This document shows positions 1-61,709 of a stretch of 61,709 bases of DNA, in pieces; the stretch's first letter is position 1, and the number at the start of each line of letters is the position of its first letter. The stretch comes from Candidatus Bathyanammoxibius amoris (GTDB lineage: Bacteria; Planctomycetota; Brocadiia; Brocadiales; Bathyanammoxibiaceae), in contig JAMXCW010000012.1 in assembly GCA_024451685.1 (NCBI GenBank), positions 1 through 61,709 on the forward strand, written 5' to 3'. The notes beneath the pieces are model-generated. The model was not told the DNA's origin, ran no database searches, and saw nothing but the letters and a program-made list of their open reading frames with translations. A program made the translations under genes and the position numbers.

Positions 1-2
1 GG

Positions 3-170
3 TTGAGCTGTCATAACTTAAGGCACATGTTTTCCACCCTATTAGGAAGCAAGAATCGTCACGCTAAACAGATACAGGCCCTGCTAGGCTACAAATCCGC
101 CTTGACAAGCCTAAACGTTTACACTAAAGCACTTGAAAATGACTTACGGGATGCTATTGACAGTATATAG
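3..170 (+). pseudogene. C-terminal end of a tyrosine recombinase (phage-integrase family), cut by the window edge
   Basis: The frame is open from the window edge to a TAG at 168-170 and encodes 55 residues. It begins LSCHNLRHMFSTLLG, which matches the catalytic HxLRH box of tyrosine recombinases. It ends with LLGYKSALTSLNVYTK, which matches the usual LGHxSxxTTxxYTH box containing the nucleophilic tyrosine. The histidine normally found in LGH is a tyrosine here, so the enzyme may be degenerate. The upstream part lies outside the window, so I cannot tell a live integrase from a remnant. No tRNA or att-like repeat was seen in the next 140 bases. It suggests that a mobile element ends close to this edge. 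Confidence 0.7.
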
Positions 171-311
171 CTTGAATAAGGACAAGCATATCGATTACAG
201 ATGGTCAACTCGCACACGTAAGTCCTTATATATTACTATTCCCCACCGCTTCATAATCATGGTCTCACTTTCGTTTCGACTTGCTCGACTAAATGCTGAG
301 GGATGCGCTTG

Positions 312-2156
312 CTACTCCACCGTCACACTCTTGGCGAGGTTGCGGGGTTTATCGACGTCGCAGCCGCGCATGACGGCCATGTGGTAGGCCAGTAACTGCA
401 TGGGGACTGCCGAGAGGATTGGGGTCAGCGGCTCAGGGGCCTCGGGGATGTAGAATACGTGGTCGACTTTTTTAGAGATCTCCGTGTCTCCCTCGGTGGC
501 TATCGCAATTACCCTGCCGCCCCGCGCCTTCACCTCCTCGATGTTCCCCAGAATCTTGGCGTAGGTGCTGTCCTTTATGGCGATGAAAACAACCGGCATG
601 TCCTTTGTGATTAGGGCGATGGGGCCGTGTTTCATCTCGGCCGCGGGATAACCCTCGGCGTGGATGTATGATATCTCTTTCAGCTTAAGCGCGCCCTCAA
701 GGGCCACCGGGAAATTGTAGCCCCTGCCGAGATACAAAAAGTTCTCGCTGTCCTTGTATAATGCGGCCAGCTCTTCTATCTGCTTCTCTCTCCTGAGTAT
801 CTCCCCGACCTGCGCGGGAACCTTTCTCAGATCCGTCATCATACGGTAGACGTCTTGTTCTTCCAGAATACTCCTGCTGCCCAGAAAGACTGTCATCAAA
901 TACAGGGCGGCTATCTGTGAGGTAAAGGCCTTTGTGGACGCGACCCCTATTTCAGGCCCCGCGTGGAGGTAGATGCCCCCCTCGGCCTCCCTGGCGATTG
1001 TGCTCCCCACAACGTTGCATATTGAGAGTGTGCGGGCGCCGTTCTTCTTCGCTTCCCGCATGGCCGCCAGCGTGTCGGCGGTCTCGCCGGACTGGCTTAT
1101 GGCTAGAACCAGCGTGCCCTCTTCGATAATCGGCTTTCTATAACGAAACTCTGAGGCATACTCCACCTCTACCGGCACGCGCGCGTATTCCTCCAGCATG
1201 TACTCCCCCACCAGGGCTGCGTGCCAGGAGGTGCCACATGCCACTATAACTATACGCTTCATCCCCTTAAGTCTTTTTTGCTCCTCAAGAAATACCCCCA
1301 GCCGGACGCTTGAATGGTCGGTGTCCGTCCTGCCCCTCATCACGTTTAACAGGGAGTCGGGTTGTTCATGGATCTCTTTGTGCATGAAATGCCGGTAGCC
1401 CTTCTTCTCAATCTTGTCCGCCTCCCATTCAATTTCTTCGGCACGAATGCGCACGTCCACGTAGCACCTGTCCGCTACAGGGCTGATGCTGCGTGTCTCC
1501 ACCTTCTCCCTGGTCAGCACGGCCAGTTCCCTCTCTTCCAGATACACCACCTTCTTTGTGTGGTTGAGTATGGCCGCTACGTCTGACGTTACAAAATTTT
1601 CGCCCTCTCCCAGGCCCACTGCCAGGGGACTCCCAAACCTGGCCGCCACAATCTTATCCGGGTCATCACTGCATATGGCCGCCAGTCCATAGGTCCCCTC
1701 AACCTCCAGCAGCGCCTTGCTCAGGGCGTCTGCCAGATCCCCACGGAAGTATTTCTCCACCAGATGCACCAGCACTTCTGTATCCGTCTCGCTTTCAAAA
1801 TTATGACCCTCATTCTTGAGCATAGACCTCAGATAATCATGGTTCTCTATTATGCCGTTATGGACCAGGGCAATCTTGCGGCCACAATCCATGAGTGGGT
1901 GGGCGTTCTTTACGGAAGGCGGGCCGTGTGTGGCCCAGCGGGTGTGCCCTATGCCTATCGTACTTTCACAGCGAGAACCCTCCAGCCCGCGGCTCAGGGT
2001 CTCGATCCTGCCTGCTGACTTGACGCACACGACCTCATCAGGGTTTATGTAGGCTACCCCCGCAGAATCATACCCCCTGTACTCAAGCCTCTTGAGCCCC
2101 TCTATGAGGATAGGCAGTACCTCTTTGCCGCCCACATATCCTACTATCCCGCACAT
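312..2156 (-). CDS. glmS: Glutamine--fructose-6-phosphate aminotransferase (isomerising)
   Basis: This cytosolic enzyme makes glucosamine-6-phosphate from fructose-6-phosphate and glutamine, the first step towards UDP-GlcNAc for peptidoglycan and lipopolysaccharide. The 614-residue product has the usual length. It starts MCGIVGYVG, giving the N-terminal nucleophile Cys once Met is removed. The class-II glutaminase domain fills about residues 1-230 (GHTRWATHG, HNGIIEN). Two SIS domains follow from about 290 (CGTSWHAA, SQSGETADT, GRGYNFPVALEGALKLKE). The protein ends in the family-typical NLAKSVTVE. A GGGG run about 8 bases before the ATG can serve as ribosome binding site. I saw no glmS ribozyme core upstream. 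Confidence 0.97.
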   Translation of the reverse strand: MCGIVGYVGGKEVLPILIEGLKRLEYRGYDSAGVAYINPDEVVCVKSAGRIETLSRGLEGSRCESTIGIGHTRWATHGPPSVKNAHPLMDCGRKIALVHNGIIENHDYLRSMLKNEGHNFESETDTEVLVHLVEKYFRGDLADALSKALLEVEGTYGLAAICSDDPDKIVAARFGSPLAVGLGEGENFVTSDVAAILNHTKKVVYLEERELAVLTREKVETRSISPVADRCYVDVRIRAEEIEWEADKIEKKGYRHFMHKEIHEQPDSLLNVMRGRTDTDHSSVRLGVFLEEQKRLKGMKRIVIVACGTSWHAALVGEYMLEEYARVPVEVEYASEFRYRKPIIEEGTLVLAISQSGETADTLAAMREAKKNGARTLSICNVVGSTIAREAEGGIYLHAGPEIGVASTKAFTSQIAALYLMTVFLGSRSILEEQDVYRMMTDLRKVPAQVGEILRREKQIEELAALYKDSENFLYLGRGYNFPVALEGALKLKEISYIHAEGYPAAEMKHGPIALITKDMPVVFIAIKDSTYAKILGNIEEVKARGGRVIAIATEGDTEISKKVDHVFYIPEAPEPLTPILSAVPMQLLAYHMAVMRGCDVDKPRNLAKSVTVE

Positions 2157-2182
2157 TGACCGTGCCCCGTTATGTTTCTATA

Positions 2183-2215
2183 CATTCTGAGGAAGTAAAA
2201 CAACCGAAAAATGAC
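2183..2215. repeat. Dispersed intergenic repeat, CATTCTGAGG... family, copy 1
   Basis: The sequence CATTCTGAGGAAGTAAAAC followed by an AACCGAA block closely resembles the copies at 5028-5085 and 38091-38124. It lies in the spacer upstream of glmS. It resembles the TGTCATTCTGAG...GAAGAATCTC repeats seen between genes in many environmental bacteria. Confidence 0.5.
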
Positions 2216-2364
2216 ATACACAATTTTGTAGTCTCTCTTAGAGCATTACAAAAACAATGATTGTCACATGTTAGCAGAATCTTCCTCTAAAGGCAAGATT
2301 TATGATGCGAACGTCTACTGGATGCTGACTGATTTCTTAAGATATACTGTACTATGCCCCGCAT

Positions 2365-2658
2365 TCAGCTCTTAAAAACCGGAAAGCGATTTAGCTGCTC
2401 ATAGATAGACGTCCACGACCGGCGGGCAAACACGATGGGGACGTTTCGTGACCTTGCCACCTCCTTCACTTTATTAGTTATGTTGTGATTAACGTAGTCG
2501 TAAAGAAGTATTATCAGGTCCATATTCTCAGGTATGCCGTTTCTAAAGCCCCTGTTTTTCTTCCTGCCGGTCATATGCTCTATGCGGGTAGCACCCAGCT
2601 TAACAAGCTCTCTGGGGATAGAACCAAGATTGTCACCACCTACTATTAGTACGGACAT
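2365..2658 (-). CDS. DUF2325 family small protein
   Basis: This 97-residue protein matches the DUF2325 pattern. It opens MSVLIVGGDNLGSIP (a Rossmann-like first strand), followed by the conserved EHMTGRKK, DYVNHNI and FARRSWTSIYEQL blocks. The length is normal for the family. The biochemical role of DUF2325 is not established, and it is often found near metal or redox genes. The start is well supported by AGGAGGT about 8 bases before the ATG. The gene stands alone, with spacers on both sides. Confidence 0.8.
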   Translation of the reverse strand: MSVLIVGGDNLGSIPRELVKLGATRIEHMTGRKKNRGFRNGIPENMDLIILLYDYVNHNITNKVKEVARSRNVPIVFARRSWTSIYEQLNRFPVFKS

Positions 2659-2709
2659 TATCTAAGACCTCCTGCTATAAAACAAAAAAACCGCCTGTGA
2701 AACAACGCG

Positions 2710-2754
2710 TGAGTCTCATCTCATTGAGTCTCGTCTCATTGAGTCTCGTCTCAT
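2710..2754. repeat. Three tandem 15-bp repeats, TGAGTCTCRTCTCAT
   Basis: Three head-to-tail 15-mers occupy 2710-2724, 2725-2739 and 2740-2754. The first differs from the other two by one base (A for G). A partial fourth unit, TGAGTCTCAT, is at 2775-2784. The array sits just downstream of the 178-residue membrane-protein gene. A related unit in the opposite orientation lies at 6818-6832, beyond the porin. Confidence 0.8.
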
Positions 2755-2807
2755 AAAGAAGCTTGTATTGCAAATGAGTCTCATGCGCGCTCATCAGTCA
2801 AAAAATT

Positions 2808-3344
2808 TTACCTCCTCGCAACTCTGCCAGCTCTCCCCTCATCCACTCCACCCCACATCTCGTACATCGGAAGGATTATATAGACCATAGCCACTGCCCC
2901 GAGCAAAATATATGAAGCGATAAGCCATACGGCAAAACCGGGAGAAACGAACCGTACGAGCCACGGCCCGGTGAGATTTAGTATTATACCCACAAAGGCC
3001 GTGACGTGGGTGGCAGCCTTAATCCCTTCCCTGATACCGGTCATATTCAGTATACGCGACAACACAAAGAATATAAGAGGTATCATAAACGCATGCACGT
3101 GTAACGATTCGGACATCTCCCGCGCGCTCTTTGGAAATACCATACCCTCCTCCGGAAGGGGCGCGTCCTCAGGCTCGTCTTCACTGACGTTCCCGACGTA
3201 GTAGACAGCGACCTTGTGCGGCGAAAAATCCGTCCTCTGGGAGAACATCCAGAACGAGATGCCCATACTCAGGCCCATGAGTATGAGGAAAAAACTTATC
3301 GCCGTCTTGTTACTTAGGGAAGCAGTGCACAGGCGTTTAGGCAT
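2808..3344 (-). CDS. Four-helix membrane protein of unknown function, in the ApbE/porin block
   Basis: I do not recognise the family of this 178-residue protein. It has hydrophobic segments at about 16-34, 84-103, 112-132 and 136-158, and a periplasmic-looking acidic loop (DEPEDAPLPEEG) between the first two. Histidines in SLHVHAF and in THVTAF sit at helix starts, which could allow heme or quinone contact, but that is inference. The start codon lies 11 bases downstream of the stop of the FMN-binding/ApbE gene, so the two are probably co-transcribed. This makes it a candidate membrane partner for that flavoprotein. Confidence 0.7.
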   Translation of the reverse strand: MPKRLCTASLSNKTAISFFLILMGLSMGISFWMFSQRTDFSPHKVAVYYVGNVSEDEPEDAPLPEEGMVFPKSAREMSESLHVHAFMIPLIFFVLSRILNMTGIREGIKAATHVTAFVGIILNLTGPWLVRFVSPGFAVWLIASYILLGAVAMVYIILPMYEMWGGVDEGRAGRVARR

Positions 3345-3355
3345 TTTTTCTCCCC

Positions 3356-4969
3356 TCAGGTCTTCTCTTCTTTGAACAGTTCCTTTACGGACCCGACCAT
3401 CTCAAAACCGATATCGTCGTAGTCGTCATGCTCATAGGCAATGAGGGCACCCACGTCTTTGAGGCCTTCCAGGAGTTCCGCGCCGCGTTCACGCCCCAGA
3501 ATAAATACCCCCGTTGAAAGGGCGTCCGCCTCCGTCGCGCTCCCGGCGACCACCGTTACACTGATGACCTCTCCACTGGCAGGCATCCCGGTCCGGGGGT
3601 CAATTATGTGCGAATATCTCTGCCCGTTCACTGTAAAAAACCTTTCGTAATCGCCGGAGGTCGCGATCCCCATGTCCACCAGCTCTATGTACCCCAGGAG
3701 AACGTCTTTGTCTCTGGGGTGCTGTACGCCTATCTTCCAGGTATCGGCACCGGGCGGATGGCCGAGCGCATATATGTTTCCCCCGAGATTCACCAGGGCG
3801 GACGTTATCCCGCGTCCCTTAAGCATGTCAACGGCCCTGTCAACGGCAAAGCCCTTTCCAATGCCGCCCAGGTCTATCCTGGTGTCCGGGTGCTTGAAGA
3901 AGATTGACCCGGACTCACCCTGTTCCTGAATTTCTATGTTCTCATAAGACACGGCGGGCAGTATGGACTCTATCTCACCGGCATCCGGTACGCTTACGTT
4001 ACCGGTATAAAATCCCCACTTATTCACCAGCGGCTCGACGGTTATATCAAATGCCCCCCCGGTAAGAACACTGTAACCCTGCGATTCTTCGATCGCCTCT
4101 AAGAGCACAGGGTCGCATTCTGTCGGCCCATGCGGCGCCTCACGGTTTATGCGTGAGAGTTCGCTTGAAGACTTATAATTGCTCATCAGTGCGTCAAGCC
4201 CGTCCATCACCTCAAAGGCCTCCTTAACCGCCAGCGACGCCACGTCCTTATCGGGACTGTAGACGGATACCTCCGCAAACGTCCCCATAATGAGCCTCGT
4301 CTCCCGTATCAATTCCGGTGGTTCCAGGGATGAAGCTCCCGGCACAAGAGCGACCGCGTTCTCCAGCCCCCGGTCTCCACTCAGATAAAACTCATCCACC
4401 ACGGCCAACACCTTTTTCGTCCCCTTGCACATCATAACGACCGACATGGTGGCGCCCGTGATATTTATGATATCCCTGTTTACCATTATGGGGCTGCGAA
4501 CCGTCTTCCCGATAAACTGGTGGAGGAACCGCCTCCTCACCACCTCTCCGCCACGGCTCTCCCTGTAGACAAGGACCGCCATGTCCTTTATCCTGCCCTT
4601 CGGCTCCACCGCAACAATAAACATAAAGGGGTGAAACTTGCCTATCTCCTCGGTTATGATGGCGTACCCCTGAACCTCCCCGTCTTTTCTGCCTATAAAC
4701 ACCTCAAAGCCCTGCTCGTAAATGCTCCTCCTCAGGCGCCCCTCAAGGCCCCTTTTTTCCTCCTCTGTAAGGATAATCAAGTCCCTGAGAATCTCATCAC
4801 TCTCCGGAAACATCTTAGAGAGGGCTTCTTCCCGGGTAAGATAGACCTGGACCTCAAAATTGCCGGGAGGCTCAGGTTCCTTATAGGCCTGTGCCGATGC
4901 CGGTGTCACTGTCACTGACACCATCAAGGCAACTATGATAACAATCAATAACCCGTGTCTCATACTCAT
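3356..4969 (-). CDS. Exported FMN-binding domain fused to FAD:protein FMN transferase (ApbE)
   Basis: With the ATG at 4969 the product is 537 residues and starts with a signal peptide ending near ASAQA (residue 27). An FMN-binding domain (about 87-190) carries TGATMS, the motif in which threonine (about residue 174) receives covalent FMN in NqrC/RnfG/NosR-type proteins. An ApbE domain follows (about 222-517) with RIDLGGIGKGFAVD, LVNLGGNIYALG and TEADALSTGVFILG. Flavinyl acceptor and transferase are thus on one chain, which should self-modify outside the cytoplasm. A longer reading from the GTG at 5143 is less likely because it would translate the dispersed repeat at 5028-5085. The gene lies between a porin and a small membrane protein. 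Confidence 0.9.
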   Translation of the reverse strand: MSMRHGLLIVIIVALMVSVTVTPASAQAYKEPEPPGNFEVQVYLTREEALSKMFPESDEILRDLIILTEEEKRGLEGRLRRSIYEQGFEVFIGRKDGEVQGYAIITEEIGKFHPFMFIVAVEPKGRIKDMAVLVYRESRGGEVVRRRFLHQFIGKTVRSPIMVNRDIINITGATMSVVMMCKGTKKVLAVVDEFYLSGDRGLENAVALVPGASSLEPPELIRETRLIMGTFAEVSVYSPDKDVASLAVKEAFEVMDGLDALMSNYKSSSELSRINREAPHGPTECDPVLLEAIEESQGYSVLTGGAFDITVEPLVNKWGFYTGNVSVPDAGEIESILPAVSYENIEIQEQGESGSIFFKHPDTRIDLGGIGKGFAVDRAVDMLKGRGITSALVNLGGNIYALGHPPGADTWKIGVQHPRDKDVLLGYIELVDMGIATSGDYERFFTVNGQRYSHIIDPRTGMPASGEVISVTVVAGSATEADALSTGVFILGRERGAELLEGLKDVGALIAYEHDDYDDIGFEMVGSVKELFKEEKT

Positions 4970-5320
4970 AAAACGTCCGAATAATCCTGCATAAAGGCGT
5001 GGCTGGCCGCCGCTGGTGCAGCTTGTATGATTGTCATTCCGAGGGAGTAAAACGACCGAAGAATCTCGCATCTTGGAGATTCTTCGCCCAAAAAACTCAG
5101 AAAGACGTGTGAATTTGTAGACCTTTGTATGACTCATACTCACCTGGTAGCCCCTTAGAGCCTTCCTTTATTACCCACCCATCCCTTGAGGGGGGAGAGT
5201 AAATGTACACCGATACACCGGATGTATGGGCCCGGCCCACCTTGGGCACAGCATTCCAAAAGGGATAATTTTTTTCAGAAGACCCATTCTACTAAAAAGC
5301 ATCCCCCCTTCATAACGATT
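4970..5320. other. Intergenic region between porin and FMN-binding/ApbE gene
   Basis: This 351-base spacer holds one dispersed repeat (5028-5085). I see no further gene, and no terminator with a T-run for the porin. Confidence 0.5.
5028..5085. repeat. Dispersed intergenic repeat with hairpin, copy 2
   Basis: The element begins TGATTGTCATTCCGAGG and continues through a GAAGAATCTC block. It ends in a perfect 10-bp inverted repeat: GAAGAATCTC at 5058-5067 and GAGATTCTTC at 5076-5085. The left part is shared with 38091-38124 and, more loosely, with 2183-2215. Confidence 0.7.
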
Positions 5321-6715
5321 TTAGAAGAACGTCGCCACACCGAAGGCGAACGTATTGTCCCGCTTATGGGCCTGGCCGCTTTCCATATTCCACTCGTAGT
5401 CCACCTTGAACACCGTATCCTCCGTGTAATGGAAGCTGAGGCCGAAACTGGCCCTGTTATTGTACGTTGAGGACCCTTTGTCTATCTGATCCCACCTCGC
5501 GGCCAGCGTGAGGTGTGACTCCTCCTTAAAGAAATTCGGACCCACCTTTCGAATGAACTCCGGCATAAAGTGCCATCTCGGCTCGGCATAGTAGCCCCAC
5601 ATACTGGGCGGCAGGGACGGCTGGTTCGTCCTGACACTCTTACTCCTCTGAAGGTCCGTGTACGCGCCTTCACCCACGAGTTCAAACGGTCCCTTCTCAA
5701 ATGCAAAATCAAAAGCACTTATGTAGAAGTAGTTATCATCGTCGTACTTGTTGACAAAAAAGGAGCCGCCGAACTCAAGTCCTAAGAACGGACTGAAGCC
5801 AACCCTCCCCACAACACCGGGGGTGTTTGTGTTGCTCCTGTCATACCTGAAGAAACGGGCGTCACGAATGCCTTTGCTCTTTGTTATGTTGTTGCCAAAG
5901 CCGTTCGTCGCGTAGATCTCATAATCCAGCTTTGACAACTCCGTCGGAAAGAAAGTACCATAAAATCCCATACCCGCCTGCGTGAGCGTGGTTGGTATAA
6001 TAAACCTGTCCACAAGCGGCCTGTCAATGAATTCCTGAAGAGGGGCGTCGTGAACAAGGTTGTATTTCCCCAGAGGCACCAGGATCAAACCGGCCCTCAG
6101 GTTTATCTCTTCCCGAAGCAAGAAATCAACCGTAGCAAATTCAAGCTTCACCTCTCCATCCAATACCTTGGCGTCACCGACATTGCCGAGTTTAGTGTTG
6201 GCACCGCCGTGCTCAAACTCAATCTCCGCGGCAACCTTCACCCTGTCCGAGACGTCGGAATAGATGAACGGGACGAACCGCAGCACTTCAAACCTGTTGT
6301 CGCTGCCCTCCTGCGCCCTGTAGCTTGCGTCCATGTAGCCGCCGAGGTAGGTGTTCCTGCCCATTCTGCGCAGAAACGGTTTTGTGTAGATACCGCCAAA
6401 CTGCGGTGAAACCTCCTCCTGAGCAAACTCCTCAGCCCTCTCGGGTATGTAGAGGCCCGAAAGGGTAAAGTCCCCCCGCCTGCCGGGCTCCTCCGGCTTC
6501 TTCTCACGTCCCTCACCCTTTTCAGCAAGCTCCGCAGCAGTCCTCCTCTCCCTCTCCGCAGCAGCCACCTGCTGTCCCACAAGCATCTCCTTCAACTCCT
6601 GCACCTGTTTCTCCAGCCTGTCGACCTTGTTTCTCAGGTCCTCCTGCGCCAGTACGCCCTGAGACGGAATCAAAAAAATCATTAGAAAAAACGCCATCCC
6701 TATTACGACCCTCAT
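5321..6715 (-). CDS. Outer-membrane porin with N-terminal coiled coil
   Basis: The 464-residue product starts at 6715, where AAAGGAG lies 9 bases upstream. A signal peptide (MRVVIGMAFFLMIF... to VLAQ) is followed by a short coiled coil (LRNKVDRLEKQVQELKEML). A charged linker comes next, then a region of alternating aromatic strands typical of trimeric phosphate-selective-type porins. The last residue is phenylalanine (VATFF), the usual outer-membrane insertion signal. It could pass anions or small solutes; the substrate is unknown. It heads the block with the FMN-binding/ApbE fusion and the small membrane protein, although a 350-base spacer makes separate transcription possible. Confidence 0.85.
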   Translation of the reverse strand: MRVVIGMAFFLMIFLIPSQGVLAQEDLRNKVDRLEKQVQELKEMLVGQQVAAAERERRTAAELAEKGEGREKKPEEPGRRGDFTLSGLYIPERAEEFAQEEVSPQFGGIYTKPFLRRMGRNTYLGGYMDASYRAQEGSDNRFEVLRFVPFIYSDVSDRVKVAAEIEFEHGGANTKLGNVGDAKVLDGEVKLEFATVDFLLREEINLRAGLILVPLGKYNLVHDAPLQEFIDRPLVDRFIIPTTLTQAGMGFYGTFFPTELSKLDYEIYATNGFGNNITKSKGIRDARFFRYDRSNTNTPGVVGRVGFSPFLGLEFGGSFFVNKYDDDNYFYISAFDFAFEKGPFELVGEGAYTDLQRSKSVRTNQPSLPPSMWGYYAEPRWHFMPEFIRKVGPNFFKEESHLTLAARWDQIDKGSSTYNNRASFGLSFHYTEDTVFKVDYEWNMESGQAHKRDNTFAFGVATFF

Positions 6716-6817
6716 AATACATTTCTCCTTTCTCGCTTTGTTTTGGATTTCTTCCGTGTCGCATACTAATCTCTCTTGCACAGGCCTTCAGCAATGACTA
6801 TTATTTGTTACATGAAT

Positions 6818-6832
6818 TGAGACTGAGACTCA
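6818..6832. repeat. Opposite-orientation copy of the 15-bp repeat at 2710-2754
   Basis: TGAGACTGAGACTCA reads TGAGTCTCAGTCTCA on the other strand and resembles the tandem units at 2710-2754. In both places the repeat adjoins an ACGCG or CGCGT stretch. The two sites enclose the porin, FMN-binding/ApbE and membrane-protein genes. Confidence 0.45.
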
Positions 6833-6999
6833 CGCGCAGAGATTACCCTAATCCGTACCCCCCGTCAAGATGTTTTTCCATAAAAACCATGACACCTTCA
6901 CAAAGTCTGTTGTAACAAGAAGATACGGGCTCGCTAGGGAAAGATAACACAGTGAGGAGGCCGTTAAATCTCTACATAAAAGCACATAGACTTCAGCTC

Positions 7000-8139
7000 T
7001 TATTTGCCGCCAGCCGTATCAGCGGCCCACCGCCGGGCCATGTCTATACGTTTGGCAATGGCCGGGTGGTCGTAGAACAGATACTCGATTATGCCGGAGG
7101 GGTCTTTGTCGGCGAGGTTGTTCTCGGCGAGTTTTGTCATCAGGCTTATAAAGTCGCCGGGTTTGCCGGTCTTGTCCAGCGCGTAGCGGTCGCACTGCAC
7201 CTCAAGCCCACGGCTGTACCAGTTCTGAAGGGGTAATATAATGACGCCAAACACACCCAGTATAAGCAGCAACAGCGGCAGAGTGGCGATATCATACGTG
7301 TGCTCAAAACCAAGTTCTAATAAAAACCTCTCCAGGAGGCCTTGCGCTATGTACAGGCCGGCAAATCCTGCGATGCCGGCCACCGCAAGAAACTTCCATA
7401 TATGCCTGTATACGTGGTGGCCTAATTCGTGCGCGAATACCACCGCAATCTCATCCGTCGAGAAGTTCGAGAGAAGCGTGTCCCCCAGGATGACCCTGCG
7501 TGTACTGCCAAGACCCGCGAGCATCGCGTTTGCCTTCTTCGTGTTCCTGCTCAGGTCCATTTTATAGACGCCCTCCAGGGTGACACCGGCGTCCGCGGCC
7601 AGCGGGGTTAGCGTCTCCCTCAACCCCTCGTCTTCCAGTGGAGTAATCTTATAGAACAGCGGCAGTATGAGCACGGGCGCTATCCTCGCAAGCACCACAC
7701 TAACCAGCATGAAAAGTATCCCGGCCGGTATCCACCAGTGTTCACCAAAATTTCTTATCAGAAAATATACCGCTTCTATCATTGGGAGGGTTATAGCAAA
7801 CCCCAGCCCCGCGCCCTTCAATTCGTTCTTAGCCCAACCCGCAATGGTCTGGTTGGACAACCCGTAGCGGTGTTCAAGTATGTAGCCGGAATAGAAATCA
7901 AGCGGCAGGCTTATAACGGCAAACAGCAGGCAGAAGCACAGGTAATAAACGCCGAGCTGAAGATAATACCCCTGGGTGAATCCCGCCGCAATGTCTTTGA
8001 GCGGGAAGGTGAGGTACAGCGTCAAGAAGAGCAGGAAACCAATGCCGACGATTAAGTTGATAATGGTCAGCGCATAGCGCCTCCTTGCGTATTCTTTGGA
8101 CTTTGCTCCTACGTCCGTTTTGGTCTTTTCTGTTATCAT
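7000..8139 (-). CDS. M48-family zinc metalloprotease (CAAX prenyl protease/Ste24-like)
   Basis: The 379-residue integral membrane protease would hydrolyse membrane-associated or misfolded peptides at the inner membrane. Several N-terminal helices (M48 N-terminal domain) precede the zinc site HELGHH (about residues 237-242). A downstream glutamate in RGLEVQCDRYALD completes the ligand set. The length fits Ste24-like members rather than HtpX. I chose the ATG at 8139, since the frame upstream runs into a dispersed hairpin repeat. No strong ribosome binding site is visible there. It stands near bioB without evident functional link. Confidence 0.88.
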   Translation of the reverse strand: MITEKTKTDVGAKSKEYARRRYALTIINLIVGIGFLLFLTLYLTFPLKDIAAGFTQGYYLQLGVYYLCFCLLFAVISLPLDFYSGYILEHRYGLSNQTIAGWAKNELKGAGLGFAITLPMIEAVYFLIRNFGEHWWIPAGILFMLVSVVLARIAPVLILPLFYKITPLEDEGLRETLTPLAADAGVTLEGVYKMDLSRNTKKANAMLAGLGSTRRVILGDTLLSNFSTDEIAVVFAHELGHHVYRHIWKFLAVAGIAGFAGLYIAQGLLERFLLELGFEHTYDIATLPLLLLILGVFGVIILPLQNWYSRGLEVQCDRYALDKTGKPGDFISLMTKLAENNLADKDPSGIIEYLFYDHPAIAKRIDMARRWAADTAGGK

Positions 8140-8143
8140 AAAA

Positions 8144-8212
8144 TTGTAGCGTCCGATCTCCGCATCGGACGTGGAGGCAAGAAACGTCGGGTACGGAGAC
8201 CCGACGCTACAA
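8144..8212. repeat. Double-hairpin repeat with TTGTAGCGTC/GACGCTACAA ends
   Basis: Terminal inverted repeats (TTGTAGCGTC at the left, GACGCTACAA at the right) enclose two internal hairpins. One is CGTCCGAT/ATCGGACG and the other CGTCGGGT/ACCCGACG. The element lies directly upstream of the M48 protease start. The same layout recurs at 38266-38317 and, with different ends, at 15052-15110. Confidence 0.75.
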
Positions 8213-8268
8213 CAACGAATTCCGTATGCCACAAGACCAGCTCTCGTTGTCGCTCGCAAGTACCGTCC

Positions 8269-9249
8269 CTACGTTTTTATCTTCAGGCCCAGGTCGGATA
8301 TCATGCGGAGGTCTTCTTCCGGCGGTCTCCCCCTTGTAGACAGATAACCGCCAATGATTATGCTGCTGGCACCGGCGTAGAATATCCAGCTCTGCAGGTC
8401 TCCCAGGTTTCTTTCCCTGCCGCCGGCCAGCTTTATCTCTTTCGCCGGCAGTACAAACCGATAGAGCGCAATAATTTTAAGAATCTCCATCGGGGCAAGC
8501 GCCCTGGCGCCGCCGAGCGGCGTACCGGGGATAGGATGTAAAAAATTAAGCGGCACCGTGTCAACGTCCAATTCCCTCAGCGTGAATGCGAGGTCGAGCC
8601 AGTCGTCCGGTGACTCACCCGCGCCGAATATGCCGCCGCTGCATACCTCAAGACCCGCCTCCCGGGCCGTCCTGATGGTGCGCAGCCGATCGCTGTAACT
8701 ATGCGTGGTGCAGAGCCGCGGGAAAAACCTTTGCGATGTCTCCAGGTTATGGTTAATGCGCCTTATACCGCTGGCCTTTAGCCGTTGGGCATTTTGCGGG
8801 GAAAGCAGCCCTGGCGACGCGTGCAGGTGAATGCCGTCTGTTCCGTTCACCCCCCCGACACCCTCACACAGTCTGGCCACTTCATCATCGCTCAATTCCC
8901 TGCCGCTTGTTACTATCCCAAGCGACCCGGCAGCCGGCTCAGCCGCGCCGCTTATGGCGCTCGCAAGGCCCTCCCCGCCCATAAGGGCAAAGCCCTCTAC
9001 GGCGGTATCAAACCGTGCGGACTGGGCGCAGAAGCCGCAGTCCTCGGCACATCTCCCCTGTTTCACACTCACCAGGGCACAGCAGCTTATCTCATCCCCC
9101 AGAAATTTATGCCTTATCTTGTTGGCCCAGTACAAGAGGTCGTATATGGCGTCTGTCTCGTTGAGGCCGCAGATATATGCGGCTTCATCACGGGTGACCT
9201 CACACCCTTCCAGTATTTTTTCGCCTAACACCCTTATATGATTATCCAC
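8269..9249 (-). CDS. bioB: Biotin synthase
   Basis: This radical-SAM enzyme inserts sulfur into dethiobiotin. The 326-residue product has the SAM-cluster motif CAEDCGFC (CxxxCxxC). It also has the family blocks HNLETS, CSGGIFGAGE, FLHPIPGTPL and FYAGASSIIIGGYLSTRGR, the last of which lies near the auxiliary 2Fe-2S cluster. The start is the GTG at 9249, preceded by AGGAG at 8 bases. The open frame further upstream runs through hairpin repeats and is not coding. No other biotin gene is adjacent. Confidence 0.95.
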   Translation of the reverse strand: MDNHIRVLGEKILEGCEVTRDEAAYICGLNETDAIYDLLYWANKIRHKFLGDEISCCALVSVKQGRCAEDCGFCAQSARFDTAVEGFALMGGEGLASAISGAAEPAAGSLGIVTSGRELSDDEVARLCEGVGGVNGTDGIHLHASPGLLSPQNAQRLKASGIRRINHNLETSQRFFPRLCTTHSYSDRLRTIRTAREAGLEVCSGGIFGAGESPDDWLDLAFTLRELDVDTVPLNFLHPIPGTPLGGARALAPMEILKIIALYRFVLPAKEIKLAGGRERNLGDLQSWIFYAGASSIIIGGYLSTRGRPPEEDLRMISDLGLKIKT

Positions 9250-9270
9250 TTCAACTACTCCTCTGTCGCA

Positions 9271-9338
9271 GGGCAACCACAGGGGGTTGCCCCTACAGAA
9301 GTCCCAGGGCGGCCGCAAGGCCGTCCGCCTTCGGCGGA
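9271..9338. repeat. Cluster of intergenic hairpins upstream of bioB
   Basis: GGGCAACC/GGTTGCCC forms a hairpin at 9271-9292, followed by CCTAC, as in the GTAGGGGC-type elements. A second stem (GGCGGCC/GGCCGTC) and a third (TCCGCC TTC GGCGGA, 9324-9338) follow. Together they fill the spacer between bioB and the gene upstream of it. Confidence 0.6.
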
Positions 9339-9363
9339 GCGCCAGGCAGTCCCTGCAGATTCA

Positions 9364-10389
9364 TTAACTGCCCCGCAGCCCGTTAAAGGTATCGGAAATC
9401 TTTTTCCATAGCTCTTCGGGACGTTCCGACCGCAGATGACTCATACACCCGCTGCCGCCGTACGACCATACGGCAATATTTTTTATACCCTCGTCACGGG
9501 CAATCTCAATGGCCCTCTTCACCTCGTCCTCCCTGTCGGCGGGCACACGGAACCCCTGAATCCATAACTGCGGTTCTTTATCATACGTCTTACAGAGCGC
9601 CACCACGTCCCGCGACACGCTGCGCACGAACTCATCCACATCCCTGTCAAACGCCAGCCAGTAGGGGTCGCTTCCGAATATGCTCAGGTATTTATTTTCA
9701 AGGGCCTTTTCCCACTCGTATATGCCGAACCGCGGGTTGCGAAAGGGCAGGACACAGAGGGCGTTTATCAGCCCCTTGCTCACGGCAAGCCCGGATAGGG
9801 ACTCAATAAACCCGAGTATAGTCGCCTGCCTGAACCGTGTGACGTCCTCGGAAAACTGCCCCATCATCTCGTAGCCGAATTTCTCGCGAAACAATCTCTT
9901 GCACACACCGCAGCAGCAGCCCCACACGTCTCTCTTCTTCCCGAATAGCGGCGTGAGTTCTCCATAGTACAGATGCGGTTCGTCCCAGAACACGCCGTGC
10001 GCGTTTGAATGGCCGGCAAGCTCCACCCACGCCTCCATCATCTTTCTGAACGTTGAGGAGTTGAGGCATGCCTTGTCCGCCGACAGTTCGCCCTCCGGCA
10101 GCTCCATGCGCTGCCGCTCACGGGGGTTCATCGCGATAAAATTGGAAAAGGCCTCGCCGCCGAATACCCTGCCCACTCCCCACGGGTCAAGAAACACCTG
10201 AAGACCCGCCTCCTTGGAGGCCTTTACTATCTGGACAATGGTCTCCGGGTAATACGTCATGTCCTCTTCGCTCACGGTGTGGACCACCATATTGCAACCT
10301 GAACCGGCAATCTCAGCCATATCCCGCTTTACGTGATCGAGGTGCCTGGAACCAAAGTAGCTCACGCCCAAGGTCAAACCGCCGCTCAA
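9364..10389 (-). CDS. Unknown protein, possible TIM-barrel glycosidase-like fold
   Basis: The 341-residue cytosolic protein has no signal peptide. Its alternating helix/strand pattern and blocks such as LGVSYFGSRHL, QVFLDPWGVG, GVFWDEPHLYYG and IAVWSYGGSG resemble TIM-barrel hydrolases, with acidic residues at strand ends. A cysteine cluster (GCCCGVCKRLF) mid-protein could bind metal. The start is TTG, in the TTGA overlap with the stop of the upstream symporter gene. AAGGAGG lies inside the symporter's 3' end, so the two are translationally coupled. That pairing suggests it handles the solute imported by the symporter. I cannot name a substrate. Confidence 0.6.
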   Translation of the reverse strand: MSGGLTLGVSYFGSRHLDHVKRDMAEIAGSGCNMVVHTVSEEDMTYYPETIVQIVKASKEAGLQVFLDPWGVGRVFGGEAFSNFIAMNPRERQRMELPEGELSADKACLNSSTFRKMMEAWVELAGHSNAHGVFWDEPHLYYGELTPLFGKKRDVWGCCCGVCKRLFREKFGYEMMGQFSEDVTRFRQATILGFIESLSGLAVSKGLINALCVLPFRNPRFGIYEWEKALENKYLSIFGSDPYWLAFDRDVDEFVRSVSRDVVALCKTYDKEPQLWIQGFRVPADREDEVKRAIEIARDEGIKNIAVWSYGGSGCMSHLRSERPEELWKKISDTFNGLRGS

Positions 10390-12125
10390 CTAAACGCCTC
10401 CTTCCGGGTCAGCCTGTACGCTATAACCCCACTGCCAACGGCCGCTATAGCCAGGAGCACGGCGCCCGTCGTGTAATCGTGGAATATAAGTTTTCCTATG
10501 CCGAACGTCGCGCCGTAGATGAGCGCCACGCCGGAGAACCATTCTACCAGCAAGCCCCATCCCAGTATACCCCGCTTTATGTGCGGCAGTTCCTTCCTTA
10601 CCGGCCCCCAGAGGCCGCCGGGCCTGACCTTTGTGTAAAACTTCTTGAGCTGCTCAACCGGTACCGGCTGTGTAAGGAACGTGACCGACACCCACACCAC
10701 TATCGAGAACGGCACGATAACCATGAACCTCTGCTGTACCGGGACGTGCATTACCACGAGCGGTATATTTATGACCATAGAGGCCACCAGGGCCGATATC
10801 TCAGACCAGGCGTTTATCCGCCACCAGAACCACCTGAGTATAAGCACCAGCCCGATGCCCGCCGACATAGGTATAAGAAATTCCCACGCCGCCGTGATTG
10901 AGTTCATCTGCGAGGCCACAATCCCCGCCATCACCATGAGTACCACCGAGGTTATCCTTGAGACCAGCACGTAGTGGCGCTCTGACGAGCTCGTCTTGAT
11001 AAACCTCTTGTAGATGTCGTTTATAAAATAGCTGGAACCCCAGTTTAGATGGGTGTCGATTGTGGACATGAACGCCGCAAGAAACGACGCCACCAGCATC
11101 CCCTTCAGGCCGCTCGGCAGAAAGGCGTTTATGGCCATCGGATACGCCTCCTTGCTGTGACTCTTCGTGATCTCAGGGAACGTTACCATGGTGACCAGCG
11201 CGACTATAATCCACGGCCACGGCCTGAGGGCGTAATGCGCGATATTAAACCACAGCGTACCCACCAGTGAGTGGGCCTCGGTCTTGGCCGCCAGCATCCG
11301 CTGGATGATGTAGCCGCCGCCGTCCGCGTTGTGCGAAGACCACCACATCACGGTGATAAATATTAGAAACGTGAACAGCGGGGAGTCCAGAAAACCAGTA
11401 TCGCCTTTTATGTCGAGAGGCGGGAAAAAATTCATGGTAACATCGGTGCCGCCCGCCGACTGCGCGAGCTGCAGCTTCAGTTCGTCTATACCACCCACCG
11501 CATCCAGGCAATAGAGGGCAAGGACGACAGAGCTGGCGAAACAGAGGATGAACTGGAACATGTCCGTGACCACGACACCCCAGAACCCGGAAAGCACCGC
11601 GTAGGTAAGGGCGATACAGACGCAGACGGTGATAGAAATCCACTGCATCTCCGGCGGTATGCCCAGCACCACCTGCAGGATGGTGGCCATGGCCTGAATC
11701 ACCCAGCCCATTACTACGAAGTTGTATATTGTGCTGAAATAGCCTGCCTTGAACGCCCTCAGTATCTCGGCCGGGCGGCCTGAATAGCGAAGTTCTATCA
11801 GCTCATTGTCCGTCAACACCTCCGCCCTGCGCCAGAGCCGTGAGAAGAGAAACACCCCCAGGAGCCCGCCCAGCGCCACGTTCCACCAGAACCAGTTACG
11901 CCAGATGCCGTCGTTCCTTACGTATTCTGTGACGGCAAGCGGGGTGTCGGCGCCGAAGGTGGTGGCCACCATAGAAGTGCCCAGGAGCCACCAGGGCAGG
12001 GAGCGGCCGGAGATGAAGAATTCCTGTATGTTTTTACTTGCGCGGCGGGAGAAATAGACGCCTACTCCCAGGGAGAGGCTGCAGTAAAGACCAATGATGA
12101 CCCAGTCTACGAGCGAGAGACCCAT
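10386..12125 (-). CDS. Sodium:solute symporter (SSS family)
   Basis: The 579-residue inner-membrane protein has about 13 hydrophobic helices. It starts with the typical SSS opening (VDWVIIGLYCSLSLGVGVYFSRR, then the ASKNIQEFFISGRSLPWW loop). The GTSMVATTFGADTP segment and the AAFMSTIDTHLNWGSSYFINDIYKRF helix-8 region match sodium-binding symporters of this family. The substrate cannot be read from sequence; sugars, amino acids or carboxylates are all possible. The stop overlaps the TTG start of the next gene, implying a two-gene operon. Confidence 0.9.
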   Translation of the reverse strand: MGLSLVDWVIIGLYCSLSLGVGVYFSRRASKNIQEFFISGRSLPWWLLGTSMVATTFGADTPLAVTEYVRNDGIWRNWFWWNVALGGLLGVFLFSRLWRRAEVLTDNELIELRYSGRPAEILRAFKAGYFSTIYNFVVMGWVIQAMATILQVVLGIPPEMQWISITVCVCIALTYAVLSGFWGVVVTDMFQFILCFASSVVLALYCLDAVGGIDELKLQLAQSAGGTDVTMNFFPPLDIKGDTGFLDSPLFTFLIFITVMWWSSHNADGGGYIIQRMLAAKTEAHSLVGTLWFNIAHYALRPWPWIIVALVTMVTFPEITKSHSKEAYPMAINAFLPSGLKGMLVASFLAAFMSTIDTHLNWGSSYFINDIYKRFIKTSSSERHYVLVSRITSVVLMVMAGIVASQMNSITAAWEFLIPMSAGIGLVLILRWFWWRINAWSEISALVASMVINIPLVVMHVPVQQRFMVIVPFSIVVWVSVTFLTQPVPVEQLKKFYTKVRPGGLWGPVRKELPHIKRGILGWGLLVEWFSGVALIYGATFGIGKLIFHDYTTGAVLLAIAAVGSGVIAYRLTRKEAFS

Positions 12126-12140
12126 TAACGCCCATAATTC

Positions 12141-12178
12141 TGGAGTCTATTGGTCCGCCTAAGGCGGACTGGACTCCA
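12141..12178. repeat. Intergenic hairpin
   Basis: TGGAGTC...GGTCCGCC pairs with GGCGGAC...GACTCCA around a TAA loop. It sits between the divergent symporter and uvrC starts. It lacks a T-run, so it is more likely a repeat element or leader structure than a terminator. Confidence 0.55.
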
Positions 12179-12329
12179 CAGGGGACAGTTGTTCGAAGTT
12201 ACCCATCATCGGACGGCAATGCTACCAGCGGTATACGTTCAAGTCAAAGATTTTTCCATCCCTGCCGGGGTTGGATTATCAATTATATCCCCCTAAACAT
12301 GATGGGTCACATTTGGACTTTAAACCACG

Positions 12330-12358
12330 TGGCAGCCAATATCCATCTCTGCTATAAT
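12330..12358 (+). promoter_or_regulatory. Candidate uvrC promoter
   Basis: A perfect -10 TATAAT at 12353-12358 follows a weak -35 (TGGCAG, 12330-12335) at 17 bp. Transcription would begin near 12365, which favours the ATG at 12398 over the TTG at 12368 as the uvrC start. Confidence 0.4.
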
Positions 12359-12397
12359 TACTAAAGGTTGGAATTACCGGTTATAAGGACTTTTTCT

Positions 12398-14257
12398 ATG
12401 CAGCTTACAAAAAAAATACAGACGCTGCCGACCACGACCGGGGTCTATATGATGCGAGATTCCCGTTCAAAGGTAATCTACGTGGGTAAGGCAAAAAACC
12501 TGCGCTCCCGCGTCAGGACATATTTCTTCCATAAGGGCGGGGACGGCAGGCCATTAATCGGCCAACTTGTTAAAAGGGTAGCCGACATAGACATTGTACT
12601 GACGGACACGGAAAAAGAGGCCCTGATACTCGAAAACAACCTGATTAAGCAGTTCAAGCCACGCTATAATGTCCTGCTCCGCGACGATAAGACGTATGTA
12701 AGTATCAGACTCGACATGCGCCGGAAGTACCCGCACCCACGTGTGGTGCGCGAGGTCAGGAAGGACGGCGCACTCTACTTCGGCCCATATTCATCTTCCC
12801 GGTCCGTCAGAGAGACGCTCCGGTTCATCTACGAACTCTACCCCATACGGAAGTGTTCCGACCCCACGTTCCGCGGCCGGACACGGCCATGTCTATACCA
12901 CCAGATGGACAAATGCATGGGACCGTGTATCGATGACCTTGCGGACGAGAAAACCTACCGTGCGATGATTGAGGAGATCGTCCTGTTCCTCAGGGGGAGG
13001 AAGCAAGACCTCATTGACGCCCTTCGCGAGAAGATGAACAGAGAGGCGGTTGAAGAGAGATACGAAGACGCCGCCCAGACACGCGACCGTCTGAGGGCCG
13101 TTGAAGAGACGATAGAAGGACAGAAGATACACTCGATGAGCTTCACCGACAGGGACGTGTTCGGTTATTATCGCGAGGGCAAGGAACTTCAGATACAGGC
13201 CATGTTCATACGCAGGGGCAGGCTTGAGGACCTTGCCGGATACAGCTTCACACTTGAATACGACACTCCTGAAGGGGTGTTCAGGGCCTTCCTGAACCAG
13301 TTCTACGGCCACAACCGTTTCATACCAAAGGAGGTAATAATACCCACCCGGACCGAAGACGCCCCGGTGCTCGAGGAATTCCTGAGTGACACAGGCGGCC
13401 ATAAGGTCTCGGTTATCTGCCCGCAGAAAGGGGAAAAGCTGAGACTTGTGGCTCTGGCCAGACGCAACGCCGAGAACGCTTTCCGGGCCAGACACGCAAC
13501 ACCCGACAGACAGAAAAAGATTCTAACAGGACTTAAGAAAGCACTGGGACTAAGAAACCTGCCTGAGACCATCGAGTGCTTTGACATATCCAATATCGGA
13601 GGCAAGCTGGCCGTAGGCTCGATGGTGACCTTTAAAAACGGCATGCCCGACAAGAACCGCTACAGGCGATACAGGGTGGAGGGCGTCAACCAGCCGGACG
13701 ACTGCGCCATGATTCACGAGATGCTATCGAGGCGTTACAAGAAGGCGAGCAGGGGCGACAGGGGCAAAAATATTCCGCAACTGGTCATGGTTGACGGCGG
13801 CAAGGGACAGCTCGGCGTCGCATTGAAGGTTATGGCCCACGCGGGTATTACGGACGTTGACGTGATAGCCCTGGCCAAGGCCCGCAAAAAATATAATAAC
13901 GACATGCAGCTTGAGTATGAACTCCAGGACCGGGTGTACGTCCCCGGCAGTGAAGAGCCCATCGCCCTCCCCGGCGACTCATCTGAACTTATGCTGCTGG
14001 GCCGGATCCGCGACGAGGCGCACCGCTTCGCCATCGAATATCACAGGAAACTCCGCCAGCGGATGTTCTACCGCTCGCCCCTTGACGCCATTCCCGGTAT
14101 AGGCCCCGCCCGGAAGACGAAACTCATGAAGTGTTTCGGGAGCATACAGAACATACGCGACGCGGGTCTTAAGGATTTAAAGGAGGTCGCCGGACTTCCT
14201 GAGCGCCAGGCCGAGGCCATCTACAACTACTTCCACGCCGCGGCTACTGACGCATAG
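12398..14257 (+). CDS. uvrC: Excinuclease ABC subunit C
   Basis: UvrC makes both incisions in UvrABC nucleotide-excision repair. The 619-residue protein has a GIY-YIG nuclease domain (GVYMMRDSRSKVIYVGKAKNLRSRV, with the catalytic glutamate in ALILENNLIKQFKP). A cysteine-containing segment and a UVR domain (about 190-230) follow. The RNase-H-like 5' nuclease region has IECFDISNIGG and MVDGGKGQLG, with acidic residues in place. A C-terminal helix-hairpin-helix (IPGIGPARKTKLMKCFGSI) completes it. The start ATG has AAGGA 8 bases upstream. It is divergent from the symporter operon. Confidence 0.96.
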   Translation: MQLTKKIQTLPTTTGVYMMRDSRSKVIYVGKAKNLRSRVRTYFFHKGGDGRPLIGQLVKRVADIDIVLTDTEKEALILENNLIKQFKPRYNVLLRDDKTYVSIRLDMRRKYPHPRVVREVRKDGALYFGPYSSSRSVRETLRFIYELYPIRKCSDPTFRGRTRPCLYHQMDKCMGPCIDDLADEKTYRAMIEEIVLFLRGRKQDLIDALREKMNREAVEERYEDAAQTRDRLRAVEETIEGQKIHSMSFTDRDVFGYYREGKELQIQAMFIRRGRLEDLAGYSFTLEYDTPEGVFRAFLNQFYGHNRFIPKEVIIPTRTEDAPVLEEFLSDTGGHKVSVICPQKGEKLRLVALARRNAENAFRARHATPDRQKKILTGLKKALGLRNLPETIECFDISNIGGKLAVGSMVTFKNGMPDKNRYRRYRVEGVNQPDDCAMIHEMLSRRYKKASRGDRGKNIPQLVMVDGGKGQLGVALKVMAHAGITDVDVIALAKARKKYNNDMQLEYELQDRVYVPGSEEPIALPGDSSELMLLGRIRDEAHRFAIEYHRKLRQRMFYRSPLDAIPGIGPARKTKLMKCFGSIQNIRDAGLKDLKEVAGLPERQAEAIYNYFHAAATDA

Positions 14258-14296
14258 GGACGGATTTTAACCCTGGCGTGAAATTCCTTATAAAAA

Positions 14297-14629
14297 TTAT
14301 CGAGGCATGTACATCATAACCGCAGCGCCAGCCAGCGCTATACACGCCCCAATAATCTCGAAGCGGTCCGGTTTCTTCTTATCAATCACCCATCCCCAAA
14401 TAATAGCGGAAACGATGAATATTCCGCCATAGGCAGCATAGACTCGTCCGAAATGTGCTGGCTGAAACGTCTGTATGATTCCATACATGAATAAAACCGG
14501 CACACCCAATAATCCCAGGAGTATCCCCCTGCGTTCTCGCAACCACAACCAGACCAAATATCCACCGCCAATCTCATAAAGAGCAGCGGCAAAAAATAGC
14601 GTCAATGAGACTATGATTATCTTTGCCAT
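14297..14629 (-). CDS. YnfA/UPF0060 family small membrane protein, copy b
   Basis: The 110-residue protein has four predicted helices and the UPF0060 signature ALYEIGGGYLVWLWLRE, followed by GRVYAAYGGIFIVSAIIWGW. It is distantly like small multidrug-resistance transporters. Its ATG at 14629 lies inside the end of the upstream homologue (13-base overlap), so the pair should be co-translated. The function is unproven in this family; cation or drug efflux is the usual guess. Two adjacent copies suggest that they may pair as a heterodimer. Confidence 0.85.
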   Translation of the reverse strand: MAKIIIVSLTLFFAAALYEIGGGYLVWLWLRERRGILLGLLGVPVLFMYGIIQTFQPAHFGRVYAAYGGIFIVSAIIWGWVIDKKKPDRFEIIGACIALAGAAVMMYMPR

Positions 14630-14985
14630 TGTTGTTCGTATTTCCTCGGCCAATAGAATATTACCGCTACCCCAATGAGAGCTATGAATGCACCGATAAC
14701 ATCGAATCTGTCCGGGGCGATACCGTCAAAGGCCCAACCCCAGAGCATGGCCATCACAATAAAAACACCTCCATAGGCGGCGTATATCCTGTGAAAATGA
14801 GATGGCTGCAGTGTTGGGACAACACCGTAAAGAAACAATACTAAGCCGCCAAGAAGCCCAACTACCAGCGCATAATCTTCTCTTATCCAGAGCCAGACAA
14901 GATAACCCCCGCCAATCTCAAAAAGACCGGCCAGGAAGAAATAAACCAGTGTCTTCGATATAATTTTAGGTTTATGGTTGTTCAT
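14617..14985 (-). CDS. YnfA/UPF0060 family small membrane protein, copy a
   Basis: The 122-residue protein has four helices with GLFEIGGGYLVWLWIRE and HRIYAAYGGVFIVMAMLWGW, closely matching the downstream copy. It ends in a positively charged tail (PRKYEQQWQR). The first eight residues (MNNHKPKI) are polar. The ATG at 14985 has no strong ribosome binding site, and an upstream GTG at 15036 is an alternative start. The tandem arrangement looks like a local duplication followed by divergence. Confidence 0.8.
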   Translation of the reverse strand: MNNHKPKIISKTLVYFFLAGLFEIGGGYLVWLWIREDYALVVGLLGGLVLFLYGVVPTLQPSHFHRIYAAYGGVFIVMAMLWGWAFDGIAPDRFDVIGAFIALIGVAVIFYWPRKYEQQWQR

Positions 14986-15051
14986 AATAATACAATCGTG
15001 GGAGTGTAGAGAATTATGACCGGTGCGTCGAGACACATCCTACCTTACTGA

Positions 15052-15110
15052 GTAGGGGCGGCTCTTGCGGCCGCCCAACGTCATAGGCCAGGTGCAAGAC
15101 CTGCCCCTAC
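15052..15110. repeat. Double-hairpin repeat with GTAGGGGC/GCCCCTAC ends
   Basis: GTAGGGGC at the left end is the inverse of GCCCCTAC at the right end. Inside are two hairpins, one GGGCGGC/GCCGCCC and one around a CAGGT-GCAAG-ACCTG stem. This is the same design as the repeats at 8144-8212 and 38266-38317, with different ends. It fills the space between pyrK and the YnfA pair. Confidence 0.75.
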
Positions 15111-15119
15111 TATTAGTTA

Positions 15120-15950
15120 TTACGTCTTCATCTGAATATATTCCTCGACGGATACCTTCCGCCCGTCTTTCAGCCTGGCGAACCTGCCAAAATCGCCCAG
15201 GGTCTCCAGCGTCTCTCTGGGGAGTACGGGCCCGTCGATACAGATCCGCAGCCCGTCGCAACAGCACTGGCCGCACAGACCTATACCACACTTCATATAC
15301 CTTTCCAGCGACGCCTGCATCGGTAGACTGTGCCTCTGCGCGAACTCAAGGACCTTATAAGTCATCGGTTCGGGGCCGCAGACATAAAGGTTTATGACGC
15401 CAAAGCGGCTGTAAAGGTCCTCGAGCTTCTTGGTGGGCAGTCCTTTTGTCCCTTCCGAGCCGTCCTCCGTAAACACCGTCATGCCGCTGAACCCCGCCCT
15501 GTTACGGTACAGAATCTCTGAAGCAGTTTTTGCCCCCTGTATAATCATTCCCCTCTCCAGCTTGTCTACAAGCGTGGCCAGGCTGGCCATGCCTACTCCC
15601 CCGCCGATAATGCAGGCATTGCCCTTCTCCATGCTAAACGGCGTCCCGAATGGGCCTCTTACGCCCAATATCTCTCCGGGATTCATCTGGTGCAACCTGC
15701 GCGTAAAATTGCCCCTGCATGCCACAGTTATCCCAAAGGAATCATCGCCGAGATAGGAGATGCTGAAGGGCTTCTCGTCCATGCCGGGTATCCACAGCAT
15801 GATAAACTGCCCCGGCTCATACTCGAACTCACCGCACTTAAAAAAGAAGCTCTTTGACGTGCCGGACTCCTCTACTACCCTGTCTATCTTGATGATAGTA
15901 GGCTCCAGCACGTTAAAGGCAGGTTCGTTGCTACTCGGTGCCTGATTCAT
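15120..15950 (-). CDS. pyrK: Dihydroorotate dehydrogenase B, electron-transfer subunit
   Basis: PyrK passes electrons from PyrD through FAD and a 2Fe-2S cluster to NAD+. The 276-residue protein has a ferredoxin-reductase-like FAD domain (KPFSISYLG; GVRGPFGTPF) and an NAD domain (GGGVGMASLATLV; VCGPEPM). A C-terminal cysteine cluster (CGIGLCGQCCCDGLRIC) binds the iron-sulfur centre. It overlaps the end of pyrD by 20 bases, as expected for a two-subunit class-1B enzyme. The ATG has AGGGG just upstream, inside pyrD. Confidence 0.93.
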   Translation of the reverse strand: MNQAPSSNEPAFNVLEPTIIKIDRVVEESGTSKSFFFKCGEFEYEPGQFIMLWIPGMDEKPFSISYLGDDSFGITVACRGNFTRRLHQMNPGEILGVRGPFGTPFSMEKGNACIIGGGVGMASLATLVDKLERGMIIQGAKTASEILYRNRAGFSGMTVFTEDGSEGTKGLPTKKLEDLYSRFGVINLYVCGPEPMTYKVLEFAQRHSLPMQASLERYMKCGIGLCGQCCCDGLRICIDGPVLPRETLETLGDFGRFARLKDGRKVSVEEYIQMKT

Positions 15951-16863
15951 GGGCAGCCCCTATAAGTTCTTTCACGGAACTATAGCCGTTTTTCACCATC
16001 CAGTCTTCCATCTCACCGCAGACCGTAGAAAACACGCCAACACCGCCGGTACAAACGGCGGTACCTATACCGACCGCGCTCGCGCCCGCCATGAGCATTT
16101 CTATGGCGTGCCTCCCGGCTGATACCCCACCAGTCCCGATTATCGGTATGCGCACGGCCTCGTATATGTCGTAGACACACCTGACGGCAATCGGTCTTAA
16201 GGCCGGTCCGGAGATGCCCCCCTTCTTGAAACCCAAGACGGGGCGCCGGGCCTCTATGTTGATTATCATCCCCGGGCCTATGGTGTTCGTTGCCGTTATA
16301 CCGTCTGCTCCCGCCTCTTCAGCGGCCTTGGCCACCTTCGCGATGTCTGCCGTGTCGGCCGATAATTTTACAAACAACGGTATGCTGGTCACCCTTCTGG
16401 CTGCAGAGACTACCTGTCGCACGTAACTTGGGGTATTTTGTCCCGCCATCGCCCCAAAGCCGGGAGTATGGGGACATGAAAGCGATATCTCTATTGCGGC
16501 GAATCCCTGGCTCCACAGCCCCTCCACTACCTTCACTATATCCCCTACCCCCCTGCCTATAACGCTGGCTATCACCGGCACACCCACGGCGCCCGGGTTG
16601 CTGAACTCCTGCGCTGCCGCATGCAGCCCCGGATTCGCGTAGCCCACCGCGTTAAGCAGGCCCGCCTCAAAGCCTACCGTGACGGGGTTGTTGTGGCCCG
16701 GCATGGGGTCGAGGCTTATTGATTTCGTAGTGACCGCGCCCGCACCCGCGCCGGCCACCGTCTGGAGGAGAGCGTTACTCGTGCCAAGGATACCCGACGC
16801 GAGCACCGTAGGATTTCTGAGCGCTATTCCAGAAATTTCTGTAGATATATCTACCGCCGCCAT
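15931..16863 (-). CDS. pyrD: Dihydroorotate dehydrogenase, catalytic subunit (class 1B)
   Basis: This enzyme oxidises dihydroorotate to orotate in pyrimidine synthesis, using FMN. The 310-residue protein starts at 16863 (MAAVDISTEISGI). It carries the FMN-binding TTKSISLDP and NAVGYANPG segments and the class-1 catalytic cysteine in SLSCPHTPG. It also has FVKLSAD, with the conserved lysine, and GTGGVSAGRHAIEMLMAGASAVGIGTA. The adjacent pyrK supports class 1B (NAD-linked). A slightly earlier in-frame start at 16899 exists but adds only hydrophobic residues with no match to the family. Confidence 0.95.
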   Translation of the reverse strand: MAAVDISTEISGIALRNPTVLASGILGTSNALLQTVAGAGAGAVTTKSISLDPMPGHNNPVTVGFEAGLLNAVGYANPGLHAAAQEFSNPGAVGVPVIASVIGRGVGDIVKVVEGLWSQGFAAIEISLSCPHTPGFGAMAGQNTPSYVRQVVSAARRVTSIPLFVKLSADTADIAKVAKAAEEAGADGITATNTIGPGMIINIEARRPVLGFKKGGISGPALRPIAVRCVYDIYEAVRIPIIGTGGVSAGRHAIEMLMAGASAVGIGTAVCTGGVGVFSTVCGEMEDWMVKNGYSSVKELIGAAHESGTE

Positions 16864-17026
16864 CGATACAAAGTATAACAAAACACTAAAATATATCAAT
16901 CAAAAAATACCAGTTATAGGGTAATTATAGGGACAGGGCCACATATCTTGTATGGCACGCCCTGACCTCTTTGTCTTCATTCCATACAAGAATTTGATGG
17001 AAGCTATGCAAAATGGTTTTTCCCCG

Positions 17027-17127
17027 GTTGCTTGACAAATGAAACGGTCTATGAAAGTTCTTTATACTCTTCCCGGGTATTTTTCTTTGAATTATGTCCC
17101 AAAAAATACTAGAATCTGTCAAGCAAC
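17027..17127. promoter_or_regulatory. Perfect 11-bp inverted repeat upstream of the ferritin-like gene
   Basis: GTTGCTTGACA (17027-17037) and TGTCAAGCAAC (17117-17127) are exact inverses separated by 79 bases. The second arm ends 44 bases before the ferritin-like start. The spacing suggests a looping operator pair or two sites for one regulator. No regulator is identified, and the TTGACA within the left arm has no good -10 at normal spacing. Confidence 0.45.
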
Positions 17128-17171
17128 GTTAAACAACCGCGGACCTGAAGCCAGGAAGGGGTTTTCCCGAC

Positions 17172-17621
17172 ATGTCGATTACAGTAGACGACGTAATTAA
17201 AGTGGCTATTGAAAAGGAAGAAAACGCCTACAACCTCTACCGTGGGATGTTGGACAAGATAAACGATCCCGGCGCCAAGGCCATGGTGTCCAAGCTTGCC
17301 GAAGAGGAGCGCTCGCATAAGAATGCCCTGGAAAGGCTGGATCTAAAAAAACTGCAGAAACTGGGGTCTAAAAAGGTAGAAGACCTGAAGATTGTAGAAT
17401 ACCTGCAGGACAGAGTGATTACCGACACGTCCAGCCTGCAGGACGTGCTGGTCTTTGCCATGAAGCGCGAGAAAGAGGCGCATGAGTTCTACAGCAGGTT
17501 CGCAAGCGAGATGCCCGACCTGGAGGTCAAGAATATCCTGGAGGCGCTGGCGCAGGAAGAGCTGAAACACAAGAGAGATTTAGAGGTCTTTTACGACGAC
17601 GTCATATACCAGGAAGACTAG
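17172..17621 (+). CDS. Ferritin-like diiron protein (rubrerythrin-type, without rubredoxin domain)
   Basis: The 149-residue protein is a four-helix bundle with duplicated diiron ligands. KEENAYNLY and EEERSH are in the first half, and KREKEAHEFY and QEELKHKRD in the second. It lacks the CxxC rubredoxin tail. Such proteins store iron or detoxify peroxide in anaerobes. That would suit an anammox cell, which needs much iron for its cytochromes. AGGAAGG lies upstream of the ATG. It has its own spacer with a long inverted repeat and is divergent from pyrD. Confidence 0.85.
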   Translation: MSITVDDVIKVAIEKEENAYNLYRGMLDKINDPGAKAMVSKLAEEERSHKNALERLDLKKLQKLGSKKVEDLKIVEYLQDRVITDTSSLQDVLVFAMKREKEAHEFYSRFASEMPDLEVKNILEALAQEELKHKRDLEVFYDDVIYQED

Positions 17622-17631
17622 ACTCGCGTCA

Positions 17632-18396
17632 TCACTGTATTGAAAACCCGCCGTCCACAAATATTGTCTGTCCGGTTATATAATCAGACCCGCTCGCGGA
17701 CAGGAAGACCACCGTGCCTACAAGGTCTGAAGGTTGTCCGAGCCTTTTCATGGGGACCTTGCTCTCCAGCGCCTTTCTGACCTTTGCGTCTTCAAGCATT
17801 TTTCTGGTAATCTCCGTCTCCATCGTCCCGGGTGCTATGGCGTTTACGTTGATGTTGTACCTGGCCCATTCCACGGCCAGCGCGCGAGTAAGCTGGATAA
17901 CACCCCCCTTGCTCGCACAATAAGCGGATGCATTCCTTGCGCCGAGGGCGCCCATGGCCGCCGCCATGTTTACAACCTTCCCCCTCTGTCGCTCTATCAT
18001 GTGCCTGCCAACGGCCCTGCAACATAGATAGGTGCTTGTCAGATTGGTGTTAATCAGCCTGAACCAGTCCTCGACCGCCGACTCCACTATGGGCTGCCCC
18101 ATGTACGTCCCCACGTTGTTGACCAGGACGTCAATCTTTTTGAACTTCGCAAGGGTTTTTTTGACCACCTTCTCAACGTCCTCAGGTATGGTAACGTCGG
18201 CCGCTATCGTAAGCGTCCGCGCGCCGATGTCCGAGACCTCCTTCTCGGCCTCTGCCAGCTTAACGGGCCCGCGGGCCACCATCACTATATCGGCACCCGC
18301 CTCTGCCAGTCCCATGGCCATACTCTTGCCAAGGCCCTGGCTCGCGCCGGTTACCACGGCCACATGGCCCCTCAATTCAAACTGTTCCATGCACAT
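17632..18396 (-). CDS. Short-chain dehydrogenase/reductase (SDR), catalytic serine apparently replaced
   Basis: The 254-residue Rossmann protein has TGASQGLGKSMA for cofactor binding, NNVGTY, and YCASKGG with the active Tyr and Lys. It ends in GQTIFVDGGFS, typical of FabG- or gluconate-5-dehydrogenase-like enzymes. Thirteen residues before the catalytic tyrosine, where classical SDRs have serine, it has alanine (in NMAAAMGAL). Activity may therefore be reduced or different. The substrate is unknown. It ends 10 bases from the convergent ferritin-like gene, and its start is close to the stop of the monoheme cytochrome gene. Confidence 0.85.
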   Translation of the reverse strand: MCMEQFELRGHVAVVTGASQGLGKSMAMGLAEAGADIVMVARGPVKLAEAEKEVSDIGARTLTIAADVTIPEDVEKVVKKTLAKFKKIDVLVNNVGTYMGQPIVESAVEDWFRLINTNLTSTYLCCRAVGRHMIERQRGKVVNMAAAMGALGARNASAYCASKGGVIQLTRALAVEWARYNINVNAIAPGTMETEITRKMLEDAKVRKALESKVPMKRLGQPSDLVGTVVFLSASGSDYITGQTIFVDGGFSIQ

Positions 18397-18415
18397 AGCT
18401 TATATGCTCCAGTAC

Positions 18416-18778
18416 CTATCTTGACGGAAACCCGCGGACGTAGACTACAACGGCTTTCATCTCTTCTCCGTTCATCTTCTCCTTAAAGGAGAACATCCTG
18501 CCCGGAGAGCCGTTCGTTATCTGCTCTATCATCCGTTCGTCCGTTGTTCGTTTCTGCCACTCGGGGTCATTGAAATCCGGGAACTCTATGCCCTCCGCCA
18601 TTGCTGCCAGCCCTTTTCCCAGGTCCGTACCCCTGCCGTCCACACCATGGCAGGGCGTGCAGTGCTCCTTGTAAAGGGCCTTCGCATCTATTTCAGCCCC
18701 AACAACAACCATTGCCGGACACAGAAACATGACAATACAACATAATATACTCGTTACCGCAGTCAGGATATCTTTCAT
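18416..18778 (-). CDS. Small exported monoheme cytochrome c
   Basis: The 120-residue protein starts at 18778 with a signal peptide ending near VVVGA. One heme motif, CTPCH, follows in the class-I context LYKEHCTPCHGVDGRGTDLGKGL. A methionine near the C-terminus (SFKEKMNGEEM) is a likely sixth ligand. It would act as a soluble electron carrier outside the cytoplasm, possibly in the anammoxosome. The ATG at 18778 has GGGA about 10 bases upstream, better spaced than the ATG at 18787. It may be transcribed together with the SDR gene. Confidence 0.9.
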   Translation of the reverse strand: MKDILTAVTSILCCIVMFLCPAMVVVGAEIDAKALYKEHCTPCHGVDGRGTDLGKGLAAMAEGIEFPDFNDPEWQKRTTDERMIEQITNGSPGRMFSFKEKMNGEEMKAVVVYVRGFPSR

Positions 18779-18866
18779 AATCGTCATTCCCTACTAAAAG
18801 ACAGACAAATATACAGGCTGGCAACAAAATGCTAGCAGGAAACGCAACCAAAATCAACTTAAAGAC

Positions 18867-18894
18867 TTGCGGAGATGCCTTTATCTGCTACAAT
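18867..18894 (+). promoter_or_regulatory. Candidate promoter of the flippase-like gene
   Basis: TTGCGG (18867-18872), a 16-bp spacer and TACAAT (18889-18894) form a plausible sigma-70 promoter. Transcription would start near 18901, so translation must use the ATG at 18920 rather than the one at 18875. Confidence 0.5.
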
Positions 18895-18919
18895 TCTCTA
18901 CTATTGGAGAACAAACTAC

Positions 18920-19984
18920 ATGACTGTTAGCAAAAAAGGCCTCTGGATACTTGTCGGCCTGTTTATAAGCGGTATCTGCCTCTGGCTCTTCCTGAAGGAA
19001 ATAGACTGGGAAGAGTTGTCCCGCGCGCTGCATGAGGCAAATTATATATACGTAATTCCCGTTGTGCTGCTTACCGTTTTGACTTACCTGGTAAGGACCG
19101 CCCGCTGGGAGCTTCTCATACTACCGCTCAAGAAGGTGTCTTTTACAAACGTCTTTTCCGCCATAACTATAGGGTTTATGTCAAACCACCTCTTGCCCGC
19201 CAGGGCGGGTGAAATCATCAGATGCGTCGTCCTCAGCAGGAGCGAAAAAATGAGGGCAACGGGGATCTTTGCCACGGTGGTAATGGAAAGGCTCCTGGAT
19301 TCCGTGAGCCTGATCATCTTTGCCACAGTGGTGATTGCTATTATCTCGCCCCATGGTGGAGGAGTCAACCCCATTAACGATGAAACCCACCTGTTCAGTC
19401 AGTTAAAAGAGGGTATCTGGGTGCTGGCAGGAGTAAGTTTTGTTACCGTAGTTTTTCTCGTCTTGTTGGACGTTTACTCTCAAAAGGCTCTCGACCTTAC
19501 TGATAGACTGTTCTTTTTCGTGCCACACGCCATCAAGGACAAGATACGGCACCTCCTCGAGTCCTTTGTGCAAGGTTTGAAGGTCCTGAAAAATATAAGG
19601 CAGGTCCTCTGGTTAACCTTTCTCTCCTTCAGCGTGTGGATCTTGTTTGCGGTAGCAATGGTGGTACTTGGCTACTCATTCGGGATACAAATTCCCTTTG
19701 CGGGGATGTGTTTCGTACTCGTGTGCATTTCACTGGCGGTTGCACTTCCACAGGCGCCCGCCTATATCGGGGTTTTTCACCTTGCCGTCCAAAAGAGTCT
19801 TGAACTCTTCCATGTAGCCCCAGCGGCCGCCCAGAGTTTTGCCATCGTTCTGTGGGGGATAAGCGTCTTCACCTCTATAGTCTTAGGGCTATTCTTTCTC
19901 TGGAGGGAGGGCCTGAGCTTTGGCCAGATCGTAAAGGCACAGGAGGTCTCCGACAACAATACTACTGCAAAGGAACCGTCCTGA
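18920..19984 (+). CDS. Flippase-like membrane protein (lysylphosphatidylglycerol synthase TM-domain family)
   Basis: The 354-residue protein has about eight helices and matches the LPG-synthase transmembrane/UPF0104 family. Its blocks include RTARWELLI, NHLLPARAGEIIRCVVLSR and ATVVMERLLDS, with LPQAPAYIGVFHLAVQKSLELF near the end. Members lacking the catalytic lysyl-transfer domain are thought to move or modify lipids. GGAGA lies 10 bases before the ATG. It is convergent with the rhomboid gene. Confidence 0.85.
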   Translation: MTVSKKGLWILVGLFISGICLWLFLKEIDWEELSRALHEANYIYVIPVVLLTVLTYLVRTARWELLILPLKKVSFTNVFSAITIGFMSNHLLPARAGEIIRCVVLSRSEKMRATGIFATVVMERLLDSVSLIIFATVVIAIISPHGGGVNPINDETHLFSQLKEGIWVLAGVSFVTVVFLVLLDVYSQKALDLTDRLFFFVPHAIKDKIRHLLESFVQGLKVLKNIRQVLWLTFLSFSVWILFAVAMVVLGYSFGIQIPFAGMCFVLVCISLAVALPQAPAYIGVFHLAVQKSLELFHVAPAAAQSFAIVLWGISVFTSIVLGLFFLWREGLSFGQIVKAQEVSDNNTTAKEPS

Positions 19985-20001
19985 CGAGCTGCCGCCCTAT
20001 A

Positions 20002-20706
20002 TCATCCGGCCTCTGCCGTTGACGGTCGAGTTTTTTCCAGTACGCGCATGATAACCATACCCGCGAAGAACCCGCCTATGTGCGCCCCCCATGCAATCCC
20101 ACCTCCGGCGTCCGCAGCCGCGGTGAAGGCCACAACACCACTGAAGAACTGAATAACGAACCAAAAACCCAGGACAGCCAGAGCCGGCAGTTCAACCACC
20201 GTCCAGATAAATAAGATAGGAATAATGCACAACACCCTGGCCCCGGGGAAGGTAATTATGTACGCACCCAGAACGCCCGCTATAGCGCCGCTCGCCCCGA
20301 TGCAGGGGATGACGGCCACGGGGCTTGCCGCCACGTGAACCACGCCACCGATGACACCGCATGCGAGATAAAACGCCAGAAACCTGAAGTGCCCCAGCCT
20401 GTCCTCCACGTTGTCCCCAAATACCCACAGGTATAACATATTCCCTGCGATGTGGATTAGCCCGCCGTGCAGGAACATGCTTGTTACAAACGGAAGGAAG
20501 GTGGCCGTGATGAGTGAGGGGTCGCGGCTGAGATGGTTTAGAAAGAAGACGACTTTTGACGGCACAACACCGTAGTGGAGGATCAGGTCCTCAACGGCGC
20601 TTCCCAGCGCCATCTCATAGGCAAAGACCATTCCGTTGAGAATGATGATAGATACAGTAACGTACGGGTACGTACCGGTGGGATTATCGTCCCTGAAAGG
20701 TATCAC
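20002..20706 (-). CDS. Rhomboid-family intramembrane serine protease
   Basis: The 234-residue protein has six helices. It carries the rhomboid fold markers SMFLHGGLIHIAGNMLYLWVFG, the serine motif GASGAIAG and the catalytic histidine in WGAHIGGFFAG. It begins MIPFRDDNPT, typical of bacterial rhomboids of this subgroup. It would cleave membrane-protein substrates within the bilayer; its substrates are unknown. It lies 27 bases downstream of the amidase gene, so the two could share a transcript. Confidence 0.93.
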   Translation of the reverse strand: MIPFRDDNPTGTYPYVTVSIIILNGMVFAYEMALGSAVEDLILHYGVVPSKVVFFLNHLSRDPSLITATFLPFVTSMFLHGGLIHIAGNMLYLWVFGDNVEDRLGHFRFLAFYLACGVIGGVVHVAASPVAVIPCIGASGAIAGVLGAYIITFPGARVLCIIPILFIWTVVELPALAVLGFWFVIQFFSGVVAFTAAADAGGGIAWGAHIGGFFAGMVIMRVLEKTRPSTAEAG

Positions 20707-20733
20707 AACAACTACCAGCCCTTCATGAATAAG

Positions 20734-21342
20734 CTAGCGGGGAAGGTTGACAAGCAGTTCATAGTAGGGAAAGCCGCTGCCGGGACACTGTGTGTCCCGC
20801 ATGTGCCGGTGCAATATCACGTTCTCTGAGGGTATGTCGCAAAGCCCCTGAAGCTCCGCAACCAGTTCCGCCAGGCTCTCCATCTGGTCTTTTGTGGGGC
20901 TTCCCGCCTCGAAATCGCCAACAAGGCATACCCCTATACCATGCTGATTATATTCTGCAGACCCTGCGTGGGCCCCGTCAATCTGCCCTGTCCACCTGTG
21001 CCCCGTCTCCACAAGACCGTTTCTCGAACCGTGTCCGTTACCAATAACGAAATGATAACCAAGCCCCCTGTCCCACCCCCTTTTGTTACGGTGAAATTTG
21101 TCGAAGCTGGCAGCACTTCCGGAGGGAGTCGCACTATGATGAACCACTATGTATTTCCACTTGTTTGGAACAACCTTCACCCGGGGCAGCTTGAGCTTGC
21201 GCGGTGCCCACTTTCTTTCCACCACGGGCTTCGGTATCGGCCTTACAACCGTGCTGGGCGGCGCCACCGTGCCGCACCCACTTACTATAATAATATACGC
21301 AACAAAAGAGGCCACAAGGACCCATCTGTTCCACCTGTCCAT
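20734..21342 (-). CDS. N-acetylmuramoyl-L-alanine amidase lipoprotein (amidase_2/PGRP-like)
   Basis: The 202-residue product has a lipoprotein signal with lipobox VSGC. The mature part holds a zinc amidase domain: VVHHSAT, YHFVIGNG, GICLVGD-like GVCLVGD, and HRHMRDTQCPGSGFP with the second histidine and cysteine ligands. It would cut the lactyl-alanine bond of peptidoglycan. Its presence fits the peptidoglycan now known in anammox planctomycetes. The start at 21342 has AGGA at 7 bases. It begins 57 bases after the end of dtd, and the amidase, dtd and rhomboid genes all lie on the minus strand. Confidence 0.9.
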   Translation of the reverse strand: MDRWNRWVLVASFVAYIIIVSGCGTVAPPSTVVRPIPKPVVERKWAPRKLKLPRVKVVPNKWKYIVVHHSATPSGSAASFDKFHRNKRGWDRGLGYHFVIGNGHGSRNGLVETGHRWTGQIDGAHAGSAEYNQHGIGVCLVGDFEAGSPTKDQMESLAELVAELQGLCDIPSENVILHRHMRDTQCPGSGFPYYELLVNLPR

Positions 21343-21399
21343 AAACATTCCTGTATGACAAGACGTATCTGCAGATTTTTGCATATAACTCACATCCAC

Positions 21400-21849
21400 C
21401 TAGAATTGTTTCTTACTGTCCAGCAGGATAGTGACCGGCCCATCATTGGCCAGTTCCACAAGCATTTTGTCCTGAAACCTCCCTTCCACCACGGGTACCC
21501 CCACCTGCCGAAGGCGCTCGACAACCAGGTTGTACAACTTTTCGGCCTTTTCAGGCACCGCCGCATTAACAAAGGACGGCCGTCTCCCCTTTCGGCTGTC
21601 GCCGTAGAGGGTAAACTGTGAAACCACCAACACCCCTCCGCCTGTCTCCTTCAGAGAAAGGTTCATCTTCCCCCGGTCGTCCTCAAAGACCCTGAGCCCG
21701 CAAACCTTTGCCGCCATATATTCTGCGTCTTCCTCGGTGTCGTCCTTCCCCACACCAACAAGGACCGCAAGGCCGTGGCCGATCTCACCGACAACGTCCC
21801 CCTTAACCTTCACCCTGGCATATTTTACCCGCTGAACCACTGCCCGCAT
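21400..21849 (-). CDS. dtd: D-aminoacyl-tRNA deacylase
   Basis: This enzyme recycles D-aminoacyl-tRNA by removing D-amino acids. The 149-residue length is exactly normal. It starts [13 protein letters not shown] and contains [17 protein letters not shown] and [11 protein letters not shown], the two signature motifs (SQFTLyG and the GPVT cross-subunit loop). I chose the ATG at 21849 because residues upstream of it do not fit the family. Confidence 0.96.
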
Positions 21850-22281
21850 GAGGATAAATTCTTCCGTATGTTCGTTACACAAATCTTACCCGCGTATGTC
21901 ATGACCACACCATGACCGTTAACAACAATGAATCTTACATGATATTAGAGCAGAGTAAACTCTGCCGCTACAATATTTATTAGTGTACAGCATCTTCTGG
22001 CCCTCAGTGAAAGCCTGTAAAATTATAAAACCCCCTCATTCTTCCGGTCAAGGAAATTATGACCCTCAATCGTGCCATATTATAGACGATAAAGTACCGC
22101 CGCTCCGTGCGAGGTTCATTTCCCCCCCCCCCCTTCCCTGCGACTAAGCAACGCAGGGCGTCACGCCCCCTGACGAATAAGGGTCGGCATCTACTGTTTG
22201 ACAAAACGCGTAACAGTTGTTAAACTTGCCCTGTCGTAACTCACCAGCTCGGCTTATACTTATAACAGCAGGATTAAGATT
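21850..22281. other. Divergent spacer between dtd and the SpoIVB-like gene
   Basis: It contains a half-copy of the hairpin repeat family (GCAGAGT/ACTCTGC followed by CGCTACAA, 21949-21973). It also has a run of 12 C at 22122-22133 and a candidate promoter (22198-22226). No gene is visible. Confidence 0.5.
22198..22226 (+). promoter_or_regulatory. Candidate promoter of the SpoIVB-like/propeller operon
   Basis: TTGACA (22198-22203) is followed after 17 bp by TAAACT (22221-22226). Transcription would start about 50 bases before the ATG at 22282. Confidence 0.5.
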
Positions 22282-24093
22282 ATGCCTCTCAGATATTTGC
22301 CCGGTATCCTCCTTTTACTACTGGCAATTCCAACGGCTGCCAGCACCCCTGCTGCCGGCGAGGTTCAGAAGGCTGTTGTTCCGGTACTCGGCGTGGAAGA
22401 ACTGAGAGCCGGCATGACGGGCTATGGAAAGACCGTCTTCAAGGGCGACAGGATTAGCACGTTCGACGTAGAGATACTCGGCGTCCTAAAGAACTGGGAG
22501 GCCAAGACGGACATGATACTGATAAAGATGTCCGGGGACCCCATCGACAATACAGGCATAATCTCCGGGATGAGCGGCAGTCCCGTATATATAGACAACA
22601 AGCTCATCGGCGCCGTGTCATACGGCTGGAGTTTCGCAAAGGAGGCGATTGCCGGGGTAACTCCGATAAAAGACATGCTCAACGTAATGAGCCTCAGCGC
22701 AGACCCGGCGAAGGCCGGTGAAGGGTCCCATCGCGCCGTTCGTCCATGGGAATCGTCCTTCTCCCTGCAGGAACCTACCGTAAAAGAGATGCTGTCAGAC
22801 ATGGGGAGTTCCGAGTCTCACCCCCTTCGTCTCGTGCCTATAAAGACGCCCCTCGTCGTTTCCGGCTTTGACCAGAGGGTTATAAAGGACATGACTCCTG
22901 TCCTGGAAAGGTATGGACTGTTTCCGGTTCAGGGCGGTGGAGGGGCATCTGGAACCGCGTACGCTTCGCCGGAGCTGGTACCGGGCGCGGCAGTGGCCGG
23001 CGTGCTTGCCTCCGGCGACATAAACGCCTCTGCCGTCGGCACTGTCACTTATCGCGATGGCAACAACATCCTGGCCTTCGGCCACCCCTTCATCCAGTCC
23101 GGCGAAACAGACATGCCCATGGCCGGCGCCTATGTATATGCCGTGGTGCCAAGCCAATCCACGTCGCTTAAAATAGCCGCCCCCACAAGGATTGTAGGAC
23201 GAATCACACAGGACAGAAAGACCGCGCTGGCCGGATGCATCGGCGAATTCGCAGACATGATACCATGTCACATCAGCGTAAAAGGCGCCCAAAACGTCGA
23301 ATATAATTTCAGCGTGATAAACGACAGGTCCCTGACGCAGACGCTCGTTCAGTGGGCCGCGGAAAGCGCGCTGTTAGCCACAGAGCGACAGACAGGGGAC
23401 AAGACCATAAAACTCCGCCTGTCCCTGCACGTAGACTGCATGGACAGACCCATAAAGATAGAAAACACGATGTACGAGCCCCATCCAACATGGTCCCCGG
23501 TATATTACATCACTCAACCCATCTCTTCTATAATGAACAATAACTTTCAGGACGTGAAGATAGAGAAGATAGACCTTGAAGCCGAGGTGTCGTCAGACCG
23601 CAAGGTGGCCCGAATACAAAGCATACACGTAGACAAAAAGCACATAAAGCCCGGAGAGACCGTCCGCGTAACAGTCACGATTAAACCATTCGGACATGAG
23701 CCTGTCACCACGACAATTCCGATACAGATACCGCCGGACACGGCCCCCCGCAGCAGTATAGTCCTAAACGTGTGCAGTTCAAACGCCAGCCAGGCTATAG
23801 AAAGGAGCAGGGCGCCTGACATATTTAATCCCTCTAGCTTCGAACATCTCGTAAACATCCTGGAAGGCACGGAACCCAACACTAACCTCATCGTGCGCGC
23901 CTTACTCCCAAAAAGAGGCATTACCTTTAAGGGTCAAAGGTTCCCCTCCCTACCTTCCTCACTGCTGAGCACCATGTCACATTCCAACCAGAGCGGTGTC
24001 AGCCGGTTAATGGACGAAGTGGTCTACCGGGAACCGGTCGAGTGGATACTTGCCGGCTCCAAGACACTCTACCTGTTCGTGGATGACGGTTGA
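22282..24093 (+). CDS. Exported SpoIVB-like serine peptidase (S55 family)
   Basis: The 603-residue protein has a signal peptide (LPGILLLLLAIPTAAS). An S55 domain follows, with ELRAGMTGYGKTVFKG, DPIDNTGIISGMSGSPVYIDNKLIGAVSYGW (the serine in GMSGSPV) and FGHPFIQSGETDMPMAGAYVY. This is a peptidase of the SpoIVB type, found in non-sporulating bacteria without a settled role. The C-terminal third looks like beta-rich domains with no named match. The stop TGA is followed one base later by the ATG of the next gene, so the pair is tightly linked. Confidence 0.85.
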   Translation: MPLRYLPGILLLLLAIPTAASTPAAGEVQKAVVPVLGVEELRAGMTGYGKTVFKGDRISTFDVEILGVLKNWEAKTDMILIKMSGDPIDNTGIISGMSGSPVYIDNKLIGAVSYGWSFAKEAIAGVTPIKDMLNVMSLSADPAKAGEGSHRAVRPWESSFSLQEPTVKEMLSDMGSSESHPLRLVPIKTPLVVSGFDQRVIKDMTPVLERYGLFPVQGGGGASGTAYASPELVPGAAVAGVLASGDINASAVGTVTYRDGNNILAFGHPFIQSGETDMPMAGAYVYAVVPSQSTSLKIAAPTRIVGRITQDRKTALAGCIGEFADMIPCHISVKGAQNVEYNFSVINDRSLTQTLVQWAAESALLATERQTGDKTIKLRLSLHVDCMDRPIKIENTMYEPHPTWSPVYYITQPISSIMNNNFQDVKIEKIDLEAEVSSDRKVARIQSIHVDKKHIKPGETVRVTVTIKPFGHEPVTTTIPIQIPPDTAPRSSIVLNVCSSNASQAIERSRAPDIFNPSSFEHLVNILEGTEPNTNLIVRALLPKRGITFKGQRFPSLPSSLLSTMSHSNQSGVSRLMDEVVYREPVEWILAGSKTLYLFVDDG

Positions 24094-24094
24094 T

Positions 24095-26377
24095 ATGAGA
24101 CCCCTGCACAGGCACCCGTTCAAACTGACCACAGGACACCTTTCATTCCTTGTAATGTCATTCCTTCTGGCAACATTCCTCCACGCCGTTGAGACCCGGG
24201 CCGTTTCCACCAAATTCTTGAAGGAATCCCCATCCACGGGCTTTGACGAAGGTGAAATGTCCAATACCTCCCTGACCGCGACGGTGATAAAATTATCTCC
24301 AAAAGTCACACGTATAGAAGGCATAAAGGAACAATACGTGTGGTGTCTCACGAAGGACGAGTACGGCAATCTTTACATAGGAACAGGCGACCCCGGCTCG
24401 GTATATAAAGTCTCCCCTACGGGCAATTTTTTCCTGCTCTACACCTTCCAGGAACCCTACGTGCAGTCCCTGGCAGTGAGTCCGGCCGGAGACATATTTG
24501 TCGGAACGGCACCCCAGGGCATTATTTACAAAATAACTCCCTGGAGAGACGTCGTTATGGTATGTGACCTCCCCGACTCCTATGTCTGGAAACTCCGGTT
24601 CGATAAGACAGGGAGGCTCTATGCGGCAACGGGTCCAGAGGGCAAGATATACACTATAGCCGACGATGGTGAGGCAAGCGTCTTTTTTGATTCTTCCCAG
24701 TCTCACATCCTTGACATGATTGTGGATGGAGAGGACAACCTGTATGCATGCAGTGAACCGGACGGGCTTGTCTACAAAATAACACCCGGCGGCAAAGCCT
24801 TCGTGGTATACGATGCGCAGGAAGGCGAGGTGCACTGTCTTGCCCTGGACGGTAAGGGTAATTTATACGCAGGGACGGCGTCCGGTGCGCGTCCGCAATT
24901 ACCCATGCTCCGCCAGCCTCCCGCCGCTCCATCTATCGGGCCGCTGCGGCCTATCGAGCCTGTCCCGCCGGTGGAGGTAGACGCCCTTCAGCAGGCACCG
25001 CTGCCCACACCTCAGCCTCTCCAAATACCGAGAGCAAGGCCGGGCTACAGACCTCCCCCCTATCCTGCCACCCCCAAGGCGAAAAACGTCGTCTATAAGA
25101 TTACGCCCGGCGGTGTCATTAAGAGGATTCCTTTGCGTAAGCCCGGGTTCATATTCGCACTCTCCGCAGACCCGGACAACAACGTCTATGTAGCAACGGG
25201 TGATAAGGCCGGGCTGTACCGGATAGACAAGGACGAGAATGTCAGCACCTTGCTCGAGGTAGAGGAGTCTCAGATCCTCTCCCTCTTATTCCTGAACAAG
25301 AAAGGGCTTTTTCTCGGCACCGGTAATAAGGGGTCTCTTTATCAACTCTCCCGGACGTATGCCGGGAAAGGTTTCTTCGTGTCATCTGCTTTTGACGCAA
25401 AGATTAATTCATCCTGGGGAAACGTCTCCTGGGACGTGGAGGTCCCCGAAGGCACAAACCTCACCATCGCCACACGAACCGGCAACAGCAAAAAGCCCGA
25501 CAACACCTGGAGTGAATGGTCTGCCGAGCTTGCGGCGCAGGCGAAAACGCAAAGCCCGTCATCCCGCTTCATACAATACCGTGCCAGTCTTTCTACCACC
25601 CTGCCCAACGCCACACCGACCCTGAAGAGCGTCTCTATAGCCTATCTGCCAACGAACCAGCCGCCGGAGATAATCTCATTATCCGTTGACTCACACGCCG
25701 TTCGCAAAGCCGCCCGTGCCAGGATGTATGGTCCCCGCCAAAGACCCGACAAGCCTCCAGGCCTGCGCAGGCCGGCCCCGGGACCCTCACAAAGAAGACC
25801 TTCCGACATGGCGAAACCACCGGGTGGCGGTTCCAAACTAATAAAATGGCAGGCGTCCGACCCCAACTATGACAACCTGAGCTTTACGCTCTATCACAAG
25901 GGCGTCAGGGAGAGAAACTGGAAGCTCTTGGAGGAAAAAACGACAAAGTCCTCTTTTGTATGGCAGACCACAAGGGTGCCGGATGGAGAATATCTTGTAA
26001 AACTTGTGGCCACAGATAACCCGGACAACCCGCCGGAAGTAAGCCTGACGGCCGAAAAGACCACCCAGCCCTTCATAATTGACAACACGCGGCCCCAGGT
26101 GAGCAGCCTTTCCGCCTCATACGCCGGAGACAATAACGTCGCCGTGACAGGCTCCTTCACTGACGATCTATCTGATATATCCAGGCTGGAATACTCCGTT
26201 GACGCCGCGGACTGGGTGGTTATATTCCCGGAGGACAAGATATTTGACGAAAGTGAGGAGTTTTTTCACTTTATCGTAGAAGGGCTTACCTTCGGAGAAC
26301 ACACCGTCGTGATAAATGCCACCGACAAAGAGGGAAATATCGGCAGCGGCAAGGTGTCGGTAGATCTCTGGGATTAG
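24095..26377 (+). CDS. Exported beta-propeller protein with proline-rich insert and C-terminal Ig/FN3-like part
   Basis: The 760-residue protein starts with a membrane-spanning or signal segment (LSFLVMSFLLATFLHAV). Five or more repeats of the type GNLYIGTGDPGSVYKVSPTG form a propeller from about residue 75. A proline-rich stretch (about 270-330) interrupts it before two further repeats. A further beta region (about 430-520) precedes a second Pro/Arg-rich linker. The end resembles FN3/Ig domains (PDGEYLVKLVATDNPDNPP, FGEHTVVINATDKEGNIGS). It may be a binding partner or scaffold for the peptidase encoded just upstream. I do not recognise a named family for the whole chain. Confidence 0.75.
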   Translation: MRPLHRHPFKLTTGHLSFLVMSFLLATFLHAVETRAVSTKFLKESPSTGFDEGEMSNTSLTATVIKLSPKVTRIEGIKEQYVWCLTKDEYGNLYIGTGDPGSVYKVSPTGNFFLLYTFQEPYVQSLAVSPAGDIFVGTAPQGIIYKITPWRDVVMVCDLPDSYVWKLRFDKTGRLYAATGPEGKIYTIADDGEASVFFDSSQSHILDMIVDGEDNLYACSEPDGLVYKITPGGKAFVVYDAQEGEVHCLALDGKGNLYAGTASGARPQLPMLRQPPAAPSIGPLRPIEPVPPVEVDALQQAPLPTPQPLQIPRARPGYRPPPYPATPKAKNVVYKITPGGVIKRIPLRKPGFIFALSADPDNNVYVATGDKAGLYRIDKDENVSTLLEVEESQILSLLFLNKKGLFLGTGNKGSLYQLSRTYAGKGFFVSSAFDAKINSSWGNVSWDVEVPEGTNLTIATRTGNSKKPDNTWSEWSAELAAQAKTQSPSSRFIQYRASLSTTLPNATPTLKSVSIAYLPTNQPPEIISLSVDSHAVRKAARARMYGPRQRPDKPPGLRRPAPGPSQRRPSDMAKPPGGGSKLIKWQASDPNYDNLSFTLYHKGVRERNWKLLEEKTTKSSFVWQTTRVPDGEYLVKLVATDNPDNPPEVSLTAEKTTQPFIIDNTRPQVSSLSASYAGDNNVAVTGSFTDDLSDISRLEYSVDAADWVVIFPEDKIFDESEEFFHFIVEGLTFGEHTVVINATDKEGNIGSGKVSVDLWD

Positions 26378-26458
26378 ACTAAAGAAGGGGAAATCCCACC
26401 CGCGCCCTTCTTGTATGACCTGTAATTGGTCAGGCAAACTACACAATAATCAATGAAA

Positions 26459-26491
26459 TAAGGGCACCCTGATTGAGACAGGGTGCCCTTA
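26459..26491. terminator. Bidirectional hairpin terminator
   Basis: TAAGGGCACCCTG and CAGGGTGCCCTTA form a perfect 13-bp stem around ATTGAGA. It lies between the convergent propeller and amt genes and could serve both. Confidence 0.8.
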
Positions 26492-26515
26492 TAATACTGA
26501 CTTCATTAACAGCCT

Positions 26516-28033
26516 TTATTTCTTGACTGTCTTCTTCTGGGCCTTTTGCTGTGCATAGAAGGCCTTTTCGAGCACCATCAACCTGTGGAAGGCAGGGTAG
26601 CAATCTTGACCATGCACCGCATGGTCCAGACCGATTCTCTCTACCTCCGCTGACACCCTGATACCCATGGTGTACTTCATAAGGAACCATATGAAGCCTC
26701 CGCAGGCAAATCCCCACGCCATAACAATAACTACGCTTATAAACTGGGCAAGAAGCTGCCATCCGGAACCGACGATAAGACCGATGACTCCGCCGTAACT
26801 GCCGTCGGCGAAGATGCCCACAGCCATTATCCCCCACAGCCCGCACGAGCCGTGGACCGATACCGCGCCCAGCGGGTCGTCAACCTTGAGTTTCCAGTCC
26901 AGAAGCCATGTGCTCCCCATCATGATAAACGCGGCAATTATCCCTATCACTACGGCTGCCCACGCCGGAACCCAGGCGCACGGGGCCGTAATGGCGACAA
27001 GGCCGCCAAGCGCGCCGTTGCACATCCATCCCACGTTCGGCTTACCCTGTTTCAACCATGTCACAAATACAGCGACGACCGACCCTGCCGCACCTGCCAG
27101 GAAGGTGTTAACGATCACGACGGAGGTTCTCAAATCCGTTGCGGCAAGGGTACTGCCCGGGTTAAACCCGAACCAGCCGAAGTACAGGAACAATGTGCCT
27201 ACCACCACATAGGTCATATTGTGGCCCGGCATGTTGTTCGGTGTTCCGTCAGCGTTGAACTTCCCCTTACGCGGCCCTAACGCCCACGCGCCCACAAAAC
27301 CCATGATGCCGCCTACCGCGTGGACAACGCCGGAACCGGCAAAGTCCAGGGCGCCTGAGCCTATAGGCAGTTGGCTGAGCCAGCCGCCCCCCCAGATCCA
27401 GTGGCCGTAGATAGGATAGACTACACCGGCAACGAAAACGGCGTGGATAATGTACGCGGGAAAGCTGCATCTGCCCGCAATCGCGCCAACGGGTATGACG
27501 ACGGCCTTGGTTAAGAAGACCATCTGGAACATCCAGAGTATGAAGGTATTTACGTCGTATGCGCCCCCGTAAAGTAACCAGCCGCTGTAGCCTATGGCGT
27601 CATTTCCCGCCATCGTCCCGGGGTAACCGCTGCCCCCGAACATCAGGGCAAACCCCCATACCCAGAACACAAGACCCGCTAGGGTGGTGTCAAGGAAGGC
27701 CTGGCACAGATAGTTCAGCATGTGCCTGGCGTGGAGGAACCCGCCCAACAGCGCGAAGCCGGACTGCATCATAAACACCAGTACCGCGGCAAGTACCGTC
27801 CAGGTAAAGTTCACCGCCGAGTGCACGCCCACTACAGTGGACATGTCAACCGATGAACCGTCGGCGTCACCTATACCTTGAAGGGTCCAGGGGACTGTAG
27901 TCTCTATGGGTTTTGGTGGAGGGACCCATGGCTTTACCTCTTCCCCCAGTACCATGGTTGCAGGGTCACAAAAGTACCCAATGGCGTAGAGCACTAAAAA
28001 CGGGACGACAAAAGGTAAAAGTCTTTTCATCAT
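26516..28033 (-). CDS. amt: Ammonium transporter (Amt family), divergent form
   Basis: The 505-residue inner-membrane protein has a signal-like start, a proline-rich periplasmic stretch and eleven or so helices. The twin-histidine pore is present (GALDFAGSGVVHAVGG and VHGSCGLWG), as is the PII-contacting tail (IGLDHAVHGQDCYP). Near the first helices the usual GFALLEAG is GFALLGGFLHARH, so a conserved glutamate is replaced and extra His/Arg appear. The C-terminus is a lysine-rich extension (YAQQKAQKKTVKK). AGGAG lies 6 bases before the ATG and a perfect palindrome just beyond. It is divergent from the cytochrome/amt/glnK group. Confidence 0.95.
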   Translation of the reverse strand: MMKRLLPFVVPFLVLYAIGYFCDPATMVLGEEVKPWVPPPKPIETTVPWTLQGIGDADGSSVDMSTVVGVHSAVNFTWTVLAAVLVFMMQSGFALLGGFLHARHMLNYLCQAFLDTTLAGLVFWVWGFALMFGGSGYPGTMAGNDAIGYSGWLLYGGAYDVNTFILWMFQMVFLTKAVVIPVGAIAGRCSFPAYIIHAVFVAGVVYPIYGHWIWGGGWLSQLPIGSGALDFAGSGVVHAVGGIMGFVGAWALGPRKGKFNADGTPNNMPGHNMTYVVVGTLFLYFGWFGFNPGSTLAATDLRTSVVIVNTFLAGAAGSVVAVFVTWLKQGKPNVGWMCNGALGGLVAITAPCAWVPAWAAVVIGIIAAFIMMGSTWLLDWKLKVDDPLGAVSVHGSCGLWGIMAVGIFADGSYGGVIGLIVGSGWQLLAQFISVVIVMAWGFACGGFIWFLMKYTMGIRVSAEVERIGLDHAVHGQDCYPAFHRLMVLEKAFYAQQKAQKKTVKK

Positions 28034-28049
28034 TCATTTCTCCTAAGTA

Positions 28050-28068
28050 AGCTGTACACTGTACAGCT
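28050..28068. promoter_or_regulatory. Perfect 19-bp palindrome in the amt leader (candidate operator)
   Basis: AGCTGTACACTGTACAGCT reads the same on both strands around a central C. It ends 16 bases before the amt ATG and adjoins the ribosome binding site. It could be a repressor/activator site or an RNA hairpin masking translation. Confidence 0.6.
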
Positions 28069-28467
28069 GCATCAGTTAAAAAGACTTTTATTACCCGCGT
28101 CGCGGCCGTCGGGGCGCTGGCGCACCCCATGGCACAAGACCCCTGCCATTGGGAAAATAAAAGATACACGCAGGTCCTTTTCAGAACAGACACTTCTTTA
28201 TTTCATCGCCTATCTCCTGCATAAATGCCGTGCTTAGATAAGGATTCCCACTTCACTTGGGGCACAGTCTACCATAGACGAAAAGCCCTTTGTACAAAAA
28301 AAACAAACCCGATTACTGTTCCGAAACCCCTTGCCCGCAAAGCCCACAGCGCCACGCCCCAGGGCTAAAGAAACAAAACAGATAAAGACATACCGTTTAA
28401 GTAGCTATTTACCAAGGGATTAAAGACAAAAATGTTTATATTTTCCCCGCGATTCCACAGAATTCCC

Positions 28468-28496
28468 TTGACAACCTAAAGGTTTATTCCTAATAT
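28468..28496 (+). promoter_or_regulatory. Strong sigma-70 promoter of the diheme cytochrome gene
   Basis: The -35 TTGACA (28468-28473) and -10 TAATAT (28491-28496) are separated by exactly 17 bp. Transcription would start near 28503, about 64 bases before the ATG at 28567. Confidence 0.7.
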
Positions 28497-28566
28497 CCTT
28501 ACACTTTTGTAAACTTTGCACGTTGCCGTGGCCCAAAGCCTGTTCCGGGCCAGGGGGTTAATATAC

Positions 28567-29511
28567 ATGACTGACTGCCGAGCCTTTTTTTGTTTTATAA
28601 CCGTATTTCTCGTTATTGGGCTGTTGTCTTCGTCTGCATTCTCTGAGAACTACGTAATTAATGGAAGCCTGCAGACGAAAGGCAAAAAGAGGCATATCGT
28701 AAACACTAACGTTCGCAGTGAGTCTTTGCTTATTAAGGGTAACAAGGTTTACATTCGGGTATTCCTTGATGTAGGGGCAAGACACATTGGGGACACAAGC
28801 AGGACCAAAGAGTGGCTGTATCTGTTGCCCAAGGATGTGGTTTACGACGAGGTGAGTAAACGTATTTTTTATTATAAGAATAACTCCGAGATTGAGATAG
28901 CAAGGGAGAAGAGCTTTTTGGGTTTTATGCCGTATATGGCCCTGGCTGACGGTGTGAAGGTAATGAGTTCCCCCACCGACGCCAAGTTATTGGTTTCACT
29001 CGGCAAGAGTGATAGGAGTGTTCCGGTTCCAGGGTTATCTCCTGAAGATGGTATGGAGGAGAGCTTGAACAAGAAGTGCGGTCAGTGCCACGTATTGGAA
29101 TACATATATTCCCACGAGGAGTGGATTGAGGAAGACGTCCTGCACGCGTTCAACAGGATGCAAATGGAAAAGCAAAAATTCACAAAGAAACAACAAGAAA
29201 TAATTGACCTGTTTAAAGAATACCAAAAAGGTGAAATAGACGAAGGACACCTTGCCGAGTTCAAGTTATTGAAAGAAATTGCCGAGAAGGACGTGGTCGA
29301 CTTTACAAAAGGCGTATACAAGAGCAATTGTGTACCCTGCCACAACCAGTCAGAGATCTCAGACGTCTCTGCACAGTACACCTCACGCAGATGCAAGAGC
29401 GTCATCGAGCGAATGAAAGAAAAGAAGCCATCTCTATTTCTCAACGCTGACACAGACAGGCTGGCCAGTCAGCTCTGGGAGATAAAGCTTACACCCGGGG
29501 GTGGCTCTTGA
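28567..29511 (+). CDS. Exported diheme cytochrome c of unknown role, between two ammonium transporter genes
   Basis: The 314-residue protein starts at 28567 with a signal peptide ending at SAFSE. The N-terminal half (about 27-150) is beta-rich and lacks hemes. The C-terminal half has two heme motifs, CGQCH and CVPCH, separated by a charged helical stretch. I know no named family. It lies between amt genes and upstream of glnK on the same strand as the second amt, which suggests a sensing or electron-transfer job tied to ammonium supply. That is inference from position. Confidence 0.7.
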   Translation: MTDCRAFFCFITVFLVIGLLSSSAFSENYVINGSLQTKGKKRHIVNTNVRSESLLIKGNKVYIRVFLDVGARHIGDTSRTKEWLYLLPKDVVYDEVSKRIFYYKNNSEIEIAREKSFLGFMPYMALADGVKVMSSPTDAKLLVSLGKSDRSVPVPGLSPEDGMEESLNKKCGQCHVLEYIYSHEEWIEEDVLHAFNRMQMEKQKFTKKQQEIIDLFKEYQKGEIDEGHLAEFKLLKEIAEKDVVDFTKGVYKSNCVPCHNQSEISDVSAQYTSRRCKSVIERMKEKKPSLFLNADTDRLASQLWEIKLTPGGGS

Positions 29512-29536
29512 ACGATATTAGATTAGTACGGTGTTT

Positions 29537-29564
29537 TGAGTGCGGAGTTATGAGTACGGAGTTG
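29537..29564. repeat. Two tandem 14-bp repeats upstream of the second amt gene
   Basis: TGAGTGCGGAGTTA (29537-29550) is followed directly by TGAGTACGGAGTTG (29551-29564). Downstream, TTAACTG (29591-29597) and CAGTTAA (29618-29624) form an inverted pair. Either could bind a regulator of amt. Confidence 0.4.
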
Positions 29565-29659
29565 TCGTGTCTTTTAGAAAAGTAGTTCGTTTAACTGAAA
29601 AGTAACGTACAATTTAACAGTTAAGTAGGCAGGATAATTCTCTAACAAAGGAGAGGAAT

Positions 29660-31003
29660 ATGGGAAAGGGAGCCTATTTAGGCATATCATCATTCATTGC
29701 TTTGGTGATGTGCGCGCTATACGCATCAACTGGTATGGCCCAAGAACTATCTCCCGCTCAGGCAGGGGATTTAGAAGGCGTAATCGACACAGGTGATAAC
29801 GCATGGATACTCACATCTTCAGCCCTGGTGTTAATCATGACTCCTGGCCTTGCCTTGTTTTATGGTGGTATGGCAGGGGCAAAGAATATGGCAAACACGC
29901 TGTGGATGTGTTTCATCGTCATCTGTGTTGTAAGTGTACAGTGGGTGCTCTGGGGTTACACCCTGTCGTTTGGCGAAGGTAACTGGTTCATCGGCGGTTT
30001 TGACTGGGTCGCACTCCAGGGAGTTGGCCAAGAACCTACTGAAGGGTCGACGTTACCCCACCTTACCTTCATGATTTTCCAGTGTATGTTCGCCATTATA
30101 ACCCTCGCTCTAGTAAGTGGTGCCATTGTAGAACGAATGAAGTTCACCGCATGGTTATTGCTTATACCATTGTGGACGACGGTAGTCTATGCGCCGATAT
30201 GCCACTGGGTATGGGGGCCGGGGGGTTGGCTCGGAAGCTTTGGAGCGTTAGACTTTGCTGGCGGTACGGTTGTGCATATCACTTCAGGCGCCTCCGCCTT
30301 GGTTCTATGTTTGTTCTTGGGGGTACGCAAAGGATACCCGAAATCTGTGCGCCCGCCGCATAACATACCATTTACACTGTTGGGCGCATCTTTACTATGG
30401 TTTGGGTGGTTCGGTTTCAACGCCGGAAGTGAATTAGCTGCCGACGGTCTTGCTGCAAGCGCCTTCGTGGTCACGAATACCGCAACGGCCTGTGCAGGGT
30501 TTACTTGGGCCATGCTTGATTGGGCCCATTCCGGGAAACCAACTCTGGTCGGTACTTGTTCCGGTGCCGTCGCAGGGCTTGTTGCCATTACGCCGGCCTC
30601 GGGTTTTGTAGGTCCCATGGGATCGATTGCAGTAGGTGTCGGTGCAGGCCTGGTGTGTTACTACGCCAGTGTCTACCTGAAAAGAGCCCTGGGTTACGAC
30701 GATGCCCTTGACGTTGTCGGGATACACGCCTTTGGTGGAACCTGGGGTGCCTTTGCAACCGGGCTCTTTGCTCAGTTGTCTGTAAACCCAGGCGGCGCAG
30801 ACGGCGCAATTTATGGCAACCCTTACCAGCTGATACCACAGTCCGTAGGCATCGCAGCCTCATGGGCTTGGGCCTGCGGCATTACGGCGATTCTGGCCCT
30901 GATCATAAAATACACAGTGGGCTTGAAGGCAAGTAGTGCTGATGAACAAGCTGGTATGGATATCACTCAGCACAAGGAGATTGCTTACACACATGAAACA
31001 TAA
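29660..31003 (+). CDS. amt: Ammonium transporter (Amt family), canonical form
   Basis: The 447-residue protein has a cleavable signal (MCALYASTGMAQ), as in AmtB. It has the helix-1 block MTPGLALFYGG and the pore aspartate and first histidine (GALDFAGGTVVHI). The second histidine is in IHAFGGTWG. Eleven helices are expected. AAAGGAGAGG precedes the ATG. It is followed by a weak hairpin (about 31061-31088) and then glnK, the usual amt-glnK order, so PII control of this channel is likely. It differs clearly from the other Amt in this window. Confidence 0.97.
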   Translation: MGKGAYLGISSFIALVMCALYASTGMAQELSPAQAGDLEGVIDTGDNAWILTSSALVLIMTPGLALFYGGMAGAKNMANTLWMCFIVICVVSVQWVLWGYTLSFGEGNWFIGGFDWVALQGVGQEPTEGSTLPHLTFMIFQCMFAIITLALVSGAIVERMKFTAWLLLIPLWTTVVYAPICHWVWGPGGWLGSFGALDFAGGTVVHITSGASALVLCLFLGVRKGYPKSVRPPHNIPFTLLGASLLWFGWFGFNAGSELAADGLAASAFVVTNTATACAGFTWAMLDWAHSGKPTLVGTCSGAVAGLVAITPASGFVGPMGSIAVGVGAGLVCYYASVYLKRALGYDDALDVVGIHAFGGTWGAFATGLFAQLSVNPGGADGAIYGNPYQLIPQSVGIAASWAWACGITAILALIIKYTVGLKASSADEQAGMDITQHKEIAYTHET

Positions 31004-31162
31004 ACTGGCCTTGTCTGTTCTTTCTGATTAGAAGGTCAGTGCATTTTTGATGGTGCGTGGGGGGGACGAACTTACAAAGCGTTCCCCCTGCGTTAGCTAG
31101 CTTGGGTTTTAAAGAGATTCTGAAAACCTATGAACTGAGTGTGAGAAAGGAAGGAAACTACC

Positions 31163-31501
31163 ATGAAAAAGGTAGAAGCCATAATCAGGGTCGGTAAGCT
31201 GAACGCCGTGAAAGCTGCCTTGGAAGAAATCAAGCATCCTGGACTTACGGTAACCGAGGTAAGAGGCCATGGTATTCAGAAAGGTATAACCGAGACATGG
31301 CGTGGTAAGTCCATTAAGATAGACCTCCTCGACAAGGTAAAGATTGAGGTCGTGACTCCAGACAAGGACGTAAACAAGATAGTCAACGCCATCGTCGAGG
31401 ACGGCAAGACGGGTAATATTGGGGATGGAAAGATATTTATCAGCACCATAGATGAAGTCGTTCGCATCCGCACGGGAGAGAAGGGCGAAAAGGCCGTCTA
31501 G
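31163..31501 (+). CDS. glnK: Nitrogen regulatory protein PII, lacking the uridylylation tyrosine
   Basis: The 112-residue PII protein binds ATP/ADP and 2-oxoglutarate and should gate the adjacent Amt channel. It has the family start MKKVEAIIRVGKLNAVKAAL, the ATP loop TGNIGDGKIFI and the end VVRIRTGEKGEKAV. The T-loop reads GIQKGITETWRGKSIKIDLL. The tyrosine uridylylated in enteric PII (Y51) is isoleucine, and Y46 is tryptophan, so control by uridylylation is not expected. GGAAGGAAA precedes the ATG. Confidence 0.96.
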   Translation: MKKVEAIIRVGKLNAVKAALEEIKHPGLTVTEVRGHGIQKGITETWRGKSIKIDLLDKVKIEVVTPDKDVNKIVNAIVEDGKTGNIGDGKIFISTIDEVVRIRTGEKGEKAV

Positions 31502-31537
31502 GCCATGGCGCTACAACCCCAATAAACGTAGACTTAA

Positions 31538-31577
31538 AAAAGGAGGTGGTCAGCTCATCGTAGCTGCACCTCCTTTT
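31538..31577 (+). terminator. Intrinsic terminator after glnK
   Basis: AAAAGGAGGTG (31538-31548) pairs with CACCTCCTTTT (31567-31577), with an inner CAGCT/AGCTG stem. The T-run at the 3' side suits termination of the amt-glnK transcript. Confidence 0.8.
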
Positions 31578-31635
31578 GTTTGCCTCAGCCCATGGGTTTC
31601 TAGTTGCACAGGACTTTTTTTAATCAGAAGGGTTC

Positions 31636-31815
31636 TTACCCCTCCTCCACAACCATTTCTTCTGTGACCTCTTCCTTTGGAGCCTCTTCCTCCGCCACCC
31701 CTTCCCCCTCCAACGGGGTAACGCCGAACTTCTGCACCATCTGTTCTATCTCGAGCAGGTCAACCCTATGCTTCTCTTAGATCTCATGTACCTTAGATTC
31801 TCCGTAAGTATCCTG
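31636..31815 (-). pseudogene. Short acidic reading-frame remnant
   Basis: On the minus strand a frame encodes EIEQMVQKFGVTPLEGEG, then a Glu-rich tail ending EEG and a TAA at 31636-31638. An in-frame stop at 31777-31779 interrupts it, and the frame continues upstream for another 12 codons (QDTYGESKVHEI). There is no start codon in a sensible place. It looks like the decayed 3' end of a gene. I cannot identify the parent. Confidence 0.3.
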
Positions 31816-31935
31816 CTACGCCGACTCCTTCAGGCCCGGTTATCGGCTCCGGCTTCGCCGGTCATCACCCCCGTATGCGATAAAGGATATGCCCGGCTAA
31901 CATTAAATCAAGAAGTTTCTGCCGTAACACCGCGC

Positions 31936-32715
31936 TCACTCCTTTTTAACGGCCTCCCATATCGAGTCCATCTCCTCCAGCGAACACTGTTCGATATCCT
32001 TCCCCCTGGCCGCAAGCACGGCCTCTATTCTCTCAAACCGCCGCATAAATTTCTTCACGGTCTTGTGCAGGGCCTCCTCAGGGTTTATCTTTAGAAACCT
32101 TGACAGATTGGCGGCGGCAAACAGCAGGTCTCCAATCTCTTCCTCTACCTCCTCATACCTGCCCTGAACCATAGCCGTCTTTACCTCCTCCAGCTCCTCC
32201 TCAACCTTCGATACAACGTCCTCCACCTTCTCCCAATCGAAACCCACCCTTGACGCCTTCTTCTGTATCTTTTGGGCCTTCTGAAGGGCCGGCAGGTGTT
32301 TTGGCAGACTCCCGAGGACCGACTTGTTGCCCTTCTTCTCCTCCTCCTTCTTCTTTATCTTATTCCATATCTTAATTACCTCTTCCGCCGTGGCAAGGCG
32401 TGCGTCCGCAAAAACGTGTGGGTGTCTCGACGTCATCTTCTCCAGGCATGTCTTCATGACATCGTCTATATCAAACTCATTATTCTCACTGGCTATCTGC
32501 GAGTGAAAGAATATCTGAAAAAGCAGGTCCCCCAACTCTTCCTTCAGTTTCTCGGTATCCCGGGAGTCTACCGCATCTATTACCTCGTAGACCTCTTCCA
32601 CCAGATAGGCCTTAAGGGAATCATGCGTCTGCTCCCTGTCCCACGGGCAGCCCCCCTCTCCCCTGAGCCTGCTCATCAACGCCACGAGTTCTTGGAAATT
32701 CCCACGTGAGTTCAA
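31936..32715 (-). CDS. mazG: Nucleoside triphosphate pyrophosphohydrolase
   Basis: MazG hydrolyses NTPs to NMP and pyrophosphate, acting as a house-cleaning enzyme. The 259-residue protein has the tandem-domain layout. The first domain has GGCPWDREQTHDSLKAYLVEEVYEVIDA and ELGDLLFQIFFHSQIA; the second has EELEEVKTAM and EIGDLLFAAANLSRF. The conserved HPHVFAD is also present. A lysine/glutamate-rich linker (KIKKKEEEKKGNKS) joins the two domains. The start is TTG in a TTGA overlap with the trpF stop, so it is coupled to trpF and purH. Confidence 0.95.
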   Translation of the reverse strand: MNSRGNFQELVALMSRLRGEGGCPWDREQTHDSLKAYLVEEVYEVIDAVDSRDTEKLKEELGDLLFQIFFHSQIASENNEFDIDDVMKTCLEKMTSRHPHVFADARLATAEEVIKIWNKIKKKEEEKKGNKSVLGSLPKHLPALQKAQKIQKKASRVGFDWEKVEDVVSKVEEELEEVKTAMVQGRYEEVEEEIGDLLFAAANLSRFLKINPEEALHKTVKKFMRRFERIEAVLAARGKDIEQCSLEEMDSIWEAVKKE

Positions 32716-33368
32716 ACCACCGTCTCCTCTCGAAGACCTTGGAAACCCTTTACGGCCCGGATAAATTCCTTGATAAGCCTTCTGTCCTTCTTGCCGGGCC
32801 TAACCTCCACGCCTGACGATACATCCACCCCAAAGGGCCTGGCCATCTCTATAGCGTCTCTTACATTTTCCGGGTTCATCCCACCCGCCAGGATTATGGG
32901 CCCGGCGTCCAGCTCCCCCGCCCTTCGGGCAATGGTCCACATCGACGGAACCGCCCTGCCGGTGCCGCCCGGCTTCCCTTTCTTGTACGTATCCAGCAAA
33001 AAAGCGTCTGCCTTATAACGGCTTAGCTGGTTGAGTCCCCTTTTGCCTCCGGCAACCCTCAGTGCCTTTACTACGCGATAGTCCCTTCTCAGATTCTCCA
33101 GGTCCGCAGGTGGTTCGTTGCCATGGAGTTGGACGGTATCAAGGCCGCAGTACCCCGCGACCTGTCTCACCGCCTGCGGGTCTTCATCAACAAAGACACC
33201 TACGAGGTTAACGAAAGGCCCTAACAACCTCACTATCTTTCTCGCCCTTTCAGGGGTTATCCTGCGAACACTCGGCGCAAATACAAAACCCAGGGCGTCA
33301 GCACCTAACTCCACGGCGTTTCTGGCGTCCCTCAGGTTGGTTATACCACATATTTTGACCCTCACCAT
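32712..33368 (-). CDS. trpF: Phosphoribosylanthranilate isomerase
   Basis: TrpF carries out the third committed step of tryptophan synthesis. The 218-residue TIM barrel starts [36 protein letters not shown]-like, with the catalytic cysteine in KICG. It also has [21 protein letters not shown] and the phosphate-binding [11 protein letters not shown] and GVDVSSGVE. It sits between purH (4-base gap) and mazG (4-base overlap), about 20 kb from trpBA, so the pathway is split in this genome. Confidence 0.96.
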   Translation of the reverse strand: [218 protein letters not shown]

Positions 33369-33372
33369 TTCA

Positions 33373-34947
33373 TTAATGCCTGAAATGCCTTCGTCCGGTA
33401 AAGACCATTGAAAGTCCGTTTTCCCGGGCCGCGGCGATTACTTCATCGTCCTTTGTCGAGCCGCCCGGCTGGATAATGGCTACAACCCCTGCCCTTGCTG
33501 CCGCATCCACCCCGTCTCTAAACGGGAAGAAGGCATCGGAAGCCAGCACACTGCCCTTCGCCCTGTCAGACGCCTTTTTTACGGCAATCTCAACCGAATC
33601 CACCCTGCTCATCTGTCCCGCACCCACACCTATGACCCCCCCGTCCTTGACCAGCACGATGGCATTTGACTTTACGTGCCTGGCCACTATCCATGCAAAT
33701 TTCAGGTCGTTCAGCACCTCCTCCGAAGGCTTCTCAGCAGTGACGCATTTGATGCCCTTAACGTCTTCTGCGGCGGCGTCCTTCGTCTGTACCAGCATGC
33801 CCCCGCCTACTCTCTTCATATCCATCGAAGTGTCTTCAGACCGCTTGGTGTCAAGTTCGCCTGAGCGGAGTATCCTCAGGTTTGCTCCCCACTTACGCGC
33901 AGTCTTGAGCACCTCTAAGGCGTCAGGATCAAAATCGGGTGCGACCACGGCCTCAACAAAGTGGCCGGGTGCGGTAATCCCTTCGGCGGTTTGAACGTCT
34001 ACACGGCGATTAAGGGCTATAATGGAACCAAAGGCCGACACGGGGTCCCCGCTGTAGGCCTTGCTGAAGGCATCGGAAAGCGTCCCGGCAATCCCCGCGC
34101 CACACGGGTTTGTATGTTTTATTACCGCGACTCCAGGTCCCTCAAACTCCTTTACAAGTTCAAGGGCCGCGTCCAGATCGAGTATATTGTTAAACGAGAG
34201 CTCTTTCCCCCATAACTGCTCAAGATGCGAAACGCAGGTTTCCCCTACACCTTCCGCCTCTACATAAAACGCGGCGTCCTGGTGCGGGTTCTCACCGTAC
34301 CTGAGCTCCTGTTTCTTGAGGAACTCCAGTGAGAGTTTTTGAGGGAAACGGCCCTGTACGTCTCCCGCTAGGAAGCGGGAGATTGCACTATCGTAATGAG
34401 CAGTAAGCTTAAATGCCTGAATGGCAAGCTCAAGGGTCTTTGACCCGGATATAGCGCCGTTGTTCTCCCGCATCTCTTCCAGTATAGAGCCATACTGGTC
34501 AGGGTCAACGACGACGGCGACGTGTTTGTGGTTTTTTGCAGCCGAGCGTATCATCGAAGGGCCACCGATGTCTATATTCTCTATGGCCTCCTCAAACGTA
34601 ACGCCCTCCCTGGCAACGGTCTTTTCAAACGGATACAGGTTTACAACGACCATGTCGATGGGAAGGATGCCATGCTCTTTCATCTGCTGGACATGAGCGG
34701 TGTTTTCCCGTAGTGCAAGCAGCCCCCCGTGCACCTTCGGATGCAGCGTCTTAACCCGGCCGTCCATCATCTCAGGAAATCCGGTATACTCAGAGACCTC
34801 TATAACCTTTAGTCCGTTTTCTCTGAGGAGCTTCGCAGTTCCTCCGGAAGACATAATCTCCACGCCAAGCCCCGCCAGGCCTTTTGCAAACTCTACGACA
34901 CCCTTCTTGTCGTAAACACTTACCAGGGCCCTCTGCATTTTAGGCAT
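33373..34947 (-). CDS. purH: Bifunctional AICAR formyltransferase/IMP cyclohydrolase
   Basis: PurH carries out the last two steps of IMP synthesis. The 524-residue protein has an N-terminal IMP cyclohydrolase (MGS-like) domain with VSVYDKKGVVEFAKGL, SSGGTAKLLRENG and MDGRVKTLHPKVHGG. The AICAR transformylase domain follows with RYGENPHQDAAFY, the catalytic KHTNPCGAG and FFPFRDGVDAAARAGV. I chose the ATG at 34947; the earlier in-frame start adds residues with no match. It is the first gene of a purH-trpF-mazG operon. Confidence 0.96.
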   Translation of the reverse strand: MPKMQRALVSVYDKKGVVEFAKGLAGLGVEIMSSGGTAKLLRENGLKVIEVSEYTGFPEMMDGRVKTLHPKVHGGLLALRENTAHVQQMKEHGILPIDMVVVNLYPFEKTVAREGVTFEEAIENIDIGGPSMIRSAAKNHKHVAVVVDPDQYGSILEEMRENNGAISGSKTLELAIQAFKLTAHYDSAISRFLAGDVQGRFPQKLSLEFLKKQELRYGENPHQDAAFYVEAEGVGETCVSHLEQLWGKELSFNNILDLDAALELVKEFEGPGVAVIKHTNPCGAGIAGTLSDAFSKAYSGDPVSAFGSIIALNRRVDVQTAEGITAPGHFVEAVVAPDFDPDALEVLKTARKWGANLRILRSGELDTKRSEDTSMDMKRVGGGMLVQTKDAAAEDVKGIKCVTAEKPSEEVLNDLKFAWIVARHVKSNAIVLVKDGGVIGVGAGQMSRVDSVEIAVKKASDRAKGSVLASDAFFPFRDGVDAAARAGVVAIIQPGGSTKDDEVIAAARENGLSMVFTGRRHFRH

Positions 34948-35296
34948 AGACGCTGCTTCTTGATTCGGCCAGTACAAGACTACGACAGCCCCCAGCACCA
35001 ACCCGTCGTCCCGCCCGGCCGGATGTTAGAAAACACTATCCTCAAATCACATCCAGGAATGACGTAATACTAACAGAACACAAGAGTTATGTCAAATGCA
35101 ATAAAAGCATACCTGGGAAAATGTCCTTGCCATACCCGGGACTTTCTGTTAGACTCCCGGCACTTTTTTCCTGTGTTAATCAATTTATTTGTTATAGTAC
35201 GGTCCATGGTCTCCTCATTCCAGTACAGCAACGTTAGTTGTTCCTGCCATGTACCTCACACCCGAACGAGCGAGGCGAAAGGAGACGCAGCGTATA
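34948..35296. other. Divergent spacer between purH and PPDK
   Basis: A TATAGT at 35193-35198 could be a -10 for the PPDK gene, but no good -35 accompanies it. I see no gene or repeat. Confidence 0.4.
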
Positions 35297-38065
35297 GTGG
35301 GTGAAAAGTATCTATATTTTTTCGGAGACGGGAAGGCGGAAGGGCGCGCCGATATGCGTGCTTACCTGGGCGGCAAGGGTGCGAACCTTGCCGAGATGAG
35401 TAACCTCGGGCTGCCCGTTCCTCCCGGCTTCACCATAAGCACAAACGTCTGCAAGGCCTACTATGAGAAAAACCGGAAATACCCGGCCGGGCTTTCCACA
35501 CAGCTTAAAGAGAATTTGTTCCGGTTGGAAGAGACCATGCAGGCAGGGCTGGGTGACACCACCAACCCGCTCCTAGTATCGGTGCGCAGCGGTGCGGCGG
35601 CCTCCATGCCCGGTATGATGGACACCGTACTGAACCTCGGATTAAACCAGAACACCCTCCAGGCCCTTATAAATAAAACCGGTAACGAACGCTTCGCCTG
35701 GGACGCCTACCGGCGGCTCATATCCATGTTCGGGGACGTAGTTATGGGTCTAGACCGGGACAGGTTTGAACATGAAGTGGAAAATATCAAGAAGAAGGCG
35801 CACATAAAGAACGACACGGAGCTAACCGTCAAACACCTTCAAGCTCTGGTAAAAAGATTTAAGGAAATATACAAAAAGGCCACGGGCGAAAACTTTGTCG
35901 ACGACCCGAAGGTGCAACTTCAGAAGGCAATTGACGCTGTGTTTGATTCATGGAACAACCCACGGGCAATCAAGTACAGAAAACTCTACAACATCCAAGG
36001 CCTCCTGGGCACTGCCGTAAACGTTCAGGCCATGGTATTCGGCAATATGGGCGACCATTCCGCAACCGGTGTCTGCTTCACCAGAAATCCCTCAACCGGT
36101 GAGAACATCCTGTACGGTGAGTTCCTCTTTAACGCCCAGGGAGAGGACGTCGTGGCAGGCATACGGACACCAGAACCTATCATCAATCTGCGAAAAGAGA
36201 TGCCCCGTATCTACAAGCAGATACTACAGTATAAAAACCTCCTGGAGAAACGTTACCGGGACATGCAGGACATGGAGTTCACCATCCAAGAAGGCAAGCT
36301 CTACATGCTCCAGACGCGTAACGGAAAACGCACCGCCAAGGCGGCACTGAAGATTGCCGCTGATATGGTGAAAGAGGGTTTTATAGACAAGAAGGCGGCC
36401 GTCTTGAGGATAGAACCCCAGCAGTTAGACCAGCTGCTCCACCCCGTATTTGACCCAAAAGCGAACAGGGTGGTAATAACCACGGGGCTTCCCGCCTCGC
36501 CCGGTGCGGCCACGGGCAAAGTGGTCTTCAGCTCTGAAGAGGCCGAGAAACTGGCCGCGCGAAATGAAAAGGTCATCCTGGTCAGAAAAGAGACCTCTCC
36601 GGAAGACGTCGCCGGGATGCACGCCGCACAGGGCATACTTACAAGCCGTGGAGGTATGACGTCCCACGCCGCCGTAGTCGCCAGGGGTATGGGCAGGTGC
36701 TGCGTGGTAGGCGCGGGGGACGTGAACGTCGACTACAACTTGCAGCAGTTCACCGTAAACAGCAAGGTGATAAGGCGCGGCGACCACATCTCTCTGGACG
36801 GCACCGTCGGCGAGGTGATGCAGGGGCGGGTACCCACGATAGAGCCAAAACTCACTGCTGATTTCTCCAAGCTCATGAAATGGGCGGACGAATTCAGAAA
36901 ATTAGATATAAGGACCAATGCCGACACCCCTGAAGATGCCACCAAGGCCAGGACGTTTGGCGCCCAGGGAATCGGACTATGCCGTACAGAGCACATGTTC
37001 TTCGGTGAACACAGAATTAACTACGTAAGACAGATGATTATGCTCGCCCCGGAGGTAAAAAACCTTAAGGCAAGGATTGGGCCAATTGAGCAGGAACTTC
37101 AAAAAGCGCCGAAAGAAGAGAAGGCCAAACTGAAGGCGGAAATCGCCGAGCTGAAGAAAGCCCTGAAACGTCCTAACGCATTATTCACACAGGCTTTACG
37201 GAAGCTACTCCCCATGCAGAGAGGCGACTTCGAGAAGATGTTCAGGGCCATGAAGGGCCTGCCGGTAACCATCCGCCTGCTCGACCCGCCGCTCCACGAA
37301 TTCCTGCCCCACGGCGAAGACCACTACAAGGAAATGGCCAGGAAGTTCGGCATGACACTTGGGGAGGTCATTAAGACCGTTACACGGCTGCAAGAAGTTA
37401 ACCCGATGCTCGGCCACCGCGGCTGCAGGCTGGGAATCACCTATACAGACATATACGACATGCAGGTAACGGCCATAATTGAGGCCGCCTGCAACGTAAA
37501 AAAGAAAGGCCTCACGGTGTACCCGGAGATAATGGTCCCGCTTGTGGGTATGGCCGCAGAGTTCAACCTGCTAAAGGATAACATAAACAAACAGGCCCGG
37601 GCCGTAATGAAAAAGAAAGGCGTCAAGGTCAAATTCGCCGTGGGCACCATGATAGAACTGCCAAGGGCGGCCCTGATGGCCGATAAGCTGGCCGAACAGG
37701 CCGAGTTTTTTTCCTTCGGCACAAACGACCTGACGCAGATGACCTTCGGTTTAAGCCGCGACGACGTCGCCAACTTCCTGCCCGATTATATAGAACAGGG
37801 TATTCTAAAGAAAGACCCGTTCCAGTCCCTTGACCAGGACGGCGTGGGCCAGCTCATTGAGATAGGGGTCAAGAAGGGAAGGTCCACCCGGCCTAATTTG
37901 AAGATAGGTATCTGCGGTGAACACGGCGGCGACCCCGACTCCATCGAATTTTGCCACCGGATAGGCATGAACTACGTGAGCTGCTCTCCATACCGGGTAC
38001 CTATCGCCCGCCTCACCGCCGCCCGTGCCAACATTCACGGCGCAGAAACGTCCTCCACGGTGTAG
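35297..38065 (+). CDS. ppdK: Pyruvate phosphate dikinase, with coiled-coil insert
   Basis: PPDK interconverts pyruvate, ATP and Pi with PEP, AMP and PPi, and could supply PEP for biosynthesis from fixed carbon. The protein is about 922 residues. It has the ATP-grasp start YLYFFGDGKAEGRADMRAYLGGKGANLAEM, the phospho-histidine loop GGMTSHAAVVARGMG and the PEP-domain GTNDLTQMTFGLSRDD. The catalytic cysteine is in GICGEHGGDP. Between KNLKARIGPIEQELQ and KRPNALFTQALRKLLPMQRG there is a charged helical insert that looks longer than in common PPDKs. The start is probably the GTG at 35297 (AGGAG upstream, though widely spaced); an ATG at 35249 lacks one. Confidence 0.93.
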   Translation: MGEKYLYFFGDGKAEGRADMRAYLGGKGANLAEMSNLGLPVPPGFTISTNVCKAYYEKNRKYPAGLSTQLKENLFRLEETMQAGLGDTTNPLLVSVRSGAAASMPGMMDTVLNLGLNQNTLQALINKTGNERFAWDAYRRLISMFGDVVMGLDRDRFEHEVENIKKKAHIKNDTELTVKHLQALVKRFKEIYKKATGENFVDDPKVQLQKAIDAVFDSWNNPRAIKYRKLYNIQGLLGTAVNVQAMVFGNMGDHSATGVCFTRNPSTGENILYGEFLFNAQGEDVVAGIRTPEPIINLRKEMPRIYKQILQYKNLLEKRYRDMQDMEFTIQEGKLYMLQTRNGKRTAKAALKIAADMVKEGFIDKKAAVLRIEPQQLDQLLHPVFDPKANRVVITTGLPASPGAATGKVVFSSEEAEKLAARNEKVILVRKETSPEDVAGMHAAQGILTSRGGMTSHAAVVARGMGRCCVVGAGDVNVDYNLQQFTVNSKVIRRGDHISLDGTVGEVMQGRVPTIEPKLTADFSKLMKWADEFRKLDIRTNADTPEDATKARTFGAQGIGLCRTEHMFFGEHRINYVRQMIMLAPEVKNLKARIGPIEQELQKAPKEEKAKLKAEIAELKKALKRPNALFTQALRKLLPMQRGDFEKMFRAMKGLPVTIRLLDPPLHEFLPHGEDHYKEMARKFGMTLGEVIKTVTRLQEVNPMLGHRGCRLGITYTDIYDMQVTAIIEAACNVKKKGLTVYPEIMVPLVGMAAEFNLLKDNINKQARAVMKKKGVKVKFAVGTMIELPRAALMADKLAEQAEFFSFGTNDLTQMTFGLSRDDVANFLPDYIEQGILKKDPFQSLDQDGVGQLIEIGVKKGRSTRPNLKIGICGEHGGDPDSIEFCHRIGMNYVSCSPYRVPIARLTAARANIHGAETSSTV

Positions 38066-38090
38066 TCAGACCCAACCACAAAGCCCTTCA

Positions 38091-38124
38091 TGATTGTCAT
38101 TCTGAGGTAGTGAAACAGCCGAAC
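38091..38124. repeat. Dispersed intergenic repeat, copy 3
   Basis: TGATTGTCATTCTGAGGTAG and the following GAAACAGCCGAA match the left part of the element at 5028-5085, with a few substitutions. Confidence 0.6.
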
Positions 38125-38265
38125 AGTGTAGCGTCGGAGCTGTACCAGAGGACAGGTCTTCCCTCGGTGCGACTTTCTCCGACGTTAAACGTGGCAGTCG
38201 TGCCTGAGGCTGAAAGTCCACTGGTTTGTTTGGAGGGCGGATCTACGACTTGACCCTACCCAGTG

Positions 38266-38317
38266 TTGTAGCGGTCGAGCTTGCTCGACTTTTGGCAGAG
38301 CAAGCTCTGCCACTACA
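38266..38317. repeat. Double-hairpin repeat with TTGTAG/CTACAA ends
   Basis: The ends TTGTAG and CTACAA enclose hairpins GTCGAGC/GCTCGAC and GGCAGAGC/GCTCTGCC. The right-hand hairpin and end recur as a half-copy at 21949-21973. The overall design equals the element at 8144-8212. Confidence 0.75.
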
Positions 38318-38334
38318 AAAAACCTTTTTGAGGG

Positions 38335-38360
38335 TTCCGCAGGGTTTTAACCCTGCGGAA
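38335..38360. terminator. Hairpin between convergent PPDK and sdhB genes
   Basis: TTCCGCAGGGTT pairs with AACCCTGCGGAA around TT. Neither side has a strong T-run, so function as an intrinsic terminator is uncertain, but its place between convergent genes fits. Confidence 0.5.
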
Positions 38361-38371
38361 AATAATGAACC

Positions 38372-39097
38372 TTACTTACTTTTACCCAGCAATCTTTTGC
38401 GCAGGAGGCGGCGTTTGATGTGGGCTATGGACCGGGGCGGGTCAAGCTCCTTGGGGCAGCACTGGCAGGCAAAGACGTTGTGGCACCTCCACGCGCCATA
38501 CGGGCCGTCTGCCTGCTCTATTCTCAGATTATGGATGCCGTCACGGGTGTCCCTCACGTAGCGGTCTATCTTAAGTAACGCCGCGGGACCTATATACTCC
38601 TTACTTGTAAGGGTAATCGGGCATGCCGAGTAGCAGCTGGCGCACTGGATGCAGTCTATAACCATATCCAGTTCCTTCCTGTCCTCCTGGCTCTGGATTC
38701 GTTCCTTTTCGGGCGGGGGTGAGCCGGGGACTAGATACGGCCTTACCAGCTCATGCTTCTCCCAGAACTGGTCCATATTCACACAAAGGTCTTTCTCTAC
38801 CTCCAGGTGGGCAAGGGGCCTGATGGTGATTTCTTGTGTCTTTAGCGATGCGACCTGCGTGTTACAGGCAAGCCTGTGCTTACCGTTTATATGCATGGCG
38901 CAGGAACCGCATACGCCGGCCCTGCACGATGACCTGAAGGCCAGAGAACCGTCCAGGTTCTCCAGTATGTAATTAAGCCCGTCGAGCACGGTCAATCCCT
39001 TCCCGTTATCAGGCAGGGGCACGCGGTAGGCCTGAAGGTGAGGTTCACTGCCTGAATCAGGGTCGTAGCGTAAGACGTTGAAGGTTATGTCCGCCAC
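38372..39097 (-). CDS. sdhB: Succinate dehydrogenase/fumarate reductase iron-sulfur subunit
   Basis: SdhB relays electrons between SdhA and the membrane quinone site. The 241-residue protein has the 2Fe-2S motif CRAGVCGSCAMHINGKHRLAC. The 4Fe-4S motif CIQCASCYSACP follows, then the segment CHNVFACQCCPKELDP for the 3Fe-4S centre and remaining ligands. The start is a GTG directly after the sdhA stop, with AGGAAATA upstream, so translation is coupled. It is the last gene of the acn-mdh-sdhDCAB run. Confidence 0.96.
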   Translation of the reverse strand: MADITFNVLRYDPDSGSEPHLQAYRVPLPDNGKGLTVLDGLNYILENLDGSLAFRSSCRAGVCGSCAMHINGKHRLACNTQVASLKTQEITIRPLAHLEVEKDLCVNMDQFWEKHELVRPYLVPGSPPPEKERIQSQEDRKELDMVIDCIQCASCYSACPITLTSKEYIGPAALLKIDRYVRDTRDGIHNLRIEQADGPYGAWRCHNVFACQCCPKELDPPRSIAHIKRRLLRKRLLGKSK

Positions 39098-40837
39098 CTA
39101 GTATTTCCTCTCTTCCAATTCAAACGGGCCGGGTCTGACTTTGCTGTACTTGAGCTTGGCGCCGTCCCTGGAATAATATGCCCTGGTATGCTTGTGCCAC
39201 TTCTCATCGTCACGCCTGGGGAAATCGGTGCGGGAGTGTGACCCCCGGCTCTCTTTCCTTGCAAGTGCCCCCGCCGCCACGGCCTCGGCCACGTCAAGAC
39301 TGCCCTCAAGCTCAAGGGCCGACTGCAGCGACAGGTTCCACCTCCTGCCAGCCGTGTGGCGCAGCGAAACGTTCCTGAAGCGCTCCCTGAGTCCTTTTAT
39401 GACAGCAAGTGCGTCGGTAAGCGCCGGCTTCTCGCGAAATACGCCCACCTTCCCGGCCATGACCTCTGCCATCTCCTTCTTCAAGACGGCGACGTCCTCG
39501 CCGTCCTCTCTTGCCAGTAGCTGCTCGATCTTCCCTTCGGTTTTCTTTAGCGCCACTTCGTGTATCTTGCCGGGCTTAGTACCTGCCAGCTTCTTACCCT
39601 GAACATACCTGGCGGCATTATCGCCGGCGATCTTGCCGAAAACCAGCGTCTCAAGCAGTGAATTGCCCCCAAGCCGGTTGGCCCCGTGGACGCTGACGCA
39701 AGACACCTCACCCGCCGCGTAGAGGCCGCCCACGATTGTCTCACATTCCGTATTACACTCAATCCCGCCCATAGTATAGTGATGCCCCGGCTGGACGGGG
39801 ATAAGGTCCGTAATAGGGTCTATGCCGCCAAATTCCATACATATCGTCCGGATGCCGTGAAGCCTGGACATTATCTTCTCCCGGCCCAGATGACGGAGGT
39901 CCAGGTGTACATAGCCGCCGTCTCCTTTAAATCCCCTGCCCTCCTGCATCTCCCGGGTAATGTTCCTGGACACTATGTCGCGCGGCGCCACCTCCATGGC
40001 CTTCTCGGAATCCGGGTAATTGGCCAAAAATCTCTCGCCTTTATTGTTTAACAGGAACCCGCCTTCCCCTCTCGCACCTTCGGTTATCAGTATATTCTTA
40101 CCCACCAGGGTGGTTGGATGGAACTGTTCGAATTCCATGTCCTTCAGCGGTACACCCGCCCAGTAGGGGACCGCCATGCCTATTCCCGTGTTGATAAGCG
40201 CGTTTGTCGTATTGCCATAAATCCTTCCAGAGCCACCAGTTGCAAATATGACAGCACCCGCGGCGAAGGCCTCAAGCCTGCCGCTGCTAAGTTCCATCGC
40301 CACTACCCCCTTGCACTCGTCATCCTCCCTCACAAGCGCCAGCACCAGCCACTCAGGATAAAGAACCAGCTCCTTCCGCTCGGCGGCCTGCTTGAACCTG
40401 ATCACCTGTTCATAGATGGTGTGCAGAAGCGCTTGGCCCGTGGTATCGGCGGCGTAGCATGTCCTGGGAAATCCGGCCCCGCCGAAGGGCCTCTGTGCTA
40501 TCTTCCCATCGTCCGTACGGCTAAACGGGCATCCCCAGTGCTCAATCTCGTACACGCGCGAGGCGGCGTCACCTGTCATCCGGAGGACCGCGTCCTGGTC
40601 GGCAAGGAAGTCACTCCCCCTGACCGTGTCATACGCGTGTTTCTCCCAGCCGTCGTGCCCGCCCCTCGGATGATTGCCGAGCGAGGCGTTAATGCCGCCC
40701 TGCGCGGCTACGGAGTGTGACCGCAGCGGGTGTACCTTGGAGAGTATACCCGCCTTAAGGTTCATCTCATTGGCCGCAACGGCTGCCCTCAGCCCCGCAA
40801 GCCCGCCTCCAACTATCAATATGTCATGATAAGGCAC
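39098..40837 (-). CDS. sdhA: Succinate dehydrogenase/fumarate reductase flavoprotein subunit
   Basis: SdhA holds FAD and the succinate/fumarate site. The 579-residue protein starts with the dinucleotide fold [15 protein letters not shown]. It has the flavin-linked histidine in [17 protein letters not shown], the substrate loop [12 protein letters not shown] and [11 protein letters not shown]. The cap and C-terminal segment ([22 protein letters not shown]) are normal. The start is GTG with AAGGGGG just upstream. Sequence alone does not decide whether it runs as succinate oxidase or fumarate reductase here. Confidence 0.96.
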
Positions 40838-40847
40838 AAAAACCCCC

Positions 40848-41213
40848 TTAAAAGAATATCCCTAAGCTGTACACCGCTACCACGGCAAGGATACCCGCCG
40901 ACAACAGTAGAAGTCTTCCCTGCACCGCAGTGAGGTCAAACAGTTCTATCAGGGTCAACCTCAGCCCGTTTACCAGATGAAGGATAACCGCGAGAAGGAG
41001 CGAGTATTCCATAAAATGCCCCACCGGGTTATCGAACTTGCTTACGGCCGCGTTAAACGCCTCCGGTCCCTGGAACGCGGCCCCAAGAGTCCATATGTGT
41101 ATAAACAAGAAGAGCACCAGCGCAACACCCGTAATCCTGTGCAGGGTGAAGGTGACCACCTCGACACCAAGGTTCAACCTGATTTCGTTTATTATCTGAC
41201 GGATAGTTTCCAT
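40848..41213 (-). CDS. sdhC: Succinate dehydrogenase cytochrome b subunit
   Basis: The 121-residue membrane anchor has three helices. The heme/quinone motifs are [17 protein letters not shown] and [16 protein letters not shown] chose the ATG at 41213 ([12 protein letters not shown]), with GGGGA upstream, over an upstream TTG. It is 10 bases from the sdhA start and follows the sdhD-like gene. Confidence 0.88.
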
Positions 41214-41229
41214 CCTCAGTTCGTTTCCC

Positions 41230-41571
41230 CTAATAAGGAGCAAAACACACTAGCACGTCAAGACCCGTAACAAACGCATAACAGCCTATAATATAAAGTG
41301 TTACCTTAAATATCATTTTCGTGGAGGAAGAGGTATTGAAATCAAGGAAGACCGCCCAAGCCCCGTTGAGCCCGTGATAAAGGAGTGTCGCCAGGAGCGC
41401 GATATAGAATGTCATCCAGCATGGAGAGCTAAGACGTGCAGCTACCTGGTCGTAAACCGGGGGACCGGTTCCATTATGGAGCATACAAAAATGGACAATA
41501 ACCCCCGCACTGAGGAATAGGCCACTTATTCGCTGTAAGAGCCAAGGCCAGAGACTTGAGCCACCGGTCAT
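41230..41571 (-). CDS. sdhD: Succinate dehydrogenase second membrane anchor
   Basis: The 113-residue protein has three helices, with WLLQRISGLFLSAGVIVHF and LYHGLNGAWAVFLDF. These match the SdhD pattern (an R-x-S-G helix start and an H-x-x-x-G heme helix). It lies between mdh (9-base gap) and sdhC (about 16 bases). Position and composition support the role; sequence identity in this family is low. Confidence 0.82.
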   Translation of the reverse strand: MTGGSSLWPWLLQRISGLFLSAGVIVHFCMLHNGTGPPVYDQVAARLSSPCWMTFYIALLATLLYHGLNGAWAVFLDFNTSSSTKMIFKVTLYIIGCYAFVTGLDVLVCFAPY

Positions 41572-41580
41572 TTCCTGCTC

Positions 41581-42513
41581 CTATGCTATGAGCCTGTCAA
41601 CCTCTGCACACTCGGCCGTCACGCCCTGGGCCGACTTGTGTAATAAACTGCTCTCTTCCGCCGTAAGTTTCAGCTCGATAATACCTTCCACACCCTTTGA
41701 ACCAAGCTTTGCGGGGACACCGATAAACACGTCTTTCAGCCCATACTCACCCTGACAGAGCACGGTGGAGGGGAGTATCTTCTTCTTGTCATTCAGTATC
41801 GCCATTACCATCTCTGTTATGGCGGCGGACGGCGCATAGAACGCGCTACCCGTCTTGAGAAAATTCACTATCTCCGCACCACCCCTGACCGTCCGCTCTA
41901 CCAACGCGTCAACTCTTTCTTTAGGCAGGAGTTCATTGACAGGCACACCGGCCACAGTCGTATATCTGGCCAGGGGTAAGGGGTCACTGTGTCCGCCCAC
42001 GATTGTCGCCTGTACGTTTTCAACTGAAACGCCAAGTTCCATGGCCACAAACGTGGCAAATCTGGCCGTGTCAAGCACGCCCGCCATCCCTATTACCCTT
42101 TCTTTTGGCAGTCCACTCACCCTGTAAGCGGTGTGCACTATTGCGTCGAGGGGATTGGTTACCAAGAGGAGTATTGTGTCCGGGGACCTCTTTACCAGCT
42201 CTTCAACAACGGACTTTACCACCTTTACGTTATTCTCAAGGAGGTCAGACCTGCTCATGCCGGGCCTTCTGGCCTTGCCTGCGGTAATGACGCATATGTC
42301 CGAACCCTCTGTCTCATCGTAGCCGTTCGTGCCTGTAACGTTGGCGTTAAACCCGCATATCGGCCCGGACTCAAGGATGTCCAGGGATTTACCCTGAGGC
42401 ACACCCTCTACTAAATCAACCAGTACTATGTCACCGGCCTCCTTCTCGGCAAGTCTCTGGGCAGCGGTCCCGCCCACGTTTCCCGCCCCGACTATGGTTA
42501 TCTTTCTTCTCAT
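41581..42513 (-). CDS. mdh: Malate dehydrogenase (LDH-like type)
   Basis: It oxidises malate to oxaloacetate with NAD. The 310-residue protein starts [17 protein letters not shown] (NAD fold) and contains [17 protein letters not shown], with the arginines that select malate. It also has [24 protein letters not shown] and the catalytic histidine in [15 protein letters not shown]. It begins 6 bases after the aconitase stop. Confidence 0.95.
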
Positions 42514-42519
42514 CGCCGG

Positions 42520-44454
42520 TTAACCGCTCTTTTGGGCCTGGTAGTTAAGTAATCCGCCCGCAAGCACTATCTGCGCCTCCCTTTCACTAAACCCGTGTTC
42601 CACCTTTATCTCTCTATTATCCCTGGTAGCGTTTATAACGGTAATCGGCCTGTTGCCCTCTTTAAGTACCGCCCTTAGATTCTCAAGCCTGAGCCGGTCT
42701 CCTTTATCTACAGAATCGTATCCTGATTCGTCGGTAAAGACAAGCGGCAGAATACCGGTATTAATGAGATTATTCCTGTGTATCCTCGCGAAGGATTTTG
42801 CAAGGACGGCCTTTATGCCCAGATGCATGGGTGCAAGGGCCGCGTGCTCCCTGCTAGACCCCTGGCCATAATTACTACCGCCAACTATAAACCCGCCCTT
42901 CTTTTCCTCGGCCCTTGCGGCAAACTCCTTGTCCAGGTGCATGAACGTGAATCTTGAGATGGCAGGTATGTTCGAACGAAACCTGAGCACCTTGTTCCCG
43001 GCAGGCAGGATATGGTCGGTACTTATATTATCCGGCAGTTTCAATAGCACCTCACCCTCGAGTGAATCGGGAAGCGGCTCCTTCTTAGGAAGCGCCTTTA
43101 TGTTCGGTCCCCTTATTACCTCAACCTCTGACGGGTCCTTTGCGGGCGGTACTATGAATGAATCGTCCACCGGTATCTTGCCGAGCTTATGAATCTTTAC
43201 GGGTTTCCCCAGTTCTCTCGGGTCTGTTATAACCCCCGTGAGTGCCGTAGCGGCGCACGTCTCAACGCTTGAGAGATATACCTCGGCATCCAGGGAGCCA
43301 CAGCGGCCCGGGAAATTCCTGTTAAAGCTCCTTACCGATACACAGCCGGAAGGAGGCACCTGTCCCATGCCGATACAAGGTCCGCACGCAGGTTCCAGAA
43401 TCCTCGCCCCTGCTTCGATCAGGTCTTCCAGCGCACCGTTCCTGCCAATGAGTTCCAGCACCTGCCGCGAGCCGGGGCTTATCGTCAGGCTTACCTCAGG
43501 CGGCACCTTCCTCCCCTTCAGGATGGCAGCAACCATCATAAGTTCACTATAAGACGAGTTTGTACAGCTTCCTATGCAGACCTGACGCACCTTTGTACCG
43601 GAAACCTCTTTTACGCGGCAGACGTTGTCCGGGCTGCTCGGTCTTGCTATCAAGGGTTCAAGCTCACTGAGGTCCAGCACAATCTCTTTGTCATACCCGG
43701 CATCGTCATCGGGGCCTATCTCTACCCAATCCTTTTCCCTCCTCTGATGGCTCAAACACGCTCGGGTAATTTTATCACTGGGGAAAACCGAGGTCGTCGC
43801 GCCCAGCTCCGCTCCCATGTTAGTGATGGTAGAACGCTCGGGCGCCTCAAAACACTTTATCCCGGGTCCGCCGTACTCAAAAATCCTTCCGGTCCCACCT
43901 TTAACGGTAAGCATCTGCAGGAGTTTCAGTATCACGTCTTTTGCCGCCACCCAGGGGCCCGGCTTGCCGACAAGCCTCACCAGTACCACCTCAGGCATGG
44001 TCATAAAAAACGGCGCGCCGGCCATAGCCATCGCAACGTCGAGACCTCCCGCGCCTATCGCAATCATCCCGAGACCGCCGCACGTGGGGGTATGGCTGTC
44101 GGAACCTAGCATAAGCTGCCCCGGTACGGCGAAGCGCTCACGGTGTACCTGGTGACAGATGCCGTTTCCGGGCCTGGAATAGTATAGACCATATTTGGCC
44201 GCTACAGTCTGGAGGTACAGGTGGTCGTCGGCATTCTCCACGCTCGTCTGCAGCGTGTTGTGGTCCACGTAGCTGATGGACACCGCGGTGCGGACCCGCG
44301 GTACGCCCATGGCCTCAAACTGCAGGTAGGCCATGGTACCCGTAGCATCCTGGGTCAGGGTCTGATCTACCGATACCCCTATCTCAGTACCGGCCTTCAG
44401 CTCACCGGAGACAAGGTGGGCCTTCAGTATCTTTTCAACCAGGTTCATGCCCAT
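42520..44454 (-). CDS. acnA: Aconitate hydratase
   Basis: Aconitase interconverts citrate and isocitrate using a labile 4Fe-4S cluster. The 644-residue length matches the compact mitochondrial-like bacterial form. Cluster cysteines are in CIGSCTNSSYSE and EPACGPCIGMGQ. Other blocks are LGSDSHTPTCGGLGMIAIGAGG, DNISTDHILPAG and GGSNYGQGSSREHAALAP (the swivel domain). GAGG lies 7 bases before the ATG. It leads the TCA operon with mdh and sdhDCAB. Confidence 0.95.
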   Translation of the reverse strand: MGMNLVEKILKAHLVSGELKAGTEIGVSVDQTLTQDATGTMAYLQFEAMGVPRVRTAVSISYVDHNTLQTSVENADDHLYLQTVAAKYGLYYSRPGNGICHQVHRERFAVPGQLMLGSDSHTPTCGGLGMIAIGAGGLDVAMAMAGAPFFMTMPEVVLVRLVGKPGPWVAAKDVILKLLQMLTVKGGTGRIFEYGGPGIKCFEAPERSTITNMGAELGATTSVFPSDKITRACLSHQRREKDWVEIGPDDDAGYDKEIVLDLSELEPLIARPSSPDNVCRVKEVSGTKVRQVCIGSCTNSSYSELMMVAAILKGRKVPPEVSLTISPGSRQVLELIGRNGALEDLIEAGARILEPACGPCIGMGQVPPSGCVSVRSFNRNFPGRCGSLDAEVYLSSVETCAATALTGVITDPRELGKPVKIHKLGKIPVDDSFIVPPAKDPSEVEVIRGPNIKALPKKEPLPDSLEGEVLLKLPDNISTDHILPAGNKVLRFRSNIPAISRFTFMHLDKEFAARAEEKKGGFIVGGSNYGQGSSREHAALAPMHLGIKAVLAKSFARIHRNNLINTGILPLVFTDESGYDSVDKGDRLRLENLRAVLKEGNRPITVINATRDNREIKVEHGFSEREAQIVLAGGLLNYQAQKSG

Positions 44455-44474
44455 GACGTAGCCTCTGACCGAAT

Positions 44475-44508
44475 AAAAAATCCCACCTGAAGAAGGTGGG
44501 ATTTTTTT
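44475..44508 (-). terminator. Intrinsic terminator after the multiheme cytochrome gene
   Basis: AAATCCCACCT and AGGTGGGATTT form an 11-bp stem, with a run of T on the minus strand after the hairpin. It separates the cytochrome gene from the aconitase operon. Confidence 0.85.
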
Positions 44509-44567
44509 AGAATTACCTCCACTCTAAACCTCTCTGGCTTAGTTATAAACGCTTTACCACAGGTCTC

Positions 44568-45827
44568 TTACAGCGGCTCTGGCGCTACAGAGGCCTTCTC
44601 AAAATTATGGCTCTTGTGAGTACCATGACACTCCTGGCACGCCGGCGCGCGCCCCCTCCTGACGGCCCACTTGGCGATAAACTGGCCATGCAAGGAGTTT
44701 GCGGACATATCAAGCGCGGAATGGTCCGGGAATGCGCCTCCGGTGTGGCACTTCTCACAGGCTCCGGCCTTCGACGCCTGCTCTTTGGAGAACACGTGCC
44801 CCATGTGACACGAACCGCAGTCCTCGCCGGTCTCGTCCCACGGGCGCACCATGCCGAAGCGGTGACAGTCTTTGCACAGGTACATGCTCAGCAGCTTGGT
44901 ACTGAGCTCTTCCCCGCCCAAAACGGCGACCACCCTGCCCTGTATGTGCTTCGTGCCTTTAAACTCATTGTATGCCTTCTCATGACACTGTGCACAAGTG
45001 GCGCCCGTAACGTGTCCCGACCTCTCCTTGATTACGCTGTGGTCGTTTCCGTGGCACCCGTCACAGGTCACACCTTTTTCGGCGTGCCGGCCATTCGTCC
45101 ACTCCTTTACGACCTCGGGTGTGGTGTTCTTATGGCAGCCCAGGCACTCAACGTCCTTATACGTACCAATCGGTTCTATCTTGGCCTTGGGGTGAGATTT
45201 CTTCATCTCGGTGTACGCCTTGAACAGGTCTCCCGGCATGTGCGGGTGTACCAGGCCTGCATGACACTCTACGCAGAGAATCTGTTTGAGTACGCCTTCG
45301 CCTATCTTGCGCGTGCTCTTCAATACGGTGGGTACGTGTGTCTTGTCTTTCGTATACTCCTCGGAATGGCACCTTACGCAGTTACTGTTTATTATCGGTA
45401 TACTATCTTCGGCAACCTCTATAATCCTGCCGTCGGAGAAGGTTCCTTTCAGGTGTTCAATGGTGTCGTGTGTACCGTCACTAAGCTTTGCATGAAGGAA
45501 ACCCGCCAGTCCGGCCCCCACGTGACACTCATGGCAGTTGTGCACGTGTTCGTTGTGGTGTTTTGATTCCATAAAGGAGGTGTAATGTATGTCCATCTCA
45601 TGGCATAACTTGCCGCAGAAGGCAACCGTCTCGGAGTAGTGGTACATCTTCAGGTTGCCTATCATGAATACTGCGAGGAAGATGACAAGGCCGATTCCTA
45701 CTGTCTTCTTATTTTCCTTTACCCAGTTTACCGCCTTGGTTCTCAAACACCCGCATTCGTCGTCATCATGATCATGACCATGATGGTGGCTGTGACCATG
45801 ATGGTGTTCCGTATCTTCTTCTGCCAT
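44568..45827 (-). CDS. Membrane-anchored 11-heme cytochrome: NapC/NrfH-type domain fused to an HAO-like heptaheme module
   Basis: The 419-residue protein has a His-rich cytoplasmic tail (HHHGHSHHHGHDH) and one helix (about 43-60). Eleven heme motifs follow: a CxxxCH at 71-76 and CxxCH at 98, 150, 185, 228, 255, 278, 318, 337, 357 and 397. The first four are NapC-like (FCGKLCHEM, SKHHNEHVHNCHECHVGAG). The other seven follow the order and context of hemes 1-7 in the two octahemes of this window. Examples are CLGCH...TPEVVKEWTNGRH, CDGCHGNDH, CAQCH, then CEKCH and CQECH. It ends where heme 8 would begin. It could link quinol to an octaheme or act as one. Confidence 0.85.
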   Translation of the reverse strand: MAEEDTEHHHGHSHHHGHDHDDDECGCLRTKAVNWVKENKKTVGIGLVIFLAVFMIGNLKMYHYSETVAFCGKLCHEMDIHYTSFMESKHHNEHVHNCHECHVGAGLAGFLHAKLSDGTHDTIEHLKGTFSDGRIIEVAEDSIPIINSNCVRCHSEEYTKDKTHVPTVLKSTRKIGEGVLKQILCVECHAGLVHPHMPGDLFKAYTEMKKSHPKAKIEPIGTYKDVECLGCHKNTTPEVVKEWTNGRHAEKGVTCDGCHGNDHSVIKERSGHVTGATCAQCHEKAYNEFKGTKHIQGRVVAVLGGEELSTKLLSMYLCKDCHRFGMVRPWDETGEDCGSCHMGHVFSKEQASKAGACEKCHTGGAFPDHSALDMSANSLHGQFIAKWAVRRGRAPACQECHGTHKSHNFEKASVAPEPL

Positions 45828-45880
45828 GAGACCCCTCCTGTTTCCCGGTACATATCTATGTTAAACGTTTTGAGTGCAGG

Positions 45881-45909
45881 ATTTTACCACAACCGTACCG
45901 CCTGTTCAA
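45881..45909 (-). promoter_or_regulatory. Promoter of the 11-heme cytochrome gene
   Basis: On the minus strand TTGAAC (45904-45909), a 17-bp spacer and TAAAAT (45881-45886) form a good sigma-70 promoter about 55 bases before the ATG. Confidence 0.6.
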
Positions 45910-46018
45910 GTGTTTTTAGCAGGTTGATTTTTCGTGCCGTTATGGTAACATTAAGATTTTGAACCCGTGACAGTAGAGACGGGCGTATGGTTTTTCTAAG
46001 CAGCTGGAGGTCAAAGGA

Positions 46019-47437
46019 ATGAGGCTTTTTTTGTGCTTGCTATTTATCGTAACTATTTGCATGTCAACGTCTTTAGCCTGGTCTGACACGGAGACGTCGA
46101 ACATAAAAAGATGTCCGCAATGTGGCCAGATATACCAGAAAGACATACAGTTTTGTGGAAAAGACGGTACGGAACTGGAGGTTGTGGAAGGTGAGCTTGT
46201 ATGCCCCAGATGCAAACAGAAGGGGGCGCCCGACGAGACGTTCTGCCGTAATGACGGTGAACGACTTGAGCCTGTTACAGCAGAGAAACAACAAGAAGCC
46301 CCGCGGGAGCTCGGCACGGAAGAGCTTAAGGAACTGCTCAAGGGGCGCATCGAGAGGGCCGACCGGCTGAGGGAAGAGGCGTATTACGAGGACGCACTGG
46401 CCGAGTACCTAAAGGTATTGGAATTAGCGCCTTCAGACCCGTCTCTGCACTACAAGCTGGGAGGCATATACTGGCAGCTGGGGGACAAAAAGACGGCCCT
46501 GAAGCATCTGGACAAGTCTCTCAAGCTGATACCCTACGAGAATACTGCGGCAAGGGAGCGGATAGAACGCTACGTGGACACTCTGGAGGCGGCTGAGATC
46601 GGCCTGAAGCCCAGAGAAAAGGAGGAAAGACGAAGAGAGAAGGAAGGCCGGAGGGCCGAGTTAATGGCCAAGGGCCTGGAAGAAAACAGGGCCAAATGGA
46701 GCGAGATGGCCATTATTCCGGCAGGCAGCTTTGTGATGGGAAGCAAATCCAGGGAAGAGATGAGCCAGAACGCGCGTCTGGAGGAGACACCCCAGAGAGA
46801 GGTATATCTGGACGCCTTCTACATTGACAAGTATGAGCTTACCAACGCCGAGTACTGGGAGTTCTTGCAGTACATTCGCGACACTGGCGACCATAGCAAG
46901 TGCTATCAAGACGAACCGAAGAACAAAAACCACACGCCAGAAAAGTGGTATGAAGACAGGTACTTCGACCACCCTGACTTTCCCGTAGTGAGGGTGGACT
47001 GGTATGACGCCTACGCCTACGCCGCGTGGGCAGGGAAGCGCCTGCCCAGCGAGGCGGAATGGGAAAAGGCGGCAAGGGGCACCGACGGCAGGCGGTTTCC
47101 CTGGGGAGACGTCTTCAGCGCCTCAAGGGTCAACTGGGGGGCAACGGGCCCTCTAACTGTCGGCAGCTACACCGAAGGCGACAGCGTCTTCGGTTGTCAC
47201 GATGTGGCAGGCGGCGTAATCGAGTGGTGCAACGATTGGTTCGACCGTTACTACTACAAGAGGGGTCCGGCATCCAACCCTAAAGGGCCGGAAAAATCTA
47301 CCGGTGTGAGGTCTATGCGGGGAGGCTCCATGTTCGCGAATTCAGCGTATTTACTCAGATGTCCCAAAAGGTCCTTTGGCAGACCGGACGAGAGGAACAA
47401 GGCGGTCGGGTTCCGCACGGCTGCGGACACAGAGTAG
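46019..47437 (+). CDS. Exported protein with two zinc-ribbon-like motifs, TPR and sulfatase-modifying-factor (FGE-like) domain
   Basis: The 472-residue protein has a signal peptide (LFLCLLFIVTICMSTSLA). Two short Cys-rich motifs follow (CPQCG...FCGKDG and CPRC...FCRNDG). A helical TPR-like part (about 110-185) and a charged helix lead to the FGE-sulfatase domain from about 230. That domain contains PAGSFVMGS, FYIDKYELTNAEYWEFLQ, RLPSEAEWEKAARG, DVAGGVIEWCNDWF and MRGGSMF. Catalytic activity is uncertain, as many such proteins are structural or binding modules. GGAGG lies upstream of the ATG. It is divergent from the 11-heme cytochrome and convergent with the TPR gene. Confidence 0.85.
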   Translation: MRLFLCLLFIVTICMSTSLAWSDTETSNIKRCPQCGQIYQKDIQFCGKDGTELEVVEGELVCPRCKQKGAPDETFCRNDGERLEPVTAEKQQEAPRELGTEELKELLKGRIERADRLREEAYYEDALAEYLKVLELAPSDPSLHYKLGGIYWQLGDKKTALKHLDKSLKLIPYENTAARERIERYVDTLEAAEIGLKPREKEERRREKEGRRAELMAKGLEENRAKWSEMAIIPAGSFVMGSKSREEMSQNARLEETPQREVYLDAFYIDKYELTNAEYWEFLQYIRDTGDHSKCYQDEPKNKNHTPEKWYEDRYFDHPDFPVVRVDWYDAYAYAAWAGKRLPSEAEWEKAARGTDGRRFPWGDVFSASRVNWGATGPLTVGSYTEGDSVFGCHDVAGGVIEWCNDWFDRYYYKRGPASNPKGPEKSTGVRSMRGGSMFANSAYLLRCPKRSFGRPDERNKAVGFRTAADTE

Positions 47438-47497
47438 AACACTCCCAAATCACCTGTAAATATTAACGAAAGCGTGGCATCCCCGGTCCACCCCTTA

Positions 47498-49654
47498 TTA
47501 TCTCACGTATTCATTTGGGTCGGGGAGCAGTTCCCTTTCCTCAATGACCTTACGCCCAACCCCCGTAGCGTCCTTCATTGAAGCCTTTACCTTTTCGTAC
47601 TGTACACGGAAGCTTTCGGCCTCCGCCCTCATATCCCACTCTTCGTATATCTTGGCCACGTTATAATAGGCGTCGGCATACAGCCGGTTCAACCGTATGG
47701 TCTTTTGATACTCCTTCATGGCTTCTTCCAGGTCGCCTTTCATGTAGAGGAGGGTGGCCAGGTTAAAACGGGCATGGTCGTGGTCCGGGTCGAGTTCCAC
47801 TGCCTCTCTTGTCTTCTCAAGAGCCTCGACCATCATCCCCTTCTTGGCATATATCACGCCTACCAGATAATGCCCCTCTGCAAGCTTCGGATCGGACTCC
47901 AGGGCCTTGTTAAACTGCTCCAGCGACTTGTCAAACATCGCCTGCGCATAGTATAGAAGCCCAAGATTGATCCGGCCCTGAGGATAGTCGGGATTTATTC
48001 TCAAGGCCCTTTCGTATGCCGTTATCGCCTCCTCATATCTTTCCTGTTCCTGAAATGCAAGGGCGCGGTTAAAGTGGGCCTTGTCATAATCCGGTTTGAG
48101 CTCTATACACCGTTCATAGTAGGGGGCCGCCTTTTCCGGAAGATGCAGATCCTGGTACAACACACCCAGGTTATAGTACGCGCTCGCATTGTACGGGTCC
48201 AATTCGAGCACCTTATTATACTCTTCCCTTGCCGGGTCAATATTGTTCCTACGGTGGAAAAACATTCCAAGCTCCAGGTGGGCCTTCGGGTCGTTAGGGT
48301 CCCGTTCTATGGCGTTGGTCCATATCTCATATTTGTCCTTGGGCGCACCAATTTCTTTGAATGTATCGGCAAGTTGCTTGTAGGCATCTGTGTATTTCGG
48401 GTTTATGGAGACAACCTCCTTGAACGACTCGGTGGCCTCCTCCAGAAGACCCTTTTGTACGTAGGCCCTGCCCAGATGGTAATAGGCATCGGCATAATAA
48501 CGATTCAAGGCAATGGCCTCTTTGTAAAGGCCGATGGCCTCATCTGATCTGCCCTTTTCCGCCAGAGCTATCCCAAGATAGACCTTTGCCTCTACGTTGT
48601 TCGGGTCGGAATTAACGGCCTCTCTCATGGCCGCGATGAAGTCGTCGGGTTGTGAGGGCTTTATCTTTACGGCCTCCTTAAACTCAGCGATAACCCCACC
48701 CGTATCCCTCTTCTGGCTGTACGCCAGTCCCAGTGAGGTATGCGCCTCCGGGTGTTTCGGGGAAATTTCCAGCGCCTTCTTATATTCTGCAATGGCCTGG
48801 TCAACAAGACCTTTTTCCTGATAAATAAGACCAAGATAATAGTGGGCGCCCGCGTACTGCGGTTTTATCGAGAGTGTCTTCTTGTACTGCTCGGCAGCCT
48901 CATCATTTTTGCCCATTTTGGCCAGTGACTTCCCAAACCACAGCCGTGCCTCCGCATCATCAGGAAATGCGTCCAGCACAGACCTGAGTTCTTTGGTACT
49001 CTCATTCACCATACCCTTGTCCGCATATATGAAGCCAAGTGTCCTGCGGGGCTCTATCAAACCGGGTTTTATTTTTAGCGATTTCTCGCAGTTGTCTATA
49101 GCCTCGTCAAGGTCGCCGTTCCTGTAATTGGCAAGACCCATAGCCATATACACCTCGGCGTACTGCGGGTCCTTCTTAATGGCCCTTTTGCATTGCACTA
49201 TCGCCTGCTCGTATTTCCCCTGCATATTAAGTATTACCGCCAGCTTGTAATAGGCCTCCACCATGGCGGGGTTCGCCCTGACCACCTGGCGGTATTCATA
49301 TTCCGCCTTCTTCATGTCTCCCAGCTCAAAATACGCGTCTGCGCACTTTAAATGGGCCTTGACGTAGCTTGGATAGAATTTCAGCGCCAGCTTATACTCT
49401 TCAACGGCCTCCTTGTACTGCCCCTTGTCCGCATAGATGAGTCCGAGCTCCAAAAAGGCCTCCGGGTCAAACGGATTCTTTTCCAGCCACTCCTTGTACT
49501 CGCTTATGGCCCTGTCATACTCGCCCTTCTTATAAAAATCTCTTGCAAGGTCTTTGTGCAGCGCCTGGCCCTCTTCCGCAACAACGACGCCCACTGACAT
49601 TTGACCCGTCACCAGGAACATACTCAAAGCAAGCGTAAGCAGTATTCTCATCAT
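47498..49654 (-). CDS. Exported TPR-repeat protein
   Basis: The 718-residue protein has a signal peptide (MMRILLTLALSMFLVTG) and then about 18 consecutive TPR units of the form AEAYYKLAVILNMQGKYEQA / AIVQCKRAIKKDPQY. They extend nearly to the C-terminus. Such an all-TPR solenoid outside the cytoplasm would scaffold protein complexes. The ATG at 49654 has GGGG about 9 bases upstream. The open frame further upstream crosses a strong terminator (49678-49716) and is not coding. Its position next to the octaheme gene suggests, without proof, a role in assembling or holding cytochromes. Confidence 0.88.
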   Translation of the reverse strand: MMRILLTLALSMFLVTGQMSVGVVVAEEGQALHKDLARDFYKKGEYDRAISEYKEWLEKNPFDPEAFLELGLIYADKGQYKEAVEEYKLALKFYPSYVKAHLKCADAYFELGDMKKAEYEYRQVVRANPAMVEAYYKLAVILNMQGKYEQAIVQCKRAIKKDPQYAEVYMAMGLANYRNGDLDEAIDNCEKSLKIKPGLIEPRRTLGFIYADKGMVNESTKELRSVLDAFPDDAEARLWFGKSLAKMGKNDEAAEQYKKTLSIKPQYAGAHYYLGLIYQEKGLVDQAIAEYKKALEISPKHPEAHTSLGLAYSQKRDTGGVIAEFKEAVKIKPSQPDDFIAAMREAVNSDPNNVEAKVYLGIALAEKGRSDEAIGLYKEAIALNRYYADAYYHLGRAYVQKGLLEEATESFKEVVSINPKYTDAYKQLADTFKEIGAPKDKYEIWTNAIERDPNDPKAHLELGMFFHRRNNIDPAREEYNKVLELDPYNASAYYNLGVLYQDLHLPEKAAPYYERCIELKPDYDKAHFNRALAFQEQERYEEAITAYERALRINPDYPQGRINLGLLYYAQAMFDKSLEQFNKALESDPKLAEGHYLVGVIYAKKGMMVEALEKTREAVELDPDHDHARFNLATLLYMKGDLEEAMKEYQKTIRLNRLYADAYYNVAKIYEEWDMRAEAESFRVQYEKVKASMKDATGVGRKVIEERELLPDPNEYVR

Positions 49655-49677
49655 CTTAAAACCCCGTTCTATAAAAA

Positions 49678-49716
49678 AAGAGCTGCACAGAGGAAATAAG
49701 TGTCTGTGCAGCTCTT
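49678..49716 (-). terminator. Intrinsic terminator after the first octaheme gene
   Basis: On the minus strand AAGAGCTGCACAGA pairs with TCTGTGCAGCTCTT (14 bp, perfect) and is followed by seven T. A TATAGA lies right after the T-run and might help start the TPR gene. Confidence 0.9.
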
Positions 49717-49791
49717 GATTAACTAACAAAACATCTCATACAAACCTGACAAAAGCTACCTGATAACATCGAAACGGCACGAATACCAACG

Positions 49792-51543
49792 CTACTTCTC
49801 GTGTTTCTTCTCGTGTTCGTGTCCGCCCTCATGATGGACTGAGTGCCTTCCAGCCTTCATACCCAGTGCCTTGAGCGTTCTCTCGATGTACTCCACCTCT
49901 GCTGCCGGCGCGTGGTGCGTATCCAGCCAGCCCGGATCGGGACAGAGGTCAAAGATAGTCTTGCCGGGATATTCCCTGACAATCTTCCAGCCTGTGAGCT
50001 GGTCTAACCACTCACCGTGTCTCCAGAAGTCTTCTGGGACCCAGGTGATGCCGACCTTCTTCTCAAGGGCCGCAAGTCTTCTGGCCCTGGATGCCTGGGT
50101 CTTAACGTCCACCAGCCAGCGGTCCATACCAAACGAACCGTCGCAGTATGTGGCGTCGTTCCAGCTGCCGTGGGCCATACCCTTGAAGATGTAGGTCTGC
50201 CAGTAGCCAACGCTCTCGAAGCACAGACGCTCGACGTTAGAGCAGTTGGACATCCTGAACTCACCGGACTGACCCGTGTCACCACCGAACTCGTTGCCGT
50301 GATAAGCACCGATCTTAAGACTCCAGATGTGCTGACCGGCCCAGTCTGGCGCAAGGTCCTTAGGCATGGGGTCGAGTACGCCGTCCCTGTAGAGATCTTC
50401 TGCAACCTTGAAGGTCTCACGATACTTAAGAGAGGCGTCCTTCACGGCCTCATCCATCGCCTGAAGGATTTCTCTTGCAAACCTTGGTGAATGACAGTCG
50501 TCACAGACAGATACCCATGTATCCCTCTTTTCCTTCCAGAGGGGAGCACCGCGGTCACACATGGACATACCCATACTTGTGTAGACCGTGGACAACTTCT
50601 GTACGTTGTGGTGGCCGCCACGCATGTGACAGTAGGCACATGTGGGGCCGGTGTAGGTCGCCTCAGACAGCTTCTGGTCCCAGTCAAAGAGCGTCGGGTC
50701 CCATTTGCCGGTCTGATAAACTACACCATGAATGGAAATATCATAAGCTTCCCAGTCGCGGTGGTCTTTACCCCAATGGCAGGTCTTGCACTGCTCAGAC
50801 TTCCTTGCCGTCCTGGGGTCGAACCTATGCCTCGCGTGACAGGTTGAGCACCTCTCCTCTGCACTAGTGTGGCAAAACACGCAACCGGCGGTGTCTCCCG
50901 GAGGTCTCTCGATGGACCATGCACACTCTACCTGAGCGAAGCTCGCGCAGGAACCGTGAGAACCAATACCACCTTCCATCTGCTGGGTGTACTGCGTGCC
51001 ATGACAGTCCTCTGTACCACAGGTCTTTGAGCTGGGCATATGCAGTTTCTGGTGGTCAGAGTTGTGACAGGTAGGACATCCTACCGGCGCAGGCTCTACT
51101 GTAGCGTGCCTGCTCAACTTCCAATCCCTTACGATACCGGGGGTCAAAACCTCGTGACATCCCACACACTGCTCGTTGCGGAACACGCCCTTTATAGGGT
51201 TCTCTGGGCGGAGGTCGTCCCTGTTGTACATACCATCGGGGATGTAGTAGCGATAGGCAGGTAATGTCCTGTAGAATTTACTGTACTTACCGGGCCAAGG
51301 CGGCCCGCCTTTTGGCGCGCCCATGTACTTCGCGGCAAGACCCGAGAAGAATATCTTACCGGAGTTATCCGGCTCTCCCGGCATACCGTAGACCTCATGG
51401 GGCACCCAGTGGGTAATAATCTCTACTGCGTACGCGTCGTTATCAGACCCACTGAAGGAACCTACGAAACACATCCCGACTACTAGGGCCAGGATTAACA
51501 GGGCCTTTGTACAAAGCCCTTGTCCTTTAGATAGGATATTCAT
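49792..51543 (-). CDS. Octaheme hydroxylamine-oxidoreductase-like cytochrome c (HAO/HDH family), CX4CH variant
   Basis: The 583-residue product from the ATG at 51543 has a signal peptide (LLILALVVGMCFVGSFSG). It has eight heme motifs: CxxCH at about 126, 156, 221, 232, 252, 302 and 347, plus CGTEDCH (CX4CH) at 175 as the third. A helical C-terminal domain without hemes and a His-rich tail (HHEGGHEHEKKHEK) follow. Family members oxidise hydroxylamine or hydrazine, or reduce nitrite. Mature size fits hydrazine dehydrogenase, but that is a weak guess, and I could not place the catalytic cross-linking tyrosine without an alignment. It has a strong promoter and terminator and appears monocistronic. 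Confidence 0.9.
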   Translation of the reverse strand: MNILSKGQGLCTKALLILALVVGMCFVGSFSGSDNDAYAVEIITHWVPHEVYGMPGEPDNSGKIFFSGLAAKYMGAPKGGPPWPGKYSKFYRTLPAYRYYIPDGMYNRDDLRPENPIKGVFRNEQCVGCHEVLTPGIVRDWKLSRHATVEPAPVGCPTCHNSDHQKLHMPSSKTCGTEDCHGTQYTQQMEGGIGSHGSCASFAQVECAWSIERPPGDTAGCVFCHTSAEERCSTCHARHRFDPRTARKSEQCKTCHWGKDHRDWEAYDISIHGVVYQTGKWDPTLFDWDQKLSEATYTGPTCAYCHMRGGHHNVQKLSTVYTSMGMSMCDRGAPLWKEKRDTWVSVCDDCHSPRFAREILQAMDEAVKDASLKYRETFKVAEDLYRDGVLDPMPKDLAPDWAGQHIWSLKIGAYHGNEFGGDTGQSGEFRMSNCSNVERLCFESVGYWQTYIFKGMAHGSWNDATYCDGSFGMDRWLVDVKTQASRARRLAALEKKVGITWVPEDFWRHGEWLDQLTGWKIVREYPGKTIFDLCPDPGWLDTHHAPAAEVEYIERTLKALGMKAGRHSVHHEGGHEHEKKHEK

Positions 51544-52011
51544 CAATTTTTTGTATCCTCCTCCTTTCCCCAAAAGCCTCACACCTCCTTTCGATACACT
51601 ACTTATATGACAAATCTTATATGGATTTTTGCGGCAGATAAGAGGGCATATTATAGATACGTTATCGTAAATGTCAAATAAAAAACCTTTCGGGACCTTC
51701 TCCAGTAAAGAAAAATCTGCTGCCCGGCTCTGCTTCCAGCCCCAAAGACCCTGCCGGAAAGCAGACCGGAGCAGATAAAAGAGACGATGCTTCGCCCTCA
51801 GACATATAATACGCCACTTCCACAGCACTTACAAAAACCAGGAAACATTAAACGTTTTTAGCCTGATAAAACATCCAATGTTTCACACTAAATAATTTTT
51901 TTATAAAGACCGCCTTTTACTCTAAGGGAGGTGCCGTTTGATGTCTACAGAGACTGGACGGCGGGTTCTATTGCGCAGACATAGAGACCTTCTCAGGTGT
52001 GCCACTGTGTC
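51544..52011. other. Leader and spacer between the octaheme and flavodiiron genes
   Basis: It contains AGGAGGAGG ahead of the octaheme start and a consensus promoter (51650-51677). A remaining 330 bases show no gene and no clear terminator for the flavodiiron gene. Confidence 0.5.
51650..51677 (-). promoter_or_regulatory. Consensus promoter of the first octaheme gene
   Basis: On the minus strand TTGACA (51672-51677), a 16-bp spacer and TATAAT (51650-51655). Both hexamers are perfect. The leader is about 100 bases. The second octaheme gene has the same arrangement. Confidence 0.8.
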
Positions 52012-53220
52012 CTACACGAGGGAATCGCTTATCTTGTTCGCAATCGTCTTCCCGAAGGCCCTTGCCCTTTCAAGCACGTCTACTTTGGGGGGTCCCTGTA
52101 TCTCCAGTGTCTCTATCACGTCGAAGCCTGTCGGTACAAGTCTTGTCTTTATCTCCTTGGCTGCGCCGGCACCCCAACCGTAAGAGCCGAATGTGGCCAG
52201 CATCTTGCCCCTGGGCCTGATGCTCCTTATGACCTCCACCGGGGTGGCAAGCTTTGGATGCATACCACCATAAAATGCAGGCGAGCCGAAGACAATCGCG
52301 CTGCAGTCAACGAGGTCTGAGACTATGTTTGAGGCGTCAGCCTCGACCATGTTAAAGGCTGCAACCTCAATCCCCTCCTCTTTCAACGCGTCAATTACCG
52401 TTTGCGCCAGGGTGGCCGTACTGCCGTACATAGACACGTAAATAACGACCGCCTTTGCCTTTAGCGGACCCCTGGTCCATTCTTCATGGGCGTCAAGTAT
52501 GGGTTGGGGATTACGATACACGGGCCCATGGCTCGGAGCTACTATTTTTATATCCAGTTCCTTAAGTTTATCCAGGGCCTTCATGACGGGCTTTATAAAT
52601 ACCATCATTATCTCGCCATAGTATCTCTTTGCCTCGCTCAGCACTATCTCACCAATCTCGTCCTCGTAGATCGAATCCGCAGCCACGTGTGCACCAAGGA
52701 AATCGCAGGTGAAGACGGCCTTGTCCTCTTCGCAGTAGGTGAACATTGTCTCAGGCCAGTGAAGCCAGGGTGCATCGATAAACCTCAGGGTCTTGCCCCC
52801 GAGGTCTATTCTCGTTTCTTCTCCAACGGCCTCCATCCTGTTTTCCGGGACGTCGTAGTACAGTTTCGCGGCGCTCAGGCCCTTTTTCGAGGCAAGGAGA
52901 GTGGCTCCCCCGGCCAATGATAAGACGCCGGGTATTACCCCCCCGTGGTCCGGCTCTGCGTGGTTCATTACCACGTAGTCTATAGCTTCCGGTTTTACTA
53001 TCTCACTTATCTTTTTCAACAATAAGTCACCGAAGCCCACGCTCACGGTGTCAACCAGCGCCACCTTCTCCCTGCCGACTATAAGGTAGGCATTGTAGGT
53101 AGTCCCGTAACGGAGTTTCATGAAGCTGTCAAAGAGCGTGCGTTTACGGTCAAGCACACCGACCCAGAATATCCCGGGCGCTATCTCTACAGGCACCGAC
53201 GATATGTCTGTTTTACCCAT
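52012..53220 (-). CDS. Flavodiiron protein (A-type flavoprotein; O2/NO reductase)
   Basis: The 402-residue cytosolic protein has an N-terminal metallo-beta-lactamase-like diiron domain. Its ligands are NHAEPDHGG (HxExDH), a histidine in PWLHWPETM, CDFLGAH and PSHGPVYR. A flavodoxin domain follows (VIYVSMYGSTATLAQ; FGSPAFYGGMHP; FGSYGWGAGA). Such enzymes reduce O2 to water or NO to N2O. That would protect an anaerobe that handles NO, and which reaction dominates cannot be read from sequence. The ATG at 53220 has GGAAGGGG just upstream. It lies downstream of trpBA on the same strand. Confidence 0.94.
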   Translation of the reverse strand: MGKTDISSVPVEIAPGIFWVGVLDRKRTLFDSFMKLRYGTTYNAYLIVGREKVALVDTVSVGFGDLLLKKISEIVKPEAIDYVVMNHAEPDHGGVIPGVLSLAGGATLLASKKGLSAAKLYYDVPENRMEAVGEETRIDLGGKTLRFIDAPWLHWPETMFTYCEEDKAVFTCDFLGAHVAADSIYEDEIGEIVLSEAKRYYGEIMMVFIKPVMKALDKLKELDIKIVAPSHGPVYRNPQPILDAHEEWTRGPLKAKAVVIYVSMYGSTATLAQTVIDALKEEGIEVAAFNMVEADASNIVSDLVDCSAIVFGSPAFYGGMHPKLATPVEVIRSIRPRGKMLATFGSYGWGAGAAKEIKTRLVPTGFDVIETLEIQGPPKVDVLERARAFGKTIANKISDSLV

Positions 53221-53295
53221 CGACACCCCTTCCTCACACTGCGTTAAAGCGCACGATACGGGTTGCGAACCACCTCTGGCCTTATTCTACACCAT

Positions 53296-54123
53296 CTAGC
53301 AGCCTGATGTCTCCAGCTTGCCCTTGGCACCCGCAGCAAGCCTGTCTGCGAGCTGACCAACGGCGTTCACCATCTCAGAGGGGGATTTATCCATATTGCG
53401 TTCCAACTCTTTTATCAAGGCGCTGCCCACAATCACACCGTCAGCCACCTTGCCTGCCGCCCTGGCATGTTCGGGCGTAGAGATACCGAAGCCAAGCGCA
53501 ACGGGTTTATCCGTCATACCCCTCAGCTTCTCTATGTTTTCCGCCATATCTTTCGCCAGGCTGTCCCTTATCCCTGTTATCCCCACAACAGAGATGTAGT
53601 ACAGAAAGCCCTGGGTGCATTTCACAATCCTGGTCATGCGGTCAAGGTTGGTTGTCGGGGCGACGAAACAGATTATACGAAAGTTTTTTTTCTCCGCATC
53701 ACGAATAATGGCATCCGCTTCCTCTACAGGCAGGTCCGGTATAGTGGCGCCGTCAAAACCCGCATCTATTGCGCTGTCTACAAACTTCTCGGCACCTGTT
53801 TTAAAAATAATGCTGTAGGAGACCATAGACACAATGGGCATGTCCGTTTGTCTTCTCAGGTCCTTCACGAGGCGGAATACGTCGGCCACCTTCAGTCCCC
53901 TGGTAAGCGCCCTGTAGTAGGAGGCCTGAATGACGGGGCCGTCTGCGATGGGGTCGGAAAAGGGGATGCCCAGCTCTATGATGTCGGCACCACTCTTTTC
54001 GAGCCTCAGGATAAGTTCTCTTGTGACCTCAAGGCTGGGGTCACCGGCCGTTATGAACGGGATAAAGGCGGGTTCCTTCTTGCTCTTTAACAGCTTAAAC
54101 CGCTGGTCAATCCTGTTATCCAT
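53296..54123 (-). CDS. trpA: Tryptophan synthase alpha subunit
   Basis: TrpA cleaves indole-glycerol phosphate and channels indole to TrpB. The 275-residue TIM barrel has FIPFITAGDPSLE, the catalytic glutamate and aspartate in DIIELGIPFSDPIADGPVIQ, and the phosphate site GFGISTPEHA with GVIVGSAL. It starts 11 bases after trpB ends, the normal pairing. Confidence 0.96.
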   Translation of the reverse strand: MDNRIDQRFKLLKSKKEPAFIPFITAGDPSLEVTRELILRLEKSGADIIELGIPFSDPIADGPVIQASYYRALTRGLKVADVFRLVKDLRRQTDMPIVSMVSYSIIFKTGAEKFVDSAIDAGFDGATIPDLPVEEADAIIRDAEKKNFRIICFVAPTTNLDRMTRIVKCTQGFLYYISVVGITGIRDSLAKDMAENIEKLRGMTDKPVALGFGISTPEHARAAGKVADGVIVGSALIKELERNMDKSPSEMVNAVGQLADRLAAGAKGKLETSGC

Positions 54124-54134
54124 GAAACGGTAGG

Positions 54135-55358
54135 CTAGATCTTCAAGCCCAGCTTTGCCGCCACCTCAAAGGAGTCCTTATCGCCACTTCCTGAGAGACA
54201 GATTAGGATGATACTTTCCTTCCCGAAAGATGACGCGTTCTTGAAGGCATAAGCAAGGGCGTGGCTGGCTTCAAGGGCGGGAATTATGCCCTCTGACCTG
54301 GCGCATATTTCAAACGCCTCCAGGGCCTCGGCATCCGTAACAGACGCGTATTCCACCCTGCCTATATCCTTGAGGTAACTATGTTCAGGGCCTACGCCAG
54401 GATAGTCCAGCCCCGCGGAGATAGAGTGAACCGCCTGGGTCTGGCCGTCTTCATCCTGCAGCACATAGCTCATACTGCCGTGTAATACCCCGACCTCGCC
54501 ATGAGAGAGCGTCGCCGCGTGTTCACCGACGCGCAGGCTGAGACCGCCGGCCTCGACCCCTATCATCCTTACGCCTTCATCCCCAATAAACGGATGAAAT
54601 AGCCCGATAGAATTACTGCCGCCGCCTACACAGGCGATTAAACAGTCAGGAAGCCGATTCTCCTTTTTCAAAATCTGCCCCTTTGCTTCCCTCCCGATTA
54701 TAGTCTGGAAATCTCTCACCATTGTGGGATACGGGTGCGGACCTACCACGGAGCCAATTATGTAGTGGGTAACCCTTACCGAGGCCATCCAATCCCTCAA
54801 GGCCTCATTTGTGGCGTCTTTCAGCGTCCTGGAGCCCGTCTTAACAGGAATCACCTTTGTGCCAAGGAGTTTCATGCGGAAGACGTTCAGGGACTGACGC
54901 CGCATGTCTTCCTCACCCATATAGACATCACACTCCATACCAAACATGGCGGCCGCCGTGGCCGTGGCCACGCCATGCTGTCCGGCGCCGGTCTCGGCGA
55001 TTATCCGCTTCTTACCCATCCTCTTGGCCAGCAGCGCCTGGCCCAACGTATTATTTATCTTATGGGCGCCTGTGTGGTTCAGGTCTTCCCTCTTTAAATA
55101 CACCTTCACACCGCCCATACGCTTACCAAGCCTCTCGGCAAGATATAAGGGCGAGGGCCTCCCCACGTATTCCGTCAAATAGTAATCCAGCTCCCTCTGG
55201 AATTCCTTATCGTCTTTGGTGCTGTTGTATTCCCGCTCAAGCTGCTCAAGCGCGGGTATCAGCGTCTCTGGGACGTACCGCCCCCCAAACCTTCCGAAAC
55301 GTCCCTTCTCGGCTCGGGGCTTCTCTACGGTCATGGGCCTTGAGACACCTGTACCCAT
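54135..55358 (-). CDS. trpB: Tryptophan synthase beta subunit
   Basis: TrpB joins indole and serine with pyridoxal phosphate. The 407-residue protein has [15 protein letters not shown] and the PLP lysine in [15 protein letters not shown]. It also has [15 protein letters not shown], the phosphate loop [12 protein letters not shown] and [25 protein letters not shown] lies 9 bases before the ATG at 55358, which fixes the start. A promoter overlapping the preceding terminator appears to drive trpBA. Confidence 0.97.
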
Positions 55359-55385
55359 AGTATCAAACACCTCCTTAAAAACCGC

Positions 55386-55414
55386 ATTATACAAAAAAAA
55401 CAGGAGGGTAGCAA
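55386..55414 (-). promoter_or_regulatory. trpBA promoter embedded in the upstream terminator
   Basis: On the minus strand TTGCTA (55409-55414), a 17-bp spacer and TATAAT (55386-55391). The -35 lies in the 3' part of the hairpin stem, and the terminator T-run forms part of the spacer. Predicted start near 55378, about 20 bases before the ATG. Confidence 0.65.
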
Positions 55415-55435
55415 AGAAACTCTGCTACCCTCCTG
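55401..55435 (-). terminator. Intrinsic terminator after the second octaheme gene
   Basis: CAGGAGGGTAGCA and TGCTACCCTCCTG form a perfect 13-bp stem. On the minus strand it is followed by eight T. Confidence 0.9.
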
Positions 55436-55464
55436 ATTTTAAGCAAACAAGCTAAAAAGTACTA

Positions 55465-57111
55465 CTATTCGCCGCCTGTCAGACCCGAATCGGCGTTGTT
55501 ACGATGCGGGATATCCGTCCTCTGGAACCAGGCAAGGTCCACGTCGCCTTCTTTCCTCTTCCAACCGGAAAGCTTGTCGGTGTACTCGCCATGCTTCCAG
55601 AACCCTTGCGGCGTAAACTCGATACCGGCCTTTTCCTCAAGCGCCTTAAACCTCTTCAGCCGGCTGGCCTCTGCCTTTATCTGGATCAGCATACGGTCCT
55701 GCTCAAAGGCGCCGCCGGTTCCGTACGTGGCGTTATAAATCGCCATATGAGCAAGGGCCTTATACACGTTGTCCGTTAGGTAGCAGATCATCTCAAGTCC
55801 CATCCTCTCAATTTCTGAGACGTTGTAGAACCTTGGAGTTCCGGTGGGTAACAGACTGAAGGTATAATGGCCGTACCAGTCCGGTGCAAGGTCTGTCGGC
55901 ATCGGGTCAAGCTCCCCAGCAAGAAAGCAGCCGACAATGATGTTGGCGGCTTCACGCCACTTGGTAAAGCTCAGCCTTACGCCGTAGTCCATCGACCTGA
56001 GCTGGTCTCTTGCAAAGTTTGGAGAATGGCAGTCCATACACTTCTTGATCCATGCCTCTCTCTTTGATGCCCACTTCGGCGCGCCACGGTCAACTTCAAA
56101 CATACCCATGTCGCTGTAGATCGTTCCAAACCTCTGGACGTCGTGGTCGCCCTCCTGCATGTGGCAGTAGGCGCATGTGGGTACCCTGTGGTTGCCCTTC
56201 TTAAGAGGCTTCGTCCAGTCCGCCTGGGCCTTCTCTTCGGAATAAAGTACACCGTGCATAGAGGTGGTGTACATCTCCCACTCTCTGTGATCTACACCGA
56301 GGTGACAATACCTGCACGCGTCTGCCTTTCTGGACTCTGCGGAATTAAATCTGTGCCTGGTGTGACAGCCGTCGCACCTGTTCTCTATGATGCCGTGACA
56401 TGCCTGACAGCCGTTTACTTCTTCTGGCGGTTTCCCAAGGTGCCATGAGAACTCAAGCACGTTAACCGTCCATGCGTGGGTGTGTGAACCCAGTCCACCC
56501 GCGCGGTGTCCTGCCGTCTGCTCGGGATGACACTTCTGACAGGTCTGCCAGGTAGGCATCTGAAGTTTCTGATGGTCGTTTCCGTGACACTTGTCGCAGG
56601 CGACAACGCTTATTTCTTCACCAATCTTCTCTGCTATGGCATCAGCCTTCTTGGCCATCGCGCCGGGGTCACCCAGGTAGAATTTCTTGGCGGTCTCCGC
56701 GTCCGGTCTCGGATTGGCGTGCCCGCTCGACCTCCAGTCATTCACAATGGTCGGGGTCTGAACGGAATGACAGAGTATACACTCTTGCGCTTTAAATACA
56801 CCTTCCACGCTGTTCTTGTTAACCCAATACTCCTGTGGTCTATACCAGCGCACTACAGGCAGGAACTTAAGGAATGACTTGTAGGGCCCCATGCCGTCCA
56901 CATACGGCGGCTCAACATACTCTGACGTAAGACCAAATACGTAGAGCTCGCCGGTATCACACTTACCGACAGGCTGACCATAAATCGATGATGCGACCTC
57001 CTGAAACGTAGGGTCTGGATTGCCCAGCGACACGCTTGGGTTACCCACCAGGAAAAGCCCCAACACCGCTAAAATGGTGCAACATGCCCAGGCTCTCTCA
57101 AGAATCTTCAT
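55465..57111 (-). CDS. Octaheme hydroxylamine-oxidoreductase-like cytochrome c (HAO family)
   Basis: The 548-residue protein has a signal peptide (ending near VSLGN) and eight CxxCH motifs at about 111, 172, 191, 235, 246, 266, 313 and 358. A helical C-terminal domain follows (ERMGLEMICYLTDNVYKALAHM). Conserved histidines lie in ACDKCHGNDHQKLQMP and MHGVLY. It is a close relative of the other octaheme here but has eight normal motifs and no His-rich tail. Size suits the hydroxylamine oxidoreductase of anammox bacteria; which reaction it performs needs the cross-link tyrosine to be located. AAGGAG lies 11 bases before the ATG. Confidence 0.92.
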   Translation of the reverse strand: MKILERAWACCTILAVLGLFLVGNPSVSLGNPDPTFQEVASSIYGQPVGKCDTGELYVFGLTSEYVEPPYVDGMGPYKSFLKFLPVVRWYRPQEYWVNKNSVEGVFKAQECILCHSVQTPTIVNDWRSSGHANPRPDAETAKKFYLGDPGAMAKKADAIAEKIGEEISVVACDKCHGNDHQKLQMPTWQTCQKCHPEQTAGHRAGGLGSHTHAWTVNVLEFSWHLGKPPEEVNGCQACHGIIENRCDGCHTRHRFNSAESRKADACRYCHLGVDHREWEMYTTSMHGVLYSEEKAQADWTKPLKKGNHRVPTCAYCHMQEGDHDVQRFGTIYSDMGMFEVDRGAPKWASKREAWIKKCMDCHSPNFARDQLRSMDYGVRLSFTKWREAANIIVGCFLAGELDPMPTDLAPDWYGHYTFSLLPTGTPRFYNVSEIERMGLEMICYLTDNVYKALAHMAIYNATYGTGGAFEQDRMLIQIKAEASRLKRFKALEEKAGIEFTPQGFWKHGEYTDKLSGWKRKEGDVDLAWFQRTDIPHRNNADSGLTGGE

Positions 57112-57594
57112 ACCCGACTTGTCTCCTTTCTGTCACTTTGCCATATCACGAATAACTGCAGGATATAAGATCATCGCAACGCGACTGATGTTTTAGGAAA
57201 AATCTTGCGGTGAGAATTTAACTGCTGAAACTCCCTCCTCTTCCCCTTTACCCTCCAATTCTTTACGAAACGAAAATGTCGCTGAATTATACTAAGAAAC
57301 CATACACTGTCAAGACATTTTTACAAAACCACTTGTGTGGCATACATATAGGTACTATACGACAGAGGCCTGCCGGCTTTTATCCAAGTAACTAAGCTCA
57401 CACGGATTGAGGCCTTGCGGACAAAAATAAACACGTTTGTTCACAATTTTTCGACGGTTTAGGAGCGTCTTCAGAGGTCACGGCTCTCAAAACCAACCAC
57501 ATTCAATGCGTTTTGCCCTGGCTAAGACGTGGGCACAACGCACAATACGAAGGCACGGGGAGGCCAGGGCCAGACCTTCTTTTTTAGAAGGGGC
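57112..57594. other. Spacer upstream of the second octaheme gene
   Basis: It carries a 170-base leader and a consensus promoter (57286-57313). The remaining 280 bases, down to the pentapeptide-protein stop, show no gene or clear terminator. Confidence 0.5.
57286..57313 (-). promoter_or_regulatory. Consensus promoter of the second octaheme gene
   Basis: On the minus strand TTGACA (57308-57313), a 16-bp spacer and TATAAT (57286-57291). It is identical in hexamers and spacing to the promoter at 51650-51677. Confidence 0.8.
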
Positions 57595-58410
57595 CTAGTC
57601 GGGACGCTCGGTCAATCTTGCGCCACGGTCATTAAGATACCTCTTCTGTGCGGGGGTAAGACCTTTGGCGCCGCGCATGTCCGCATTGACAACGTCGGCA
57701 TGCTGCAGATTGACACCGCGCAGGTTTGTCCCGCGCAGGTCGACTGTGCGCATTTTGGCCCGGGTCAGAATGGCATTTGAAAGGTCTGCGTCCCTCAGTG
57801 TAGCAGAGTTCAGGTCCACGCCTGCCAGATTGACACCCGAGAGATCAACCCCCCTCAGGTCGGCGCCGCGCAGTTTCACCCCGCTCATATCCGCCCCGCC
57901 AAACTCAGTGTCGCGTATGTACGTACCGCTCAAATCGGCACCCCGCAGGTCAGCATACCCCATCTGGACGTCCACCATCCTGACATCCCTAAGGCTCGCG
58001 GCATTCAGGTCCGCACGCCTCAGGTTCGCGCCTGTCAGTTCGGCGCCACTCAGGTCGGCACCTCTCAAATTCGAACCCGCCAGAATGCTTTTCGTCAACC
58101 TGGCACCCTTCAGATTTGCACCCCTCAACATGGCGGCACTCAGGTTGGCCCCGCGCAGGTCTGCACCTTCAAGCACGGCCCCGGTCAGGTCGGCACCTAC
58201 CAGGTAGCTACGATACAGGCTTGCGCGCCGGAGGTCACAGCCAGGACACTTCTTTGTCTCCAGCAGGCGCCTTTCATTCTCCGCAACGGTGGCACCATAC
58301 ACCGGGTGCGCCAGCCCTCCCGGCATCCTCACCGGCACGCCGCCTGAAAAAAGGAGCACACTCGTGAGGATAACCGCCGCGCTTAACGCGTACTTGCATA
58401 TGCCGCCCAT
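57595..58410 (-). CDS. Exported pentapeptide-repeat protein
   Basis: The 271-residue protein has a signal peptide (KYALSAAVILTSVLLFSGG). After KKCPGCDLRRASLYRSYLVGADL come about 35 consecutive A(D/N)LxG-type pentapeptides forming a right-handed beta helix. It ends with GLTPAQKRYLNDRGARL. The role is unknown; such exported proteins may be structural. I chose the ATG at 58410 with GGGG upstream rather than the GTG at 58419. It follows hzsA on the same strand, but a strong terminator lies between them. Confidence 0.92.
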   Translation of the reverse strand: MGGICKYALSAAVILTSVLLFSGGVPVRMPGGLAHPVYGATVAENERRLLETKKCPGCDLRRASLYRSYLVGADLTGAVLEGADLRGANLSAAMLRGANLKGARLTKSILAGSNLRGADLSGAELTGANLRRADLNAASLRDVRMVDVQMGYADLRGADLSGTYIRDTEFGGADMSGVKLRGADLRGVDLSGVNLAGVDLNSATLRDADLSNAILTRAKMRTVDLRGTNLRGVNLQHADVVNADMRGAKGLTPAQKRYLNDRGARLTERPD

Positions 58411-58519
58411 TACCAGCACCCCGCTTTCGCCTTACATCAAGAGCTAAAGGGACACTTTCAGGAGCAAACATCTAACCCGGGAATGTCTAATGGAAACATC
58501 CTGCCGCCTGCCACAACAA

Positions 58520-58560
58520 AAAGAGGCTGCCAGGGCGGTTTGAACCCTGCCAGCCTCTTT
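58520..58560 (-). terminator. Intrinsic terminator after hzsA
   Basis: AAAGAGGCTGCCAGGG and CCCTGCCAGCCTCTTT form a 16-bp stem with one mismatch. On the minus strand it is followed by TTTTTGTTG. Confidence 0.88.
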
Positions 58561-58587
58561 CGAAAACCAACAACTGAGCCTCAACTA

Positions 58588-61035
58588 CTAGCCACGGTAT
58601 CCGGGATAGAAGTCGGGGCCTGGGATGTTATCCCACTGTGCACCTATGTCCGCCCACTCAACGAACAGATACCTCTCATCGTTGCTGAGGAACTTGTTGT
58701 GCAGGACTCTCCCCTCCCTTGGGAACGGGTTGGCCCTGGGCGCGAAGTCGCTCAACTCATCTTCATAAAGCCTCCAGAGGAGAAGGCTGTTCCTGGCGCC
58801 GGCCGGATGCACGTACTTCCCGCCCAGCACGGGGTCTTTGCCTGGCTGCGGCGTCAGCAGGTTGTTGTAGGCCTTGCTGAACGCGGCCACGCCATTGACC
58901 TCTATGGGCGCCCCGCCACCGCTCAAGTCAAGCGGGATAGTCCCGTTGTGGCAGTTGGCGCACCTTGAGTCTATAATCGGCTGAATGTCCCTTCTGAAGT
59001 CAACCGTTCTCCACTTCTCCCTGGTCAAGCCTTCCACGGGCTGAGACGTTGTACCAGAAGGACCGCCATAGTATACGTCAGCAGGTACCACTACGTCGTT
59101 ACCGTGCTTTACGCCGGCGTAGTTGCCGTTCCTGTCAAGCCTTATACCGGCAAACAGGAATGGTGAATCATAGTGGCTCCTGTCATCATACCACCAGTTG
59201 TAAAGGGCTTTGCAGTGCTCGTTCTTGAACGCCCTTCCCCTGTAAGAACCGTCATGGCAGCCGCTGCAAATCCTGCCGCCGTACGGTCTCAGGTAGCCCC
59301 ACCACATCGCGGTACAGAGGGCCATACCTCTCTCATCCAGGGTCTGAAAAGAGGCCGGGGCGTCAGCCGGTGCAGACGTAACAACTGAACCGTCATCAAG
59401 CACGTGCTGATAACCCCATATTGTAAACTGAGCGAAAGACGTACCGCTGTTGCTGCTGGTACGGTTTCCGCCGATTAGATGGCTTCCGGCGCCGACAGTA
59501 AACCTCTTTGCGTCGGGCTCCTTGCACTGGTAACCTCCCAACACCCTGATGGCCTTTACGTCGCCCTGCTTCAGCGGCTTTGCAATCTGCCATGGGTAAG
59601 GACCAACGGTGATACCACCAATGGTTGTGCTTCCCGGAGGAGGCGTATAGGTGGTGTCGAAGCAGATACCTGTTCCCCAGGATGAGGGATAACCCTCGAT
59701 CTTCACCTGGTCGAACGGCTGGTAGGTTACGACGGTCACGCCGAAGTTCTTACCAGCGGTAAACGTGTTGATCCAGCGTGGTTTGTACTTTTTGTACACA
59801 GGGGTCGGCTGGTGGTCGTTCCACTCCGGATCGTCGTGAATCAACTCACCAACGGCACCCTTGGAGAAATCAAACCAGTATATACCAAAGTCTTCTCTCT
59901 CTGCGTAAGAGACCGCCATCCTGCCGTCAGGCACCGAGCTGGCATCCCTGTACTGACCTCTGCCGTCCGTAAGCTGACGGTAGTTGCTCTGGAACGGGGC
60001 AGTATACTTCACGCAGGCCAGTTGTCCTACACCGTAGTTCTGGTACGGGCCTTCAGTAAAGACGAGCATATTATCCGGATGCTCGTTACACTGCACCCTG
60101 GAGTGACTAATCTCGCCCTCGCCTTCGCAGTTACCGTAGAACGACTGAGGATAAGAACCATCCCAGTTGTCGGTAAAGATGGCAATCCTGCCCTTACCAT
60201 ACATCCTGTTACCTAACGCCTGTGTACTTGAGAAACCTACTCTTCCGTCCCTGGTCAGCCATGGGTCGAAATCGGAACTCATATTGTAGGTTATCTTGTC
60301 CACGACGGTATTTAGCTTCGGGAAATCGATACCACTCATCTTTGCACCGGTGATACGCTCCATCATCTTTCCACCGATGGGGTCAATCCTCCACAGCTGG
60401 TAGCTGAACTCGTTATAGTACTCATCCCTCACACCAGCAGGAGAGTAGGCAAAGATGATAAAACCTGTCTTTTCGACCTTGCCGCGGATCTCCCAGTCAC
60501 CCTCGAAATACCTGTCACGCCATACTATGTTACCTTCACCGGGCAGTATCGCGCCGGCCGGGTAATATATGGGGCTTCTGCAGTTTCCAGGAAGGTCTGT
60601 TAACTGACGGACATTAGAACCATCAACCCCCATTTCCCATATCTGTGTACAGCCGCTGCCTTTGGTACCGGCAAAAACAAACCTCTTGCCGTCCCAATCG
60701 GTGCAGGGGTCAAATGCGGTGGAAAAGCCGGACGTAAGTACTTTAACCTGCTTGCCACCGAGGTCTGTCGATACTATACGGCTACCCTCTGGGAGGTAAT
60801 TCGGGTACTGATGATAAGGGTCGCCAGCGGCTGTCTTCTTAGACTGAGTGAACAGGATCGTACTGACGTCTCCCTGCCACTCCTTGGAAATCCCCCAATA
60901 ATCAGTGTACAATGCCTTCCCCGGTTTCGGGCCACCTATGTTCACGTTAGCTGCCGATGCGCTTCCGCAAACGCCAGCTACCGTCAACAGCCCAACCGCC
61001 AGAATGGCAGTGGTCTTCAGTAACCATCGCTTCAT
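58588..61035 (-). CDS. hzsA: Hydrazine synthase subunit alpha
   Basis: This is the hydrazine-forming subunit of the anammox enzyme, which condenses an NO-derived intermediate with ammonia. With the ATG at 61035 the protein is 815 residues, with a signal peptide ending SASA. An N-terminal region with TolB-like blades comes before CSGCH (590-594), with Tyr598 four residues after the heme histidine. A second heme CANCH (692-696) and His779 follow. In the Kuenenia enzyme, as I recall it, the matching residues are His587, Tyr591, His689 and His772. The spacings 4, 102 and 83 are the same here. AAGGAGG lies 12 bases upstream. The 290-base gap to the upstream gene shows nothing I recognise. Confidence 0.96.
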   Translation of the reverse strand: MKRWLLKTTAILAVGLLTVAGVCGSASAANVNIGGPKPGKALYTDYWGISKEWQGDVSTILFTQSKKTAAGDPYHQYPNYLPEGSRIVSTDLGGKQVKVLTSGFSTAFDPCTDWDGKRFVFAGTKGSGCTQIWEMGVDGSNVRQLTDLPGNCRSPIYYPAGAILPGEGNIVWRDRYFEGDWEIRGKVEKTGFIIFAYSPAGVRDEYYNEFSYQLWRIDPIGGKMMERITGAKMSGIDFPKLNTVVDKITYNMSSDFDPWLTRDGRVGFSSTQALGNRMYGKGRIAIFTDNWDGSYPQSFYGNCEGEGEISHSRVQCNEHPDNMLVFTEGPYQNYGVGQLACVKYTAPFQSNYRQLTDGRGQYRDASSVPDGRMAVSYAEREDFGIYWFDFSKGAVGELIHDDPEWNDHQPTPVYKKYKPRWINTFTAGKNFGVTVVTYQPFDQVKIEGYPSSWGTGICFDTTYTPPPGSTTIGGITVGPYPWQIAKPLKQGDVKAIRVLGGYQCKEPDAKRFTVGAGSHLIGGNRTSSNSGTSFAQFTIWGYQHVLDDGSVVTSAPADAPASFQTLDERGMALCTAMWWGYLRPYGGRICSGCHDGSYRGRAFKNEHCKALYNWWYDDRSHYDSPFLFAGIRLDRNGNYAGVKHGNDVVVPADVYYGGPSGTTSQPVEGLTREKWRTVDFRRDIQPIIDSRCANCHNGTIPLDLSGGGAPIEVNGVAAFSKAYNNLLTPQPGKDPVLGGKYVHPAGARNSLLLWRLYEDELSDFAPRANPFPREGRVLHNKFLSNDERYLFVEWADIGAQWDNIPGPDFYPGYRG

Positions 61036-61324
61036 AACTAGTTTTGTCCTCCTTTCAGTAACGCCCAGGCACACAAAATGTCAGAGATGGCGACTCTGGC
61101 TACCGGCCTTGAACCTTTCTGCCCGCGAGTTTCTCCGCACATCACTTCCGCAGGCATGACAGGCCCCGGCGAACTTCGTGATAGCAACCGGCACCTCTGC
61201 AACTATCGCCTCTAGCGTCCCAGCAAAACCCTCCTAAATGCACAGCTCAACTCTTGTCAGGAGAGCCGCCAAGCCGGTCCAGGAGTAACGACCAAGCCCG
61301 GTCCTACTCTCTCTGCTAATACCT

Positions 61325-61709
61325 TTACAGTGCCTTCATGAACTCTACAAGGTCCTGGAGTTCGTTCTGGCTCAGCTGTGAGGTAACACCATGCTTGTCA
61401 ACTTCTGTAATGGAGTTATCTATGGAGCTCATCAGGTCCGTCGCGCTGCCGTCATGGAAATACGGCGCCGAGGCGTAGATATCCCTCAGCGTAGGAGTGT
61501 CAAACTCCTTCACAAGGTCCAGACCTATGATCGGTACGTTATACTCCTCACCATACGGGTCCACACCGGCGTCAAGGGCCTTCTTGTTGAACACGGCCCC
61601 GGGGGTAGACCTGAAACCATGTTTGCCTATCCTGCCGGTACCCTCGTCGTGGGTCTGACCATCTCCGAACATACCCCTCTTGTCCATCGGGTCGCCGGGG
61701 TGACAGTTC
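61325..61709 (-). CDS. hzsC: C-terminal part of a MauG/cytochrome-c-peroxidase-like protein, probably hydrazine synthase gamma (partial)
   Basis: The frame is open to the window edge and encodes 127 residues. It begins NCHPGDPMDKRGMFGDG, the end of a CxxCH heme site. It continues with GKHGFRSTPG, EFDTPTLRDIYASAPYFHDGSATDLMSSID and the ending LSQNELQDLVEFMKAL, all typical of the C-terminal heme domain of diheme peroxidases. Its place directly before hzsA fits the gamma subunit. In Scalindua beta and gamma are fused; the truncation prevents deciding that here. Confidence 0.85.
   Translation of the reverse strand, partial: NCHPGDPMDKRGMFGDGQTHDEGTGRIGKHGFRSTPGAVFNKKALDAGVDPYGEEYNVPIIGLDLVKEFDTPTLRDIYASAPYFHDGSATDLMSSIDNSITEVDKHGVTSQLSQNELQDLVEFMKAL

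Follow-up and report, generated by a model that had tools for sequence, protein, structure and literature searches.

The 61,709-nt window analysed here almost certainly belongs to a near-complete genome of an anammox bacterium of the family Bathyanammoxibiaceae, and carries the hydrazine part of the anammox pathway as one ~12 kb cluster. The contig joins the genes for hydrazine synthase alpha (hzsA), hydroxylamine oxidase (HOX) and hydrazine dehydrogenase (HDH) of this high-G+C genome. By homology, hydrazine synthase (HZS) would make hydrazine from NO and ammonium, HDH would convert hydrazine to N2, and HOX would return stray hydroxylamine to NO. The enzymes presumably work as in Kuenenia, and the cluster is presumably co-expressed. 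To our knowledge, no member of Bathyanammoxibiaceae is in culture.

Family placement and G+C content

G000, the genome to which the window belongs, has 2.07 Mb in 26 contigs at 95% completeness; the genome index lists it under family f1 and genus g1, and it contains a full-length 16S gene. Family f1 also holds Yes70-17 (G003), RIFCSPLOWO2_12_FULL_50_35 (G004), Bin_313 (G005), nzgw511 (G006) and NC_groundwater_1467 52_288 (G007). FULL_50_35 and 52_288 are listed as Bathyanammoxibiaceae (PMC9723696), and Bin_313 has been assigned to the same family (PMC10467342). In the HzsA tree, the window falls into a six-row clade with these five relatives (SH-aLRT 100). Its closest partner there is FULL_50_35 (100), followed by Bin_313 (96) and the full set of five (100); Brocadiaceae (99), Scalinduaceae (100) and Anammoxibacteraceae (100) form separate groups. 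The trees of SdhA, PurH and UvrC recover the same clade at SH-aLRT 99–100. The trees are midpoint-rooted and thus show clade membership, not which family branched first. The first-pass annotation had guessed at a less-studied family, for example one like Bathyanammoxibiaceae, and had proposed trees of these four proteins as the check. The HzsA branch indeed lies outside Kuenenia, Brocadia, Jettenia and Scalindua, nesting within a cultured genus is excluded, and the four trees together with the genome-index family bear the guess out.

The window counts 53.4% G+C and hzsA 54.5%, in agreement with the mid-50s estimated by eye in the same annotation; a value near 40% is excluded. Pooled over 464 kb of G000, comprising the window, two contig ends with hzs and 20 further stretches sampled from the genome, G+C is 52.4%, and the published genome of Ca. 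Bathyanammoxibius amoris has 2.1 Mb and 52.36% G+C (PMC10060263). At hzs and marker loci, G+C is 38–44% in Scalinduaceae, 38–40% in Anammoxibacteraceae and mostly 40–46% in Brocadiaceae, against mostly 47–54% in the Bathyanammoxibiaceae relatives, with one short locus at 58%. Three Brocadiaceae genomes reach 48–52%, represented only by small contigs holding little but hzs. The G+C is high relative to the other families (mostly 38–46%); within Bathyanammoxibiaceae, values described as unusually high in the first reading are the published norm. The high G+C stems from the lineage of the organism, not from foreign DNA.

We considered whether the source could be a member of Brocadiaceae or Scalinduaceae with an hzs locus that merely looks G+C-rich. 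Brocadiaceae hzs genes are truly G+C-rich, with a mean GC3 of 55 compared with 40 for housekeeping genes, and they are so even in genomes of 40% G+C, which makes G+C from hzs alone misleading; in the present case, the argument rests on the remainder of the window. With the whole window and the sampled genome at 52–53% G+C, and with four trees excluding this origin (SH-aLRT of at least 99 for the window's clade), such an origin is extremely improbable. A separate family, such as Subterrananammoxibiaceae or an unnamed one, is very unlikely. HzsA is only 86% identical to its nearest relative and the index gives G000 the genus of no named relative, as a separate family would have it, but the family code is that of the published Bathyanammoxibiaceae MAGs, and in the UvrC tree G009 (family f2, probably Subterrananammoxibiaceae) does not group with the f1 clade, its sampled loci having 42.6% G+C.

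Of the features by which Bathyanammoxibiaceae is recognized, G000 shows placement with published members, a genome of ~2 Mb and a G+C content of ~50% or more, and we found no evidence against the family or the gene identity. Further traits used to recognize the family are the lack of NirK and NirS, of urease, cyanase and flagella, and the presence of both F- and V-type ATPases. Genus g1 contains two more genomes (G001 and G002), which are more fragmented, and among the genomes compared G000 has the only complete hzsA of the genus. G001 and G002 have hzsC and hdh without hzsA, and their contigs break at the hzs locus; the missing hzsA is probably an assembly gap. Published work already covers the family, including its G+C content of ~52% and its hydrazine synthase, and the genome adds a new member.

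Gene content and order of the hydrazine cluster

The annotated genes of the window are collected in Table 1. HzsA matches the NCBIfam equivalog NF052339 with 1537 bits (cut-off 800) and chain A of PDB 5c2v, the Kuenenia HZS alpha subunit, with 1192 bits, aligning to the latter over the full length. Specifically, it has two CXXCH hemes, and all of the residues rated important in HzsA (PMC12758564) are found, namely Cys303 (the zinc ligand), His587, Ser590, Tyr591 (the Tyr at +4), His689 and His772 (the distal His) in Kuenenia numbering. The reading frame reaches 61074 with a GTG start (58588–61074, minus strand), and the ATG at 61035 is likely the real start, yielding a precursor with a signal peptide. 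In-frame TAG codons inside hzsA of G004 and G006 were considered as recoding and rejected, since these stops precede the real start.

Table 1. Genes annotated in the window, with their coordinates, strands and supporting evidence
Feature	Coordinates	Strand	Evidence and remarks
hzsC, hydrazine synthase gamma, C-terminal 127 aa	61325..61709	-	234 bits to NF052341, matching positions 213-339 of a 339-position profile
hzsA, hydrazine synthase alpha subunit	58588..61035	-	815 aa; NF052339, 5c2v_A, active-site residues
Secreted pentapeptide-repeat protein between hzsA and hox	57595..58419	-	Pfam PF00805
hox, octaheme hydroxylamine oxidoreductase	55465..57111	-	8 CXXCH; 4n4j 811 bits, 6t5e 815 bits
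trpB, tryptophan synthase beta	54135..55394	-	TIGR00263 626 bits
trpA, tryptophan synthase alpha	53296..54123	-	TIGR00262 282 bits
Flavodiiron protein, beta-lactamase-like and flavodoxin domains	52012..53226	-	PF19583, PF00258; HxExDH motif retained
hdh, hydrazine dehydrogenase, 583 aa	49792..51543	-	NF052343 1187 bits (cut-off 900); 6hif 1064 bits
TPR-repeat protein 3′ of hdh, conserved position	47498..49729	-	
Zinc-ribbon, TPR, FGE-sulfatase domain protein	46019..47437	+	Conserved position and orientation
Decaheme membrane-anchored c-type cytochrome, NrfH-like N-terminus	44568..45827	-	10 CXXCH; TIGR03153 65 bits
sdhB, sdhA, sdhC	38372..41243	-	Pfam; sdhA (39098-40837) used in tree
purH	33373..35001	-	Pfam; used in tree
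uvrC	12368..14257	+	Pfam; used in tree

In GTG-start numbering, His607 is followed by Tyr611 at +4, by His709 after 102 residues and, from there, by His792 after 83 residues. The spacing is exactly that of the Kuenenia subunit, as the first reading had noted, and its identification of hzsA is confirmed by the equivalog score and the key residues. The 102-residue spacing occurs in 32 of the 32 HzsA proteins compared and the +83 spacing in 30, the exceptions being two Anammoxibacteraceae proteins in which the aligned His is still present. Being near-universal in anammox HzsA, the spacing proves the gene and says nothing about the family, and we dropped it as family evidence. The zinc ligand Cys303 is retained in Bathyanammoxibiaceae and Brocadiaceae, and is replaced by Glu or Ser in Scalinduaceae and by Tyr in Anammoxibacteraceae.

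The octaheme protein is an orthologue of the Kuenenia enzyme of PDB 4n4j, to which it is closest, and retains the cross-link Tyr, with NATYG aligned to NQTYG. This tyrosine marks oxidative hydroxylamine oxidoreductases, so the protein is identified as HOX and not as a paralogue that reduces nitrite. The HDH sequence has seven CXXCH motifs and one CX4CH, and a Tyr aligns with the Tyr462 position. As for the source of NO, the survey gave no match for NirK; the NirS profile gave weak beta-propeller matches only, and no clear match even in a putative Kuenenia genome (G017) expected to hold NirS. Elsewhere in the window, the region 26516–31003 contains a 331-aa ORF with no Pfam or NCBIfam match, which has a different ammonium transporter gene on each side, the two transporter genes lying on opposite strands. 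At 45%, the stretch at 28–30 kb is lower in G+C than any other part of the window. Searches for tRNA genes and Rfam RNAs found none in the window.

The ~12 kb cluster runs on the minus strand in the order hzsC, hzsA, hox, trpBA, flavodiiron gene and hdh. The hzsC fragment lies 290 bp upstream of hzsA, and hzsB is intact on another contig of the genome (C13). The order hzsC-hzsA-hox-trpB-trpA-hdh-TPR recurs in Brocadia, Loosdrechtia and other Brocadiaceae, and its core also in Scalindua. The idea that the cluster is unique to the window's genome is thus refuted, the hzs-hox-trpBA-hdh order being common to Brocadiaceae and Scalinduaceae. A transfer of hzs into a non-anammox, high-G+C planctomycete could also produce a high-G+C outlier. 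We give it almost no credence, because hzsA, sdhA, purH and uvrC on the same contig yield congruent placements, HDH, HOX, hzsB and hzsC are all present, and other anammox genomes have the same gene order.

The flavodiiron gene has counterparts in other f1 genomes that are 62–72% identical and lie just 3′ of trpA wherever the contig shows it, compared with relatives of only 31–38% identity in other families. Its presence inside the hydrazine cluster is, in these comparisons, a trait of Bathyanammoxibiaceae only, and the protein could scavenge O2 or NO. The pentapeptide-repeat protein has a counterpart (43% identity) only in G004 in the synteny comparison. In most of the sampled anammox loci, hox and hdh have trpBA between them, although no functional link is apparent; in the open literature we found no paper mentioning anammox, hydrazine synthase and tryptophan synthase together. 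The hzs operon of Bathyanammoxibiaceae was unreadable in an earlier study, being split over contigs (PMC12758564). In G004, hzsB, hzsC and hzsA are contiguous, and its order hzsB-hzsC-hzsA-hox-trpBA-fdp-hdh, together with the window, answers that question of gene order.

Two hzsC copies and their homogenisation

Three contig ends of G000 carry parts of hzsC. At the end of contig C13 lie hzsB and codons 1–50 of hzsC (L232 10171–10317); the end of contig C1 (L190 9057–9404) carries codons 1–116 of another hzsC, which is not preceded by hzsB; and the window (contig C12) has codon 215 to the stop, the contig end truncating the rest of the gene. The final 77 nt of C13 are found exactly in C1, and 77 is a typical k-mer overlap length. 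Between C13 and C1, the signal-peptide codons 1–25 agree at 52 of 72 bases, whereas the readable stretch of the mature part shows no difference. These ends indicate that G000 has two hzsC genes that differ in the signal peptide and are identical in the mature part. The contigs break inside hzsC because the near-identical second copy broke the assembly. Synteny with G004 assigns the window's hzsC to the copy that follows hzsB. In the published B. amoris genome, the hzs subunits likewise lie at the ends of two contigs (PMC10060263).

A second hzsC is widespread in anammox genomes. In Brocadia-, Jettenia-, Loosdrechtia- and Scalindua-type genomes, it adjoins the same NtrC-type regulator (loci L233–L239, L099, L100 and L249 compared), and closed Brocadiaceae genomes show two hzsC with different signal peptides and a near-identical mature part. 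Full-length copies are 94–99.5% identical within a genome, compared with ~81–84% between most of the genera and species compared. Homogenisation is not equally strong everywhere: the partial Scalindua pair of G024 reaches only 85.5%, and an identity of 94.7% is seen between two Jettenia-type second copies. A tree uniting the second-locus copies as one clade was rejected (p-AU 2e-50).

Within genomes, the identity begins at about codon 16–26 and ends at the stop codon, with both flanks at background level, except in G017, where the whole block has been copied recently. An old shared position combined with a young sequence implies concerted evolution, and the comparison of copies points to long-lasting gene conversion as its simplest cause. 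In two Brocadia-type genomes, hzsBCA is doubled almost base-exactly (L039 7636–12544 and L040 7627–12544; 99.9% identity), with a G+C jump of about 10 points where the doubled block begins or ends. In B. pituitae, the limits of the doubled block coincide nearly base for base with hzsBCA, and its edge marks an increase in G+C from ~40 to 51%. GC3 is higher in hzsC than in hzsA in five of five f1 genomes, with the window contributing only 127 codons, and the second hzsC copies of Scalindua show little rise in G+C. That conversion is G+C-biased and raises hzs G+C is only a suggestion.

Taken together, we consider it probable that G000 and many other anammox genomes hold at least two dispersed hzsC copies, homogenised by repeated ectopic gene conversion of the mature coding sequence only, possibly with a G+C bias that raises hzs G+C where the genes are multi-copy. 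If so, hzsC conversion would account for the interruption of hzs by contig ends in the Bathyanammoxibiaceae assemblies published so far. The result also cautions that hzs genes serve poorly as markers for G+C and copy number and, in the case of hzsC, for tracing duplications. Earlier work has described identical hzs clusters and a partial copy of hzsBC (PMC7648391, PMC5854607, PMC12758564). Our search, which did not cover a 2018 paper that PMC7648391 cites for identical copies, found no paper on hzs gene conversion or on a conserved second hzsC locus; this side result is the part that a specialist may not expect.

Comparison with known systems

G000 resembles published Bathyanammoxibiaceae (PMC9723696; B. 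amoris, PMC10060263) in its HzsA and three housekeeping trees, its ~2.1 Mb size and ~52% G+C, its separate hzsB and hzsC, the position of hzs genes at the ends of different contigs, and the absence of a detected NirK. With the Kuenenia stuttgartiensis hydrazine synthase (5c2v/5c2w), the window's enzyme shares all heme, zinc and tyrosine ligands and the three-subunit make-up, and is about two thirds identical. HOX and HDH retain the cross-link Tyr positions of the Kuenenia enzymes (4n4j and 6hif), as well as the CX4CH heme site in HDH, and differ in sequence divergence only. In G017, hdh is far from hzs, whereas the two are neighbours in the window. As in the duplicated hzs clusters of Brocadiaceae (PMC7648391, PMC5854607, PMC12758564), the genome holds more than one near-identical hzs copy; unlike in those clusters, the doubling is seen in G000 for hzsC only, the signal peptides differ, and the second copy stands without hzsB.
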